64,000 nucleotides of DNA from Cordia subcordata (Eukaryota; Streptophyta; Magnoliopsida; Boraginales; Cordiaceae), in contig JAPTOF010000010.1 of the NCBI GenBank assembly GCA_028554755.1, positions 14,270,501 through 14,334,500 of the forward strand, read 5' to 3'. Below, one piece after another: positions 1 through 64,000 of this stretch (position 1 is the stretch's first letter; each line of letters begins with the position of its first letter). The position numbers and the translations under genes are program-made. Below the pieces are notes generated by a model. That model had not been told where the DNA came from. It ran no database searches and saw only the letters and a list, made by a program, of their open reading frames with translations.

Positions 1-1
1 T

Positions 2-578
2 TATGATGAACATGGCATTGAACACAACTTTTTGGCCCTTCATACTCCTCAACAAAATGGGGTAATAGAGAGGAAGAATCGTACATTACAAGAAATGGCA
101 AGAACTATGCTAATAGAACACAACTTGCCAACATATTTTTGGAGTGAAGCCATAAACACCGCATGCTATGTACAAAATAGAGTATTGATTAGCTATATTA
201 AATGAAACTCCATATGAATTATGGCATGGTAAAACACCTAAAATATCATACTTCAAAGTGTTTGGTTGTAAATGCTTTATTCTAAATACTAAGGACCACT
301 TGAAAAAATTTGATGCTAAATCAGATGAAGGGATATTTTTAGGTTATTTCACAAAGAGCAAAGCATATAGAGTATATAATAAAAGAACTCTTGTTGTGGA
401 AGAATCAATGCATGTTACATTTGATGAGACTAATCCATTTGAGCCGAGAAAGGAGATTGACGATGCAGGTTATCTTTTAGAAAAGACAACACTTGAAGAT
501 CCAACTCCAAAGGATAAAGAAACTCCAAAACAAGAAATTACAAAACAAGAAGAAGAACATCAACAAAGGAGGTCTTAA
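2..578 (+). pseudogene. copia integrase C-terminal part (broken)
   Basis: The start reads in frame 2 as the end of the integrase core, with the motif TPQQNGVIERKNRTLQEMAR; the glutamate before RKNRT is the third residue of the DDE catalytic triad. A frameshift at about 190-200 moves the reading to frame 3, which continues as NETPYELWHGKTPKISYFKV and FGCKCFILN, the usual conserved block after the copia core. The first two catalytic aspartates lie left of the window. The frame runs to a stop after residue RRS at 578. Family assignment is firm; the protein is not functional. Confidence 0.85.
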
Positions 579-665
579 GCCAATGAAGAAAGTGAACATT
601 GGTCAAACAAAGGAAATGATGAAACCAAAGGAACGCATGAAGACCTACCTAAAAGTTGGAAGTTT

Positions 666-1637
666 GTGAGAAACCATCCTCAAGATCTAATCCTCGGTGA
701 TCCAAATGAAGGTGTAAGAACTAGGTTTTGTGAGCATCATGCATTTATTTCTCATATAGAACCCAAAAATGTAAAAAAAGCTTTCCTTGATGAAAATTGG
801 ATAATTCCCATGCAAGAAGAACTTAATCAATTTGATAGAAATAAAGTATGAAAGCTAGTTGAAAGGCCTAAAGATAGACCGGTAATAAGAACAAAATGGG
901 TATTTAGAAACAAACTAGGTGAAGTCGGAATAGTAAATAGGAACAAGGCTAGACCAGTAGCACAAGCAGACAATCAAGAAGAAGGAATTGATTATGATAA
1001 AACCTATGCTCCCGTAGCTAGACTTGAATCCATTCATGTGTTACTTACATTTGCATGCTACATGGACTTCAAACTTTATCAAATGGATGTGAAAAGTGTC
1101 TTTTTTAATGGATTCATTGAAGAAGAAGTTTATGTTGAACAACCCCCCGGTTTTGAAGATTCTTATTTTCCTAATCATGTTTTTAAACTAGAAAAAGCAT
1201 TATGTGGTTTAAAACAAGATCCTAGAGCTTGGTATGAAAGACTCAGTGGATTTCTTGTGGAAAACAACTTTGAAAGAGGAAAACTTGATTCAACCTTGTT
1301 TATTAAAAGAGAAAGGAATGACATTCTACTTGTCCAAATCTATGTGGATGATATAATTTTTGGTGCTACTAATATATCTTTATATGAGAGCTTTTCCATG
1401 TGTATGCACAAGGAATTTGAGATGAGCATGATGGGAGAGTTAACTTTCTTCCTTGGACTCCAAATCAAACAAGCAAAGGAGGGGATCTTCATAAATCAAG
1501 CCAAATACACCAAGGAAATTATCAAAAAATTTAGACTTGAAGATGCAAAGGAGATTGGAACTCTCGTGAGCCCCTTAACAAAGTTGGATAAGGATGAGAA
1601 AGGCAAATCTGTAGACGAAAAAAATACAGAGGTATGA
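666..1637 (+). pseudogene. copia reverse transcriptase (broken)
   Basis: The region encodes a Ty1/copia RT read mainly from 850 to 1637: WVFRNKLGE, YAPVARLESI, YQMDVKSVFFNGFIEEEVYV, ALCGLKQDPRAWYERL and the catalytic block QIYVDDIIFGAT, with FEMSMMGELTFFLGLQIKQ after it. The YVDD aspartates are present. Stops interrupt it, for example TGA at 849-851, and the canonical AFLNG is VFFNG here, so it looks decayed. It follows the integrase remnant and continues into RNase H after a frame change near 1634. Confidence 0.88.
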
Positions 1638-2284
1638 TCGGTAGCCTATTATATTTAACTGCCTCTAGACCTGATATCATGTTTGGCGAGTGCTTATGTG
1701 CTAAATTTCAATCTAACCCTAAGGAAACTCACTTAATTGCTGTAAGACGAATCATTAGATACCTTAAGGGAACAATTAATCTAGGACTTTGGTATGCAAA
1801 ACGAACATCATTTGACTTGTGTGGATTCTCTGATGCTGACTATGCTAGTTGCAAAGTAGACTGTAAGAGTACTAGTGGAATGTGCCAATTCCTAGGACAT
1901 TCCTTAATATCTTGGTCCTATAGGAAACAAAATAGTGTTGTTATTTCTTCTACCTAAGCAAAATATATTGCAGTTGGTAGTTATGTAGCTTAAATTTTGT
2001 GGATGAAACAAAATTTACTTGATTATGGATTGCAATATGATCATGTTCCTATATATTGTGATAATACTAGTGCAATTAATCTCACAAAAAATCCAATTCA
2101 ACATTCAAGAGCTAAGCATATTGAGATTAGGCACCATTTCATTAAAGATCATGTACAAAAAGAAGATATCATACTTGAATTTATTGATACTTTGCATCAA
2201 GTTACTGATATTTTTACTAAAACATTGCATGAGGATCAATTTTGCAAGATTAGGAGAGAAATTGGAATGATAAAAAGTGATTAA
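1634..2284 (+). pseudogene. copia RT thumb and RNase H (broken)
   Basis: Frame 2 gives YLTASRPDIMFGECLCAKFQ and SDADYASCKVDCKSTSGMCQ, the conserved connection and first RNase H aspartate region of copia pol. A stop at about 1954-1956 lies where the family normally reads an STAEAEY-like block, and another at about 1991. The reading then resumes as ILWMKQNLLDYGLQYD, CDNTSAINLTKNPIQHSRAK, HIEIRHHFIKDHVQK and DIFTKTLHEDQF, the usual C-terminus. The end at 2284 is the natural pol stop or close to it. Confidence 0.87.
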
Positions 2285-2644
2285 AATACATGCATATGTG
2301 TTTATATGGCTTGGGCATGAAAAAGCACGCATTTTTGCACTTTTTGACCCGGCCAGTCGACTGGCTAAAGCTAGAAGGTGTCTGGCTAAAAAGAAGACTT
2401 TTTTGTGTTCTCTGATCCGGCCGGTCGACTGGCTGAACGCGGACAAGGTTAAAATTAAGGGTTTTAACCCTAAATTCACTCAATTCTCTCAAACTTTTTT
2501 AACCCTAGCCAAAAAATTCTCTCAAATCCACTTTTAATTGTTCAATTTTCAACCAAGTTCTTCCAAAATCCTTCCTATATTTTGATTACCCACTTCGAAA
2601 AACTAGTTTTCACTGATTCAATTTTCAAAAAACAACACAAAATC
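2285..2644 (+). other. spacer between pol and env-like ORF with GTCGAC palindromes
   Basis: Non-coding spacer of about 360 bp. It holds two near-palindromic GC-rich motifs in otherwise AT-rich DNA, CCGGCCAGTCGACTGGCT around 2356 and CCGGCCGGTCGACTGGCT around 2424. The same motif family recurs in this element's 3' LTR and in both LTRs of the inserted Athila-like element. ORFs running through the spacer on either strand have no recognisable domain. Confidence 0.6.
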
Positions 2645-3274
2645 ATGGTGAATTTAAGCACTAGAGGTCAAGAATGTGGAAGAAGAAGAAAGAAGGCAAG
2701 AACACAATCTCCTCCACCACCTCCCGAATCAAAGATTCAAGGGAAACACTCGATGTTATGCAGTAAATATCTTGTTGACTCAGACTTCGCTGGCACCGAT
2801 GTTCTATCACTATTTGATGATTGGTTTATGTTTATGAATCTACATTGTGATGTTCAAGATAGATTAGTGATAGAATTCTATGAAAATCTTGAAGTACATC
2901 GTAAGAGCCCGAAACTTGAGTTAACTTCAACTGTGTGTAGGATAAAGTTTGTGCTTAATGAGGAAACTTTGAAAAATATTTTTCATATGCCTGTAAAAGG
3001 AGAAAGGCATTATAATAGCCAAGAGTGGCCGGAAGGAATTAAGGGCACTAATAAGCCAAAGGAAATTAAAGAGTTTATGTGGAAGGATGTAGGGCCTAAG
3101 GATTTAAAGTTAATTCTTCCCTTATTGAAAGATGTTGATTTTAACAAGAGAATTGCTTTCAAAATAATTAGTGAAGTAATTCTCCCTAGAAATATCAATG
3201 ATGGGAAGATACCGGTCATCGATGCATATATCTTTTACAGTTTGGAAAAGGGTGTTAAGATTGCTTTACCTTTC
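2645..3274 (+). pseudogene. env-like ORF of the Sirevirus-like element, 5' part
   Basis: This frame opens with ATG at 2645 and runs 210 codons until an LTR begins at 3275; the first three LTR bases (TGA) act as an immediate stop. The N-terminus is basic (CGRRRKKAR), followed by a proline run (PPPPPP) and then a mixed helical region without an obvious signal peptide. Its place after copia pol is where Sireviruses carry their env-like ORF. The frame continues exactly after the second copy of the 5-bp target duplication, at 14444. Function is not established; the N-terminal part also resembles ORFs often labelled putative plant transposon protein. Confidence 0.65.
3270..3274 (+). repeat. target site duplication CTTTC, left copy
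   Basis: CTTTC lies directly before the TG of the 5' LTR and is repeated exactly at 14439-14443 after the CA of the 3' LTR. Five bases is the usual length for LTR retrotransposon integration. Confidence 0.92.
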
Positions 3275-5168
3275 TGATGTGTTGTGTTTTTGTGTGTGTT
3301 TGCATTGTCATTTACCTATATTTTAGAGGTGTTGAGTGCTCATAATGATGCATTAGTGTAGTGCTTTTGATAAGAATAGACTTAAGCGTAAACAAATGTA
3401 CATATCGAGTTTAAGAGACAAATTGCTACACTAATTGCTTATTTTCAATGATTTAGGTGAACTTTGGGTTAAGATCGAGATTGGACGATGAAAGGTGATA
3501 AAGATGGGAAATGCACGGGTCTAAGAGAGAAGACCAGAGGCCGAAAAGACAAAGAATGGGGAAGAAAGTCAGCTGGACGACCAAGGAAAAAAAGAGCCGG
3601 TCGACTGGCTAGGTCGACCGGCCACTCGAGAGAGGTGCCAAAAATAGCCGGACGACCACCCTTCCGGAGCTGGCCGACCGGCTAGGTCGACCGGCCACTC
3701 CAGAGAGCATCATTAAAAAGCCGGTCGAGCTAGGTCCAGTGACAGTCGACCGGTAATATGCTGAGAACATATAAATAGGGCCCGATTCTGCAAAAAATAA
3801 GGACTTTTTGGTAGATTAACACACACTTCACATCTAAAATTCTCACACACTTAACCCTAGATCCCACCCACTTCACACACACTTTTCACACATTACTCAC
3901 TAAGAACCAAGCTTGATTTGGAGGGTTCAAACACTTTGGAATCAAGTTTGCTCAAAAGCTTTGTACAAGATTAGCTAGGATGAAAGGGAAGCTTCATTAT
4001 CTCTCTTTCATTTTATTTCCTATTATGATTGAGTAGACTTGTGTAAGGTGATTTAACTTATGTAATGGGTTAACTATATACTCTTATGATATGGGATATG
4101 ATGGCTGCATATATATACATGTTTCGAATTTTCTTGTTCAAATGAATATTTTCTCATTCATGTCTAAGTGTTTGATAAAATGCCTAGATGAGTAACATGT
4201 GTATAAATTGAAGTTTGTTTGTTACTAAACACATCTAATCCATATTATAATCATGTCTATGTGTTTATATATGGATACTATGAAGTGGGTAATGCTTTTA
4301 TTCATGTCTATATGTATATTTGCATGCCTAGTAACGAGCATAACTTCAATAACACATACGTGTTGGGTGTTAATTATTTCTAATGGTGTGAACTGAACAT
4401 GACGATGTTTGGTAGTTGAATAGGTTCCATTATTCACGAGCACCTTGGCCTTAAACATGTATGAACGCACTAGCAAGTCAAATCCTGTTGTAGTGACCTT
4501 AGAATGACGAAGTATAATTTACGGCTAGTCTAGGCTGAGTCTCCTTTGGCTTTAAATCCAGCCAATAGGTTTCCGAATAGGTTTAGTCGACCTTAGCAAC
4601 ACTAGGTCTTGGCTTTAAATCTAGCCAAAGGTTTAGGTACTAAGGTAGGTTCATTCTAAGCCACCTAGGAAGTTAGTTAGTCACTCTTGAGGTCCTAGGC
4701 CATAAGGACCACGCCATAGCTCTAGGAGGCGCCGCCTAGGGACAGACCCGCACCGAGTCCTAGGGGGAAATTAGGACACTAACTAGCAACCTAGTTAAGA
4801 GCACTCATGATAGTTAGCCATCATCCCTTAATCCCATAGCATTTGAGTATAGAATTACCCATTCATAAGTCGAAGTCACCCTAACCCCTTCTCGAGTGTT
4901 AGTTCCCTCTTGACCAACTTGTGCTCCCATTTTTCATATTCATAGTTTAGTTTTATTTCCTTTACCTAGAGCTCCCGATAATCCAAAACCCCAAAAAAAT
5001 ATGTCTAGTTTAGATCTTTCTTTTTGGCACTTTCTAGAACACCAAGCATAGAATTCACCCACATTATTCATGCCTCCCTGTGGTTCGACACCCGCACTTG
5101 TTTACGCTATATTGCACGATTCGTACGCTTGCGGGTCTTTTAGAGCTTGCACTCGAAAGACGACACCA
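3275..5168 (+). repeat. 5' LTR of Athila-like element
   Basis: It starts TGATGTGTTGTG and ends CGACACCA, and matches 12617-14438 along its length. It is about 72 bp longer than the 3' copy because it keeps extra units in a GC-rich GTCGAC motif cluster at 3595-3755. A possible TATA signal (ATATAAATAGGG) lies at about 3769-3780, shortly after the cluster, which is where an LTR promoter would be expected. Confidence 0.93.
3595..3755 (+). promoter_or_regulatory. GTCGAC palindrome cluster in 5' LTR
   Basis: Four GTCGAC cores (3599, 3613, 3686, 3745) occur in variants of CCGGTCGACTGGCT and AGGTCGACCGGCC. The cluster lies just upstream of the putative TATA signal ATATAAATAGGG. A role as a transcription-factor or RNA-structure site is inference; the repetition and position are seen directly. 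The 3' LTR has only three cores in the matching interval. Confidence 0.5.
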
Positions 5169-5174
5169 AGTTCT

Positions 5175-5192
5175 TGGCACCGTTGCCGGGGA
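5175..5192 (+). promoter_or_regulatory. primer binding site, tRNA-Asp type
   Basis: Six bases after the LTR end, TGGCACCGTTGCCGGGGA is complementary, with one mismatch, to the 3' end of plant tRNA-Asp (whose complement begins TGGCGCCGTTGCCGGGGA). This primer is typical of Athila/Tat-type gypsy elements. Confidence 0.88.
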
Positions 5193-5452
5193 GGCACGGT
5201 GATTTGCATTCTTTGCTTGTGTGTTTTGGTAGTTGCTTTTCTTACTTTCTTGCTTTTTCTTTATAGTTTGTTTAGTTTTTGCTTATCTTGTTTATTGTTC
5301 ATATTATCTTGCTTTGATCCTTGCTTATCTATTTCAACTTTTGTTTTTTATTTTTTAGTAGATTTTTTTTAGGATTGTGGATTATTTATTATAGTTATTG
5401 GAATATTGAAGTTTTCGGGGGTTGAAGTGGCCAGAGTTAGGATAGATTGTGC
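5193..5452 (+). other. untranslated leader of Athila-like element
   Basis: T-rich leader between the primer site and gag. A 100-codon ORF spanning the LTR end and this leader is made of leucine and phenylalanine runs from T-rich DNA and is not considered a gene. Confidence 0.6.
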
Positions 5453-6469
5453 ATGCTTGGTAGGAGATCCCTTAGAAATCCCCTAGTTCCTCTTAATCCC
5501 GAACTTGATAGAATTGCTAGACATTTCAGGAATTTAGGAGATCTTCTTGAGGAGATGACCGATCCCAACCATCCTTCTAATCCTCCCAATCCCCTAATGA
5601 ATCCCATTCCACCTCATGATCACATTAGGCATCAAGCCCAAGCTCATTTTAGACGAGAGTCCTGTAGACCGGATCCACCCATAGATGAGGAACCCACTCT
5701 TAGGCAATTCTTTCTCCCCGAAGCCTTTGAGCCCAATTTGGCTATTCAAATTCCGGGTTTGGGGGAGACGAACTTCGAGATTAAGCCTAATATGTTGGCT
5801 ATGCTTCCCTCCTTCTACAAGAGAAGCAATGAGAGTCCTCTAGATCATATCACTGATTTTGTTGAGATGAGTTCCACTCTCCATGTCCCCAATGTCTCTC
5901 AAGAGGTCATACGTCTAAGATTGTTTCCTTTCTCTCTTAAGGATAAGGCTAGGACTTGGTTGCATTCTTTACCCAATGGTTGCATTACTACATGGGCTGA
6001 GCTTCAATCTAAGTTCTTCCAAAAATTTTATCCCATGGCCAAGACGGCCGACCTTAGGACCTCCATTATGACTTTTTCTCAACATGACCTAGAATCTTTT
6101 CATGAGGCTTGGGAGAGGTTCAAGGATCTTCTTAGACAATGTCCACACCATGGGTACGGCAATCATGACCTAATGCAATACTTCTTTCGAGGCTTAAATG
6201 GACAAAATAGGATGATGGTCAATGCCGCCTCCGGTGGTGGCTGCTATCTTTTGAGACCGACCGAGGCATGGGAGAAAACAGAAATGATGGCTGAAAATTC
6301 TTTTCAAAATTTTGCAATAGAAAGGTCTAGTCGGGGAGGCAACAAGAGAAGTGTTAGTGAGGTTGGAGTTTCTTTAGACTTACCCGCTAAGGTTGAGGCT
6401 TTGACAAATAAACTAGATCAATTCATTTCTTTGTCCATTCATCCCAAGGTCATAGGACTAGTTCTTTAA
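5453..6469 (+). pseudogene. Athila-like gag, N-terminal and capsid part
   Basis: Gag is the structural polyprotein that packages element RNA. The frame opens at ATG 5453 (MLGRRSLRNPLVPLN). It carries an acidic and proline-rich N-terminus, then FEIKPNMLAMLPSFYKRS and the capsid-like core RLRLFPFSLKDKARTWLHSL, FFQKFYPMAKTADLR, and FHEAWERFKDLLRQCPHHGY, the conserved retrotransposon gag domain. A one-base-type frameshift between about 6440 and 6470 ends this frame early; the next frame carries on directly with the zinc knuckle. The rest of gag-pol is all in that second frame, so this is the only frameshift seen in the element. Confidence 0.9.
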
Positions 6470-7125
6470 GTTCTTCCTCCGCCCCTTTAGTTGTTGAAGT
6501 TTGTGCATTGTGCTCCGAGTCATCTCATGAGACCATAGCTTGCCCTTTAGCATCCCAATTTCCTGAATTCATGAAAGAGCAAGTGTGCGCCACGCAAGGT
6601 TATTCGCTTGAGTATAATCCATACTCGAAAACATACAATCCGGGTTGGAGGGAGAACCTGAAATTTTCTTGGAGATAAGGACAGCATGAGTCTAGTTCAC
6701 ATCCTCAAGTTCTACCTTAGCAGCGACCCCGTCCTCAATATCCCCCAGGTTTCTATCATCTTAATCAACCCTGTCTCACTAGTGCTCCTCAACCTTAGGC
6801 TTTACCTGCTCCCTCTAGTAGCCAGACTCCTAGTAATGATGTGATGAAGTTAATGTAGTTTATTCAGAATCAGCAGCAGGCATTAGCTAGTCAGCAGTAG
6901 GAGTTAGCTGACAATAGGCAAGAGATGGCCAGCTATAGGCAACAGATGGCTAGGTTTGAGACACAGTTAGGATAGATTTCTAGTCAATTGAGCGCTAGAG
7001 ACCCCGGGAAATTGCCTTCTCAGCCGGAGGTGAACCTTAGAGTCCAGTCCTGTTCCTTCACCGATACCACTTATCCCCCTCAGGCCTAGGCTAAGGCCGT
7101 CACCACTGTTAGGAGCGGTCGGGTA
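6470..7125 (+). pseudogene. Athila-like gag C-terminus with zinc knuckle (stops)
   Basis: Frame 1 reads through a CCHC zinc knuckle, CALCSESSHETIAC (C-x2-C-x4-H-x4-C), at about 6502-6543, followed by a glutamine- and proline-rich tail. Seven in-frame stops interrupt it: TAA at 6676 and TAG at 6718, 6796, 6856, 6898, 6973 and 7087. All lie in glutamine-rich surroundings, as if CAG or CAA had become TAG or TAA. No additional frameshift is needed. Confidence 0.8.
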
Positions 7126-8514
7126 GTGGATAATAGGGTAGGAGTTGACTTTGCAGTGCCTGCACCTAGTGGTCCTTCTAAGTCTAGAGCACCACATTGT
7201 AGCCTTGTTGAGGGAAATTCTAGAGAAGGTCCTGTTGAGAGAGATGAGCCCATTAAAGATCATGGAGAGAGTAGTACTTCCCGCCCACATCGGGAGGGAA
7301 AAGAGCCTATTGATGACTCCCATGAATCTAGAGGTCTAGAGCCTAGAGTTCCCTTTCCATCCGCTTTAGAGAGACCTACACCTAGTGAGGATTCTAGGTT
7401 CTTCAAGGTTTTAGAGCATCTTAAGGACCTTAAGGTCAATCTTCCTTTGATAGATGCGATCATTTCCATCCCTTCTTATTCTAAGTTCTTTAAAGATCTT
7501 TGTACAAGGAAACGGAGGTCATCGAACATTCCTAAGAAGGTAAGGCTTACGGAGAAGGTGAGTAGTATTTGTACTTCGGGCCTTCCGCCCAAGATGAGTG
7601 ACCCCAGAGCCTTCACTATTCCTTGTAGGATTTGTGAGACCCAGATTGATCATGCCTTATTAGATTTAGGATCTAGTGTGAATCTCATTCCCTACTCTGT
7701 CTATCAGCAGTTAGGTCTAGGTGAGTTGTCTTCTACACATGTTACTCTTCAGCTAGCTGATAGGTCTGAGCGTAGACCTAGGGGTGTGATCGAGGACGTT
7801 ATGGTCTAGGTAGGTGAGTTTGTGTACCCTGTTGACTTCATAGTGTTAGATATGGATTCGGGACATGACTTTAGACATTTTACACCCATTCTTCTAGGTC
7901 GCCCCTTCCTTGCCACCGCAAATGCCATTATCCATTGTAGGTCGGGGGTATTGAAGATGAAATTTGGGAATTTGAGATCCACTATGAAGGTTGCAGAGGC
8001 GGTGAATAGGGCTAGTATAGGAGAAGAGGATGGAGAAGAGTGCTTTAGGGTGGATGTGATTGATTCTTGCGTTGAGGATCTTATAGAAAAGACTATGACC
8101 GATGGAGAAGATTTGAGGAAATTTGAGGAATTGATGTCTAGTTTTGATTTGGAGACCTTAGAGAAGAAATGTGTAGCTTCTACTTCCTTGATTGAGAGCC
8201 ATTTGACTAATAAGTCACTTGAGGTTAATCCTTCTAGTCTCATTTCTAGTGATGTCCCCATTGATGATGTTGAGGTTAAGTCCTCCTTGGTTGAGCCTAG
8301 CCCTTCTTTAGAGCTCAAACCTCTTCCCGATCATTTGAAATATGCATCCCTAGGCTCTAGTGAGACCCTTCCAGTCATCATAGCTTTCGATCTTTCTAGT
8401 AAGCATGAGGAGCGTCTCTTAGAGGTCCTTAGGAAACATAAGAAGGCTATAGGGTGGAAAATTTATGATTTGAGAGGTATAAACCCTTCGGTTTGCATGC
8501 ATCGTATTCACCTT
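7126..8514 (+). pseudogene. Athila-like protease and linker (one stop)
   Basis: An aspartic protease that would cleave the polyprotein. The active-site block reads HALLDLGSSVNLIPYSVYQQ at about 7651-7710, with the catalytic D in DLG, a common variant of DTG in plant gypsy elements. The C-terminal half continues after an in-frame TAG at 7807 with LLGRPFLATANAIIHCRSG. An acidic linker of about 150 residues leads to the RT. The reading frame is the same before and after the stop. Confidence 0.88.
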
Positions 8515-9340
8515 GAGGATGAAGCCATTCCTCCTAGGGAAATGCAGAGGAGGCTAAACCCACACATGAGCGAAGTAGTTAAGAAGGAGATCATTAAGCT
8601 TTTAGATGCAGGCATTATTTATCCGATCTCCGATAGTGAGTGGGTTAACCCAGTCCAAGTTGTCCCTAAGAAGTCCGGGATCACAGTTGTTGAGAATGAG
8701 AGATGAGAGCTTATCCTTACACGTACTCCCACGGGATGGAGAGTTTGTATTGACTATAGGAAGCTCAACTCCAAAACTAGGAAGGATCATTTCCCATTGC
8801 CTTTTCTAGACCAGATCTTAGATAGAGTAGCTGGGCATAGCTACTATTGTTTTCTAGATGGCTATTCGGGTTATAACCAGATCCCTGTGTTTCCTGAGGA
8901 CCAGGAGAAGACCACCTTTATTTGTCCCTATGGCACTTTTGCTTATAGGAGAATGCCCTTCGATCTTTGTAATGCCCCAGCAACTTTTTAGAGATGTATG
9001 ATGGCCATTTTTAGTGACATGATTGAGAGACATTTAAAGATTTTCATGGATGATTTCTCAGTCTTTGGAGATAGCTTTGATGAGTGCTTGAGTCATCTCT
9101 CTTCAGTCTTAGACCAATGTGTGGAGAAGAATCTAGTGTTAAGTTGGGAGAAATCCCATTTCATGGTACAACGAGGGATAGTGTTGGGTCATTTTGTATC
9201 ATCTAGTGGAATTCAAGTTGACCCAGCTAAGGTAGAATTAATTGAAAAGTTACTTGTCCCTAAGTGTGTCAAGGATGTTAGATCTTTTCTAGGGCATGCA
9301 GGATTTTACCGTAGATTCATTAAGGATTTTAGTCATATTG
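8515..9340 (+). pseudogene. Athila-like reverse transcriptase (two stops)
   Basis: RT copies element RNA into DNA. The blocks are EMQRRLNPHMSEVVKKEIIK, WVNPVQVVPKKSG, RVCIDYRKLNSKTRKDHFPL, CFLDGYSGYNQI, TFICPYGTFAYRRMPFDLCN and the catalytic [12 protein letters not shown] (F/YMDD). Stops occur at 8704 (TGA) and 8989 (TAG). The second replaces the glutamine of the highly conserved ATFQRCM block, so it is clearly a mutation. The first aspartate (FLDGYSG) and the MDD pair are intact. Confidence 0.93.
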
Positions 9341-9850
9341 CACGACCCTTGTCTAGGCTCCTAGCACAAGATGTCCCTTTTGACTTTGATGATGAATGTG
9401 TTAGAGCTTTCAATATGCTTAAATCCTTATTGTCTACATCCCCAATTATCCAGCCACCTGACTACAGTCTCCCATTTGAGGTTATGTGTGATGCATCTGA
9501 TTATGCGATAGGAGCTGTTTTAGGTCAAAGGAAGGATAAGTTGCCCCATGTTGTATACTATGCTAGCAAGACTCTTGATGAAGCACAAAAGAATTATACC
9601 ACTACGGAAAAAGAGCTTCTAACAATAGTTTTCTCCCTTGACAAGTTTAGGTCATACATCCTAGGATCCAAAGTGATTGTCTACACTGATCATGCAGCAT
9701 TGAAGTATTTGTTGTCTAAGAAAGAATCTAAGCCCCGCTTGATTAGGTGGTTACTCCTCCTTCAAGAGTTTGACATAGAAATTCGGGATAAGAAAGGTAG
9801 AGAAAATTTAGTTACAGATCATCTTTCCCGTCTTATTAGCGAGTCTTCTA
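9341..9850 (+). pseudogene. Athila-like RNase H domain
   Basis: Part of an uninterrupted 737-codon frame from 8998 to 11211. The RNase H catalytic residues are recognisable in [16 protein letters not shown] (first D), [20 protein letters not shown] (E) and [14 protein letters not shown] (D), with DHLSRL near the domain end. It degrades the RNA strand after reverse transcription. No break was seen within the domain. Confidence 0.93.
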
Positions 9851-11211
9851 GTGATCCATCTCCTTTTCATGATTCATTCCCCGATGACCAATTATTTGCC
9901 GTCTCTCATCACACGCCTTGGTTTGCTCATATTGTCAATTATCTTGCCACAGGGCGTTTTCCTTTCTATTGGGAGAAAAGAGAAAAAGATAGGTTCCTAG
10001 CACAAGTTAGGCATTTCTTTTGGGAGGATCCCTATCTTTTCAAAGTGTGTGCAGATCAAATGATTCGCCGGTGTGTGCCTGAGGATGAATTTAAGAGTGT
10101 TTTGAGCATGTGTCATGATGAGGGGTGTGGGGGTCATTTTAATGGGAAGAAGACCGCCGCGAAGGTCTTGCAAAGTGGACTATTTTGGCCTTCTCTCTTT
10201 AAGGATGCCCAAGAATATTGCAAGAAGTGTTTTAGATGTCAACAATCTGGGTCCATCTCTAGGAGAAACATGATGCCTTTATCCCCTATTCTTCCTTGTG
10301 AGTTGTTTGAAGTTTGGGATATAGACTTCATGGGTCCATTTCCACCTTTCTTTGGGTACCAATACATTTTAGTGGCCGTTGATTATATGTCCAAATGGGT
10401 TGAGGCTATTCCTACACGCACTAATGACCACAGGGTAGTGGTTAAGTTTATTAAAGAAAACATTTTCTCTAGATTTGGAGTCCCTAGGGTCTTAATTAGT
10501 GATGAGGGTTTGCATTTTTGCCATAGGACTTTAGAGGCTTTGTTGAGAAGATATTCGGTCACCCATAAGGTAGCCACTCCTTATCACCCGCAAACTAGTG
10601 GACAAGTAGAGGTGTCCAATAGAGAGATCAAGCACATTTTAGAGAAAACGGTTAGGCCTAATAGAAGAGATTGGGCTATTAGGCTAAATGATGCTTTGTG
10701 GGCCTACCGTACCACCTTTAGGACTCCCATTGGTATGTCTCCATATAGATTGGTTTATGGTAAAGCTTGTCACTTGCCGGTAGAAATAGAGCATAGAGCT
10801 TATTGGGCAATCAAAGCCCTAAATTTTGACTTGGCAATAGCGGGTGAGAAAAGGAAGCTAGACCTAGCAGAATTGGAAGAGCTTAGATTCGAGGCGTATG
10901 AGAATGCTAAACTTTATAAGGATAAGATGAAGAGAATTCATGATAAACACATTATTAAGAAATCATTCTCTCCTTTTGATAAAGTTTGGTTGTTTAACTC
11001 ACGATTGAAACTCTTTCCAGGTAGGCTTAAGACAAGATGGGATGGTCCATATGACGTGATGGTTGCCTATCCTTTCGGAGCAGTCAAGATTAAAGACTTG
11101 AAGAATGGCCGAGAGTTGACGGTGAATAGGCAACGCCTGAAGCATGCATATGATCCGAGCATGGCTCGTGTGGAGGTTTTAATGCTTCAGGATCCCATTT
11201 ATGGAAGTTGA
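9851..11211 (+). pseudogene. Athila-like integrase
   Basis: The integrase zinc-binding region shows two histidines (HDEGCGGHF) and two cysteines (CKKCFRC). The catalytic core has D in [19 protein letters not shown] in [13 protein letters not shown] and E in [19 protein letters not shown], the DDE triad. The family usually reads DGG at the second aspartate; here it is DEG. The C-terminus ([20 protein letters not shown]) matches the plant gypsy class without a chromodomain. The frame ends with TGA at 11209-11211. This domain is intact but its polyprotein is broken upstream. Confidence 0.92.
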
Positions 11212-11644
11212 AGATGAGTTGGTGTTTGCCTGGCTGACGGCTTGGTGGTTAGCGCTACTAGGAGGCAACCTAGGTTCAATTTTGTAGTTTTGCATTTGTT
11301 TCACTTTCTTCTCTTTTTATTTTCTTTCTTTTATCTTTCTTGCACCCAAACCAAAGTGTTGAATCCTAATCCTTTGTCCCATAAGATACACCACTGCTCA
11401 TTATTGCACATGCCAATGCAAGTATGCATAGGCAATGCTACTAATCTTGTTTTCTTTGTGAGTGTTTATGAATTGTGAGTCACAGGATTAATAGTATGGT
11501 GATTTATCATTGGCATGGAAAGCTTTGAAGAAAATGCAAGGTTATATCTATCCTTTCTCCACTTATTCCCCATGTTTACACCCTATCCCCACCACCTTTA
11601 CTTGTTTTGTAATGACGATTTGCTTGTTTTTGTGCTTTGATCTT

Positions 11645-11690
11645 TTTGCTTGAGGACAAGCAAAGTTTAGGTTTAGGGGTGTGGGAGTTT
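11645..11690 (+). promoter_or_regulatory. internal hairpin plus purine-rich tract
   Basis: TTTGCTTGAGGACAAGCAAA forms an 8-bp stem with an AGGA loop and is followed by GTTTAGGTTTAGGGGTGTGG. It resembles the hairpin and tract before the 3' LTR but lies about 930 bp further upstream, so it may be a secondary or ancestral polypurine signal. Confidence 0.5.
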
Positions 11691-12110
11691 GGTTTTCTTG
11701 TTATATATCTTGCTTAGGGTAGATTGCATTCTGCGTTTAAAAATAGTGAAATTTTTTCATATAGAGTCATTTATTTCTTTGTTGATCATTGTGTTGGCTT
11801 TTGTGATTGACTATATTGATTTATGAAGATAAGAGGCTTTGTGGGGAAATGAATAGAGTGGTTTGAAAACTAAGTCTTGGAGGGGATGCCCTTCAAAGCT
11901 GTGAGGAGTGAGAACCTTGAAAGAATAACCCTTGTAGCCACCCCATAGCTTGGTAGGAAAGAGTGTTGAAAAAGGGTTGTTGATATGAGTACCTTTCCTT
12001 GATTGGTTCTTTTTGACATGCTAAAGCCTTTCTTTTTCTTTTCTTTTTGTGTGAATACAATACAAAGCATTAAAAGTTCGAAAAAAAAATGAAAAAGGCA
12101 AAAAGGTGCA

Positions 12111-12114
<4 letters not shown>

Positions 12115-12137
<23 letters not shown>
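12115..12137. repeat. AT dinucleotide microsatellite
   Basis: An uninterrupted run of alternating A and T inside the element's untranslated region. Confidence 0.9.
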
Positions 12138-12141
<4 letters not shown>

Positions 12142-12579
12142 GAAGTGAAAAAGAGGAAAAGCTAAAGGCACCAAAAAGTTAGTGAATAAGTGCATGAGTG
12201 ACACAATGTCAACTTAGCACAAGTTATCATCTTTGTAAATACGTGAATAAGGCTTTTTATAAGCCATTGTGTTTGTATATTCTCTTTTCTTGTCTTTGAG
12301 GCTTGGTGCATATTGGGGAGGCCATGTTAGTTGAGGGAGCACGAAATATCAACATTCCGAGTGCGTGAGTTAAAATCCTAGGCTTGTGGTGGATTGGCTA
12401 CTCGGGAAATTCCTACGAGAAACGAGACCCCTTATGAGTAGAGAGAGGATCCAAAGAGATTTGGGGATCGCTCCACAATAGGAATGCCCCCTTTATGCTT
12501 CTTAGACTAACTTTGATAGAGAGTCAATCCTTTAGGCAATCCATTGTATCGACTTTAGAGATAAAATTTAAGATTGGGC

Positions 12580-12616
12580 TTGCTTGAGGACAAGCAAGGA
12601 GAAGGTTTGGGGGTGT
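12580..12616 (+). promoter_or_regulatory. hairpin and polypurine tract before 3' LTR
   Basis: TTGCTTG-AGGA-CAAGCAA (12580-12597) is followed by GGAGAAGGTTTGGGGGTGT directly against the TG of the 3' LTR at 12617. This is the expected position of the polypurine tract that primes plus-strand DNA synthesis. Confidence 0.75.
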
Positions 12617-14438
12617 TGATGTGTTATGTTTTTGTGTGTGTTTGCATTGTCATTTACCTATATTTTAGAGGTGTTGAGTGCTCATAATGATGCATTAGTG
12701 TAGTGCTTTTGATAAGAATAGACTTAAGTGTAAACAAATGTACATATCGAGTTTAAGAGACAAATTGCTACACTAATTGCTTATTTTCAATGATTTAGGT
12801 GAACTTTGGGTTAAGATCGAGATTGGACGATGAAAGGTGATGAAGATGGGAAATGCACGGGTCTAAGAGAGAAGACCAGAAGCCGAAAAGACAAAGAATG
12901 GAGGAAGAAAGTCAGCCGGACGACCAAGGAAAAAAAGAGCCGGTCGACCAAGCTCCAGAGAGCATCATTAAAAAGCCGGTCGAGCTAGGTCCAGAGGCCG
13001 GTCGACCGTCACAGTCGACCGACAATATGCTGAGAACATATAAATAGGGCCCGATTCTGCAAAAAAGGAGGAGGACTTTTTGGTAGATTAACACACACTT
13101 CACACCTAAAATTCTCACACACTTAACCTTAGATCCCACCCACTTCACACACACTTTTCACACATTCCTCACTAAGTACCAAGCTTGATTTGGAGGGTTC
13201 AAACATTTTGGAATTAAGTTTGCTCAAAAGCTTTGTACAAGATTAGCTAGGATGAAAGGGAAGCTTCATTATCTTTCTTTCATTCTATTTCCTATTATGA
13301 TTGAGTAGACTTGTGTAGGGTGATTTAACTTATATAATGGGTTAACTATATACTCTTATGATATGGGATATGATGGCTGTATATATATACATGTTTCGAA
13401 TTTTCTTGTTCAAATGAATATTTTCTCATTCATGTCTAAGTGTTTGATAAAATGCCTAGATGAGTAACGTGTATAAATTGAAGTTTGTTTATTACAAAAC
13501 ACATCTAATCCATATTATAATCATGTCTATGTATTTATATATGGATACTATGAAGTGGGTAATGCTTTTATTCATGTCTATATGTATATTTGCATGCCTA
13601 GTAACGAGCATAACTTCAATAACGCATACGTGTTGGGTGTTAATTATTTCTATTGGTGTGAACTGAACATGACGATGTTTGGTAGTTGAATAGGTTCCAT
13701 TATTCACGAGCACCTTGGCCTTGAACATGTATGAACGCACTAGCAACTCAAATCCTGCTGTAGTGACCTTAGAATGACGAAGTATAATTTACGGCTAGTC
13801 TAGGCTGAGTCTCCTTTGGCTTTAAATCCAGCCAATAGGTTTCCGGATAGGTTTAGTCGACCTTAGCAATACTAGGTCTTGGTTTTAAATCTAGCCAAAG
13901 GTTTAGGTACTAAGGTAGGTTCATTTTAAGCCACCTAGGAAGTTAGTTAGTCACTCTTGAGGTCCTAGGCCATAAGGACCACGCCGTAGCTCTAGGAGGC
14001 ACCGCTTAAGGACGGACCCGCACCGAGTCCTAGGGGGAAATTAGGACACTAACTAGCAACCTAGTTAAGAGCGCTCATGATAGTTAGCCATCATCCCTTA
14101 ATCCCATAGCATTTGAGTATAGAATTACCCATTCATAAGTTGAAGTCACCCTAACCCCTTCTCAAGTGTTAGTTCCCTCTTGACCAACTTGTGCTTCCAT
14201 TTTTCATATTCATAGTTTAGTTTTATTTCCTTTACCTAGAGCTCCCGATAATCCAAAACCCCAAAAAAATATGTCTAGTTTAGATCTTTCTTTTTGGCAC
14301 TTTCTAGAACACCAAGCATAGAATTCACCCACATTATTCATGCCTCCCTGTGGTTCGACACCCGTACTTGTTTACACTATATTGCACGATCTATATGCTT
14401 GCGGGTCTTTTAGAGCTTGCACTCAAAAGACGACACCA
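12617..14438 (+). repeat. 3' LTR of Athila-like element
   Basis: Copy of the 5' LTR, from TGATGTGTTATG to CGACACCA, 1822 bp. It lacks part of the GTCGAC cluster present in the 5' copy. The target duplication CTTTC follows at once. Confidence 0.93.
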
Positions 14439-14443
14439 CTTTC
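14439..14443 (+). repeat. target site duplication CTTTC, right copy
   Basis: Exact match to 3270-3274. It proves that the element inserted at this point in the env-like ORF. Confidence 0.92.
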
Positions 14444-15226
14444 CTTATCCTACAACATATGTTACATATTAGTGGAAAGGGTGGAGGAAAAACTACTGCG
14501 CCTGGATTTGGTATAGCCTTAATGCATATTTTCTCACACTTCAAGATTTCTTCAAATGCTCCGCATAGGAAGTTTGCCTGGAACTTTGATATACTTTATA
14601 TGAATTTTATGGGCATCTACTAGTACAATGGGAAATCTATAAACAAATAAATATTTAAGAATTTGCCCTAACACACTCAGACAGCAATTAAAAATAGAAC
14701 AAAGAAGGGAACCACTTTCACTAATCCTGTCTATGGGCCTGATGCACAACAATTTGATGATATGCTTGAGGGAATAGACATCACTTTGGAGGAAGATGCA
14801 AGGCTAGAACTTAAGGGTAAAGCTGACATAGGCATACCAGGAACAAGACCCATGGTTGTTAGCACCTCTGAGGATGAGGAATTGGATCCCAAAAAAGCTA
14901 CTCTTAGGAGAGTGATGAGAGAATCACTGGCACAGGAGCACATTGATAAGCAACACTGAGTTGAGATTCAACGAGGTGCAGGGTCTAGCTCAATGGGTCA
15001 ATAAGAAGACCCCTCGATGATGGCTCAAATTCTTTCGCAGTTACAAGCTTTGAACACAGGAATAGGAGAAATGAGGTTCACAATGACAAATCAATGGAAT
15101 GAGCTTACTCTCTGGAGGGAACACATTCATTCGGAGATGGCGAGTATGCGTTCTGACATGCAGGAGTACTTCAGAGATCACCATGATTGGGCATCATGCT
15201 TTTCATGCTCAAAAATTCGTTTTTAG
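14444..15226 (+). pseudogene. env-like ORF of the Sirevirus-like element, 3' part
   Basis: The frame interrupted at 3274 resumes here without a shift. It reads HMLHISGKGGGKTTAPGFGI up to a TAG at 14621, then, in the same frame with further stops, an acidic stretch (STSEDEELDPKKATLRRV) and a C-terminal region rich in heptad-like spacing (ILSQLQALNTGIGEMRFTM), likely a coiled coil. All breaks are in-frame stops, none a frameshift, over 261 codons. A coiled coil at the C-terminus is something described for Sirevirus env-like proteins, but the identification rests mainly on position. Confidence 0.6.
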
Positions 15227-15774
15227 CATTATGAAACAATTTTAGTTCACTTTTAGTTGGTTTTAAACCTCTTGACTTTGCTTTTATTGTTTGATTGATC
15301 GAATTTTTTTAAGGATTAACTCTTTCAATTTGTATTGTCTTTAGCTGCATTCTCCTCTTACCTCCCTATTAATTTTTGATGATGCCAAAGGGGGAGAAAG
15401 AAAAAGAAAAGGAAAAGGAGCAAAGGAGAATGAGAAGGAGAAGACGATTTGCTTGCTAACTTGAATTGCATATGAGTTAATAAGTTGATTGAATTACTTA
15501 TGAGTTAATATGTTGATTTGCTTATGATGATTATATACTTATGAGCTTATATGGATGATTAATAGATTTGAATGATTGTTGATTTACATGATTTGACCAT
15601 TTGTGTATTGAGAAAAATGTTTTTTGATGATTGCTTTCAAAATATGCATGAGTTAAATTTGACAAGGGAAGTATTTTCCCAAATACATCTTTTGAAAAAG
15701 GAATGCATATATTAAAGGGGAGTACTTTTACTCATATCTTAAAAATTTTTTGTCATCATCAAAGAGGGAGAGAT
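15227..15774 (+). other. 3' untranslated region with two purine tracts
   Basis: Between the env-like ORF and the 3' LTR. A purine-rich run starts in CCAAAGGGGGAGAAAG at about 15385 and extends some 60 bases, and a second tract, AAAGAGGGAGAGA (15761-15773), abuts the LTR. Multiple polypurine tracts here are a feature I know from Sireviruses. Confidence 0.65.
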
Positions 15775-17027
15775 TGTTGGCTAAATACTTGCTATTAGTT
15801 TTGATGATGAAAATTTATATGCATTATTTGACTAAATGCATCTTGTGAAGATAAATGCTTAAATGTAAGTAGATGCTTGAAAGATAGAAGAAGATGAGCA
15901 AAAACACGTTATTTGAAGAACAAGAAGATGAGAAGGCATAAGAAGGAGAAGAGACGTCATAAGGGTTACTGGGTGTTCCTTTTTTGCTCTTTTGTGAAAT
16001 GCCTAAATATTGTCTATGTTTGGCTCAAACTTTGTTCAAGCAATTTTTAAAACTCTCGCATATTTGATTCATAAAGGCACAAATGAATTTGAATGCACAC
16101 ATAGAGTAAAAATGTGTTTTTGAGGTGTTTCAAGTCATAACATGTATTTACAAAACATCTCAAAATGATTTGAAGTTGTGAAAATTGCACTGGAAAAAGT
16201 TTTGGCAAAAGTTTGGCTTTACTTCACTTTCTAGAGTGGCAGGACCCCCCAACCGGTCGACTGGATGACCTGGGTGGGTCGCCTGGCCAAGACAGGAGCT
16301 GAAGGACAAAGCCGAACGACCCAAATGGTCGACCGGCTGAACAGGCTGCTGTAATAAATGCACTAACCGTTTATTACCGTTCTGGCTATTTTTTCCCTCT
16401 TTTCCTCATCTACCAAATCCCTAACCCTAAAATCTCTTTAAATACACATTCATTACACATTTAAATCATCAATTGAAGTGTGCAAAATCTTATATTATCA
16501 TTCAGTCAAGTTTTGAGCTATTCTTGCAATATCTTTGAGCTTTTAAGAGCTTCATTCATTGCAATATTTTCTTTTGAGAAGAAAAAATTTTCAGATTCTA
16601 TCATTTCTTATTCATTTGATTATATACACACTTTGAGAGCTAGAATTCTTGTGAGATTTATTCATTAAAGCTTATAAAGTGTGGGGAAATCCTAAAGAGT
16701 GGAACTCTTGGGTTCTTTGAAGATTGAGTTTCAAAGAGGTGTAAAAAATTGGTTTGTGCTTCACCAAGATTTGAAGAAGCATCTCAGTGAAGGTTGTTGA
16801 AGTCCTAAGGGAAGCATCCTTGGGTAGTGGACGTAGGCTTGGCCGAACCACCTTAAATCGTTTGTCTCTCTTCTCTTTGTACTTTTATTATCTCATTTGC
16901 TTAAATTGCTTATATTGTGTTTGATATATTGCTTGAAAGAAATTGTTGATTTTCTTAGAATTTTTTTAAAACGAAAATTAGCAAATTATATATTAATTCA
17001 CCCCCCCTCAAGATATTTGCACCTACA
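15775..17027 (+). repeat. 3' LTR of the Sirevirus-like element
   Basis: It begins TGTTGGCTAAATAC right after the polypurine tract and most likely ends at CACCTACA, giving 1253 bp. The ends TGTTGG and CCTACA are near-inverted. The LTR contains two GTCGAC motifs (16256, 16328) in CCGGTCGACTGG-like contexts. The right end is inferred since the 5' LTR is not in the window. Confidence 0.7.
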
Positions 17028-19129
17028 ATGGTCATTAATGATTTGACCTAGGTAGACTTTTCTAAGAAAGCAAACTAATTAAAATGAACACTAAATTAAT
17101 ATCAAAGCATATGTTTAATGGTTTAACGATCAGGTGTATCGATATAGGTGAGGACATGATAATAAAAACGCATGATATTGTAAGAGTGGATTCTAATAAT
17201 AAAAACCCATTATAGTGCAAGGATGGACTCTAACTATCATAAAGATAAAGTGATATGCATTGTGAGGGATAGAATCACTATGATATTTATATTAGAATTT
17301 TTGGTCTAGGGTACTACAAGATATGAAAAGGGAACGAATTGTTCAAGTAGGTATATACCTTAACAAGTTTATGGCAATCAATGCTCATATGCTTGCTGTT
17401 CGTATGGCCTATTTGCCAAGTATGATGGTTCTATACACATTTAATAAGGTGAAAAAGGACATTAAGCTAAAGTATTTAGCTAAGGGTGTAAAGTCTGACC
17501 CTTTATGTGCAAGTAGAAGATGAAAGAAATTAGATTGGTGGGTGTCATTAACTAGGTTGACCTATCCCAAATTCATTTGGATAAAGTTAAGAGACAGTTT
17601 CTGAGACTATTTCTCATAAAACTGTCTCTGTCAGTTAATAATAGTCAAATCAGAAAAAAATTGAACATATGCAAAAGAAAAGAATTTGAAAGTTTTTCAT
17701 GCTTTGAAGATTGAACTCTTCACAAATATGCATACATATATATATATATATATGTATATAAACAAAGAATTTTTCTTCTTCTCTTGAACCTAGGGCATAT
17801 AATGTTGTGGAAACAAAGTTTATCTTCTTGTAAAATAATCAACTATCAGTGACACATGTATATGCCATTTGTCGCCTTCTGATTGGACATGTCTAATTGC
17901 ATCATGTTTGCACGTGTACATATCCTAGCTGTTCACTATGGAAGAGCATATTTACTGAAACAAATATGATTACTTTAATAACATATTCCCTTCATTCTTT
18001 CTCTATGTTGTTTATAGAATCTAGTTCTTTTGGGGTTATAGTTGATGGTTGTTTCTAAATTCCACCTGTACTACAGAACCAGATGTGAGAGTTTCTTCTC
18101 ATCCAGCTCCTCGCGAAGAAATAAAAAATAAGAAATCGCTTTTGCTTATGTGAGAGGCCTATTGTATTGTTGTTTTTTTATTTTCTCTAAAAAAAGATGT
18201 CAACTTTTTCCGGTACTGCAAGTTTAATTCTCCAATATTTGCAATGCATAGGTATAACACTTCCCCTTTTTTGTTAATTATTCACATTTCTTTTAGAATA
18301 TAGTTAGACATATTTGTTATACCTTAAATATAATCTAACAACTTACTTCTTTTACCAAAAGTATGTGTTTACTTACGTTTTGTTTCTTACTATTTCATTT
18401 ACCAAATAAAGTCAATAGAAGATGTAATATGTACCCCGTGCATCGTACTAGTTGAATACTAGTTGTCCTAATTAAACACAATGATATGCCTAGAGTGACG
18501 TTTGATGGCATATATATCAAATAATTTCAAAGACAAGGCCTCACTTTTTTTTTCTTTATATGCATACAACCTTGTGCAGTAAAAAGAATAGCCATTTTCA
18601 GCTCAGAATCTATTGCAAATGCCCACCATTTGACAACTCATTTCGACATAATGGATAATAATTTTATTACTTTTTGCACACAAGTCAATGCACCAACTTT
18701 TCCAGCAAATCATTTTTGTGCTTCTTCTTTTGCTAGACAACCCATACTGAGCAAAAAAATGGACTTAATCTACCCCAATTGTTAAGTCAAATTCCAACCA
18801 TTAAGCAAACTGAATTCCAAAAAAATGCAACTCTAGGCTTGGTTTTTCTTTGGCAGATATTAATTCTTTTCCTTCTCTTTAACATGCCAACTCATCTCAT
18901 GCGCCTAAGATGTCCTACTATGCATTGAATTCACCTTATCATGATGATGTGGCTACCAACTCAAAAAAAATTGTTGAACATTATGTTAAGGCATAAGAAG
19001 AAATTTTTGGATTTCTAGTTAATTGAAGCATTATGCAACTCTTATCTCAGTCTAGCCCCTCTGGTATTGCAAATTGACCAAAAAATTTGAACGTTCCCAA
19101 CAACAGTCAGCAACCAAGCTCCTCAAATC
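17028..19129. other. intergenic, no gene recognised
   Basis: AT-rich DNA right of the nested elements. It holds a short AT microsatellite (about 17738-17756) and, at 18433-18460, a CCCCGTGCATCG and ACTAGT stretch that resembles a degraded Helitron terminus. Short ORFs such as 17323-17523 show no recognisable domain. Confidence 0.5.
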
Positions 19130-20370
19130 ATGCCACAAATTAGTCAATTGCATGGACATCTAAATTGGATTGGCAAGCCACATACATTGGTAATCTTACT
19201 AACTATCCCAAACTTGATTTTCATGAACTTTTTGAAGAAAACGGATTTATTGGTGCTACCCCCTCCTAGGTTGACATGTTTGAAGAGAGAGATGATCTTT
19301 GAAGATGTTGACTTATTGGTCAACTTGCAGATAGACACCTTCTTTTTGTTCTTATTTGTAGAATAGTTGATTATCATTGGAAAAAAAATACAAAAATGTT
19401 CAAATTGAGTATACCAAAATGGTTTATTTGTCTTCAAATTTGAAAGTGACAAAATGTTTGACAAAATGATGGAGCAATTATGGCAAGTCAATCATTGCTC
19501 ACAATTGCTTAGAAAATGGGATCCCAATGCAGAATTGCTAAATTTTAGTTGGAAAAAAAATGACATTATGTGTTAGCTTAGGATTGTTCCTTGCTCTCTT
19601 GTCTCTAGAATGGGATTAAGCTATATTGATAGTTCTTTAGTTGTCCCATTGCAAATGGACAAACTCACAGAATTCTGAACTTTTTTTCGATATGCTAAGG
19701 TTTATGGCAAAATGCACCTTTCAAATAATCTATCGGATTACACTTTTGTTAAGTTGAAAATTGGTGAATGGGCAAAGATTGGTATTGAATATACATAAAA
19801 GCCACTTGTTTGCCACTCTTATAAAATACTGGGTCATTCTTCATCAATGTTTGTCCCAATATGCCTCAAGCTCCTTGGTATTTTCCTTAAAATGAAAAGA
19901 AAAATGAAAGAGAAGGGAAGAATCTCAAGACCAAAAGAGTTTAGAGAAGGACTACAAATTTGAAGAATCTCAAGACTAAAGGAGTTTGGAGAAAGACTAC
20001 AAATGTGGATCAAACACCTTTGGCAAGTATTGTTCTTCCTTCAAGAGTTAATCAAGAACAAAATTTGGCTTTTAGTCTTAAAGCTTTACCACTAATTAGT
20101 CACATGACTAACAATTGGTTTGCCACACTTAACTCAGATGAGGAAACTTCCATTGCGGCAATAAACAATTAGATCAAAAATGCAACTCGGCTCAAGTTAA
20201 TGATGATATTTTGATGGGGTTACCGAAATGAAAATCAAGATGGAATTGATGAAGATGACGTGTTTGTTGTTGGAAATGGTGGAGGATGTGTAAACGCAAA
20301 CACGGTTGAAGACCCGAGAGATGATGGCTCTCTAGGTTTGCTTACTCCGCCTTCTATTCCACAAGTTACT
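19130..20370 (+). pseudogene. LINE (L1-type) ORF1 remnant
   Basis: Read across frames, the region gives pieces of the plant L1 ORF1 protein, an RNA-binding protein with a DUF4283-like domain and a CCHC knuckle. Visible pieces are GLFVFKFESDKMFDKMMEQL, LLRKWDPNAELLNFSWKK, VPLQMDKLTEF, FRYAKVYGKMHLSNNLSDYT and KPLVCHSYKILGHSSSM, where the knuckle has lost its second cysteine (Y). A C-terminal piece WFATLNSDEETS follows. Several stops and frame changes interrupt it. Assignment rests on recalled family wording; ORF2 was not seen downstream. Confidence 0.65.
19917..20006 (+). repeat. 45-bp coding tandem duplication
   Basis: Two adjacent 45-bp units (19917-19961 and 19962-20006) start GAAGAATCTCAAGAC. 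In the LINE ORF1 frame each gives KNLKTK followed by a TTN-ending segment. The first unit has a TAG where the second has TGG. Confidence 0.85.
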
Positions 20371-20976
20371 TGATCTTTGGTATTGGAGTTCTCTTCTTGA
20401 AGATCTTCTTTGCGTTCTTTGTTTGTTGTACTTCTTTCGTGTTATTTTATTAATTTTCGCTTGGAAGTCTTTCTTGGGTTTTGTCCTATTTGTTGATTCT
20501 TTTCTTTTCTTTTCTGTTTTTTCTCACCCTCAAACCTTGCTTTATAGGATCATGTTTAGTGGGTTTGAGGCGTTTGAACTAGTCTTATACCCTTGTTGCA
20601 TTTGTTTTTCCTTCCCCCACCCTTTCCCAACCCTTATCTCCCATGAGATTTCAACTCAGGAACTTACTATAGGGGGAGATAGTCTCAACACTTGAGCTAT
20701 CCCTCAATCCCTATACCCTTATTGCGTTGAATTAAAAACTTAGTTACCTCAAAAAACACACAAACACAAACACAAAAACATGGTCCTTTAGATTGAAGAG
20801 GATTCAATGGCATCACTGGCTCAAGGAGAAGCTAGGCAATAGAACATAATATCATGTTGTACTAATTATAATCAACAACTTTATAAAAATTTATAAAACT
20901 AAATAAATTTTTTAAATTTTTTAAAAATGTGTGTTTATATTTATATTTATTTTATATGTATTTATATCATATTTTT

Positions 20977-21007
<31 letters not shown>

Positions 21008-21642
21008 ATTTTATTTTGTTTCATTTATTTATTTATTATTGTTATTTAATTTATACTGAAATATGTTAACTATAAAAAAAGAAGAAAATAAAAAGTATGA
21101 AAAGTTATTAGAGAATAACTATACTATGTAATTATACCAATTCACACCTCTCAATGAGAATTGGATAGTGTAATTGGGCAAATCCTATTACACTTAATTT
21201 AGCTCTAATCAAGTTTTTACTTGGTTAGACAAATACACTTTAAGATTTGCAACTTCTATGTTTGTCATGACATCTTGTGTGGGCCCTAAGCTTTTTTTTA
21301 TTTGAGTTGACCAAAATTTTTATCTAAGAGAACAAAACATTTTCTAAGTAATCAAAGCCTTATGAATGCCCGTGGGGCCTATTCTTTTTTAGTATAATTA
21401 CTGACAAGACTTTTAACATAAGGATAAGAATCTTAAATTGGCTTGGTAAAATATGAATGCAATTAAAAAAGCTGTTTTGGCTTGGTAAATTATGACTGCA
21501 ATTAAGAACTAATATCAATATTTTAAAATAATGAGAATTAATTTGACTATATTTATAAATACTAAGTATAATTTAGATATTTTAAAACAAAAAAGATTAA
21601 CTAAAGAAAGATCACAATTTTAGGAATATTCATATTATTAAG
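20371..21642. other. intergenic with TTTA repeat, no gene recognised
   Basis: T-rich sequence after the LINE remnant, then AT-rich DNA with a TTTA tetranucleotide tract at about 20973-21006. A 90-codon ORF at 20423-20695 is phenylalanine- and leucine-rich and shows no domain. Confidence 0.5.
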
Positions 21643-21857
21643 TGCCCGTTTGAATTGGCTTTTTCTAAAAGCACTTTTTAACGGTTTTTTTTTAAGCTAA
21701 AAATTCTGCCTTCTAAAAAAGCTGTATTTGAACTTTTTTTGAGAGTTTCAACTTTTCTAAAAGCCAAATCAAATAGTTATTGCATATTTAATATTATTTT
21801 TTTAAGAAAAAAAATTACTTTTTCCTTAAAATAAAGCCAATCCAAACAGACCATAAA
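21643..21857. mobile_element. MITE-like inverted-repeat element
   Basis: The left end GCCCGTTTGAATTGGCTTT is matched in inverted form by AAAGCCAATCCAAACAGACC at the right end. Length, about 215 bp, and AT-rich interior fit a hAT- or Harbinger-type MITE. No clear target duplication was identified. Confidence 0.6.
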
Positions 21858-22001
21858 TCCTTTCTTGAGACACAAACATGGTATGACACACATGATGTTA
21901 AACCCACATGATGTGTGTTATTTTGTGCATGAATTGAATTTTGTTGTAGTTACGATGTTATTTATAAATATTGAGATAGAAATTATTTATCGGGTATAAA
22001 A

Positions 22002-22835
22002 GGGTAAATTGCACAGAACTCTCTTGTGTTTTGTCATAAGTGTAAGTTTACCCGTTGTGATTTAAAAATTAGCTAATTACCCCCCTGTTCTACTCAAAAG
22101 TGAAGCACACATGCCCATTTTTTATCTCCATTAATTTTGGCTAATGAAAATGTAAAAAAGACTAATTTGCACTTCAAACCCAAGGGCTAACTGTACACTT
22201 ATGGCAACTACAAGGAGGTACAACGCACTTACAACAAACCACACAGGGTACAACGTTCTTTAGCCTTTTATTTAATTGGAAACATGAAGTAAGTAATAAT
22301 TGGTTAATCAATTAATAATTAAATAATTAATTATTAATAATTTAATAATTGATTAATTAATCAATCAAATAATTAAAAATTAAAATTAATTAAATAATTA
22401 ATTTAATTGATGAGATGATGGTTGTGCAATCGTGATGACAGTGGAGGTTAATTTCTTTTTTTATTTTTAATTTTCCGATGACAAAAATTATTTACTTATA
22501 GTAACAAAATAAAATGCACATATGTTTATAGTATAATTGGTTGAAATTTACATATTTTAAACTAAAGTCGAGGGTTCAAGCCACAAATATTTTTGAAAAC
22601 AAAAAAAAAGGACATTATTTACCAAAATCAAGTTTAACAGTCAAAAAAAAAAAAAAGCCAAATCGCAGGTGTGGTGCATGTGCCACACCTCCGATTAAAT
22701 CTAATAGAAAAAATGACAAAGAGAAGTAATGTGCTTCACTTTTGGAAAGTAAAAAGAGTGAGTAACTAATTTTTAAATCACAAAGGGTAAATGCATATTA
22801 TAACAAACCATAAGGGTGTTCCGTGCAATTTATCC
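22002..22835. mobile_element. foldback element with long terminal inverted repeats
   Basis: The first about 110 bp (AGGGTAAATTGCACAGAAC onward) are matched in inverted order by the last about 120 bp, including GTGATTTAAAAATTAG and AAAAGTGAAGCACA in both arms. The middle (about 22300-22400) is a further AT-rich palindrome. The terminal wording is of a type I associate with Mutator-like non-autonomous elements. No convincing 9-bp target duplication was found. Confidence 0.7.
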
Positions 22836-23446
22836 GGTTGGTAACATTTTCCGAGACGCAATTGATAATTTTTTTTTTTGGGTCAAGATGAGACGCAATT
22901 GGTTTACTAGAAGAAAATTTACCTTGCACGCATTTTATTATGAAATTAAAATCGCATTGAAAATAGAGAATTACAAAAATGGAAGTTCCAAAATAGTCTT
23001 GCAGCCAATTGTCGCTACTTGCACAGTGGGTTTTTCTTTTTTTTTTTTCTTATCATCAATTTTCATCACCATCTGGCCATCAATAGAAAATATCGAAACT
23101 AATCTATAGCAAAAGTGTCAGTATTACTTTATATTTTTATGTTAAATATTTAACTTTATTAAATAAAATAAAAATAAATTTTTGTTGTACAAATTCATAC
23201 TTTTCAATGAACATTAATGTGCCTCTTGTTAATATTGTATAATATATTTATAAACAACTGAAATAATACTTTCTCTTGCTCGTTTGTTGGTTTATTGACT
23301 TTTCTAGTAGATTGATCATACTGTACCAAATGAAGCTTGTATTTGTGTGTGTTTTGTGTCTTCTTAAGAAATGTACTACATTCACAAGTATTATTCTTAA
23401 TTTGTTTTTGCTCTCCTATTTTTATAATCATTATATATTGTATTAG
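22836..23446. other. intergenic, no gene recognised
   Basis: AT-rich DNA between the foldback element and the RPA-like pseudogene. An ORF at 22816-23109 has no recognisable domain. TCTATAGC at 23103, preceded by A, is a weak candidate for a Helitron 5' end. Confidence 0.4.
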
Positions 23447-24147
23447 ATGGCACCACCAGTAAACTATATCGCTGATTTGAAGCCCCCGAGACAAATGTAT
23501 CGTATTGTAGTACGAGTAATACGCATGTGGTTTATTACCAAAGGAACTAAAATAATGGGGCTTGATATGCTATTACTTGATGAACAAGTATACACTTATT
23601 TTGTTGAACGAACTACTTTGATATTTTGTAAATTTAATATGATTTATTTCTAATGATCCTTATTTTGACTTATTGATTTCAGGGTGATACCATTCAAGCG
23701 TCTATCCGAAAAGATTTGATTCCCAAGTTTGAAAATAGGGTTTGGGAAGTCGATTGTTATGTCATAGTCAACTTCGGTCTCTGGAATAACAATACCCATT
23801 TTAGGATTACCCGCCATCCTCAGCGTATTTTTTTCAACAATTACACTTCTATAAAAGCTTCTAACGTTAATACTGTGGCAAGAGAATATTACAATTTTAT
23901 TCCGATTCATGATATCTTAGAGTGTAGTGTGTAAGACTATTACAGTTTAGGTTTGTTCATTCTTTTATAATTATATCAATATTATACCTTTTTTATAATT
24001 TTTAATCTATTGTTGTTATTTTTACGAATATTTTACTTATTGGTTGAAAGATGTAATTGGCAAATTAGTTGGAGTTGGTGATGTAACTTATCATACTTAT
24101 GAAGGATTTTCTACGAAGAAACTCGATGTGGAGTTGCAGGACAAGAA
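23447..24147 (+). pseudogene. RPA1-like (DUF223/OB-fold) gene fragment, three exons
   Basis: Exon 1 (23447-23587) begins with ATG and reads MAPPVNYIADLKPP, RIVVRVIRMWFITKG and GLDMLLLDEQ. The donor GTATAC and acceptor TTTCAG give exon 2 from 23683, continuing in phase 0 as GDTIQASIRKDLIPKFENRV, VNFGLWNNNTHFRITRHPQR and YYNFIPIHDIL. A third exon (24051-24147) reads VIGKLVGVGDVTYHTYEGFS and VELQDK. This is the order of the DUF223/replication protein A OB-fold, which binds single-stranded DNA. The next exon (from about 24240) has stops, so it is a truncated copy. A Helitron-like 3' end follows on the same strand, and Helitrons often carry RPA genes. Confidence 0.65.
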
Positions 24148-24481
24148 GTGGGTTTACAATATTTGTTTTTAGTATAGTATCTTAGTCTTCTTATAATGTT
24201 AAAACAATTATATTTCTTTTTTCTTTTTTGTACTTTTGTAGTGAAAATGTATAAAAATTTTAATTCATGATGATGAAGGTGTCTTTTCAAACAAAACTGA
24301 AAATGTTGTATTTCAGGAAATTTTTCAGAATTTGAATTAAATTTTGTTGTTTTTCTTCATTTACATTACTTCATTCTTTTCTAACATCTTTCGATAAATA
24401 GCACACTGTATTATTTGTTTCAAATGTTTTAATGGTTAAAAAACTAAATGATTCTAATATATCATATCACTTATAAAATAT

Positions 24482-24510
24482 CCCGTGCAATCGCACAGGT
24501 GACATACTAA
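24482..24510 (+). mobile_element. Helitron-like 3' terminus
   Basis: CCCGTGC-AATC-GCACAGG forms a hairpin with one mismatch (24482-24499), followed after 11 bases by CTAA at the end and then T. A short hairpin just before CTRR with a T beyond it is the Helitron 3' signature. The 5' end was not located with confidence. Confidence 0.5.
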
Positions 24511-25465
24511 TATATTTATATAGCTTTGTGAAACAAAGAGCTTACGGGACATGACATAATAAAGGCTCTATAAAATATGAGACTAATTCAAATTTCAAAG
24601 CATTGCTTTATTGAACATTTTCCCTTTCCGAGGAAAATTAATGGATTTGAGTAGACTCTACCTTTCAAATTAAATCTCGCTTATATTTAAAGTCGGATGC
24701 ATTGGTTAAATAATTTGGATTCCTTTTAAATGTTTGAGAAATTTAAATCATCAATACATAATTAGTATTATATTGGTCATGTATGAAACTCAAATTTTCA
24801 AAAACAAAAAAATTAGCTTATTCTAAAGGTTTTTTTCCCATTATCCTTTTTTCTTTCTTTCTTTCTTTTTTTTTTTTTTTTTTTTTTTGTCTCTCCTTCC
24901 AGCGCACCCTAAGCCGCTGCTTGTGCAACTGAAGAAATAAATATCATGCACCAGAAGTGGAATCAGTCAAGTGGAGTGCAGTTTGTCCATGGAATTTAAA
25001 TTGTACTAATTAAGCACAAAATCAAGCCGCAGCACGGACAGAGGCAGAAAATTCTTTTATTGGGTTCAGTATAAGAATAATTCATATATAAAAAAATTTT
25101 GAACATTTTCTCGAAACATAAAACCTCGACAATCTCATATTTTAATTGAAAACCAAAAATAATCATTTCATTGTTAATGTTATCAAATGCATGCCTATTA
25201 AAGAAAGTAACTAAACAATCGTTCATGGGAGCACCATTTTTTTTTTTTAATGGGATCAAACCGTCAGAGTCAATTTTTTGGACGTAATATATTTTTTGTA
25301 AACAAAAGTTGAGCGGTCGCATACTACGACTACTCTTAACATGCAGAGCCGCCCCATGTGCAACGTTTGACGGGATATAGATAAAATAGAAGACTCAAAG
25401 TTCCACCAATTTTCTCTGTTTTACAGCCTTTGTGTAGAGATCAAGAGTTGGGTTAACACAGAGAA
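24511..25465. other. upstream region of the P450, with poly-T tract
   Basis: AT-rich. A CTTT/T-run low-complexity tract lies at about 24841-24888. A 108-codon ORF on the minus strand (24996-25322) has no recognised domain. A TATA-like GATATAGATAAAATAG sits at about 25373-25388, some 80-90 bp before the P450 start codon. Confidence 0.45.
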
Positions 25466-26390
25466 ATGAAATGGAGTTGGGATTCAGTTAATTACCCTGC
25501 AGTGACTTTCTGTGTCACAACCGGTCTTCTTCTTGTATTCGTTCTTCAAGTTACGGCCTGGAAGAGATGGCCACCAGGGCCACCAGGATGGCCAATTTTT
25601 GCTAACATTTTCCAGCTTGGAGAGCTCCCACACCAGAAAATGCACAAGTTGAAGATCAAACACGGGGCTCTTCTGTGGCTGCAGCTGGGATCAATAAACA
25701 CCATGGTTGTACAAAATGCTGAAGCTGCATCTCAACTTTTCAAGAAGCACGACGCTGCTTTCTGTGACCGAAAGCCTCCGTATACGCTAACAGCCTTAGA
25801 TTTCGAAAAAGGCTCGCTGGCTTTCACCAACCACGGCGGATATTGGCGTGTCCTGAGGCGGATATGCTCCACGGAGTTGTTGGTTAACAGACGAATGATT
25901 GAGACCGTTGAGCTCAGGAGGAGGATTATTGACAACATGGTGCTTTGGATTGCAGAGGGTTCAACAGCGTCACTTGCTCGAGGAGGATCAGGGGCAGTGC
26001 AAATTAGTCGCTTCCTTTTCCTCATGACGTTTAACGTGGTGGGCAATCTTATGCTGTCGAGGCACTTGTTGGATCCGAATAATCCTGAAGGTGCTGAATT
26101 TTTCGAATCCGTGCACGAAATCAGTGAGTTAGCTGGAACGCCCAACATTGCAGAGTTCCTTCCGTTCTTGAAATGGATGGATCCGCTCGGAATGCAGAGA
26201 AAAATGGTCGAGAAAATGACACAAACTATGAGATTTTCTTCCAAATTTGTGCAGGAGAGGCTCGAGAACAGAAAAGCAGGACAATTTCAGGAGAAAGAAA
26301 GATTTCTTGGATATGTTGCTCGAGTATGAAGGGGAGGGTAGAGATGGGCCTGATAGATTTACGGAGAAGCTTGTCAACATTAGTATCATG
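25466..26390 (+). CDS. CYP76A-type cytochrome P450, exon 1 (one-base frameshift)
   Basis: Cytochrome P450s of this family are ER-anchored monooxygenases; CYP76 members often hydroxylate terpenoids, but the substrate here is unknown. The ATG at 25466 opens an N-terminal membrane anchor (FCVTTGLLLVFVLQV) followed by the proline hinge WPPGPPGWP. Then come LGSINTMVVQNAEAASQLFK and the C-helix WRVLRRICSTELL (WxxxR). The frame meets a stop at 26327-26329, but the family sequence continues one frame over (DFLDMLLEYEG) from about 26300. One extra A in the GAAAGAAAGA run at about 26291-26300 explains it. The exon ends at ATG before the donor GTAACC. The frame break is either a pseudogene mutation or a sequencing error. 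Confidence 0.88.
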
Positions 26391-26763
26391 GTAACCTACC
26401 TACTTATAAGTCATTCTTTCGATCATAGCTAGCTAATTAGCTTGGCAACTTTTCATTTGTGTTTTATTAGTTATAGCAAGATCAACGTACGATGTTACCA
26501 TACTTTTATTACTAGCTCAAACATTACCTGATCTTATGTAATTGGCATGTCAACTTTAAATAATTTTTTTTTAAAAGTTTTTCTCTTATTTGAGCATGCC
26601 AACTAAGCATACATATAAGCGATAATATTTGTGCGATGAAACTAAATAGGGTAAGGTCTAGTATTAGACCATAGACACCATAATTTCTTTCTTGACAATC
26701 TGTTTATATTTTCAACTAGTTCCTGAAAGATTAATCTGTTTATAATTTATTATGCCCATGCAG
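26391..26763 (+). other. intron of the CYP76A-type gene
   Basis: A 373-bp phase-0 intron with donor GTAACC and acceptor ATGCAG. It lies just before the I-helix oxygen-binding motif, a position I recall for the single intron of many A-type P450 genes. Confidence 0.85.
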
Positions 26764-27378
26764 GAAATGTGCATTGCAGGAACAGATACTTCAGTTAGCA
26801 GCATAGAATGGAGTCTTACTGAGCTGCTACGCAACCCCCACACCCTGGAAAAGCTTAGGGAAGAGATTGATCAAGTAGTGGGACTAAACAGGAAGGTGGA
26901 AGAGAGTGACATAGAGAACCCACCATACTTGCAGGCTATTGTTAAGGAATCGTTACGTTTACATCCCTCAGTTCCGCTACTCTTCCCAAGGAAAACAGTG
27001 GAAGACACCAACTACATGGGATATCTCATACCCAAAGCCACGCAAGTCTTGGTGAATGCATGGGCAATCGGCAGAGATCCAGAGTCCTGGGAGGATCCCT
27101 TGACCTTCAAGCCCGAAAGGTTTCTTAACTCAAATATCAAATACAAAGGTCAGCACTTTGAGTTGATTCCATTTGGTTCTGGTAGAAGGACATGCGTAGG
27201 CTTGGCCTTGGCTCATCGATTGTTGCATCTTGGGTTAGCCACCTTAGTCCAAGCATTTGACTGGGACCTCGACGCTGGTGCCAAACCACAAGACATAGAC
27301 ATGGATGAAAAAATAGGATTACTTCTGAGGAAGAAAATTCCTTTCGAAGTAATACCTAAAAAGCGACTCGACGTTTGA
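26764..27378 (+). CDS. CYP76A-type cytochrome P450, exon 2
   Basis: This exon of 204 codons plus stop carries all the catalytic signatures. The I-helix reads AGTDTS, the K-helix ESLR in VKESLRLHPSVPLLFPRK, the PERF motif is FKPERF, and the heme-binding loop is FGSGRRTCVGLALAHR (from 27172) with the axial cysteine present. The end is FEVIPKKRLDV. Together with exon 1 it makes about 512 residues, normal for CYP76. Apart from the frameshift in exon 1 nothing here is damaged, so the loss of frame would be recent if real. Confidence 0.93.
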   Translation, partial: EMCIAGTDTSVSSIEWSLTELLRNPHTLEKLREEIDQVVGLNRKVEESDIENPPYLQAIVKESLRLHPSVPLLFPRKTVEDTNYMGYLIPKATQVLVNAWAIGRDPESWEDPLTFKPERFLNSNIKYKGQHFELIPFGSGRRTCVGLALAHRLLHLGLATLVQAFDWDLDAGAKPQDIDMDEKIGLLLRKKIPFEVIPKKRLDV

Positions 27379-28149
27379 AAACGAAATGGTTTCAAAAGAT
27401 TAAATCTCTACAATAATATTGCTCCTTGTAGACTTCTAAATTTAGCTAGCTAGTTCCCTGGTACGTGTATTATTTGGTTTTATATTGGGGGCCCTTATCT
27501 TAGCTTTTTGCTTTTTTGGGTTTGAAGTGTGAGCATCCTTTTCTTGATTCATGATATGGGATAAATGGGTTATTTTTCGTAATTGTTCTTTGATCATTTT
27601 AGCTTAGCAAATATTCTTTGGTTTGGTAACGTCTTTGAGTGGCATGTGATGAGCTTCTGCAGCCAATGGATAAATGGCAAAATGTCGGTGATGCCGCCCT
27701 AAAATTAGGCATTAAACATGGTGAAAATGACTATAATTTCCCTCTGAAAGTTGTAGTCAAAGATTCCATTTAATGCACTAGCTTAGTTCTATAAAAACCT
27801 TATAAAAATTTGGGTCAACAATTTTCTCATTTGTAAACTTCAAACTAACAGAATTAGATATTCCTCTATAAATATGAAAATTTTTCATCTACCAATTATA
27901 ATCTATCAACCTTTTGGATCACCCCAATCTAATAATCGAGTTAAAGGTTTCATCGAAAATACCAAAATGTTTTGCGTTTATCGTGATTTTTACATTTTAA
28001 CTCCAAAATGTGTTGCATCTAAAATACCAGTTTAAGCATTGCGGACAATTAACAAAGATAAGAAGTTAACTCCACAAAACTTTGCTAGACCTCCAATATC
28101 ATTCTCCCATATTAAACCATGACAGCCAAGAGTAAAGAGTTATACCCTC
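27379..28149. other. P450 downstream region, no gene recognised
   Basis: 3' flank with several T-rich and AATAAT-type stretches that could serve as polyadenylation signals (for example after 27410). No ORF with a recognisable domain. Confidence 0.4.
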
Positions 28150-29322
28150 AATTTTTTATTTGGCAAAAGATTAATTTTAGGATTTGAACTTTGCAAAATA
28201 TAGAATTAAAGCCCTCAACTTTGAAAGCTTTAGTAGAACTGCTTTAACTTATGAAAAATAATGGTGTTAATTTTTCGGTTATATGGTATTTTATTTTATT
28301 TTTCTATCTTAGGTGGATTTCCTCACATGGTAATATAAATCTTACGTGGCATATACACACATAAACTTTTAAATTCTAAGCTATTATGTACAAGTGCATG
28401 TATATAAAATTTTTGAATTTTTTCATTAGCCATGAGAATATAAATTAATCTACATTTTTTTCATTTGCTCAATATAATTTTTTATATTTTTAAAATTTAA
28501 AAAATTTAAATTAGTTGTGCATTTTAGGTATTAAAACAAAAAATTTAAATAATTTACAATAAACCAACAACTATACATTTAAATATTTTTGTTTAAACTG
28601 AATTAATTTAATGCACAAATAATTCAAATTATTAAATTGATATTTAAACGAATAAAATAAAGTTCTTGTTTATTAATTTCTATTTAATAAGTAAAAGTAT
28701 ATTAAATTAATTATTGTGCATTAATTTAATACTTAAAATGCACAATAATCTTTTTCCCAAAAAAATATATATTATTGGGTCAATATTATACTTTAAAGTT
28801 TGAAGTGTCTGTTTATTTATTTTTTGTTTAATAAGCAAAAATGTTTTAAAATTTTGTTTATTAAACCAATTAATTTAAATGTATAGTTAACTGTTGGTTT
28901 ATTGTAGATCATTAAACTTTTCATTTCAATACTTAAAATGTGTAATTAATTTAATTTTTAATATATAAAAAATTATACTAAGCAAAAGAGGAAAAAATTA
29001 TAGATAACTTATATTCTCATAGTAAACAAAAAAGATTTTCAAAATTTATATATCTATACATATACATAATAACTTAGAATTTATAAGTTTTTGTGTATGA
29101 GTGTCAAGTAGGAGTTAGATTGCCATATAAGGAAATTCACCTAATATAGAAAAATAAAAAAATGTTAGGTACGTGAAAAAACTAACACTGTTACTTAACA
29201 ATGTATAAAATCTCATTTTTTTTCGTAAATTCAAGCCTTTCTACTAAAACTTTTAAAATTTTATGCCCTTAGTTCTATATTTTACAAAGTTCAATTCCTA
29301 AAACTACCATTTTTCTTTTTAT
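28150..29322. mobile_element. 1.2 kb near-palindromic foldback element
   Basis: The left arm (ATTTTAGGATTTGAACTTTG, TAGAATTAAAGCCCTC, GCTTTAGTAGAA) reappears inverted at the right end (about 29160-29322). The inner blocks are inverted too: TAATTTACAATAAACCAACA near 28550 against TGTTGGTTTATTGTAGATCA near 28890. Arms of about 550 bp fold around a centre near 28740. No ORF. Such long arms could give double-stranded RNA. Confidence 0.65.
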
Positions 29323-30567
29323 CTTTTCTTTTCTTTCTTTTGTCTCTTTTCTTTTGCTAGTTAAGGTCCCTTGTGGCAAGCTTTCAATAACTCCAATCCA
29401 AATGAGATTTAGGGCATCAGGTGAATAGCACTCATAAGGCGTACTAATTCCTTTATTAAACAAACAGGCACATCAATCTCTTAGGATTCATGTGGAAAGT
29501 TTTCGACCAATGACTCCCAAGCACTTAAAGTTTAGAGCGTTAGATGAAGAGCCCCTCAAATTTAGTTACTCAAGTCCCTTGAAAACTTATTTACCTTTAT
29601 GACTTTTTTTTTTTTTTATGGAGCAAAAAAAACACATCAAATTATCATAATTTTAATACAACAGGGCCTTATTCAAGCAAACACCATAAGAGCACGGATA
29701 GTAACACTTGGATCGACCATGATAAGGCAAATCTGTCGAGGGTCTTGGATGGGTCCTTCAGCCTTGAGCCATCATCGGAAAGTCAACATCCCGAAAAGGA
29801 AGTACAGGAATTCAGCATATTACGACTGTTGTACTGCAATTGGAAAACGAGATCTTCGGGTTTGGGACTAAGAGGGATTGATAGCTACTAATCTAGTAGC
29901 TCGTCCCTTTAAGATAAGACGATCTTGATATCAAAAGACACAAGATACTCACCAGAAATACACAAAATCGCAGGGTTTTGAATTCGTTACTCTAAGAGTT
30001 CAAACCTTAATTATAAACTTTTGGTTTACAATCAAACCAAGCAAATTTCCTATCAAGTCTAATGCAAGCTTGAAAAATCATTTAACTTCCTACCAATCAT
30101 CCTTATGTTGCTTACAGAATAATGATACAATTATATAGCTTATTTGGATTGATTTTTTTTAAATGTTTTTTTCCCCTAAAACTCTTTTAAAAAATTTATT
30201 TTTAGAATTTCAAATTTTTGGTTTTTGAAAAAATCTAAAATTATTTTTTTCAAGTTTTTTCATTAATTTAATCTAAATACATATTGCAACAAAATGTGAT
30301 CCTTTTAAGAAAAAAAGTAATTTTTTATGAAAAAAAAATCCAAATATAACGAGGGATTTAGAGCTAAGAAATGTACCAAATTGAAACACTCAACATCGTG
30401 CGTGTCTTGTTTCCAAGTCTAAATTATCTACACAATTCAAGGCATAAAAATAGCGAAAGATTTTAAAAATGAAACATTTTTTGGCATTTGACACAATTTA
30501 TAAAAGAAAATTGCAAACAATTCTCAACCCTCACCCCTTAAATCCAAATTTTGTAATGTTTCCAGTG
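29323..30567. other. intergenic, no gene recognised
   Basis: It holds a 90-codon ORF at 29599-29871 (LIQANTIRARIVTLG, YDCCTAIGKRDLRVWD) with somewhat coding-like composition but no domain I recognise. The rest is AT-rich. Confidence 0.35.
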
Positions 30568-31275
30568 GGAAAAATTACACACATAGTCCCCAAAGTTGAC
30601 ATGATTTTTTAAATTAGTCTTACTTATTTAAGTTGATGCAAATTAGTCCCCAATGTTTTCAAAAACCAATCAAATTGGTCCCTAAGCTCAAGTTGTTATT
30701 CTTTTTTCTTTTCTTTTTTTTTATTCTTAGTTGATTATAATACCTTGAACTTTTCTACTGTGAATTTCATTATGAAATAATTTTTAGACAATAAAATTTC
30801 CTAATTTTCATTAAAAAATTTCAATCAGATGTCTAATGTGTCTTATAAAAGTTTACAGTAAATCCAAATATGCAAAGAATGCAATAACTACCATCCAAAA
30901 TGTTAAATTTCTACTGTTTTTTTTTCTTTTTGGCTAGGAATTCTTGCTTAAAAGAATAGATAATCGAATTTCGTTTTATAGCGCAAAGGGTAAGATTGTC
31001 AATTGCTTTTATATTTGAGGTCATTTGGGATATTTTTGTCAAAACTAACGTTCATTCTAATTGTAGAGACTAATCTAACAATAATAATTAAACATTAGAG
31101 ACTTGTTTGAATTATTTGAAATAATAGAGAATAAAATTAAAAATTATGTAAACATTAGAGACTAATCTGACCATAATAATTAAATATTAGGGATTTGTAT
31201 GAATTATTTGAAACAATAAGAATTAAAATTAAAAAATATATAAACATTAGAGACTTATTTGAATTTAACTCTTCC
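30568..31275. mobile_element. TIR element with 5-bp CAGTG target duplication
   Basis: GGAAAAATTAC at the left is roughly inverted at the right (TTTAACTCTTCC), and CAGTG flanks both sides (30563-30567, 31276-31280). The interior begins with AGTCCCCAAAGTTGACATG and ends in a tandem array. The class is uncertain; the 708-bp length fits a non-autonomous DNA element. Confidence 0.5.
31065..31265. repeat. 92-bp tandem repeat, two full units and a partial
   Basis: Units start AGAGACTAATCT at 31065 and AGAGACTAATCTG at 31157, and a third begins AGAGACTTATT at 31249. Spacing is exactly 92 bp. Units differ at a number of positions. Confidence 0.85.
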
Positions 31276-31280
31276 CAGTG

Positions 31281-33427
31281 CAAGACTCATGAGTTTTGAA
31301 TTTGCTCATTCATTCTTCTACCTTTTACTCATTTCTTTTCCATTGTCCTTAGCATTCCAAACTCCAATTTGATGTTTGACCTTGTCGATTTATTTGTGTT
31401 TTTATGCTTCTTTGGATGCATTTTTACATGTGTTTTGTGCTTATTGTTTGTATTGATTAGCCATTTTGTACCATACCTTAGAATAACACTTTTAGGGCCA
31501 ATGAGAATAGTTTTATCTTAAATCTGAAATTTGATAAACATGTTATCTGATAAGTCCCTTATAAGAATTAAGTGTCTTATATAATAAGATCGTCTGATTT
31601 GTAATTTTCTTAATTTGGACTAAAATGTTGTTATAAGTAAATTTAATAATAATGTTTTCAATTTTGACTCATAATATTATAATTTTATGATTAAATAATA
31701 AATTATAAAATATTAATTACTTTTTTAATTTTTTCTTTTCTTATTTATAATTTTTTTGAATTATAAATTTTTAATTATGTCAATGTTAATTTTTCTATTT
31801 TTAATTTTTTAAATTTAAATTTTTTATTTTAATTTTTAATTTCTATTTTTGATTTTAATTTTTAAAAATATTTTATTTTTTTATTTTAATTTTAATTTTT
31901 AATTTTTAATTTTTAATTTTTTAATTTTTTTTAATTTATAAGATATAAGTACCCTAAACCCAATTTATTTTTATAATTACAAATAAAAGTATCTTATAAC
32001 TGACTTATGATAAGTTGATAACAAACAATACTTTGTTATATAAGTTATCAAATAAGATAAGTATCTTAAAATAAGACCAAATCAAACACAACATTAAATG
32101 CTTAAATGGCTGATAAACTTGCTTTATTTTGATTTAGGAGATTTTGGTGGTGTAAAGTAAGACATAGTCTTATTAAAAATGGATTTAATAATAAGAGTAA
32201 CTTTTGACATTTTTATCATTTTATAATATAATAGGCGAATTATGTAGTCCATCAAGTTACTTGGTCAAGGGTTGATCTACAAGAGTTATAGTTGATAAGA
32301 GTTGATTGAGATATTCCTAAAATATTCAAGACCATAGGATTAGTTGAGATAGACAGTCAACAATCCAGTAAAACCTAAATCCAATTTGGCTTACTCCATG
32401 AAGGAGTTCACAAAAGCTAATGCATAGGTGCATCTAGAGTTGTCTTCATTGAACTAATATGCCAAGAACAACCAATAGTTCTATCCAATCACTTATTGAG
32501 GTAAGTTGTCGGGTGACAGTTTTGCAAAATACTCCATATGTTTGGTAGCACCATAATAATTTGTAAATCACTTGGGGTTAGTTTACCTTTTAGTTTGAAA
32601 ACACCATTTTTTAAGAATGCTTTCTAAAGACAGACTTTTGATCAAAAGCGCTCTGCTTGAAAGAAAATATATATTTGGTTAATTTTTAAATGAAGCAAAC
32701 TTTTATTGAATGAAATGATTTAGTTTTACATTTGAAAATAATAGTTAGTTGTTAGATTACTAAAACGACATTTTAAAAGGTATAATGATGCAATATTAGT
32801 TACGCTACATGGTATAAATAAAAATTCATTAAACTACATTAAAAATTATTATTAAATTATTAAACATTTAAATTATTATTTGTTTACATTATTTTATTAT
32901 TATTCATTTTTAATTAATTAAAGTAATTTAGTTATATAATACTATATTTTATTAATTTTTGTTATTTTCTTTTTATTAAATTTAAAATCTCTAGTTTATT
33001 TTCTATTTTTTAATTATTGTATTTATTGTTTATTTATTTTTAATTATAATTGTGATTCAAAAAATATTAATTAAAAATTTTCAAGATACTTTTGTCTAAA
33101 TTTTTTTTTCAAACTTCCTGCTACAAACTACAAAAGGAGAAGTAAAAAAATTTTAACTTGCCTCAAATTTCATTGACTTTGGACTTAAACACAATTTTAG
33201 AATAGAAAATCTAATACTTTTTTTTTAAATCAAGATGAACTTTAAGTTTGATTCTACAAAACAAAAAACTAAACTAGCTCTTACTACTCTATGACTCTAG
33301 ATGAAAAGGATAAAAAAGAGTCCTGCTTAGGAGAATGGACACAACAAAGTCCCACTAGAGCTCGTGGGTATTAATAGAGAAATCCACTACCTTGGATAGG
33401 ATGGACCATGTCCTATGTTGCCCCATC
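31281..33427. other. AT-rich intergenic DNA, no gene
   Basis: No recognisable coding sequence. A long TTTTTAATTTT low-complexity stretch covers about 31720-31945. A 'gcccgtttgattttg'-like repeat end was not convincing. Confidence 0.5.
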
Positions 33428-33710
33428 AGTGTGTGTTAGTGCGTTAGATGTGTGAGTATTTGTGTTAGTGCGCAAGTGTACGAATGTGTGTTACTGTATC
33501 TAAGTGTATGTGGATGAGCGTTAGTGCGTGTAAGTGTAGGTGTGACTGTGCAATATGTGTACGTGCAGGTGAGGACGTGTGTTTGTTCGTGTGTACGTTG
33601 CTAAGTGTATGTGCATGTATGTGTGACAGTGGTTAGTGTATGTAAGTATGCGAGATGATGTGTGTTAGTGCGTGTTAATGTGTGCGAGTGCGTGTTAGTG
33701 CATCTGAAAA
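33428..33710. repeat. GT-rich degenerate minisatellite
   Basis: About 280 bp built from variants of GTGTGTTAGTGCGT and related words (GTGTAAGTG, GTGTACG). Units vary in length and sequence, so it is an old array. The unit CpG content is unusual for the surrounding AT-rich DNA. Confidence 0.8.
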
Positions 33711-34386
33711 AGAAAAAAATCCAACATCCGAAATCCCAAAGAAAATTTTTTTAAAAAAATCAAATTTTCAAAACTCAAAGTTGGAAAAACTTAAAAAAAA
33801 GAACAAAAAATTCAACTAGACCAAGTTCGAGTTCTCAAAATTCAGTCAACATAACACCACTTCTACCACATGAATACTAAACCCTGCTTAGCCCACGCTC
33901 AAACTCGGGTTTTAAAAACTCAAACCTACTTTTGTAGCATTACTCATTACTCATTACTTTTTTAAAAAAAGGACATTTTGGTCTTCTTTTTGAACCAAAA
34001 AAACAAAAAACTAAAGGACTCTTGAAGTAAATTTGCAAAACTTGCTTTCTTGCCAATTATCTTTTACATCTATAAATATGACATACATGTACAGTAAGGA
34101 CATAAATGTGCAGTAAAGAGGTGACTATATAAGTCATATTTACATGGTTGATATTTACATTGTTGAGAAGGATAACGTAATCTTCATCCTTGGAGAACAT
34201 CAAAAATGTCATTTGAAGAAGACATACGAGTTTCAAAGGGAATGTCATATGGCCAGTCAGAAATGCAGCTTTTACTGCCAAATGAAACTTGTTTCAGTTC
34301 TCCTCAAAGCTTGATCTCGTTCACTCAATCCCAAAAGTAATTTCAACCAACTAGTAATTGATATCGATTCACGTTGGGCTGCTAAT
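33711..34386. other. downstream flank of CASTOR
   Basis: Region 3' of the CASTOR stop on its strand, holding its 3' untranslated region. The poly-A signal was not fixed. No ORF with a recognisable domain. Confidence 0.4.
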
Positions 34387-34605
34387 TCATTCCTTCTCAG
34401 CAATTACCACAAAAACATCCTTCAAGGACCACATCCTTCTCTCATTTTTGGCTGTTGGATTGATGATAGCTTTCTCTGCGTTAGCTAGACGATAGCCAAT
34501 CAAAATTTCTCTTCTCTGTCGTGCGCGTAATAGAACTTCATAAAAACTTAACTGCTCACCCTCCCAAAGGTAAAGATCTGCCCCCCTTATTTGCAATTCA
34601 TTCCC
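34387..34605 (-). CDS. CASTOR: CASTOR exon 12 (last)
   Basis: Residues 844-915 plus stop (GNELQIRGADLYLWEGEQ, FYEVLLRARQRREILIGYRL, WSLKDVFVVIAEKE, TGA). Acceptor TTGATAG. The C-terminus matches the family end. Confidence 0.94.
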   Translation of the reverse strand, partial: GNELQIRGADLYLWEGEQLSFYEVLLRARQRREILIGYRLANAEKAIINPTAKNERRMWSLKDVFVVIAEKE

Positions 34606-37600
34606 CTATCAATAATAACAGTAGAGTTTTCATTAACTTGAGGAAGAATATAAGATGCCGCAGCAGAAGAGGGTCTAATGCAAAGGGAAAATATAGGAAA
34701 GAAGAGTATCAAGGATCATTTAGCACGACTAGGTCTCAAGGATGCAATTTAAGAATCAAAATTTTACGAAGGAGACTGAGGGATGGCATGTAAGGAGACA
34801 GAGTACAAAAGAAGAGTTATACTGTAGATAAAGAACCATTGATATTAGGAAGGAAAAGAGCACGAGTCATTTAATAAACTAAGGCCAAGGGAAATAACAT
34901 CATTTGAATACATCATCAAATGGAACGAGAATGAGCTAAGAAAAGAAGAAGAAAAAGATAAGGATCAAACAAAATGGCAGCAACTCAAAGGAGGGAATAT
35001 CATGCAAGTTTGTGTTCTTACACTTGCATTTCCATGTCATATAGGCATACAAAATATGTATATATAATGGGTCATCTAAGCAATTTTATGCAAAGCATGT
35101 TATAAGCTTTTGGTGTCATAATAATATAATATTAATGTGCAAATTCATAACCAAGTTAAACAGATGGTTGCAAATACTTTTTTTTTTTGGGGACTAGAAT
35201 TGCATCTCCCATGAATACACGTCCATTAAGAAGAATCTAAAAAGAAATGCAATGTTTTGTTCCAGCAGATGCGAGGAATAACAGTGAGATGCAAGAAAAA
35301 TAATGATAGAGGGAGGATTTAGGGAAGAAAAGCAGTTGGGGTATTTAGACAAATAATTGGTGTGGTGTTGAAATGAAAAGAATGTAAACAAAGAAATATG
35401 GAATTACAAACTTTTCGTATTATTGGAGGAACAATCAGTATTGATACCATAAACCAATCCAATCTCTAAAATTAACAATCACATATAAGCTGCAATAAAA
35501 GATTCAACTTAGAAAGGGGCTTATACGAATTTGCAATCAAAGTGGCATAGATAAGGGCCAATAAATTAGTACATAGCAAAGGAGATCCACGTGAATATAA
35601 GCACCCCAACGAAGACTCACACTCTCTCACTCTCTTCTCCTCTTGCCGAAGTGTGTGCAAATGGTGTTTCCCACACAAAAACTTTAGCCTAATTGCAAAA
35701 CCACCTTAACAAGGCCATGACTCGCACATATCAGATATATACACACGCAAATACAGATGTGCCTAGCATGCAAAGGAAGTAAATAGCATGGAATTAGGGG
35801 GGTATTACAATAATTGTTTATGAAAGATGGAAAAGTTGACCAATTTCCCTTCATTTTATAATTAATTAATTCATAGAAAACTATGTTTCAACTATTGTTT
35901 CAGGTTACTTCTTGCATCAACTCAACTGATACAACCTACAGGCATTTCCCTGATAGAGGGAGGATTTAGGGAAGAAAAGCAGTTGAGGTCACAGGGCTGA
36001 GCATTCGGTCAAAACTGAACCGAAATAACCGAAACCAAAAAAACCGAAAACCGAATTTTAAAAATTTTAGGAACCGAAACCGAACCGAATTACTGAAATA
36101 ACCAATTTTTTGGAACCGATTTTTTTCAGTTCGGCTCCGGTTATTAACCGAAATAACAGAATTGCTTCAAAAAATCATAACCTTAATTTTCCATACATAT
36201 TTGCAAATAAAAAATAAAAGTAAATTCAAATTCAAATCAAATGAAGGATTAATGGTTCACAACAGCAATATCTCATACACCTAAAAAAATCAATCTTTCG
36301 GTTCAATTATAAAATAAAGGCTTTGATTTGATGATTAAACTTAAATGGTTAAACTTTAAAGACTTAGAGTATTCAATTATAAAATAAAAGCCTATTACCT
36401 AATACCTATGAGTGCTAGACGTCTAAACTACATAGAATTCAATATTTCGGTTCCTAACCGAAATTTTAGAATAGGAACCGAACCGAAAACCGAAAACCGA
36501 TTTTTTTTTTTAAATTAACCGAAACCGAACCGAACCGAAATACTGAAATAACCGAACCGAAATAATAATTCGGTTCGGTTTCGTTTCGGTTTTCGGTTTT
36601 ACCCGAATTATGCTCAGCCCTAGTTGGGGTGTTTCGACAAATAATTGGTGTGGCGTTGAAATGAAAAGAATGTAAACAAAGAAATATGGAATTACAAACA
36701 TTTCGTATTATTGGAGGAACAATCAGTATTGATACCGTAAACCAATCCAATCTCTAAAATTAACAATACAGGCATTTCCCTGATATTAATCAATTTACTT
36801 TTCCATGAAATATTTTAAGCAGAATAGTATTAAAACTTCAGTAATACAGTTCTGTTAATTTAAAAGTATTTATGCCCTATGTCCCAACTCCCAATTGAAT
36901 GTCATGGTTTATCGAGCCAGGACCTTCAGGAGAGAGTAGAACAAAAAATCCATGTGAGCATGCATGCTGAAAGATGAGAGTACATTTTGTTCAGGCAACA
37001 AAACTTTCCTTATAGACGATAAAGTGAGTTTTAAACAACCAAATTCGTACGTAAAGAGAATGATTACCTCTTCTGCAAACAACTCTTCTAATACATCATT
37101 TATCTGGCGGTCTTCAGCAACCATGGCAAGTGCCATGCTGACAAGCTCATTTGACAAAACATAATCACTGATTTTTGACATGGATAATAGGTTTTTAGTT
37201 CTTGGGTCTAGAATTTCACTGATTATAACGGACTTGTCTGAGGCCTGCTGCATTTCTCCAATCCAGGAGCCTTGCGAGAAGCTACTCCTGTGAATTTGGG
37301 AAACCATAGCTCCTCTATATGGGAGACGCTTTGCCTGTGAAACCCAAATTAAAATTTTATGCACTACTCTTCATTTTCTTGAGCAGAAAAGCAGGGCGGG
37401 CTAAAGCTTCATGAAAATCTGGCTACTAATGAATCGCAACTGAAATGACATATCTAAAAATGACGTGCAACTATAGAAACGTAAAAGCACCAGATACTAC
37501 CACATTGACTTGAGTTATTAAGTGAAATATCGCCTAGTGATGAAAAGTCCTGGTGTATAAAATGCAAAGCAGCTAATGATTGATCAAATTATATAGCATC

Positions 37601-40600
37601 TGCAAAGGCAATGATTAACTTGTTCAATGCAACCTTTTATGTTATAAAAGTGACAAAAGAAATAGAAAGATGCTTAATTTTCTTCATTATGTTCCAATAA
37701 TTTTCAGGTTATAGGCCCAGGGTGAAAATCTATGCCCAGGAAGTAGGTGACTTTAAGATGGAAAATAATTTCTGAAAGACATCACAATTACCCAACCAGA
37801 AGAATAAAGAAGCCAAAAAGAAAGAAAAAAAATTCCAAAGAAAATACCTGAATATCACGGATCAGCAATAATGTTGCAAGCGATCTTGAGTCAGCCTGAA
37901 TTGCTGAATCTTCTACTGATTCATCGGCCAAAATCAAAATCTGGCCATACCAGGAACTACATCAGTGTACAGTTAGCTAAGGAAGTTAGAAATTTAACCC
38001 AGAAAGGAAGTATCAACTGTGCAACCAACATAAGTATTATTATGATTTGAGTGAGTTTCCAACTTAAAATATCATGGATACTATAGCTTTTACCCTTCCT
38101 CGACAAACTTTTTACTAAAGAAAATGCTAAGCATGTGACCATATATCAAGTTCCACTCACTGAATTGAAATCCTCCAACGGAAGGCTCTCCAAGTGACGT
38201 CGTATAACTGCATTTCCTTCACGGTTAACCAGAGTTATATTTACCAACCGACTGATGTCAAGGCCACCATCTATAAGCTTCTTTTCCCTCTCACTTTCAG
38301 GTACTTCATTAAACATCCACAACTCTGAATCAGGAGCTAGAAAGGCGTCCAATACCTAAAATAACATCAGAAATGGTGATTCTGAGATTATCGAAGGCAA
38401 AAGAATGCATTGTTAGTTTTCTTTTTGCACTATGGATATGAAGGCAACAGCAAAATTATTTGTCCAAATTGAACTCCTCAGAGCAACATGTAGGTAGAAA
38501 ATGGTGAACTAGAAGGATACAAGAAACACTTTGAATATGGTCTACCACCAAACTTGAGACACAACCAGTGTGTCATAAGTTTCTGAAACCCAGAGTAGAC
38601 TTCTTGCAACTTTACCGTTATCATATCTTCCATATCACGCCGCCAACCACAAAAGAGTATCTTTTCGGCAGACCTTGGAACAATGAAGTCCTTGGGTAGA
38701 ATTCCTCTCCAGACCTGCAGCATTGAGGCGAAGAAAGAAAGAAATCAGGGGCTTTGATTGATAGAGCTTACCACAATCATATCATCAATGTCCCGCCTCC
38801 ATCCACAAAGTAGAATCTTCTGTGGCCTCTTTGCTGGTCGGGCCATGTGTATGAATGTTGCTTCTTGGACCTGAATAACCAAATTAACTATGTGTCTGTA
38901 AGCTGTGTATATTGTAGGCGCTACTCGCTTACGTTTCCAGTTTATGGCTCACTCCAATGGGCACAGAAGAAGCAGTTTCTTTCAGGAGTGAACAACCAAA
39001 AGACAACTCAAATTTTCCCAATGAGAAAATTTTATCAATTGCCCAATGCTCAAGATAGTTCAAAAAAGCCATAAGTTTTTCGAATATAACAAAAAACTGA
39101 TATTATTGGCCTTCATGGGCCATGGCTCCTTCTTCTCTTAAGGAAAAGGAATTTTGACCATTTGCCCACCAAATATCATTGTAGCCTCTATTTCTTAAGA
39201 ACATGAGAATTTCCCTCATCCATATCAGATCTGACAAATATATGTTCAACTCTTCAACCATTTCTATAGGTGTTGAGCTATTTCCTGTTTCCAACTACTC
39301 TCTGTCAGAGGCTACACGCTAGACACAAAGCTTGGCTAGGGCAAAAACACAGGTGCAGGAGAAGGTGCTTGCCTTTTTGAAGCAAGGTGCACTTACAGAC
39401 GCAAAATGCAGAACCTAATTAGTATTGCCTGTGTAATATTGTAAATATCAAATTGCATGGCATTCAAATGGAATATACAAGGCAAAATCAGCAATAAATC
39501 ACTCATCCATATTCTGGATAGCAAATAAAATGTAGTAAATTCAAAACTCCAGACAAACTTAAGAAATAAAGACATCAAACTGAAGCTGATCTTAATTTTA
39601 GAGATGCAAACTTCATCACAAACTCGGGAAGTTGCGCTTTTTCTTTTTCATTTTCCTCTTTGAGCCCTGCATCTAGTGCTCTAAGCCCAACAATGCCTTT
39701 CAAGTGTGAAATAGATTTTCCATATTAAATAAAAACTACTTATTACTGGATTATCTACATAGATTAGTTGTACTAAAGCGAAGACTATGTCACTTAAAAT
39801 GGAGCTACGTGAATATTAAAAGCAGACAAAGTCGTTGAAAATATTTGAAGTTTCGTAGCATTATTTTCATCACACACAGTGATTGCATTTCATGGAATGC
39901 ATATTCCTGGCAAGCACAATGTTCAAAATTTGGGCTAGTTATCCAATAACATTCAATTGTCCAAGTTGAAATACTTCAGATAGACAGTGTCATTAACCAA
40001 TAGGCACATGAAGTAGGTTACTCAAAAACAACATAAAAGGATGAAGAAAAGATGATAAGCAGAATGGAACTACATTGATTGACTGATTTTCTGTTTAAGT
40101 ATTATGGCAGAGATGTTTTTCTTTTTTCTCCATCCCTTTTACTCGCATTCAAGAGTTGCTTATTAACAATCATAATAGACCCTGGACAAATAGTGGCAGC
40201 CGCACCCTTCCACTTTTCTCCATACCTTTATTTGATGCTCGTCATGTTCAAGAGTTGCTTATTGAAAATCAAAATAGACACTAGACAAACAGTGGAAACT
40301 GCACCCCTCCACTTACAACAATATGGGTAGTTTTTTGCTATTTATTCTAATTTATTAAGGTCTAAGATAACAGAAGAATCAAAAAGTCAAATGACCAAAC
40401 TTGTCTTTCTACTAGATAGATTGCAACTAAAAGTTTTAACTTCATGGAGGTTTCAGCATGTAATTTAAGTGAATCAATAATAGCTCATAGGATTTATCAT
40501 AAACTTTACCTCTTTTGTTCTTATTGCTTCTGTTCACACAATTATATAAATTTTCCGGCTTTTTTCTTGGCAGGGGGTGAATGGGAATAGATTTTAGGAC

Positions 40601-43600
40601 TGTCTAAACTACCTTTCCATGTCTGAGGAGGTTCAGCTTGTTAAATAGAAAAGACATTAGGATTTGAAGAGAAAGGCTTGGTACATATTATGTACTTAGC
40701 CTTATTTATAATATTGGGTAATAACACAAAGTTTCCTAATTCTCCAATGTGGGAGAATTACAATACCACTACTAATAATTACTAACACTCCCCCTCAAGC
40801 AAGAGCATAAATATTATATGTGCCTAGCTTGTTACAAATGTTCTCAATAGGGGGGCCTTTTAAGGACTTAGTAAAAAGATCAGCTAACTCATCATTTGAA
40901 CTAACATGTGATGTAACAATCTCCTTAGCTAACACTTTACTCCTCACAAAGTCACAATCTATTTCAATATGCTTGGTTCTTTCATGAAAGATTGGGTTGG
41001 TTGCAATATGCCTTGATTATGACATATTAACTGCATCGGCTGAAAGCAATCCACTCCAAGTTCCTTCAACAAGTGTTTCACCCAAATTAACTCACATATT
41101 GCTAACGCCACAGCTCTACACTTAGATTTTGCCCTCGAGCGGGCTACGACTGGTTGTTTCTTTTCCAAGAGACGAGATTTTTGGCAGCTTGTTGCGATGC
41201 TTGAAGTTGAAAATAGTACTTGTACTCTGCTTCAGACAAGGTAAAGATACGAGAATTTTTCCAAGGAGGAAGGCCACGAAGCATAATCACGACAAAGTAT
41301 TGTTCACATTGTTTCCGTGCAATGTCTATATCAGGAGGGAAGATATCATTGTACGCAAACATGGCATGTTGAAAGCAACCAAAATAAACTTGGAGACCAC
41401 GATCATCCAACTGAATTCAGAGGAGATCATTGACGACATCATAGATACGACTAACATTGCTGGTGTACATCTCTTTTGCCAAAGTCCATATTGCCTTACA
41501 TGATAGACACTCATCAAAGACATTGTGTAATTCTGAGTCAATAGATTGCAACAGTAAACAGGTAAGTTGGGCGTCAACGCGCCCCTAAATCTGTTTATTT
41601 GCAGCGGACAAAGTAGCTAGGGCATCCTCAGTTAAATGATCTTCCAAACCCTGCCCTTTAAACCATAACATAACGGCAAAATACCAACGAGAGAAATTAT
41701 GACCTGCGAGTTTGGTCGTTGTAATAACAGGAGCGCCATTGAATGTGGGCACAACAAAGGAAGTAGCTGATTCAGTATCAACAGCGATTATAGCAGATGC
41801 AGCACAATCGCTGGTAGTAGCTTTAGAGGTATCCATCCTATTGAGAAGATCAAACTCAACAAACTAAAGACAAGGCAATCAGACAGAAATACCAAAAAAG
41901 AACACCGAAAAGGCAGACTAACAACCTATTCTCATGACAACTTCGTTCGTCTCTGTTCTTTTCTTTTTTTTTGTGTGTGTTAATAGGAACAAAGACTAAG
42001 TGTCAAGAGGAAAAAAAAACATAACAAAACTTTAAAGCAAGCAAAAATCAACTCGACAGAACACAAAGGTAGAGAGAACCAGGCATGCTGGAAGACAGGT
42101 CAACCAAGCGTCGTCAGCGTGTGGAGCACATGCGCACCAAAGGTGGCGCATGAAGCTCACGCCTAGGAAGCACGGACACGATACGTGGACACGTGATACG
42201 ACACAATGCGACACGTGGACACGTTCTTTTCTAAAAAACTAGGATACAAGACGTACGGGATACGTTAAATAAATTATATTTAAATTTATAGATATAGCAC
42301 ATAAATATTAATTTTTGTCGTAATAAAAGAGAATAAACAAGACTAAATATCTAAATTAATATGTTATGTAATATTTAATACATAACTAGTTATGTAATAT
42401 GAAAAAAATAATAATAAAATAAATATATAATAAATAATTAATATGTGATTAGGCTATTATATTTATTATGTGGCTAAAATACTATTTTAAATTTTGATTG
42501 AGATCATTTCATAAATTAAATATAATTTTAAGGATTAAAATGTAAAAAAATTAAAACGTCAAATCAAAACCCACTTAATCCTTTTTCTTTCACTTTTCAC
42601 ATCACTCAATGCAAGACCACCAACCCACCTACCCTTCTTCTTTCTCTTTTCCTGTCACACGTACACACACACACACAAAAAACACACAATGCAAGACCAC
42701 CAACCTACCCCTTCTTCTTTCTTCTTTCCTGTCACACATACACATACACACACACAAACACACACATACATAACAATGACAGCAGAGAACAAATGCCAAA
42801 GTTTGAGCATTGCCATCAAGAGAATGGAGCGAACTACCTTTCGGCTTTCAAGTGCAGACCTCACCAAGCAACAATGGAAGTTGCAGTCTAATTTTCTTTT
42901 TCTTTTTCTTTTTTTTTTCCCTTTTTGGGTTCAAAGCTTTTGAAGCGTGTCACGTGTCCGGGACGTATTCGGGCTTGTCCGAAAATGTTTTTTGAAAAAA
43001 AAAATTTGGACACTTGTCGGACACGTGTCTGAGCATGTCCAGCGTGTGTCGGTGTCCGACATGTGTCGGATACGCGATACGCAACCTTGGAGGAGTGTCG
43101 GTGCTTCTTAGGCTCATGCACGGGTACCAATGATGCACCGATGAGCCTGTTGTGGTCGGCCAAGGGTGAGGAAGTCGTTGAGACTAGTCACGAAACAGAA
43201 GAAGCGTGTTTGATAGGCTAAATCACGGTAGAAAAGAGTTAAAAACCCTAGATGCTTGTTTACTTTTCCAGCAGAATCCAAGAGCAGCACCGAAGATGGA
43301 AGGTCGACAATGGATAGGGAAGAGGCTGGTGGTGATGGTGTGGGGTGGGGCTCGCCGGCAATCGCTGTTCCAAAAAACAGTAACATGTTATTTTTTTTTT
43401 ATTGTTTTTTTTTTTTTGGGTGTTTGTGTTTGGGGATTTAGAGAGTTGGGTGGGTTTAGGATTTGGTTTTTGTGTTTTGATTTCTTGGTGAAAAAATAAA
43501 ATAAAATTGTTATATGGTGGAAGAAATCCTAATGTCTCAACTTGGCTTTAGATACCATGTTAAATAAAAAAAACATTAGGATTTGAAGAGAATAGCTTGG

Positions 43601-46600
43601 TACATATTATATACTTAGCCTTATTTATAACATTGGTAATAACACAAAATTTCCTAATTCTCTAATGTGGGGGAACTACAATACTACTACTAATCAATAC
43701 TAATAACTACTAATACGGAAAAATACCAAAAATTTGATAGGTTAGTGATATGCGCATCATTTTTTAATTACCATTACTGTAACGTGGAGAAATTGAAGTT
43801 TCTACAGCTACAATTATAAACTACAGTTTACATTGGATCAATTATATGGATAGTAGAACACTCTGCATAAACTGCTAACATGTGGTGTCTAGAGGCTGCA
43901 AAATTCAACTTACTATATGTTTAAGCTTTTCCATGATAAGGATTTACATGGAAAATCATCTATGTTACATGTCTCAAAAATGTAGATCCTAGTATTATCT
44001 AAAGGATGATGTTTGATGAATATAATAGTTCTATTTGTAACTGCCTCTAAAAAAATGATAGGTTTTTAACTTTTAACCTTGTTTCTTGCTACAAAGTGTA
44101 ATTGCCTCTAAGAAAATGATAGGTTTTTTCACTTTTTAACCTTTTTATCTGCTACTTATACTGTAATTTTAAGTTGGGAAGCCACATGGAATCCCATGAT
44201 TCTTCATTTTTTTCAATGTTTTTACAATAGTAGGTACACTATTTTCTTTTTTATGTTCCAAAGTTGGAGTCCCACATAAGTGTTTGTTCTTTTTCTGGTT
44301 TGACACATGGGATGAGTGTTTCTTTAATTTTTTTTATTTATTAATACTTGGGTGGGATGACGCCTTGTGCTTACTTCTTTCATTTTTTTATATTTTAATT
44401 TATTTTTTTGAATATTTATTTTCAATTTTTTCATTGATAAATTGATTAAAAATTTTCAAAAAAGTAAATTAATTTCATGACTTTTAACTTTTCTTATTCT
44501 AAATATCATGAATGTTCACATCCGAAAAAATATATATCCAATACACTAGTAAATTCTTTTATCATATGACACCTGTAGCATCTTGTGGGTCTACACACTA
44601 ATTAAGCAAAATACATTGTAAATCCAAGTGTTGAGTTAAAGGGAAGTACCATTGGAAGTGCCGCAGGAGCATACGTGTCATCATCCTCTGCAATGACAAG
44701 AACTTCATCTCCTTCTTGCAGAACATACAAGTCATCAGGATTTAAAATAATCTTTCCACCACGTGAAGCCACCTTTACTCCACAAGGAATGGCCTCAGGG
44801 AAGCTGATTAAGACATCCTCAAATTGCATGCCATCCAACTGTGGCCATCTTTTGATGTAAAATTCACAATTCTCAAATCCAAGAATGTCTTCCCATATCT
44901 GCCACAACCAAATCCAGAGGAAAAGAAATCTTCATGCATGGAACCAAAACTAAGATTGTTTGTACAACGATAATCAAGTAGAATATAGCCAAACCAAAAA
45001 ATAAATTACACTATATAATTAGTGAACAGATACATTACTCTACAATCAGGATAACTAATCAAAGAAGCATTACTATAGACTAAAACAAAACCAAAAAAAA
45101 AAACATAGCAAGATGCAGAAAAGATGTAGGTGAGACAAACAAGAAATAACCTGTGCTAGACCAGGCTGACGAGCACACTGTATCATCAATCGACCTATTA
45201 CATCATGTGCTACAACAGTTTCAACAAGATCACCACCAACAAGTTTAACTAGGACTTCATTATCAAGATCACTCAGTTCAACCACTATGTGTCCCTGCAG
45301 TCCTTCTTTAACTCCTGTGAGGCTTAATACTGTCCTCAGTGCACGGGCATCACTCTGCATGAGAAAATAATTTATCACAAGTGTCATCGCTGAAAATAGC
45401 TCCACTTTCTTTCTGTTCAAGCAAAACTTCTCTTTACTGGACTAACCTGATCAGCATTTCCTTCTTCAGCAAGGACAACTATTGCACGAGCCTTTGAGAC
45501 GGATACCTACTAACTCTATTATGTTAGGCTGAAGTAAGAACCAAACTTTGAATACTTATCTAAGAGATGTTTCTTCACCATAAAATAAAGCATTGAGCCT
45601 CAGTAACAGGAAAAGCACATGCACAGGAATATCTATCTAAAACAAGAAAGCAAAGTACAGAACCCAACCAATGTTTCATGTTATTAGGCAATAAAGCCTA
45701 CCATAAGAGCATCAGAGTAAAAATGTCATGCTAGTTCAGGAACCAGGAACATTACCTTTTTCAGGTCAGCTAAAATGAGTGGACTCCCACTTCTACATAT
45801 AACAGATGTTCCTCTAAAATCAAACTCCATTTTAGTGATGTCAAGTTCCATCTCCTCTTTGTCACGTTCAGCCAAGACAACAACTATTCCTCCACCCAAA
45901 CTCTCGTTGGCTATAGCAAGTTGATTTAACAATGATCCCTGTTGCAGAACTTTTAGTAAGTCAACAATGGGATTAATCTCCCCAGAGAACCTGAACAGTT
46001 CACACTTATCTTCTTAAGTAAATCCGTTAAGATCTCACAATCTTGAAGGGATGAATATATTTAGAGTAAGAAATGCACATTCCATTCTCCCAAAGCCTGG
46101 CAGTTTATGCATTTTTCTTCCTCTTATACACTACTCTCTTATTATCAAGTTCTCTTAAGGGAGACTAGGTTTCTCCTTTTAATATTTCCTTAGCTTTGAC
46201 TAACAAACTGCCTCTCATTTCAGTTAGAAAATAGCTTAATAATCCAGTCTTAGTGTAGCTTTTCAATAAGAAGAATGCTATGACACAGCAAATATTGATG
46301 TCCCCTTTGACTTGACTGGTAGAGAATAAATTAGTCAATGCTTGATGGTGCCCCTTTGTAACAGGAACACTACATTCAATGTTAGTCCTCCCTATCTGTG
46401 AACCCTTTACAGGCAACACCACAAAAGAAAAGCTGTGGGGCTGGGATGGACGGAGAGAGACAGAAGGAGAGAGATGCATCAACAGTGAGAGAATTTATGA
46501 AATCATTAGGAAATTCTGTCGGCAGTAACTTACCCAAAATAACAGAAAAAAAGAAAATAATAAAGCGACACTTTCTTGTTGAGAACAGATGCCGTTACTA

Positions 46601-49600
46601 AGATGAGGTTCTAGGTGCTTAACAAATCCAAAACAAACAACAAAATCAATGATTAATTATATGGAAAGATTCTTAAAATAAACAACAAATCAGTTATTGA
46701 TTATAAGGGAAGCTTGCTGAAAAGGAAGAATGATTTCATTATGATATCTGAGATGCTATAGAACATTTCCCCAAACTCAAAGAAAGATATCCAGCCAAAG
46801 GACTGACCAATTTGTCGCTCCATCCGAGAATAAGAGTGTGGTTTTGCTCTACTACTTCACTTCTTCCTTTCCTTAGGGAGTCAAACTTCTCAGAAATTGC
46901 ATCTGAGACAAGTCCAAGCATCATTGCAAATATAAGCATCCCACCAAAGCTAACTGCAACAGAGACTAGCCTTGGACCTATGCCTTCAGAGTCAGCATGG
47001 TTCCCTGAATCTGCTACATATGTCCAAGATAACCAAAGGGAATCTGCTAGGCTATCATCTTTCACACCATAAAGTGCTAACCCTCCAAGAAAAATCAAGA
47101 GAATGGTAGCAACTAACAAAGCCAGCGGCTTAGCATACGGGTAGACTGAGAAAAATATGTCCACTTTGTAAGCTAGCTGTTTGCTAAAAGATACTTTGTC
47201 AGTGCCACTGTCGAATGGAGATCTTCTGGAGTACAAGACAATGTCGAAATATTTGAAAAAGAGAAGAGGGAGCGATAACAATGTGAGTGAGACAACTAGC
47301 GCCATACTTTTCAAGCCTTTACTGTGATGAATATTGGCATACTCTGGTGTGGAATCAGTAAACTTTACAGATTCCAACAAGTTACAAAGTTGTAGTCGGG
47401 TATTCAGCAGGGAAATCTGATCCTGTATATAGAAGAAAATGAATGGCGTCAGGAAATAAATAAATGTGGAAGAAGATCAGATTTACAAAGTGGTAGTTGT
47501 TGTTCTAGGTTTCTAGCATTCAAGCATAATCAGAAAAGGCTATGAAGGACAACTCTGCACTCATGATTCAAAAAATTGCTAAGGGATGAATGCCATTCTA
47601 GAATTTCATGACTTACACAGAGTACAATTTTCGAATTTACCCTGGACTTGAGTTATTCTATATGTTCAAAGGATCAATAATGAAGTGATCAAAATCCAAA
47701 ATTGTCAAACTAGATACATCACATGAAAGAACTCATGATTTTGCTGTATTCAAATAATGTCAACTATCAACTACAATAAGCTCCGAACTTTAAATTCTCA
47801 TGGGAGACTTAAACAGATGACATAGTTAAGATTTGGATACAATAGTGTACACACACTCCATTATAATAGTAGTCAATCCACCCATCTAGGGCCTGTATCT
47901 AATAATCAGCATTTCTTCCATAATTTCTAGAACATCACTTCTTCTTAAGTATACACTTTATAATGGACATATTTTATGCTTCACATGTCAATAATTAATC
48001 CATACTCCCTAGCACAGCAAAAGGCAAATTAGCTCAGTTATTGACAAAGGCACAAGGATCTCGATCACCAAGCATAACACTCCTGAAGCAAATAAAGCTC
48101 GCTGGTTGTTAGGTAGTTATAGGAGTTATACGAGGAGTTAGTTACAGTTAGTGGAATAACAACTAACTCTGTCAGAGATGAGTTGTGAAAACTCGTAACA
48201 GAATCCGTTATGAGTAATCTAGCAGCTGTACATGCTGCTCTGCTTATTGGAATATACCAACTCAGTCAATAAAATACATTTCAGATATTTTTCAGTCTTT
48301 TTTTTTTTTGTCTTTCAGTAATGCGTATTGATTGGAAAACTATAATTGTTGTCGATCAAGAACTATGAAGTGTAATATTACTTATCAGAGACAAAGGTTC
48401 ATTCTAAGGCTTTTGCACAGAGAGAGAGATGCTTCTTAGCACGGATTCCAAAATGGTGGTCAATACCTTAATTTCTGCTTTCAAGATTCAAGTAGTTAAG
48501 GTTAAGTTCTCTTAAATTGGAAAGCTAGTGGCAACTCTTTATAAGATTTCCCAAGGCATAGAGTGCAATTTGTTTTCCTTTAGTGAATCAAGCATCTCCA
48601 AGCAGTGCAAGCGAGGTTATTTTCTACAAACTGGCTTCAGATCATTCATTGTATGCTTTCACAAATGAGGACTCTGATACTAAAATCATTGTTCACGACA
48701 GAATCTCTATCTGAGAAACTTCAGAATTAACACTTCCCATAGTCGCTAGAAATTCAGTTTCCACATGAGTTTACCGACAGTGTATTCTCATAAAAATGTC
48801 CTCTCATAAATGCTTGTACTAATCTGTTTCCACATACCAGATTTTAAGAGCTTGCCAGTCAAGCATGCTACATCTGTTGCAATATTGTTTCTCGAAAGAT
48901 CTAAACTATAATACATTCGGAGAGAGAAGGTTTCAGTCACAAGGAGCATCGCTTCATTACAATCAATTAGCTTCAAAAATCGATTTTCTAAAAATGTGTA
49001 CATGAAAGCTTAAAAAATTTAGTATAAAACATTGTTTACGGAAACGTACATTTTGAATGAACAACAATAAACACTGGTCCTCACCTCAAGTCTAATATAT
49101 CAACAATAGGATTGCACACACAATATTATCCAAATATAGTGCATCAAAAACAGTTGTTCATTTATTGAGTTTCAACCGCTCCCCTCCTATAAATAAGTCA
49201 GTTTCTTGATAGATTATTAAATTATGAAGAGCAACTATCCATTTCTCCTTGTTGTCCAGCCCAAAAATAAAGTTGTGGCATATGGTGACTTCAAGTTTGT
49301 AGAAAATATATAAAACATAAAATATGGAAAGAAAATATGAAAGTACTGAAGATGGTTGGAGCCACCACCAATGGTGGCTCTAGAAGCGAAATACTCATAA
49401 AGACTACATTGTGAATTGTTGATCATCCATGAATACAATAGAAGAGCTTATTTACAGGCATGATAACTTGGTGAACAAGACTAGAAGCTAAACTAATAAG
49501 GTAATTAGAATTCTAAGGAAACTAGAATAATAAGGAAACCAATTTGACTAATTACCTAATCTAGACTATTGCCTAATTCAATAACATAAGATAAGGAAAT

Positions 49601-52332
49601 ACATTAATAACTAAAATATTCTTCAACACCCCCTCTCAAACTCAATGTGGTATTTGAGATATGACATTGAGTTTGAAAGGTTTTCAAAAAAAAACTTGAT
49701 CTTGATCGAAGGGACGGTCACCATGGCTCATCTAACTCGAAATTCACCACTGTCACCACAACTTGTCTAACCATGCTTACAGCTTGGAGGAATGGAATTT
49801 GAATTAATTTAGGGATCGTGTGCACCACTTTGTTGTTATGAATCCCCACAACCATTAGACAGAACTTAGATTGAGATAGTAACTGAAAACTGAATTCGAC
49901 TTGGATTTGGACTGGAGTTGGATAATAATTAGAAACTGGAATTGGATTTGGATTTGACTTGGATTTGGATCCGAATGTGGATCTAGATTTAGATTTGGAT
50001 AGTCGTGTGACTTGTAGGCTAACACGACTGCTTGGATTGACGTGAGACCCGTAGGCTGACATGTCTATTTGGGTTTTTTTTTTTTTAAAGGAAACAAGCC
50101 ACCAGGAGGATGGCTCTGATACCATGTGGAAAATATATAAAACATAAAATATGGAAAGAAAATATGAAAGTACTGAAGATGGTTGGAGCCACCACCAATG
50201 GTGGCTCTAGAAGCGAAATACTTATAAAGACTACATTGTAAATTGTTGATCATCCACGAATACAATAAAAGAGCCTATTTATAGGCATGATAAGTTGGTG
50301 AGCAAGAATAGAAGCTAAACTAATAAGGTAACTAGAATTCGAAGGAAACTAGAATAACAAGGAAACCAATTTGACTAATTACCTAATCTAGACTATTGCC
50401 TAATTCAATACCATAAGATAAGGATATACATTAATAACTAAAATATTCTTCAACAAAGTTAAAATAATCACATTTTGTGCAAATATCTACATTTATATAT
50501 TCACCCTTCCGTAATCTTGACAATCACCAATAATGTAATCACCTAAATCTTCGCTAATACTGATGGCTTCTTTTTAATACGAGACCCACTTGCTGCTAGT
50601 AAGTGTATTCTGGTGCCAGTAATCTTGACAGTCACCAATAATGTAATCACCTAAATCTTCACTAATACTGATGGCTTCTTTTTAATACGAGACCCACTTG
50701 CTGCTAGTAAGTGTATTCTGTTGCCAAATCTTAATGTTGCAGGGAGCCCACAAGTAAAGGAAGTTTCCCCATCTGGATGGCAAAAGAGGATGGAAGGAAT
50801 TGAAAGGATTATTCTATTTCTTGTTTGTTCTGGGAAGTAAAGGAAATGATAATTCTAGATAACAGTTAAAAAAATTAACATTTTCATATATTTAGTCTTT
50901 TCACTCATCATCCTTTCCACTGTGTCTGAATTAGTGAGGGAAAGGAAAGGAAAGGAAAGGAAATGATAATCTAGATAACAGTTTAAAAAATTAACATTTT
51001 CATATATTTAGTCTTTTCACTCATCATCCTTTCCACTGTGTCTGAATTAGTGAGGGAAAGGAAAGGAAGGGAAAGGAAGGGAATATACAGGAAAATCATG
51101 AAGAAAGGGAGGTCTTGCATGTGTATAGAAACATAAGACGAAGGAAAAGGAAAGGAAATAATTTCATGTTTTCTAGTTTGAATACGACAAGGTGAGGAAA
51201 GAAAGGTTAGGATGAACTGAAGCTAGTAAAATAACCTTTACATACTTTACAATTTCAAATAGTTAGGTATATTCTTACTTGTCAACAGAAAAAAGTTAGT
51301 TAGGTATATTCTAATCTTTTTGAAGAACATCCTTCCCTTTCTTTCTTGCTGACCAACATCCTTTCCTTCCCCTTTTGATGGAGAGAAAAAAAAAAAAGAC
51401 TGAGCATAAAAGGATCAGAGGCACCCAATAAAAAGGAAAATCTTTTAACCAGAAAAAGGAAAAAGGAACCTCACTACCCACACGCAAAAAACAAATCTTG
51501 ACCCAATCACCCGCCCTGAATCAGGTAACCACTGCCAGATTGAGCATGCACCCATCAGTTCCTACAGCCTCTTGTTAACCCCAAGAGAGAGGGGGGAAAA
51601 AAAAGAGAGGCCACTGGTTGTGTCCAACCTCGGCAAGCATTACCCTGTAAATAGCAGTGGAGTTAATCCCATTTTACCCCATGAGATATTGGTCAAAACC
51701 CAAACTTTCCTATGAACTTCTTACATCACCCAGATTCTCCTATGATATTGAATTGTTCCAAACAAAGCCTTAGTAATAAAGACATTTAGTCCTTTTATTT
51801 TATTAAAAAAATTAAAAAATTCCCCAATACATAGGCACACTACACATTACATAATAAAATTTTTATATATTTTTGTCATTTCTATTTTCTATAAAAAAAA
51901 CTATAATCCACCAATATAGAGATATACTACACATTACACCACAAAGTTTTTGTATATTTTTGTCTTTCTTTTTTATTTTTCTAAAAAATATAATCTCTTA
52001 ATACATATATAGACACAACACGCATTACCCCACAAAATTTTGTGTACATTTATCTTTCTATTATATTAAAAAAAATTACAATCCATCAAGACAAATATAT
52101 ATATACATATATATATATAGAACAACACTTGAAAATACACCCTCAGACCTTTGCTTTTGCCTCTTATTAGTACTGTTATACCTCTCCTTTAAGTGTACCA
52201 CTTAAATGACTCAAGCACAAGAATCACTGATCACCCAGGAGGAAAAACTAAAAAAAAAAAGGAAACAAACACACTATAAAAACTTTTCCCCATTATCAAG
52301 CAATATATTTCTTGTCGTTCGTACAAAGTTAT

Positions 52333-52363
<31 letters not shown>

Positions 52364-53111
52364 GCTGCATTACCTACCTGTAATTCAGTAACTTGATTCT
52401 GTAAGGTAAAATTCTTGTGCACCAAAGACGATAACACAGTGACCAACACCTGCATCCAAACAAACCTCGTAAATACAATCAATTAAAGAAAAAAAAATCG
52501 AAAACCCTGCAATATAAAACTTAAATAATAAAAGTGATTAATACATAATAAAATTCTTATCGTTTTAAGAATTTTTTAAAAAAAAATGGCTAAAAGAGAG
52601 CGATGAAATGACACTTAACTGCAATAGAAAAGATCATACGCCACCGGAGATTTAACCGGTGACTTGTAAACCTCTTCTTGGAGGACGGCATTGCTTTCTC
52701 CTCCGAAACGGCGTCGTTGGTCTTCGGCTCAATATTGTTCTCATTCGTCCTCGTTGACCTTTCATTTCCGCGTTGATCATCACAAGCAAAGCTATTATCG
52801 AAACGACGTCGCACACCGGCGTACTTGAAATGAGATGAGGAAGAAGAAGGCGTCGTTGGAGAGTGAAACGACGTCGTCGGGGTAGGGGTAGGGCTAGGGG
52901 AGGTGCGTTTGGGGTAAGGAGAAGAGAATCTGCGGATGGGGTTTCTGGGGACGTGCGACGAGTGAATGAAGGAGTGTGATGGGAAGAACCAGTCGCGGCC
53001 GCTGCTGCTGGCTGCGACGGCGGACGTGGCGGCGGCGGTGGCGGTGGCGGTGGCGGGTGGACCAAACGGAGTCGTTGATTGTCTGTCTGAATCGAGGGGC
53101 ATGGTTGACAT
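34387..53111 (-). CDS. CASTOR: CASTOR-type ion channel gene, 12 coding exons
   Basis: CASTOR is a tetrameric channel of the nuclear envelope needed for nuclear calcium spiking in root symbiosis with mycorrhizal fungi and rhizobia. Twelve exons join in one frame to 916 codons (915 residues). Layout: serine/proline-rich N-terminus (1-150), a first membrane segment across exons 1 and 2, two more in exon 3, the pore with filter ADSGNHA (about 325-331), a fourth segment, then two RCK-like regulatory domains starting at HTLILGWSDKL. All eleven introns are phase 0, GT-AG, 92 bp to 5.8 kb. No stop or frameshift was seen. Two ATGs, 53111 and 53102, are possible starts; the second begins MPLDSD, which resembles the legume start I recall. 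A duplicated exon 8 is listed separately. Confidence 0.95.
35304..35479. repeat. segment duplication in CASTOR intron 11, copy 1 (empty site)
   Basis: Starts TGATAGAGGGAGGATTTAGG and ends AAAATTAACAAT. It matches copy 2 (35951-36767) closely apart from the insertion there. It shows the uninterrupted sequence GCAGTTGGGGTATTTAGAC. Confidence 0.88.
35951..36767. repeat. segment duplication in CASTOR intron 11, copy 2 (interrupted)
   Basis: The same segment as copy 1, split by the 633-bp element at 35990-36622. The copy is bounded by an 18-bp direct repeat, TACAGGCATTTCCCTGAT, at 35937-35954 and 36767-36784, which points to a patch inserted during repair. Confidence 0.85.
35990..36622. mobile_element. 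hAT-like non-autonomous element with 8-bp TSD
   Basis: The ends CACAGGGCTGAGCAT and ATGCTCAGCCCTA are inverted, and the subterminal regions are rich in ACCGAA/TTCGGT repeats in opposite orientation on the two sides. The flanks GTTGAGGT (35982-35989) and GTTGGGGT (36623-36630) form an 8-bp target duplication with one mismatch, as expected for hAT. The duplicated segment at 35304 gives the empty site. Confidence 0.8.
37068..37334 (-). CDS. CASTOR: CASTOR exon 11
   Basis: Residues 755-843 (AKRLPYRGAMVSQIHRSSFS, ASDKSVIISEILDPRTKNLL, DYVLSNELVSMALAMVAEDR, VLEELFAEE). Acceptor TTCACAG, donor GTAATC. Confidence 0.94.
37848..37940 (-). CDS. CASTOR: CASTOR exon 10
   Basis: Residues 724-754 (ILILADESVEDSAIQADSRS and LATLLLIRDIQ). 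Acceptor GGCCAG, donor GTATTT. Not covered by any long ORF; placed from similarity and phase. Confidence 0.93.
38161..38355 (-). CDS. CASTOR: CASTOR exon 9
   Basis: Residues 659-723 (VLDAFLAPDSELWMFNEVPE, NREGNAVIRRHLESLPLEDF), the start of the second RCK-like region. Acceptor ATTTTAG, donor GTGAGT. Confidence 0.94.
38616..38714 (-). CDS. CASTOR: CASTOR exon 8b
   Basis: Residues 626-658, beginning VWRGILPKDFIVPRS and ending LFCGWRRDMEDMIT. Its wording is the one I recall from legume CASTOR (LPKDF, ILFCGWRRDMEDMI), so this is probably the default exon. Acceptor ATGCTGCAG after a pyrimidine tract, donor GTAAAG. Confidence 0.92.
38772..38870 (-). CDS. CASTOR: CASTOR exon 8a, alternative duplicate of exon 8
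   Basis: An open 99-bp block with acceptor TTATTCAG and donor GTAAGC, encoding 33 residues that begin VQEATFIHMARPAKR and end LLCGWRRDIDDMIV. It has the same length, phase and position as exon 8b, which ends LFCGWRRDMEDMIT, so it is a diverged exon duplication. Either one joins exon 7 to exon 9 in frame. The gap to exon 8b is 57 bp, shorter than plant introns usually are, so both are unlikely to be used together. It has no stop and has kept its conserved core, which suggests selection. Whether it is expressed cannot be seen here. Confidence 0.75.
38871..40123. other. CASTOR intron 7, distal part, no gene
   Basis: Intronic DNA between exon 8a and a small tandem duplication. No recognisable coding sequence or element ends. 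Confidence 0.5.
40124..40314. repeat. tandem duplication in CASTOR intron 7
   Basis: Two units of about 90 and 101 bp, each starting TTTTCTCCAT and containing TTCAAGAGTTGCTTATT and CCACTT-like ends. The second has a short extra stretch (TTTGATGCTCGTCATG). Confidence 0.8.
40639..40787 (-). repeat. 3' LTR of deleted copia element
   Basis: TGTTAAATAG to ACTAACA, 149 bp; matches 43558-43715 with several changes. Confidence 0.85.
40803..41168 (-). pseudogene. copia RNase H remnant
   Basis: Minus-strand reading KKQPVVARSRAKSKCRAVAL, ICELIWVKHLLKELG, CHNQGILQPTQ, then HIEIDCDFVRSK and DELADLFTKSLKGPP up to the polypurine tract. The catalytic SSAEAEYRA block of the family has become SRAKSKCRA, so it is inactive. 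Confidence 0.82.
41170..41836 (-). pseudogene. copia gag remnant
   Basis: Starts with ATG at 41836 and reads TTTKLAGHNFSRWYFAVMLW and FKGQGLEDHL, the usual copia gag N-terminal block. After a stop at about 41585 it continues in other frames with QLDDRGLQVYFGCF and FVVIMLRGLPPW. It runs straight into the RNase H remnant at about 41170, the junction of the internal deletion. Confidence 0.78.
42163..43110. mobile_element. GACACG-rich inverted-repeat block inside the copia leader
   Basis: The left end GCCTAGGAAGCACGGACAC is inverted at the right (GTGTCGGTGCTTCTTAGGC), and both sides carry many GACACG/CGTGTC words. The wording is one I have seen in plant foldback or Mutator-like elements. No target duplication was confirmed. 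It also contains CA microsatellites (about 42660-42770). Confidence 0.5.
43544..43715 (-). repeat. 5' LTR and primer site of deleted copia element
   Basis: The LTR starts TGTTAAATAA at 43558. Just left of it (43544-43557) the minus strand reads TGGTATCTAAAGCC, close to the tRNA-Met type primer site TGGTATCAGAGC. Confidence 0.78.
43716..44649. other. CASTOR intron 7, proximal part
   Basis: AT-rich intron DNA. A small imperfect duplication (AACTGCCTCTAA and AATTGCCTCTAA, each followed by AAATGATAGGTTTTT) covers about 44036-44152. No coding sequence was recognised. Confidence 0.5.
44650..44898 (-). CDS. CASTOR: CASTOR exon 7
   Basis: Residues 543-625 (IWEDILGFENCEFYIKRWPQ, GGKIILNPDDLYVLQEGDEV, AEDDDTYAPAALPM). 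Acceptor TGGCAG, donor GTACTT. The next intron is the longest and holds a copia element. Confidence 0.94.
45151..45354 (-). CDS. CASTOR: CASTOR exon 6
   Basis: Residues 475-542 (SDARALRTVLSLTGVKEGLQ, VVELSDLDNEVLVKLVGGDL, CARQPGLAQ). Acceptor ATGCAG, donor GTTATT. Confidence 0.94.
45447..45506 (-). CDS. CASTOR: CASTOR exon 5 (60 bp)
   Basis: Residues 455-474, VSVSKARAIVVLAEEGNADQ, a strand-loop of the first RCK domain. Acceptor GTTAGTAG, donor GTTAGT. It lies outside any long ORF and was placed from similarity and phase. Confidence 0.92.
45756..45938 (-). CDS. CASTOR: CASTOR exon 4
   Basis: Residues 394-454 (GSLLNQLAIANESLGGGIVV, AERDKEEMELDITKMEFDF, CRSGSPLILADLKK), part of the first RCK domain. 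Acceptor CAACAG, donor GTAATG. Confidence 0.94.
45939..46807. other. CASTOR intron 3, no inserted element recognised
   Basis: 869 bp between exons 3 and 4. ORFs here on either strand lack any domain. Confidence 0.5.
46808..47422 (-). CDS. CASTOR: CASTOR exon 3 (pore)
   Basis: Residues 189-393, the largest exon. It holds two membrane helices (MALVVSLTLLSLPLLFFKYF and PLALLVATILLIFLGGLALY), the pore helix and filter LWLSWTYVADSGNHADSEG, a fourth helix (VAVSFGGMLIFAMMLGLV) and the start of the first RCK domain, VVEQNHTLILGWSDKL. Acceptor TATACAG, donor GTCAGT. The filter matches the ADSGNHA wording of CASTOR/DMI1 channels. Confidence 0.95.
47423..49297. other. CASTOR intron 2, proximal part
   Basis: Intron DNA with no recognisable gene. 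A short stretch near 48110-48310 (GTTAGGTAGTTATAGGAG, then TCAATAAAATACATTTCAG and a T run) looks like a degraded LTR end, but no boundaries could be set. Confidence 0.4.
49293..49297 (+). repeat. target site duplication AAGTT, left
   Basis: Exact match to 50456-50460 on the other side of the element. Confidence 0.9.
49298..49628 (-). repeat. 3' LTR of TRIM-like element
   Basis: 331 bp. It contains a hairpin GAGCCACC-ACCAAT-GGTGGCTC, also present in the other LTR. Confidence 0.92.
49718..50124 (-). other. internal region ORF of TRIM-like element
   Basis: An open frame of about 135 codons starts within the LTR edge and primer site and fills most of the interior. It is rich in serine, lysine and asparagine (SKSKSRSTFGSKSKSNPNPI) from imperfect GATTTGGATT-type repeats. 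No gag, pol or other domain is seen, so a protein product is doubtful. Confidence 0.4.
50111..50124 (-). promoter_or_regulatory. primer binding site, initiator tRNA-Met type
   Basis: TGGTATCAGAGCCA on the minus strand abuts the LTR end with no gap; its first 12 bases are the standard plant initiator-Met primer sequence. Confidence 0.9.
50125..50455 (-). repeat. 5' LTR of TRIM-like element
   Basis: 331 bp, followed on the + strand by the AAGTT duplication at 50456-50460. Confidence 0.92.
50511..50726. repeat. 108-bp tandem duplication in CASTOR intron 2
   Basis: Two units of 108 bp (50511-50618 and 50619-50726), both starting GTAATCTTGACA. They differ at only a few positions, so the duplication is recent. 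Confidence 0.92.
50839..51075. repeat. 117-bp tandem duplication with GGAAA repeats
   Basis: Two units with a 117-bp period, each starting AAAGGAAATGATAAT and ending in TGTGTCTGAATTAGTGAGGG, joined by short GGAAA repeats. The GGAAA tract at both ends offers a slippage or misalignment route. Confidence 0.9.
51076..52330. other. CASTOR intron 2, distal part
   Basis: AT-rich intron DNA. Around 51780-52080 a roughly 120-bp unit recurs in diverged form (AATACATAGGCACACTACACATTAC and CACACATTACACCACAAAGTTTTT-type blocks). No gene was recognised. Confidence 0.45.
52331..52360. repeat. CA/TG microsatellite beside CASTOR exon 2
   Basis: A near-perfect CA run on the + strand (TG in the transcript), ending about 18 bases from the exon 2 donor site. 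Confidence 0.95.
52378..52449 (-). CDS. CASTOR: CASTOR exon 2
   Basis: Residues 165-188, only 72 bp: the rest of the first membrane helix (VLVTVLSSLVHKNF) and the start of a short coiled stretch (TLQNQVTELQ). Acceptor TGCAG, donor GTAGGT. A TG repeat begins about 18 bases into the following intron. Confidence 0.92.
52620..53111 (-). CDS. CASTOR: CASTOR exon 1
   Basis: Residues 1-164. It contains the block SSSGRDWFFPSHSF, shared in wording with legume CASTOR, then serine-, threonine- and proline-rich low-complexity sequence and a basic stretch. The first transmembrane helix begins at RMIFSIA and ends in exon 2. The donor is GTTAAG. CCG/GCC-rich codon runs (ATATATAAATS) make this the most GC-rich part of the gene. 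Confidence 0.9.
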
Positions 53112-54198
53112 TATAAGTAAAGTTGAGGGATTTTTTAGGGAGTTCAGATAATCTTACAAGGATTATGTTTTTAAGTTAGCTTGGTGCAAATAATTACAAA
53201 GTGTTTCGTTTGGGATTTGGGTCAATCTTTGCAGGTGTTGATTAATTTTTTTTAATTTTGTCTCGAGTGCGTCATTTCATTGCAAAGACGTGTCTTCAGT
53301 TCGTAAAATTGTACGTCGTATCAAGGAGAAGCTCTTACATCAATTTAGAATTGGAGGTGACTGGGTTTTTTTTTTTTTATCAAATTTATTTAAAGTCTAA
53401 TTAAGTTAATAAAAGTATTTATTTTAATAAAAAAAATTTTAGTAAGTGACTTTAAGTATAAAAAAAAAAAGCTCTCTAGCTACAGTTTTTACTTTTCATG
53501 ACTTTAAGTGCTTTTAAAAAAAATAAATTTCACTAAATTATTTATTATTTTATCATTACCTTTTTATCTTTATCACTGAAATATCTTTTTTCTTTTATCT
53601 TATACTTACCTTTTTAATTTTATTTTTATATAGTTAGTAGTTATTTTAATAACATAATCACTTTTCAACTCTCTTTAACCAAATATATAAATACTTTTTT
53701 TATAACTATAATTTTTATTCAAATATGTAACTAATTAAAATTGAAAATTGAAAGAAGCCGCTTAAAATTAAAAGTATGTTCATTAGCTTTTTACTAAGCC
53801 AATTCAAACACCCTCTTATACTAGTTTCGGGCCCATGCTATGCACAGGGTATGAGTTGTGTTGTTTTTTATTTTTAAAAAGGTGTCCGAATATGCTAACA
53901 TGGTGTTTAGAATTACTATAGGTTTTTTGGTATGTAAGCATTAAAAAAATATATTCAAGTAACACGATGCGTTAAATGAATTATGAAGATAGGTAGATGA
54001 TCAGATCAATTTAAACAGTTAAACCTTTGGGATAAAACACAAACATAATAGAGTTAGATAAAGCACAATATACTTGGGATAACAAAAATAGATTGCCTCA
54101 TGTTTATATTAATAGCAATATGACTGTTTAAGCATTTTACGAACCTTTCAAAATGAAAACTAAGGCCCTCCTAGGTGGTAAATAAAGTAATTGTAACA
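53112..54198. other. region upstream of CASTOR
   Basis: It contains the presumed CASTOR promoter and 5' leader (minus strand); no TATA box could be fixed. AT-rich DNA from 53370 to 53815 ends in AAGCCAATTCAAACACCC, like a MITE end. At 53816-53855 TACTAGT and CCCATGCTATGCACAGGG resemble a Helitron-type terminus. Confidence 0.4.
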
Positions 54199-54654
54199 TC
54201 TATATCTATACTTATATATACAAAGTTATTTCACAAGATAACAAGTGAACTTTATGGTTGCCACGTCAGCTTTTTTGAGCTTTAATAACTTGCAACATCA
54301 CATGTATAAATCCCTACTAACATGCCACATCATATCACATTTTGCCGCATCACTTTTAGTTTATGAGCTTAAAAAAAATATTAATGATTACTTCTAATCA
54401 CCTTTAATTTGTGAGCTTAAAGACTTATTAGGGACTACTTTTAACTATTCAGATATATGTTTAGTTATACGTTTAAACATAAAACATACGTTTGATTATA
54501 CATTTTTAAAACAAACCCATTGCTTCCTCTCTTTTGAGAATTTTTCTTCAGTAAATTTTCTTGATCAGAATTTAAATTTAAACGAAAATAACATAAAATG
54601 TAATAGAATTTGAAATTCGAGGAATTAGAATTAAAATACTCTATTTATGTTGTG

Positions 54655-54795
54655 TGTGTATATATATATGTGTGTATATATATATGTGTATATATATAAA
54701 TATATATGTACACATATATATGTATATGTATATAAAAGATTATACCTCAAAGCTTTAGAAGTTGACACACACACACACACATATATATATAAAGT
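54655..54795. repeat. TA/TG/CA microsatellite cluster
   Basis: Runs of TATATG, GTGTGTATAT and ACACACACAC alternate over about 140 bp. Confidence 0.85.
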
Positions 54796-55157
54796 TGTTC
54801 CGTTGGCTAATTTTTGAGCTCTCTCTATGACATATCAACTTTTTTAATCTCTAACAGCATGCCACATCACCTGCATGTGAATGATATGTCACCTTCATAA
54901 TGCCGTGTCATGTTACCTTCATAATGCCTCCTATTTTGCCATATTATCTTTCCTTTATAAGGTTATAAAAGTAGGAATTTGTAACAAAATAAAATAACAA
55001 TCAATTTTTAAAGCTAATTATAACTATATGTTTATAACAAATTAATAATCAGTTTTAAAAGCTAATCTATATATCTATGTCTATATATAATCATTTTCAT
55101 CTAAAAGTTATTAATTTTCCAGAAGCAAACTATGTCACTGGTCCTTAATGTTGTCAC

Positions 55158-55240
55158 TTTTTAAAATAAGTCCTTAATATTTTATTTTTTAAAATAAGTC
55201 CTTAATATTTTATTTTTTAAAATAAGTCCTTAATGTTTTA
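55158..55240. repeat. 29-bp tandem repeat, about three units
   Basis: TTTTAAAATAAGTCCTTAAT recurs three times with 29-bp spacing. Confidence 0.85.
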
Positions 55241-55306
55241 ACTTGTTCAGATTAATATATAATATGTTGAAAGTGAATGAAAAATTAGAGATTTTCTCAT
55301 CATTAA

Positions 55307-55522
55307 TTATTTTGAGAGTTTTGATTTTCCCGTTAAGTTGGATATGAAATTCCAAGGGGTTGTGAGTCCTTTAGAAGTTTTCCATGATATTGAGTATGTG
55401 ATTAGTGCTTGGAAGTTTTGCAACTCTTGGAATTCCTCTATGAATATGATATTGAAGACTTTATCTCTTTGAGCACCTATATAGCGGTCTCCTAATGTGA
55501 TACAAGACACACCAAGAAGCAA
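55307..55522 (-). pseudogene. possible captured gene fragment, product unknown
   Basis: A minus-strand open frame of 71 codons with coding-like wording (LLLGVSCITLGDRYIGAQRD, IIFIEEFQELQNFQAL, SWKTSKGLTTPWNF) lies in AT-rich DNA of a probable Helitron. It has no ATG of its own and a stop directly upstream. I do not recognise the family. Capture of host exons is common in Helitrons, so a fragment of a host gene is the best guess. Confidence 0.35.
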
Positions 55523-56647
55523 ATCTTACTCTGCTCCTTAGGTAGCAGCATATAGTTTTACATAGCTCTTGTATTTGTAGTTTTCTATAGTCGAAAGAGT
55601 TCAGACATTGAATCAATTTCAGGAACTTTATTCGCTTTGTAGTTATAATTGTAATTTATCTTTGTTCATTTCATATTCTTCATAATATACATGTTAAAAA
55701 TTCTTATTTATTCTTTTCCAGATTTATTTTATATTATCATAAACTATTTACTCAATGTTTATCATTAATAATTTTCAAAATAATATTTATACAGTACTAT
55801 TATTTCAATTATACCTAAAAAATTTAAGAGGTTTTAGAATATTCCATTTCATCTTTCAAAAAGCCTTAGGAAATGACACATCATATTAATTATCTTCTAA
55901 TTTGAGGCCACATGAATAATGTTTTATTTTTGTGGGCTTTGCTTTTAATAATTACTCAATAACAAATATAAAAGATCATGTTTATAGGATTTCTAAAATG
56001 AAAAAATACACAAAATGAAGAAAAAACACACATAAAATTATATCTATAAGATATCTAGAACATATAAAAAATTTAACAGTAATTATCTTTTAAGAACTCA
56101 TAGAAGGTGTTGGATCGTCTTAATTATCTCTTAATTTGAGGCAAAACCAATGATTTTAATTATTATTGGCTCTATTTTATTAGTTACACAATAAGAACAC
56201 AAAGGAACAAATATAAAAATTACAAAAATAAAAGTACGAAATTCATATTTATAGCATGTTTAAAAAGTATAAAAACCATAAAAAAAAAAAGAAACTCAAC
56301 AAACTTATGGAAAGCATGGGATACAAGAAACAAAATAAAAAGATACTAGAAGACCATGAATGAAGACAAAATGGCCTCAATTGAAGGCAATTGAGAAAAG
56401 TCCTCTACAATTTTGAGATGTTCAAAAAGCTTTTGTCAGCAAATGATCCCCTCCTGTGTTTTATTTCTTCTACTCCTTCTCATTATTAATTCAAAATTTG
56501 TTTATTCCAAATATTTCAAATTTTCTAATTCAAAATTTCTATATTTAAAATAGTTTAAATTTCACTATCCGATCAAACGATTTACATATTTTTGAGAATT
56601 ATATAAAAACATTGATCCGTGTGAAGCACGGGCTTAGAGATGACTAG

Positions 56648-57471
56648 TTATATATAAGGTTTTATATATATGTATAATATACACATATATGTATTCCTTA
56701 AGCCAATAAAATCTTGGTTGGCATATATGACTTCCATGTAGCAAAATTACCAAGTGGTGGGTCTTAATGTACTATAATCATCATGGTTGACATATACCCT
56801 AGAAGTCATGACGTTACAGTTGAAATATTTATGTAGTCTTGCATTGTGAATGTAGATAGGGCTGTAGTATTGGGATCATATTCATTTGGGATGTCTCAAG
56901 CATAAAGCGGGGGCAGCTCATTAAATATGCCAGTGTAGTTCACAAAGTTATTTTGCTCTACTTGATTAGCATTCTTTCCTGGTTGATGACCGAATATATG
57001 GTTCATATTGTGGTCACCTACTCCTTAAGGATGTATCTGGTAGGACCAAGATTGCTACTCCATAAGCTATAGATTATCATGCCTTCAAAGTCTAGTAAAT
57101 ATAAGTGGATGGTCTCTTTGCTTTGTAAAAGCTTCACAAAATAGCCTCTCAATTGATCTTCTTCACAATGATCACCTTCTAGTAGTTTGGATGTGTAGTG
57201 CTATATAGTGGGCAAGCACTTAGGAAAGATAATAATGAAGATCTATAGAGTTGTGTCTGCTCTAGGTGTGTTATGTGAAAATTTTTGCACACCTATTCTA
57301 AATTTGTAAAGAGACTCAAGTGGGTCTTGCCATAAGCTCACTATATATAGTGTGTATTGGGTAAAGTCCTAAAAACAATGAAGTTCCCAATTATACCTTT
57401 TCTAGAAATGGAATATGCCTTATGAATAAGATATCAAAGATATATTTTTCTATCTCCTACTCCATAATATC
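56648..57471. other. intergenic, possible degraded gag on minus strand
   Basis: The minus strand of about 57100-57340 gives short readable pieces such as DPLESLYKFRIGVQKF that recall a retrotransposon gag, but without continuous frame. ATATC at 57467-57471 is the left half of a proposed target duplication. Confidence 0.3.
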
Positions 57472-58653
57472 TAATTTCATGGGACCTACTTGTCATATTG
57501 AGATACCTATAAATTTAACAAGGAAAAACTTAGATAAAATCTTTTTTCCCTTTCTATTAAATTTATATCTCAATAAAGCATCCATATAATTAGATGATCT
57601 CAATTAATTACATGTAATTAGAAATATGATTAATGAAGGGACCAAAAGTCATAATTACCCTTAGCTCTCAAAATGACCAAAATGCCCTTGCCATCACTTC
57701 GGTGACATCAAGGCCATTTTGACTCCGGTCTATTTCCTCCAAAATGCCAAAGTCTCACTTCAATGATAATTTCTGGCTAAGTAGGAACAAGTCATATCAA
57801 TTAACCAACCAACTGAATGAAATGACCAAAATACCCTTCTATGTATACCTGTAGTTAGGGCCAATCCTTTCAAGTACTATCACCTCCAAGATTACATATG
57901 AAACCTTGGAATCTTTAGTCCAAAAAGTGATCACTGACTACTTATGGATCTCTTGATCTAGGGAGCAACTAATAAGTCAAATGACCAATATACCCCTGAA
58001 GGGTAATACCACTATATCTAGATTTATGATGACTAATAGGATAGATCCATGGGGCACATAGACTCTATTGTTGCATATGCATTTCCCAATTGATTAGAAT
58101 ACAACACCCAATGTACGAGGCAAACAATCTTATCACACAAGACCTCTCCTTATGGTAACATTAAAGTGCTACACCCTAACTTCGCCAGTTTATCCATATA
58201 CGCTCAAGATTAAGAGCATTGGTCACTTGAAAAAAGTAAATATCTTGTCCTTGTATATGATGGCACGGTCCCAAAAGACATACTCATGATGGTCTTATTC
58301 AATGCGTGACATACTTACTAGGCGCGAAGTCTAGAAAGACCCTTCAATAACCTAGGTAAATCATCCCTATCGGGAGACTCGCCTACTATGGCCTTATCCT
58401 GGTAAAGCGCCTAACATAACAATCTAGCTATAGACACTTTTTTATGATATATCCAAAACCAGACTTAGACCTACTGTGCATCTAACCTTACTGCGTACCT
58501 AAGTTATTAGATTATATCATTGGACCTTCTACAATATATCACACATTTATACTAGAGATAGTATTTATTAAGATACTCATAAATATAAGTAATGATCAAA
58601 TGTCTAGTTCGATATCCATGTACAAGTGGTTTTTAAGGCATACAATCCCAACA
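57472..58653 (-). mobile_element. probable solo LTR
   Basis: On the minus strand the right end starts TGTTGGGATTGTATGCCTTA, a beginning I recognise from plant LTRs. If the left end is at 57472, ATATC flanks both sides (57467-57471, 58654-58658). No primer site or polypurine tract is next to it, so it would be a solo LTR of 1182 bp. The left terminus reads TA rather than TG, which weakens that boundary. Confidence 0.5.
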
Positions 58654-58658
58654 ATATC

Positions 58659-59999
58659 CATGCAAAAAATTGAATAATTAATCCCAATTGAAATTCATCA
58701 TTAATACAAAAAGGTGAATTTTATGAACTATTGATATTTTTATATGAGTATTGAAAATATTGTGGAGAAAATAGTACGGGTATGTTATGTATTAGAAAGA
58801 ATTATTGGACACCGGTTGTTCTTGGCCTCGTGTTCTACTTGCAAGCACACCCAATATGCAAGTCTTATAATTCATATAGAGCAAAATTTAAGAGCACAAG
58901 GAGGACCAAACCAAAAAAAAAAAAATGTTTTGGGAATTGAGATAGAATGGAAAACCTATTCGAACGCGATGGGTGAATCTCCATCAATAAGATACATATT
59001 GCCTTATCCCAAGCCATACATTTGCACTCAAAGTAAATTAATACATATTAAAGTTGTAGGATAGAATGCATATAAATCTCAATTTGTTTGAAATATCAAA
59101 ATGAGTCATAAAATGGACGAGTGCTACAACGTGAACAACAACACGAGTAATTTCATACCCGTCTCCAACTGCAAAAAGTAGACACTTGTGAGCTATGAGA
59201 TGATAAAGTTTTCCTTTTCTCTTGTTTTTTCTTGCTTTTTATGGTGTGAAATTTGTGTGAGATGGCAACCTAGGAAAGCTCTATCTATATGCACATGAGA
59301 TCAAACACAACGTGGGCGTTAGAGGTGGTTTCTTTCACATTGAAATTTCCAAAAAACCATGGATTCATGCAGCGTCATAACTCATGGACACATGTTTATC
59401 TGCAAAGGACACCACCTAATTAAACATACGCATGTCATTGGGATAGTGTAGCCAAACAATATAAGTCTTGCATGACGCATGTGTATTTTATAGATAAGTC
59501 CAGATAATAAGAGGCATTGAATTGAATGATGAACTCAATTCTTTTTCAATTTAATTAGGTTGTAGGTAAATTACTTCTACATTCTTATCTACTTTACAAT
59601 TACACCGTTAATTTAGTTGTCAGATTTTTTGACTATCGAATTCTAACTTGGTCCTTTTTCACTCTTCTCTCTCTTTCTCTCTCTCTTTCTCTCTTTCCTC
59701 CCCTTTCTTCCCCCAATTCACCCAACGCGTGCTTTCTTTCCCCTTACATTCCTCTTTCTTTCATCTTCCTATCTTGCTTGTCCCAACCAACTCTTTCCTC
59801 TCTTCCAGTGTCTTCTCGTACCACTTTTTTTGGTGTCTTTTCCCTTGCTTCTTCTTAGCTCGTGGCTTTGTTTCTCACTCTTTGGTTCATCCTACATGGT
59901 GAAAACAATGCGAGTTAACATTATAAATATATTATATTTACGTGTTTATTTTATGAACTTATGTATATTTTAATATAGATGTATATTTTAGATTTAGGC
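58659..59999. other. intergenic, no gene recognised
   Basis: A 106-codon ORF at 58744-59064 shows no domain I recognise. A pyrimidine-rich tract of CT and CTTT words lies at about 59658-59765. The rest is AT-rich. Confidence 0.4.
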
Positions 60000-60345
60000 T
60001 CTGTTTGGCCTAGCTGTGTGATTTTAGCTATTGAGCTGTAGAACTTTTAGCAGTAGAACTTTGGATAGAAGTGCTATTGAATAAAAGCAGTCGATTGTTT
60101 GGCTCAATATTTTAAAAGTTAAGATTTTAGTTGTTTTGAGCGTAATATTGGACTTTAAAAAATATAAAATAGTATTTTTGACAAAAAATGAAAAAAAATA
60201 ATTTTTGATATGACATAAAAACAACTTTTCAAAAGCCTTTTCTGAAAAGCTTTAATTTGGAGCTTTTGGTTTTTCAGCTTTTTTCTGCTTTAACTTTTAT
60301 TTAAAAGCCACTTTTGAGTCTCCAAAAGCTGGCCCAAACAAACTC
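60000..60345. mobile_element. hAT-type MITE
   Basis: Left end CTCTGTTTGGCCTAGCT, right end AAAAGCTGGCCCAAACAAAC, inverted to each other. The interior is rich in AAAAGC/GCTTTT words. Length is about 345 bp. The exact target duplication is unclear (TTAG-like on both sides). Confidence 0.6.
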
Positions 60346-61639
60346 TTAGGGTTTTATGTTTCAATTTAATGGTTTGAAACTTCATTGCGTGGTTTATTAA
60401 GTTGGCTTTATGCTTTATTTTGTTTTTTGGCATTTATTTTTACTATTTTGAGTTCACAATAAGCTATTACTAGTTCACATGGCTCATTATTGTTTGTGTA
60501 ACTCCAAAATTTATGTTGCATTGTGTTCTTTTTACAACTAGAATATTGTGAGAAAATGTTTAAGTATTAACTAACTATAGATAAGCTTTTGTATTATAAT
60601 GTAAATAAAATAAATGAAAATCAGGTTAGGCTATAAAGTGTTTTATTTTGTCTTTTAGTAGAATTTATGGATAACACAGGAATTAGAAGGAAATGAAACA
60701 TCCTTTTCCTTATGCTCTACACATATATGTTTCATTATCACGATTTGGTGATGAATAAAACATGTTTTATGTTATACACTACAAATATTTTATACACAAT
60801 TTACATATTTTAGCAAAGGCTTAGGTGGATATACAAATTCTAATAGAAGCTCTATAAATTTTCCAATACTTATAGTGGACTATATCAAGATTAATAATTT
60901 GATAGAATAACGTATAGATTGTTATAAACAAGCTAGACATTCTTCAATATGAATTTGTGTGTAGTATAAAAATTGACTATGAAATTACTATATAAAAAGT
61001 ATAGATTTTTCATCACATACACAAAAACTAAAAAAATTGTGAAAAGATTACTAATTTCTTACATAGGTGCATAAATATTGAGAGAAATTCTATGAATTTT
61101 TCAATACATATAGTGGGTTGCAAAATCTTCTATCAAGATGTTTGATTGGGTGAAGAAAGTCATTTTACATAATTACTTGAGTTTCGTTCAAACTTGTTTT
61201 ATTGCACAAAACAAAGTATTCAAAGAAAAGGACCCGCATACATTGAATAAACATCTTATTACTACAATGAATATATAAAAGAAAAAAGCTATGTACTTAT
61301 GCAGTAAGATCACTTACCATCTGTTTAGTCTTTTTCATAGTCAATATAGATTAGCCTTTTTCATAGTCAATATGGTTTAGTCTTTTCACAATTTCATATT
61401 GAAGAATGTATAATTTGCTATGTATATCTGAACGTTATTCTACAAAATTATAATCTTGATAATTTTGTTCTATTTTCACAAAATTTTGCCCAAGCAAAAC
61501 TCTTACAACTTTTACAAAAATTTATATTATACATATTGAAAATTAGCTTTCCTTATAAAAATTTGTACACATACCACGACGAAATTCATAACTGTTTCAT
61601 AAATTTTCATAGTTCAGTCTTTTTTACATATGCTTATGA
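60346..61639. other. AT-rich intergenic DNA, no gene
   Basis: No ORF with a recognisable domain. A diverged pair of blocks (ATAGAAGCTCTATAAATTTTCCAATAC near 60842 and GAGAAATTCTATGAATTTTTC near 61079) looks like an old duplication. Confidence 0.4.
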
Positions 61640-61990
61640 GCTTTGCCTGAACGGAGGATATTCACTCGTGCAAAGATTTTTCCTATGCATTTCTCCCTAA
61701 GCAAAAGAGTTTCACTTTAATTGAACAAATAACGTTTACGTGCAACATGAGTTTCACTCGAGCGGACTTGTTTTGCCCATGCGAATCTTTCTAGTGTGTT
61801 TCACCTTAATCGAAGCATCTTTGCCCAAAGTCCCAAAAATCTTGAGAGTTAAAAGTTCTTGAGCTTTACTCCAGTCAAAAGAACTTTGCTCTAGTCAAAA
61901 GTGCTTCGCTAGGGCTAAGGGGGTTCCAACCCTTTTTGAAGTAGGTGTGAACTACCTTTGCTCAGGCAAAAATTTTTCGGCCTGGAAAAA
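61640..61990. repeat. cluster of degenerate TTTGCTC/GAGCGAA motifs
   Basis: Variants such as CTTTGCCTGAACGG, CACTCGTGCAAAG, TTTCACTCGAGCGG, TTGCCCATGCGAA and CTTTGCTCTAGTCAAAAG recur over 350 bp. They look like a diverged palindromic motif array of the kind seen in some plant LTRs. No LTR boundary was found. Confidence 0.4.
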
Positions 61991-62463
61991 CTAATATAAT
62001 TATGTTAAAGAAGACTAAACTACAAATAATTAAGAAAAAGATTATAAATTTAAACTAAGGAAGTACAAAATTTTTATAACAAAACTATAAATTTTTTTAG
62101 TGCATTTACTACAAATATTTCGTAAGAGTTTGGCTATATGAAATTGCTTTGGGGGAGGCGAAGGAGATTGGAAGTTAGAACCCCCTTTCGAAAAGGTTAG
62201 AACCCCTTTCGCCCAATCAATGTTTTTTGCTTCGAGCGAAATATTTCTAAACTACAAAAATTTGTCAAAAGACAATGAATTACAAGAAGAATGTACAAAA
62301 TAATATGAAAAAAATATAGATTCTTTAATTCATATACCAACCCTATAATTTTTAAAGATATATAAAATTTTTTTAATATTCCCAAAAAATATGAGTCATT
62401 AACCTAGAGAAAAGGTTTCTTTTACAAATTAATGACTTTAGTCCTTCATACACATTTGAAGGA
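61991..62463. other. AT-rich DNA, no gene
   Basis: It contains a small duplication (TTAGAACCCCCTTTCG and TTAGAACCCCTTTCGC near 62177-62210). Nothing else was recognised. Confidence 0.4.
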
Positions 62464-64000
62464 TAATCTTGATGAAAACCTAGCACTCAATTTGATTCTG
62501 ATTCTACACTTTGGGAGCTAGGTACACATACTTCTGCTGAGCATACTTGTTTGATTGATGAGGAGTTAGTTGAGTTTATTTCACCTCCTCAACCCATGCT
62601 CACCCTATTGGATGAAGTTAAGGAGATTGAGTGTCTTGTGTTGGCTTCTTTGGCCTCTTAATTGTGTTTCTTTCATTTCCTCCTTCTAACCTTACCCTTA
62701 ATGAAGAGATTGAGGAGTTAGAAAGACTTTAGATGTTGTCCTTGCTCATCCCCATTCCATTGAGACTCCTCATGTTTTGCAGCTCACATTTGTGCCCTCT
62801 TGCATTGAGCATGAGCATATAGGACTAGGACACACGTTTCCACTTTGTATGCATTGGATTTATCACCTACCTAATAGAAGGGTGTGTGTTAGCCATAGAC
62901 CATAAGCAGGAGGCCATTGGGTGGTTAATTGATGAGCAAAATGTTGATTTTTCATGTCTTAAACATAGGCACTTGTTGCATGATCCTTTTCCCTTTACTA
63001 CATATGCTGAAATGATATCTAGCAATTTGTGCCAAAGGACTTTAAACATATTTGGCTCTAACATTGGTGCGCGACTGGGGGCATAAAATCCAATGCTACT
63101 AAAAGGCACCCTAGACTTGTTTTTATTCTCCTTGCTTTTTCTTGTCTTTCATTTGCTTTTGTTTTTAGTAGATTAGTTTGCTTTTGCTTGATTTTGTTTT
63201 TCTTGTCTTTTAGTAATTTAGGCTATCTTTTGTTTGATTTCATTTTTTAGTAGGTTAGCTTGTTTGCCCTTTATTTGTTGCTTTCTTTTCGCCATCTTTA
63301 GTGCATCAATCCGTATAGCTTTTGCATACATCCTTATTGAATCATTTTGAATGCCAATATGGACTTGCATGGCATTGTCTACTAATCTCTTCTTCATTTT
63401 TTTGAGTGTTTGTGCTTTTTACTAAGAAGCATGCTAGTAGATAATTGGATCATCGTTAACATTTATGAAGTCTCATGTACACAAGGTTGTATTGCTCTAT
63501 CCCTTTCTTGTCCTTATCTACTCTTTCCATATTTCCCATTTATATTTCATGTTTCTTGCCTATGTGCTGAGATGCTATTTGCTTGAGGACAAGCAAAGTT
63601 TAGGTTTAGGAGTGCGGTTGTCCCTTTATTATTTATATCATTATGGGGTAGATGCGTGGCATGTCTTGTTTTTGCTCAAAATTGGTTAAATTTTTCTATT
63701 TTCGTTCATGTTTTGAGTTGTTTATCTCCATGTTGGTGAAGGAGTTGACTTTTGTTATTGACTTGATTGAATGGAGACAATAAGGTGTATATGTGGAGTG
63801 TGACTTGAATGTAAGGTGAACTGAGTTCTTTTAAGAGATACCTTGAGAAAACTCTGGGGAGTGAACAACTTTAGGAATATACCTTGTAGTTACCCTATGA
63901 CTTAGGTAAAAGGTGAATAAACATTAAGGGTTTTGATATAAGTGCCCTTTTCCTAATCAGTTCTCTTGGCATGCCTTAGTCTTGGATGTTTCGTGCTATG
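62464..64000 (+). mobile_element. second Athila-like element, 3' part
   Basis: Pieces of a polyprotein-like frame (CLIDEELVEFISPPQPMLTL, DEVKEIECLVLASLAS, stop near 62660) lead into a region collinear with the 3' untranslated part of the first Athila-like element: CTACTAAAAGGCACCCTAGA at about 63097 against 11259, the hairpin with purine tract at 63578, and CCTTGTAGTTACCCTATGAC near 63885 against 11931. The 3' LTR should lie right of the window. RT and integrase were not seen, so the copy is internally deleted or rearranged. Confidence 0.65.
63578..63620 (+). promoter_or_regulatory. hairpin plus purine-rich tract in second Athila-like element
   Basis: TTTGCTTGAGGACAAGCAAA followed by GTTTAGGTTTAGGAGTGCGG, nearly identical to 11645-11690. 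Confidence 0.6.

Follow-up and report, generated by a model that had tools for sequence, protein, structure and literature searches.

The gene for the nuclear Ca2+ channel CASTOR in a 64,000-nt stretch of Cordia subcordata DNA (hereafter the window) contains two neighbouring, homologous versions of exon 8, designated 8a and 8b, which are probably a tandem-duplicated pair of which normally a single member is spliced between exons 7 and 9, so that residues 565–580 of the linker (numbering of LjCASTOR, from Lotus japonicus) are swapped. More tentatively, and as a possibility that we rate somewhat short of even, CASTOR of seed plants could be a two-state exon switch that was already in place when gymnosperms and flowering plants diverged, the 8a state having been lost in legumes.

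The CASTOR gene and its two exons 8

The protein deduced from the window scored 1052 bits against the gating ring of Lotus CASTOR and 890 bits against Medicago DMI1; as judged from this better match over the gating ring than to DMI1/POLLUX, the gene is CASTOR. The 25 best matches of the modelled protein are 85–88% identical. In the gene model, the lengths of exons 3–12 are all multiples of three and their joined frame is open; exons 1 and 2 are delimited approximately, with the start of exon 1 near 53111 and a segment of exon 2 near 52419. The features of the gene are:

34387-53111, minus strand, CASTOR gene, beginning with the exon 1 frame and ending at the stop codon, with exons 3–12 modelled
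47422-46808, minus strand, exon 3 of the gene model
45938-45756, minus strand, exon 4 of the gene model
45506-45447, minus strand, exon 5 of the gene model
45354-45151, minus strand, exon 6 of the gene model
44650-44898, minus strand, exon 7, end of RCK1 plus the first 12 residues of the RCK1–RCK2 linker
38871-44649, minus strand, 5779-nt intron between exons 7 and 8a, which an LTR-type insertion has enlarged
38772-38870, minus strand, exon 8a, the alternative copy, translation VQEATFIHMARPAKRPQKILLCGWRRDIDDMIV
38715-38771, minus strand, gap between 8a and 8b, 57 nt, with GT-AG ends
38616-38714, minus strand, exon 8b, the copy in the Lotus CASTOR structure, translation VWRGILPKDFIVPRSAEKILFCGWRRDMEDMIT
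38161-38355, minus strand, exon 9, joins 8a or 8b in frame
37940-37848, minus strand, exon 10 of the gene model
37334-37068, minus strand, exon 11 of the gene model
34605-34387, minus strand, exon 12 of the gene model, with the stop codon

The first-pass annotation of this DNA had described 8a and 8b as two minus-strand exons of 99 nt with the same phase; its coordinates and translations were all reproduced, and the shared phase is 0. It had also credited both with good splice sites: GT-AG ends are present in the two exons, and how good the sites are is a judgement by eye. The donors are ATTGTG/GTAAGC for 8a and ATAACG/GTAAAG for 8b, and the acceptors of the pair are GTTATTCAG/GT and TGCTGCAG/GT. 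Exons 8a and 8b are identical at 13 of 33 residues and at 52 of 99 bases. This likeness is greater than chance, since, of the 19,368 open frames of 33 codons that the window contains on its two strands, the best apart from 8a and 8b shares 8 residues with 8b. A chance likeness or a dead copy was also considered for 8a and is disfavoured by the 13/33 shared residues, as against at most 8 elsewhere, and by its conservation in relatives. The frame stays open in each of four arrangements, with exon 7 followed by 8a, by 8b, by both or directly by exon 9, and consequently a frame shift cannot keep 8a and 8b apart. Thus, 8a and 8b are neighbouring homologous exons, either of which fits in frame between exons 7 and 9.

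Two introns of the gene hold repeated sequences. Two direct repeats of approximately 147 nt, 90–92% identical and 2.9 kb apart, are found at 40639-43703 in the intron preceding 8a, and look like the bounds of a decayed LTR element of Copia type. The intron before exon 12 includes a block rich in GGTTCGG/CCGAACC (35990-36622), with an internal 48-nt direct repeat and ends that, by eye, resemble inverted copies; it is perhaps a small DNA transposon.

Distribution and conservation of 8a and 8b in seed plants

Homologs were collected with three protein searches, using as queries the 8a segment (254 candidates, 253 of them with E values no higher than 1; the best 120 were listed), Lotus CASTOR (best 120 of 1846) and 8a with Lotus flanks (best 120 of 988). 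Their union comprises 245 distinct proteins among the matches listed, from a clustered database in which isoforms of cluster members may be hidden. These 245 proteins included 95 with 8b only, 58 with 8a only and 82 in which 8a and 8b are joined directly (P0218, P0220, P0224 and P0229 being counted as joined forms); of the remainder, five keep the gap, three use an acceptor 39–42 nt inside 8b, one shows a 6-nt shift (P0083) and one has 8a twice (P0003).

Among the matches listed, 8a occurs in rosids, asterids, Vitis, Papaver and Thalictrum, and also in Persea, Tasmannia, grasses, Vanilla, Cryptomeria and Ginkgo, the last being record Gb_17779, which from its name we take to be of this genus. 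As far as these eudicot, monocot, magnoliid, Ginkgo and Cryptomeria proteins indicate, 8a is an ancient alternative. The presence of both exons in CASTOR of flowering plants and gymnosperms answers, as regards CASTOR, the proposal to look for the same pair in other plants. The proteins with 8a only are from eudicots and one magnoliid (Tasmannia), and in monocots and gymnosperms 8a was found only in proteins that also hold 8b, in both cases among the matches listed. Six entries on contigs of mRNA size (approximately 3.0–3.8 kb) were all 8b among the matches listed. These observations, together with the labelled rice isoforms described below, speak against a wide use of 8a.

Leaving out the 8a copies with an altered core, the mean pairwise identity among the matches listed was 80% for 68 distinct 8a sequences and 77% for 109 distinct 8b sequences, whereas 8a and 8b within the same protein were on average 40% identical (88 proteins). 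This agrees with the earlier view of 8a and 8b as both open and conserved, which argued against a dead copy. The variation is concentrated in the linker half, with 64% identity against 96% in the core half of 8a, and 63% against 90% in 8b, among the matches listed.

Some lineages show particular forms of 8a. In Solanaceae (P0053-P0055, P0059-P0063, P0071, P0078, P0083 and P0084) 8a reads LLTGW instead of LLCGW, and among the matches listed this type is present only in proteins that also hold 8b; 8a may work differently in this family. In wheat and Aegilops (P0105-P0108 and P0110), all of them joined forms, the core of 8a is CGMRRD, with the conserved tryptophan changed. The predicted protein P0003, from Xanthoceras, contains 8a twice in a row followed by 8b, and exon 8a may have been duplicated again in this plant.

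Annotated isoforms mostly take one exon of the pair

The matches listed include 67 entries labelled as isoforms, from 50 species, two of them being Vitis vinifera X2 records; such isoform labels come from a read-supported pipeline. Entries P0164, P0121, P0122 and two TCM_019847 isoforms were omitted, as were P0027 and P0218, whose labels looked transferred; both of these are joined forms, and their inclusion would raise the joined fraction to 6/69. Within this set, which represents annotation and not reads, 28/67 entries (25 species) have 8a only and 31/67 (27 species) have 8b only, as expected from the first-pass prediction that each transcript would use one exon of the two. Another four join both exons (two from Nicotiana, one from Solanum stenotomum and one from Salvia divinorum, all thus from Solanaceae or Salvia), three keep the gap and one uses an acceptor inside 8b.

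In nine species (Alnus glutinosa, Coffea arabica, C. eugenioides, Cornus florida, Cucurbita maxima, C. moschata, C. pepo, Theobroma cacao and Ziziphus jujuba) the annotation includes 8a-only as well as 8b-only isoforms. A one-for-one exon swap predicts isoform pairs of identical length, and such a pair is annotated in eight of these nine species, Ziziphus being the exception. The labelled isoforms of rice were both 8b.

The claim that each transcript carries a single exon was upheld by 59/67 isoform-labelled entries, but not by the direct joins in 82/245 listed proteins. To judge from these sequences, exclusivity of 8a and 8b is probable but not strict.

The gap between 8a and 8b and a possible basis for exclusion

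The gap of 57 bp reported initially was confirmed, and plant introns rarely work below approximately 70 nt. Its sole branch-point-like sequence, CTGAT at 38744-38748, is a candidate whose A is separated from the 8a donor by 27 nt and from the 8b acceptor by 30 nt. A donor very close to a branch point cannot pair with it, as occurs in alpha-tropomyosin. We propose that a tandem duplication would have generated 8a and 8b, that mRNAs would normally carry a single copy, flanked by exons 7 and 9, and that the very short gap would hinder splicing from 8a to 8b sterically. Three database proteins that join 8a and 8b with an acceptor 39–42 nt inside 8b have, by that shift, a longer intron between the two exons.

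The gap also contains an in-frame TGA, a point absent from the first-pass annotation, and its retention in the mRNA would therefore truncate the protein in this plant. In the database proteins that retain it, the gap has a length of 54 nt in four cases and of 66 nt in one.

Alternative explanations for the exon pair

Among the alternatives, the most serious is that 8a is a conserved cassette exon that can be spliced together with 8b, adding 33 residues and leaving two GWRRD motifs in the protein, with an exclusivity that would be weak or lineage-dependent. The number of direct joins (82/245 proteins among the matches listed, and 4/67 isoform-labelled entries) and the conservation of the frame when both exons are joined speak for it; nevertheless, we regard it as unlikely, given that just one of the two exons is found in 59/67 isoform-labelled entries, that the 57-nt gap is short, with a branch-point candidate 27 nt from the donor, and that the crystal structure of Lotus CASTOR has a single copy of exon 8. 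Additionally, judging from their names, many of the direct joins resemble gene-finder models.

Much less probable is a role of 8a mainly in unproductive splicing, in which inclusion of 8a with a kept gap would lead to a stop, mRNA decay and less CASTOR. The in-frame TGA in the gap of the window and the annotation of gap-keeping proteins in five database entries would fit such a role, but these same five entries read open through the gap, so that a stop within it is not general, and 8a is conserved as protein, with a core half that is 96% identical. Slightly less credible still is that 8a is a decaying duplicate that continues to be annotated for being exon-like to gene finders: although 8a is missing from 33/33 legume entries among the matches listed and core residues are changed in some 8a copies from grasses, Solanaceae and Morella, the exon retains an open frame and approximately 80% identity in flowering plants and two gymnosperms, and the annotation includes isoform pairs of equal length. 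An origin of 8a from POLLUX by gene conversion was unsupported, the DMI1 segment being equidistant from the 8a and 8b consensus sequences in a comparison of only 33 residues. A pair of alternatives that are normally used one at a time continues to be our preferred explanation.

Legume entries contain only 8b

Among the matches listed, 33/33 legume entries, including Bauhinia, Prosopis, Acacia and many papilionoids, have 8b only, a pattern that was not foreseen in the first-pass annotation. In the Lotus gating-ring search (best 120 of 1846), 8a was found in 0/33 legume entries versus 25/87 others (Fisher p = 0.0002, for entries that are not independent, six of the 87 being without a species name). 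Legume forms of 8a were sought with the 8a query flanked by Lotus sequence, which should rank any of them high, and there were none among the best 120 of 988. The simplest reading of these database sequences is that legumes lost 8a; the pattern comes from a clustered protein database, where the inferred loss could be overturned by cluster members that are hidden or by exons that are unannotated.

The single entry from Quillaja is 8b. Alnus and Morella are nodulating non-legumes; an 8a-only isoform is annotated in the former, and in the latter a joined form with a changed core. Additionally, exon 9 begins with VLDAS in most legume entries, and with VLDAF in the window and in most other plants seen.

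The swapped segment lies in the RCK1–RCK2 linker

Gating-ring structures and recordings are available for Lotus CASTOR, for which a Ca2+-activated Ca2+ conductance was reported (Kim et al., 2019, PMC6697748). Taking E552 as the anchor for numbering, 12/12 other residues named in that paper agree with the letters at their positions in the Lotus chain. Exon 8 corresponds to residues 565–597 of LjCASTOR, which comprise the second half of the RCK1–RCK2 linker followed by the GWRRD segment of RCK2, and this bears out the location at the junction of the two RCK regions that had been attributed to the swapped part. Replacing 8b by 8a alters linker residues 565–580 and a few residues at the start of RCK2, and retains GWRRD. 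According to the same paper, R590 forms a pair with the Ca(I) ligand D442, and the stacking position of His463 is between R589 and R590 (Kim et al., 2019, PMC6697748). Mapped in this way, residues 565–580 are the swapped part of the 28-residue linker that leads from RCK1 to the N-lobe of RCK2, and the GWRRD arginines are those that join the Ca(I)-site contact. The 8a and 8b forms would be expected to differ in the coupling of the two N-lobes and in the response of the gating ring to Ca2+, and an effect of exon choice on Ca2+ gating is the natural inference. Structures predicted for the 8a-only protein P0111 (alignment of 56 rows; mean pLDDT 47.7, pTM 0.32) and for the joined form P0023 (35 rows; mean pLDDT 47.1, pTM 0.27) were too poor to use.

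Relation to known systems and significance

The CASTOR pair is similar to exons of the alpha-tropomyosin type, which are neighbouring, homologous, of equal length and phase and used one at a time, as is probable for 8a and 8b, and in which, as in the gap between 8a and 8b, a branch-point candidate is very near the upstream donor. Unlike them, it belongs to a plant gene, direct joins are annotated in some lineages, and both exons are multiples of three, so that a frame shift cannot police double inclusion. The gating-ring structures of Lotus japonicus CASTOR (PDB 6o6j, 6o7a and 6o7c) are of the same channel and contain the same 8b segment, 565–597; however, Lotus, as the other listed legumes, shows only 8b, and hence the linker in its 8a form is absent from these structures. 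Medicago DMI1 (PDB 7vm8), a sister channel of POLLUX type, has the same segment at the same place, with 19/33 residues identical to the 8a consensus and 19/33 to the 8b consensus, and therefore gives no pointer to the ancestral exon.

A search of the open-licence PMC literature retrieved no paper describing exon-8 isoforms of CASTOR. These isoforms are visible in public annotation, and in that literature we found them nowhere drawn together; the novelty concerns the gene, how deep the conservation goes and the pattern in legumes, mutually exclusive exon pairs as such being of a known kind. The nuclear Ca2+ spiking behind the root symbioses of legumes needs CASTOR (PMC6697748). If true, a conserved switch in the RCK1–RCK2 linker would offer a direct handle on the tuning of CASTOR from one tissue or partner to another. 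Non-legumes would then rely for nuclear Ca2+ signalling on subunits of the 8a and 8b types, which would differ in gating-ring coupling and might be mixed within a tetramer, and legume nodulation would operate on 8b alone. The work on Lotus CASTOR would in that case describe one state only, and the 8b-only pattern of legumes would explain why it did not meet 8a. Likewise, the pair would provide a deeply conserved plant example for the study of mutually exclusive splicing.

Other features of the window

Outside of CASTOR, two open frames at 25466-27378 on the plus strand resemble, by eye and from their translation, a two-exon cytochrome P450 gene. Frames at 1038-11211, also on the plus strand and including one of 737 aa at 8998-11211, resemble by eye retrotransposon polyproteins.
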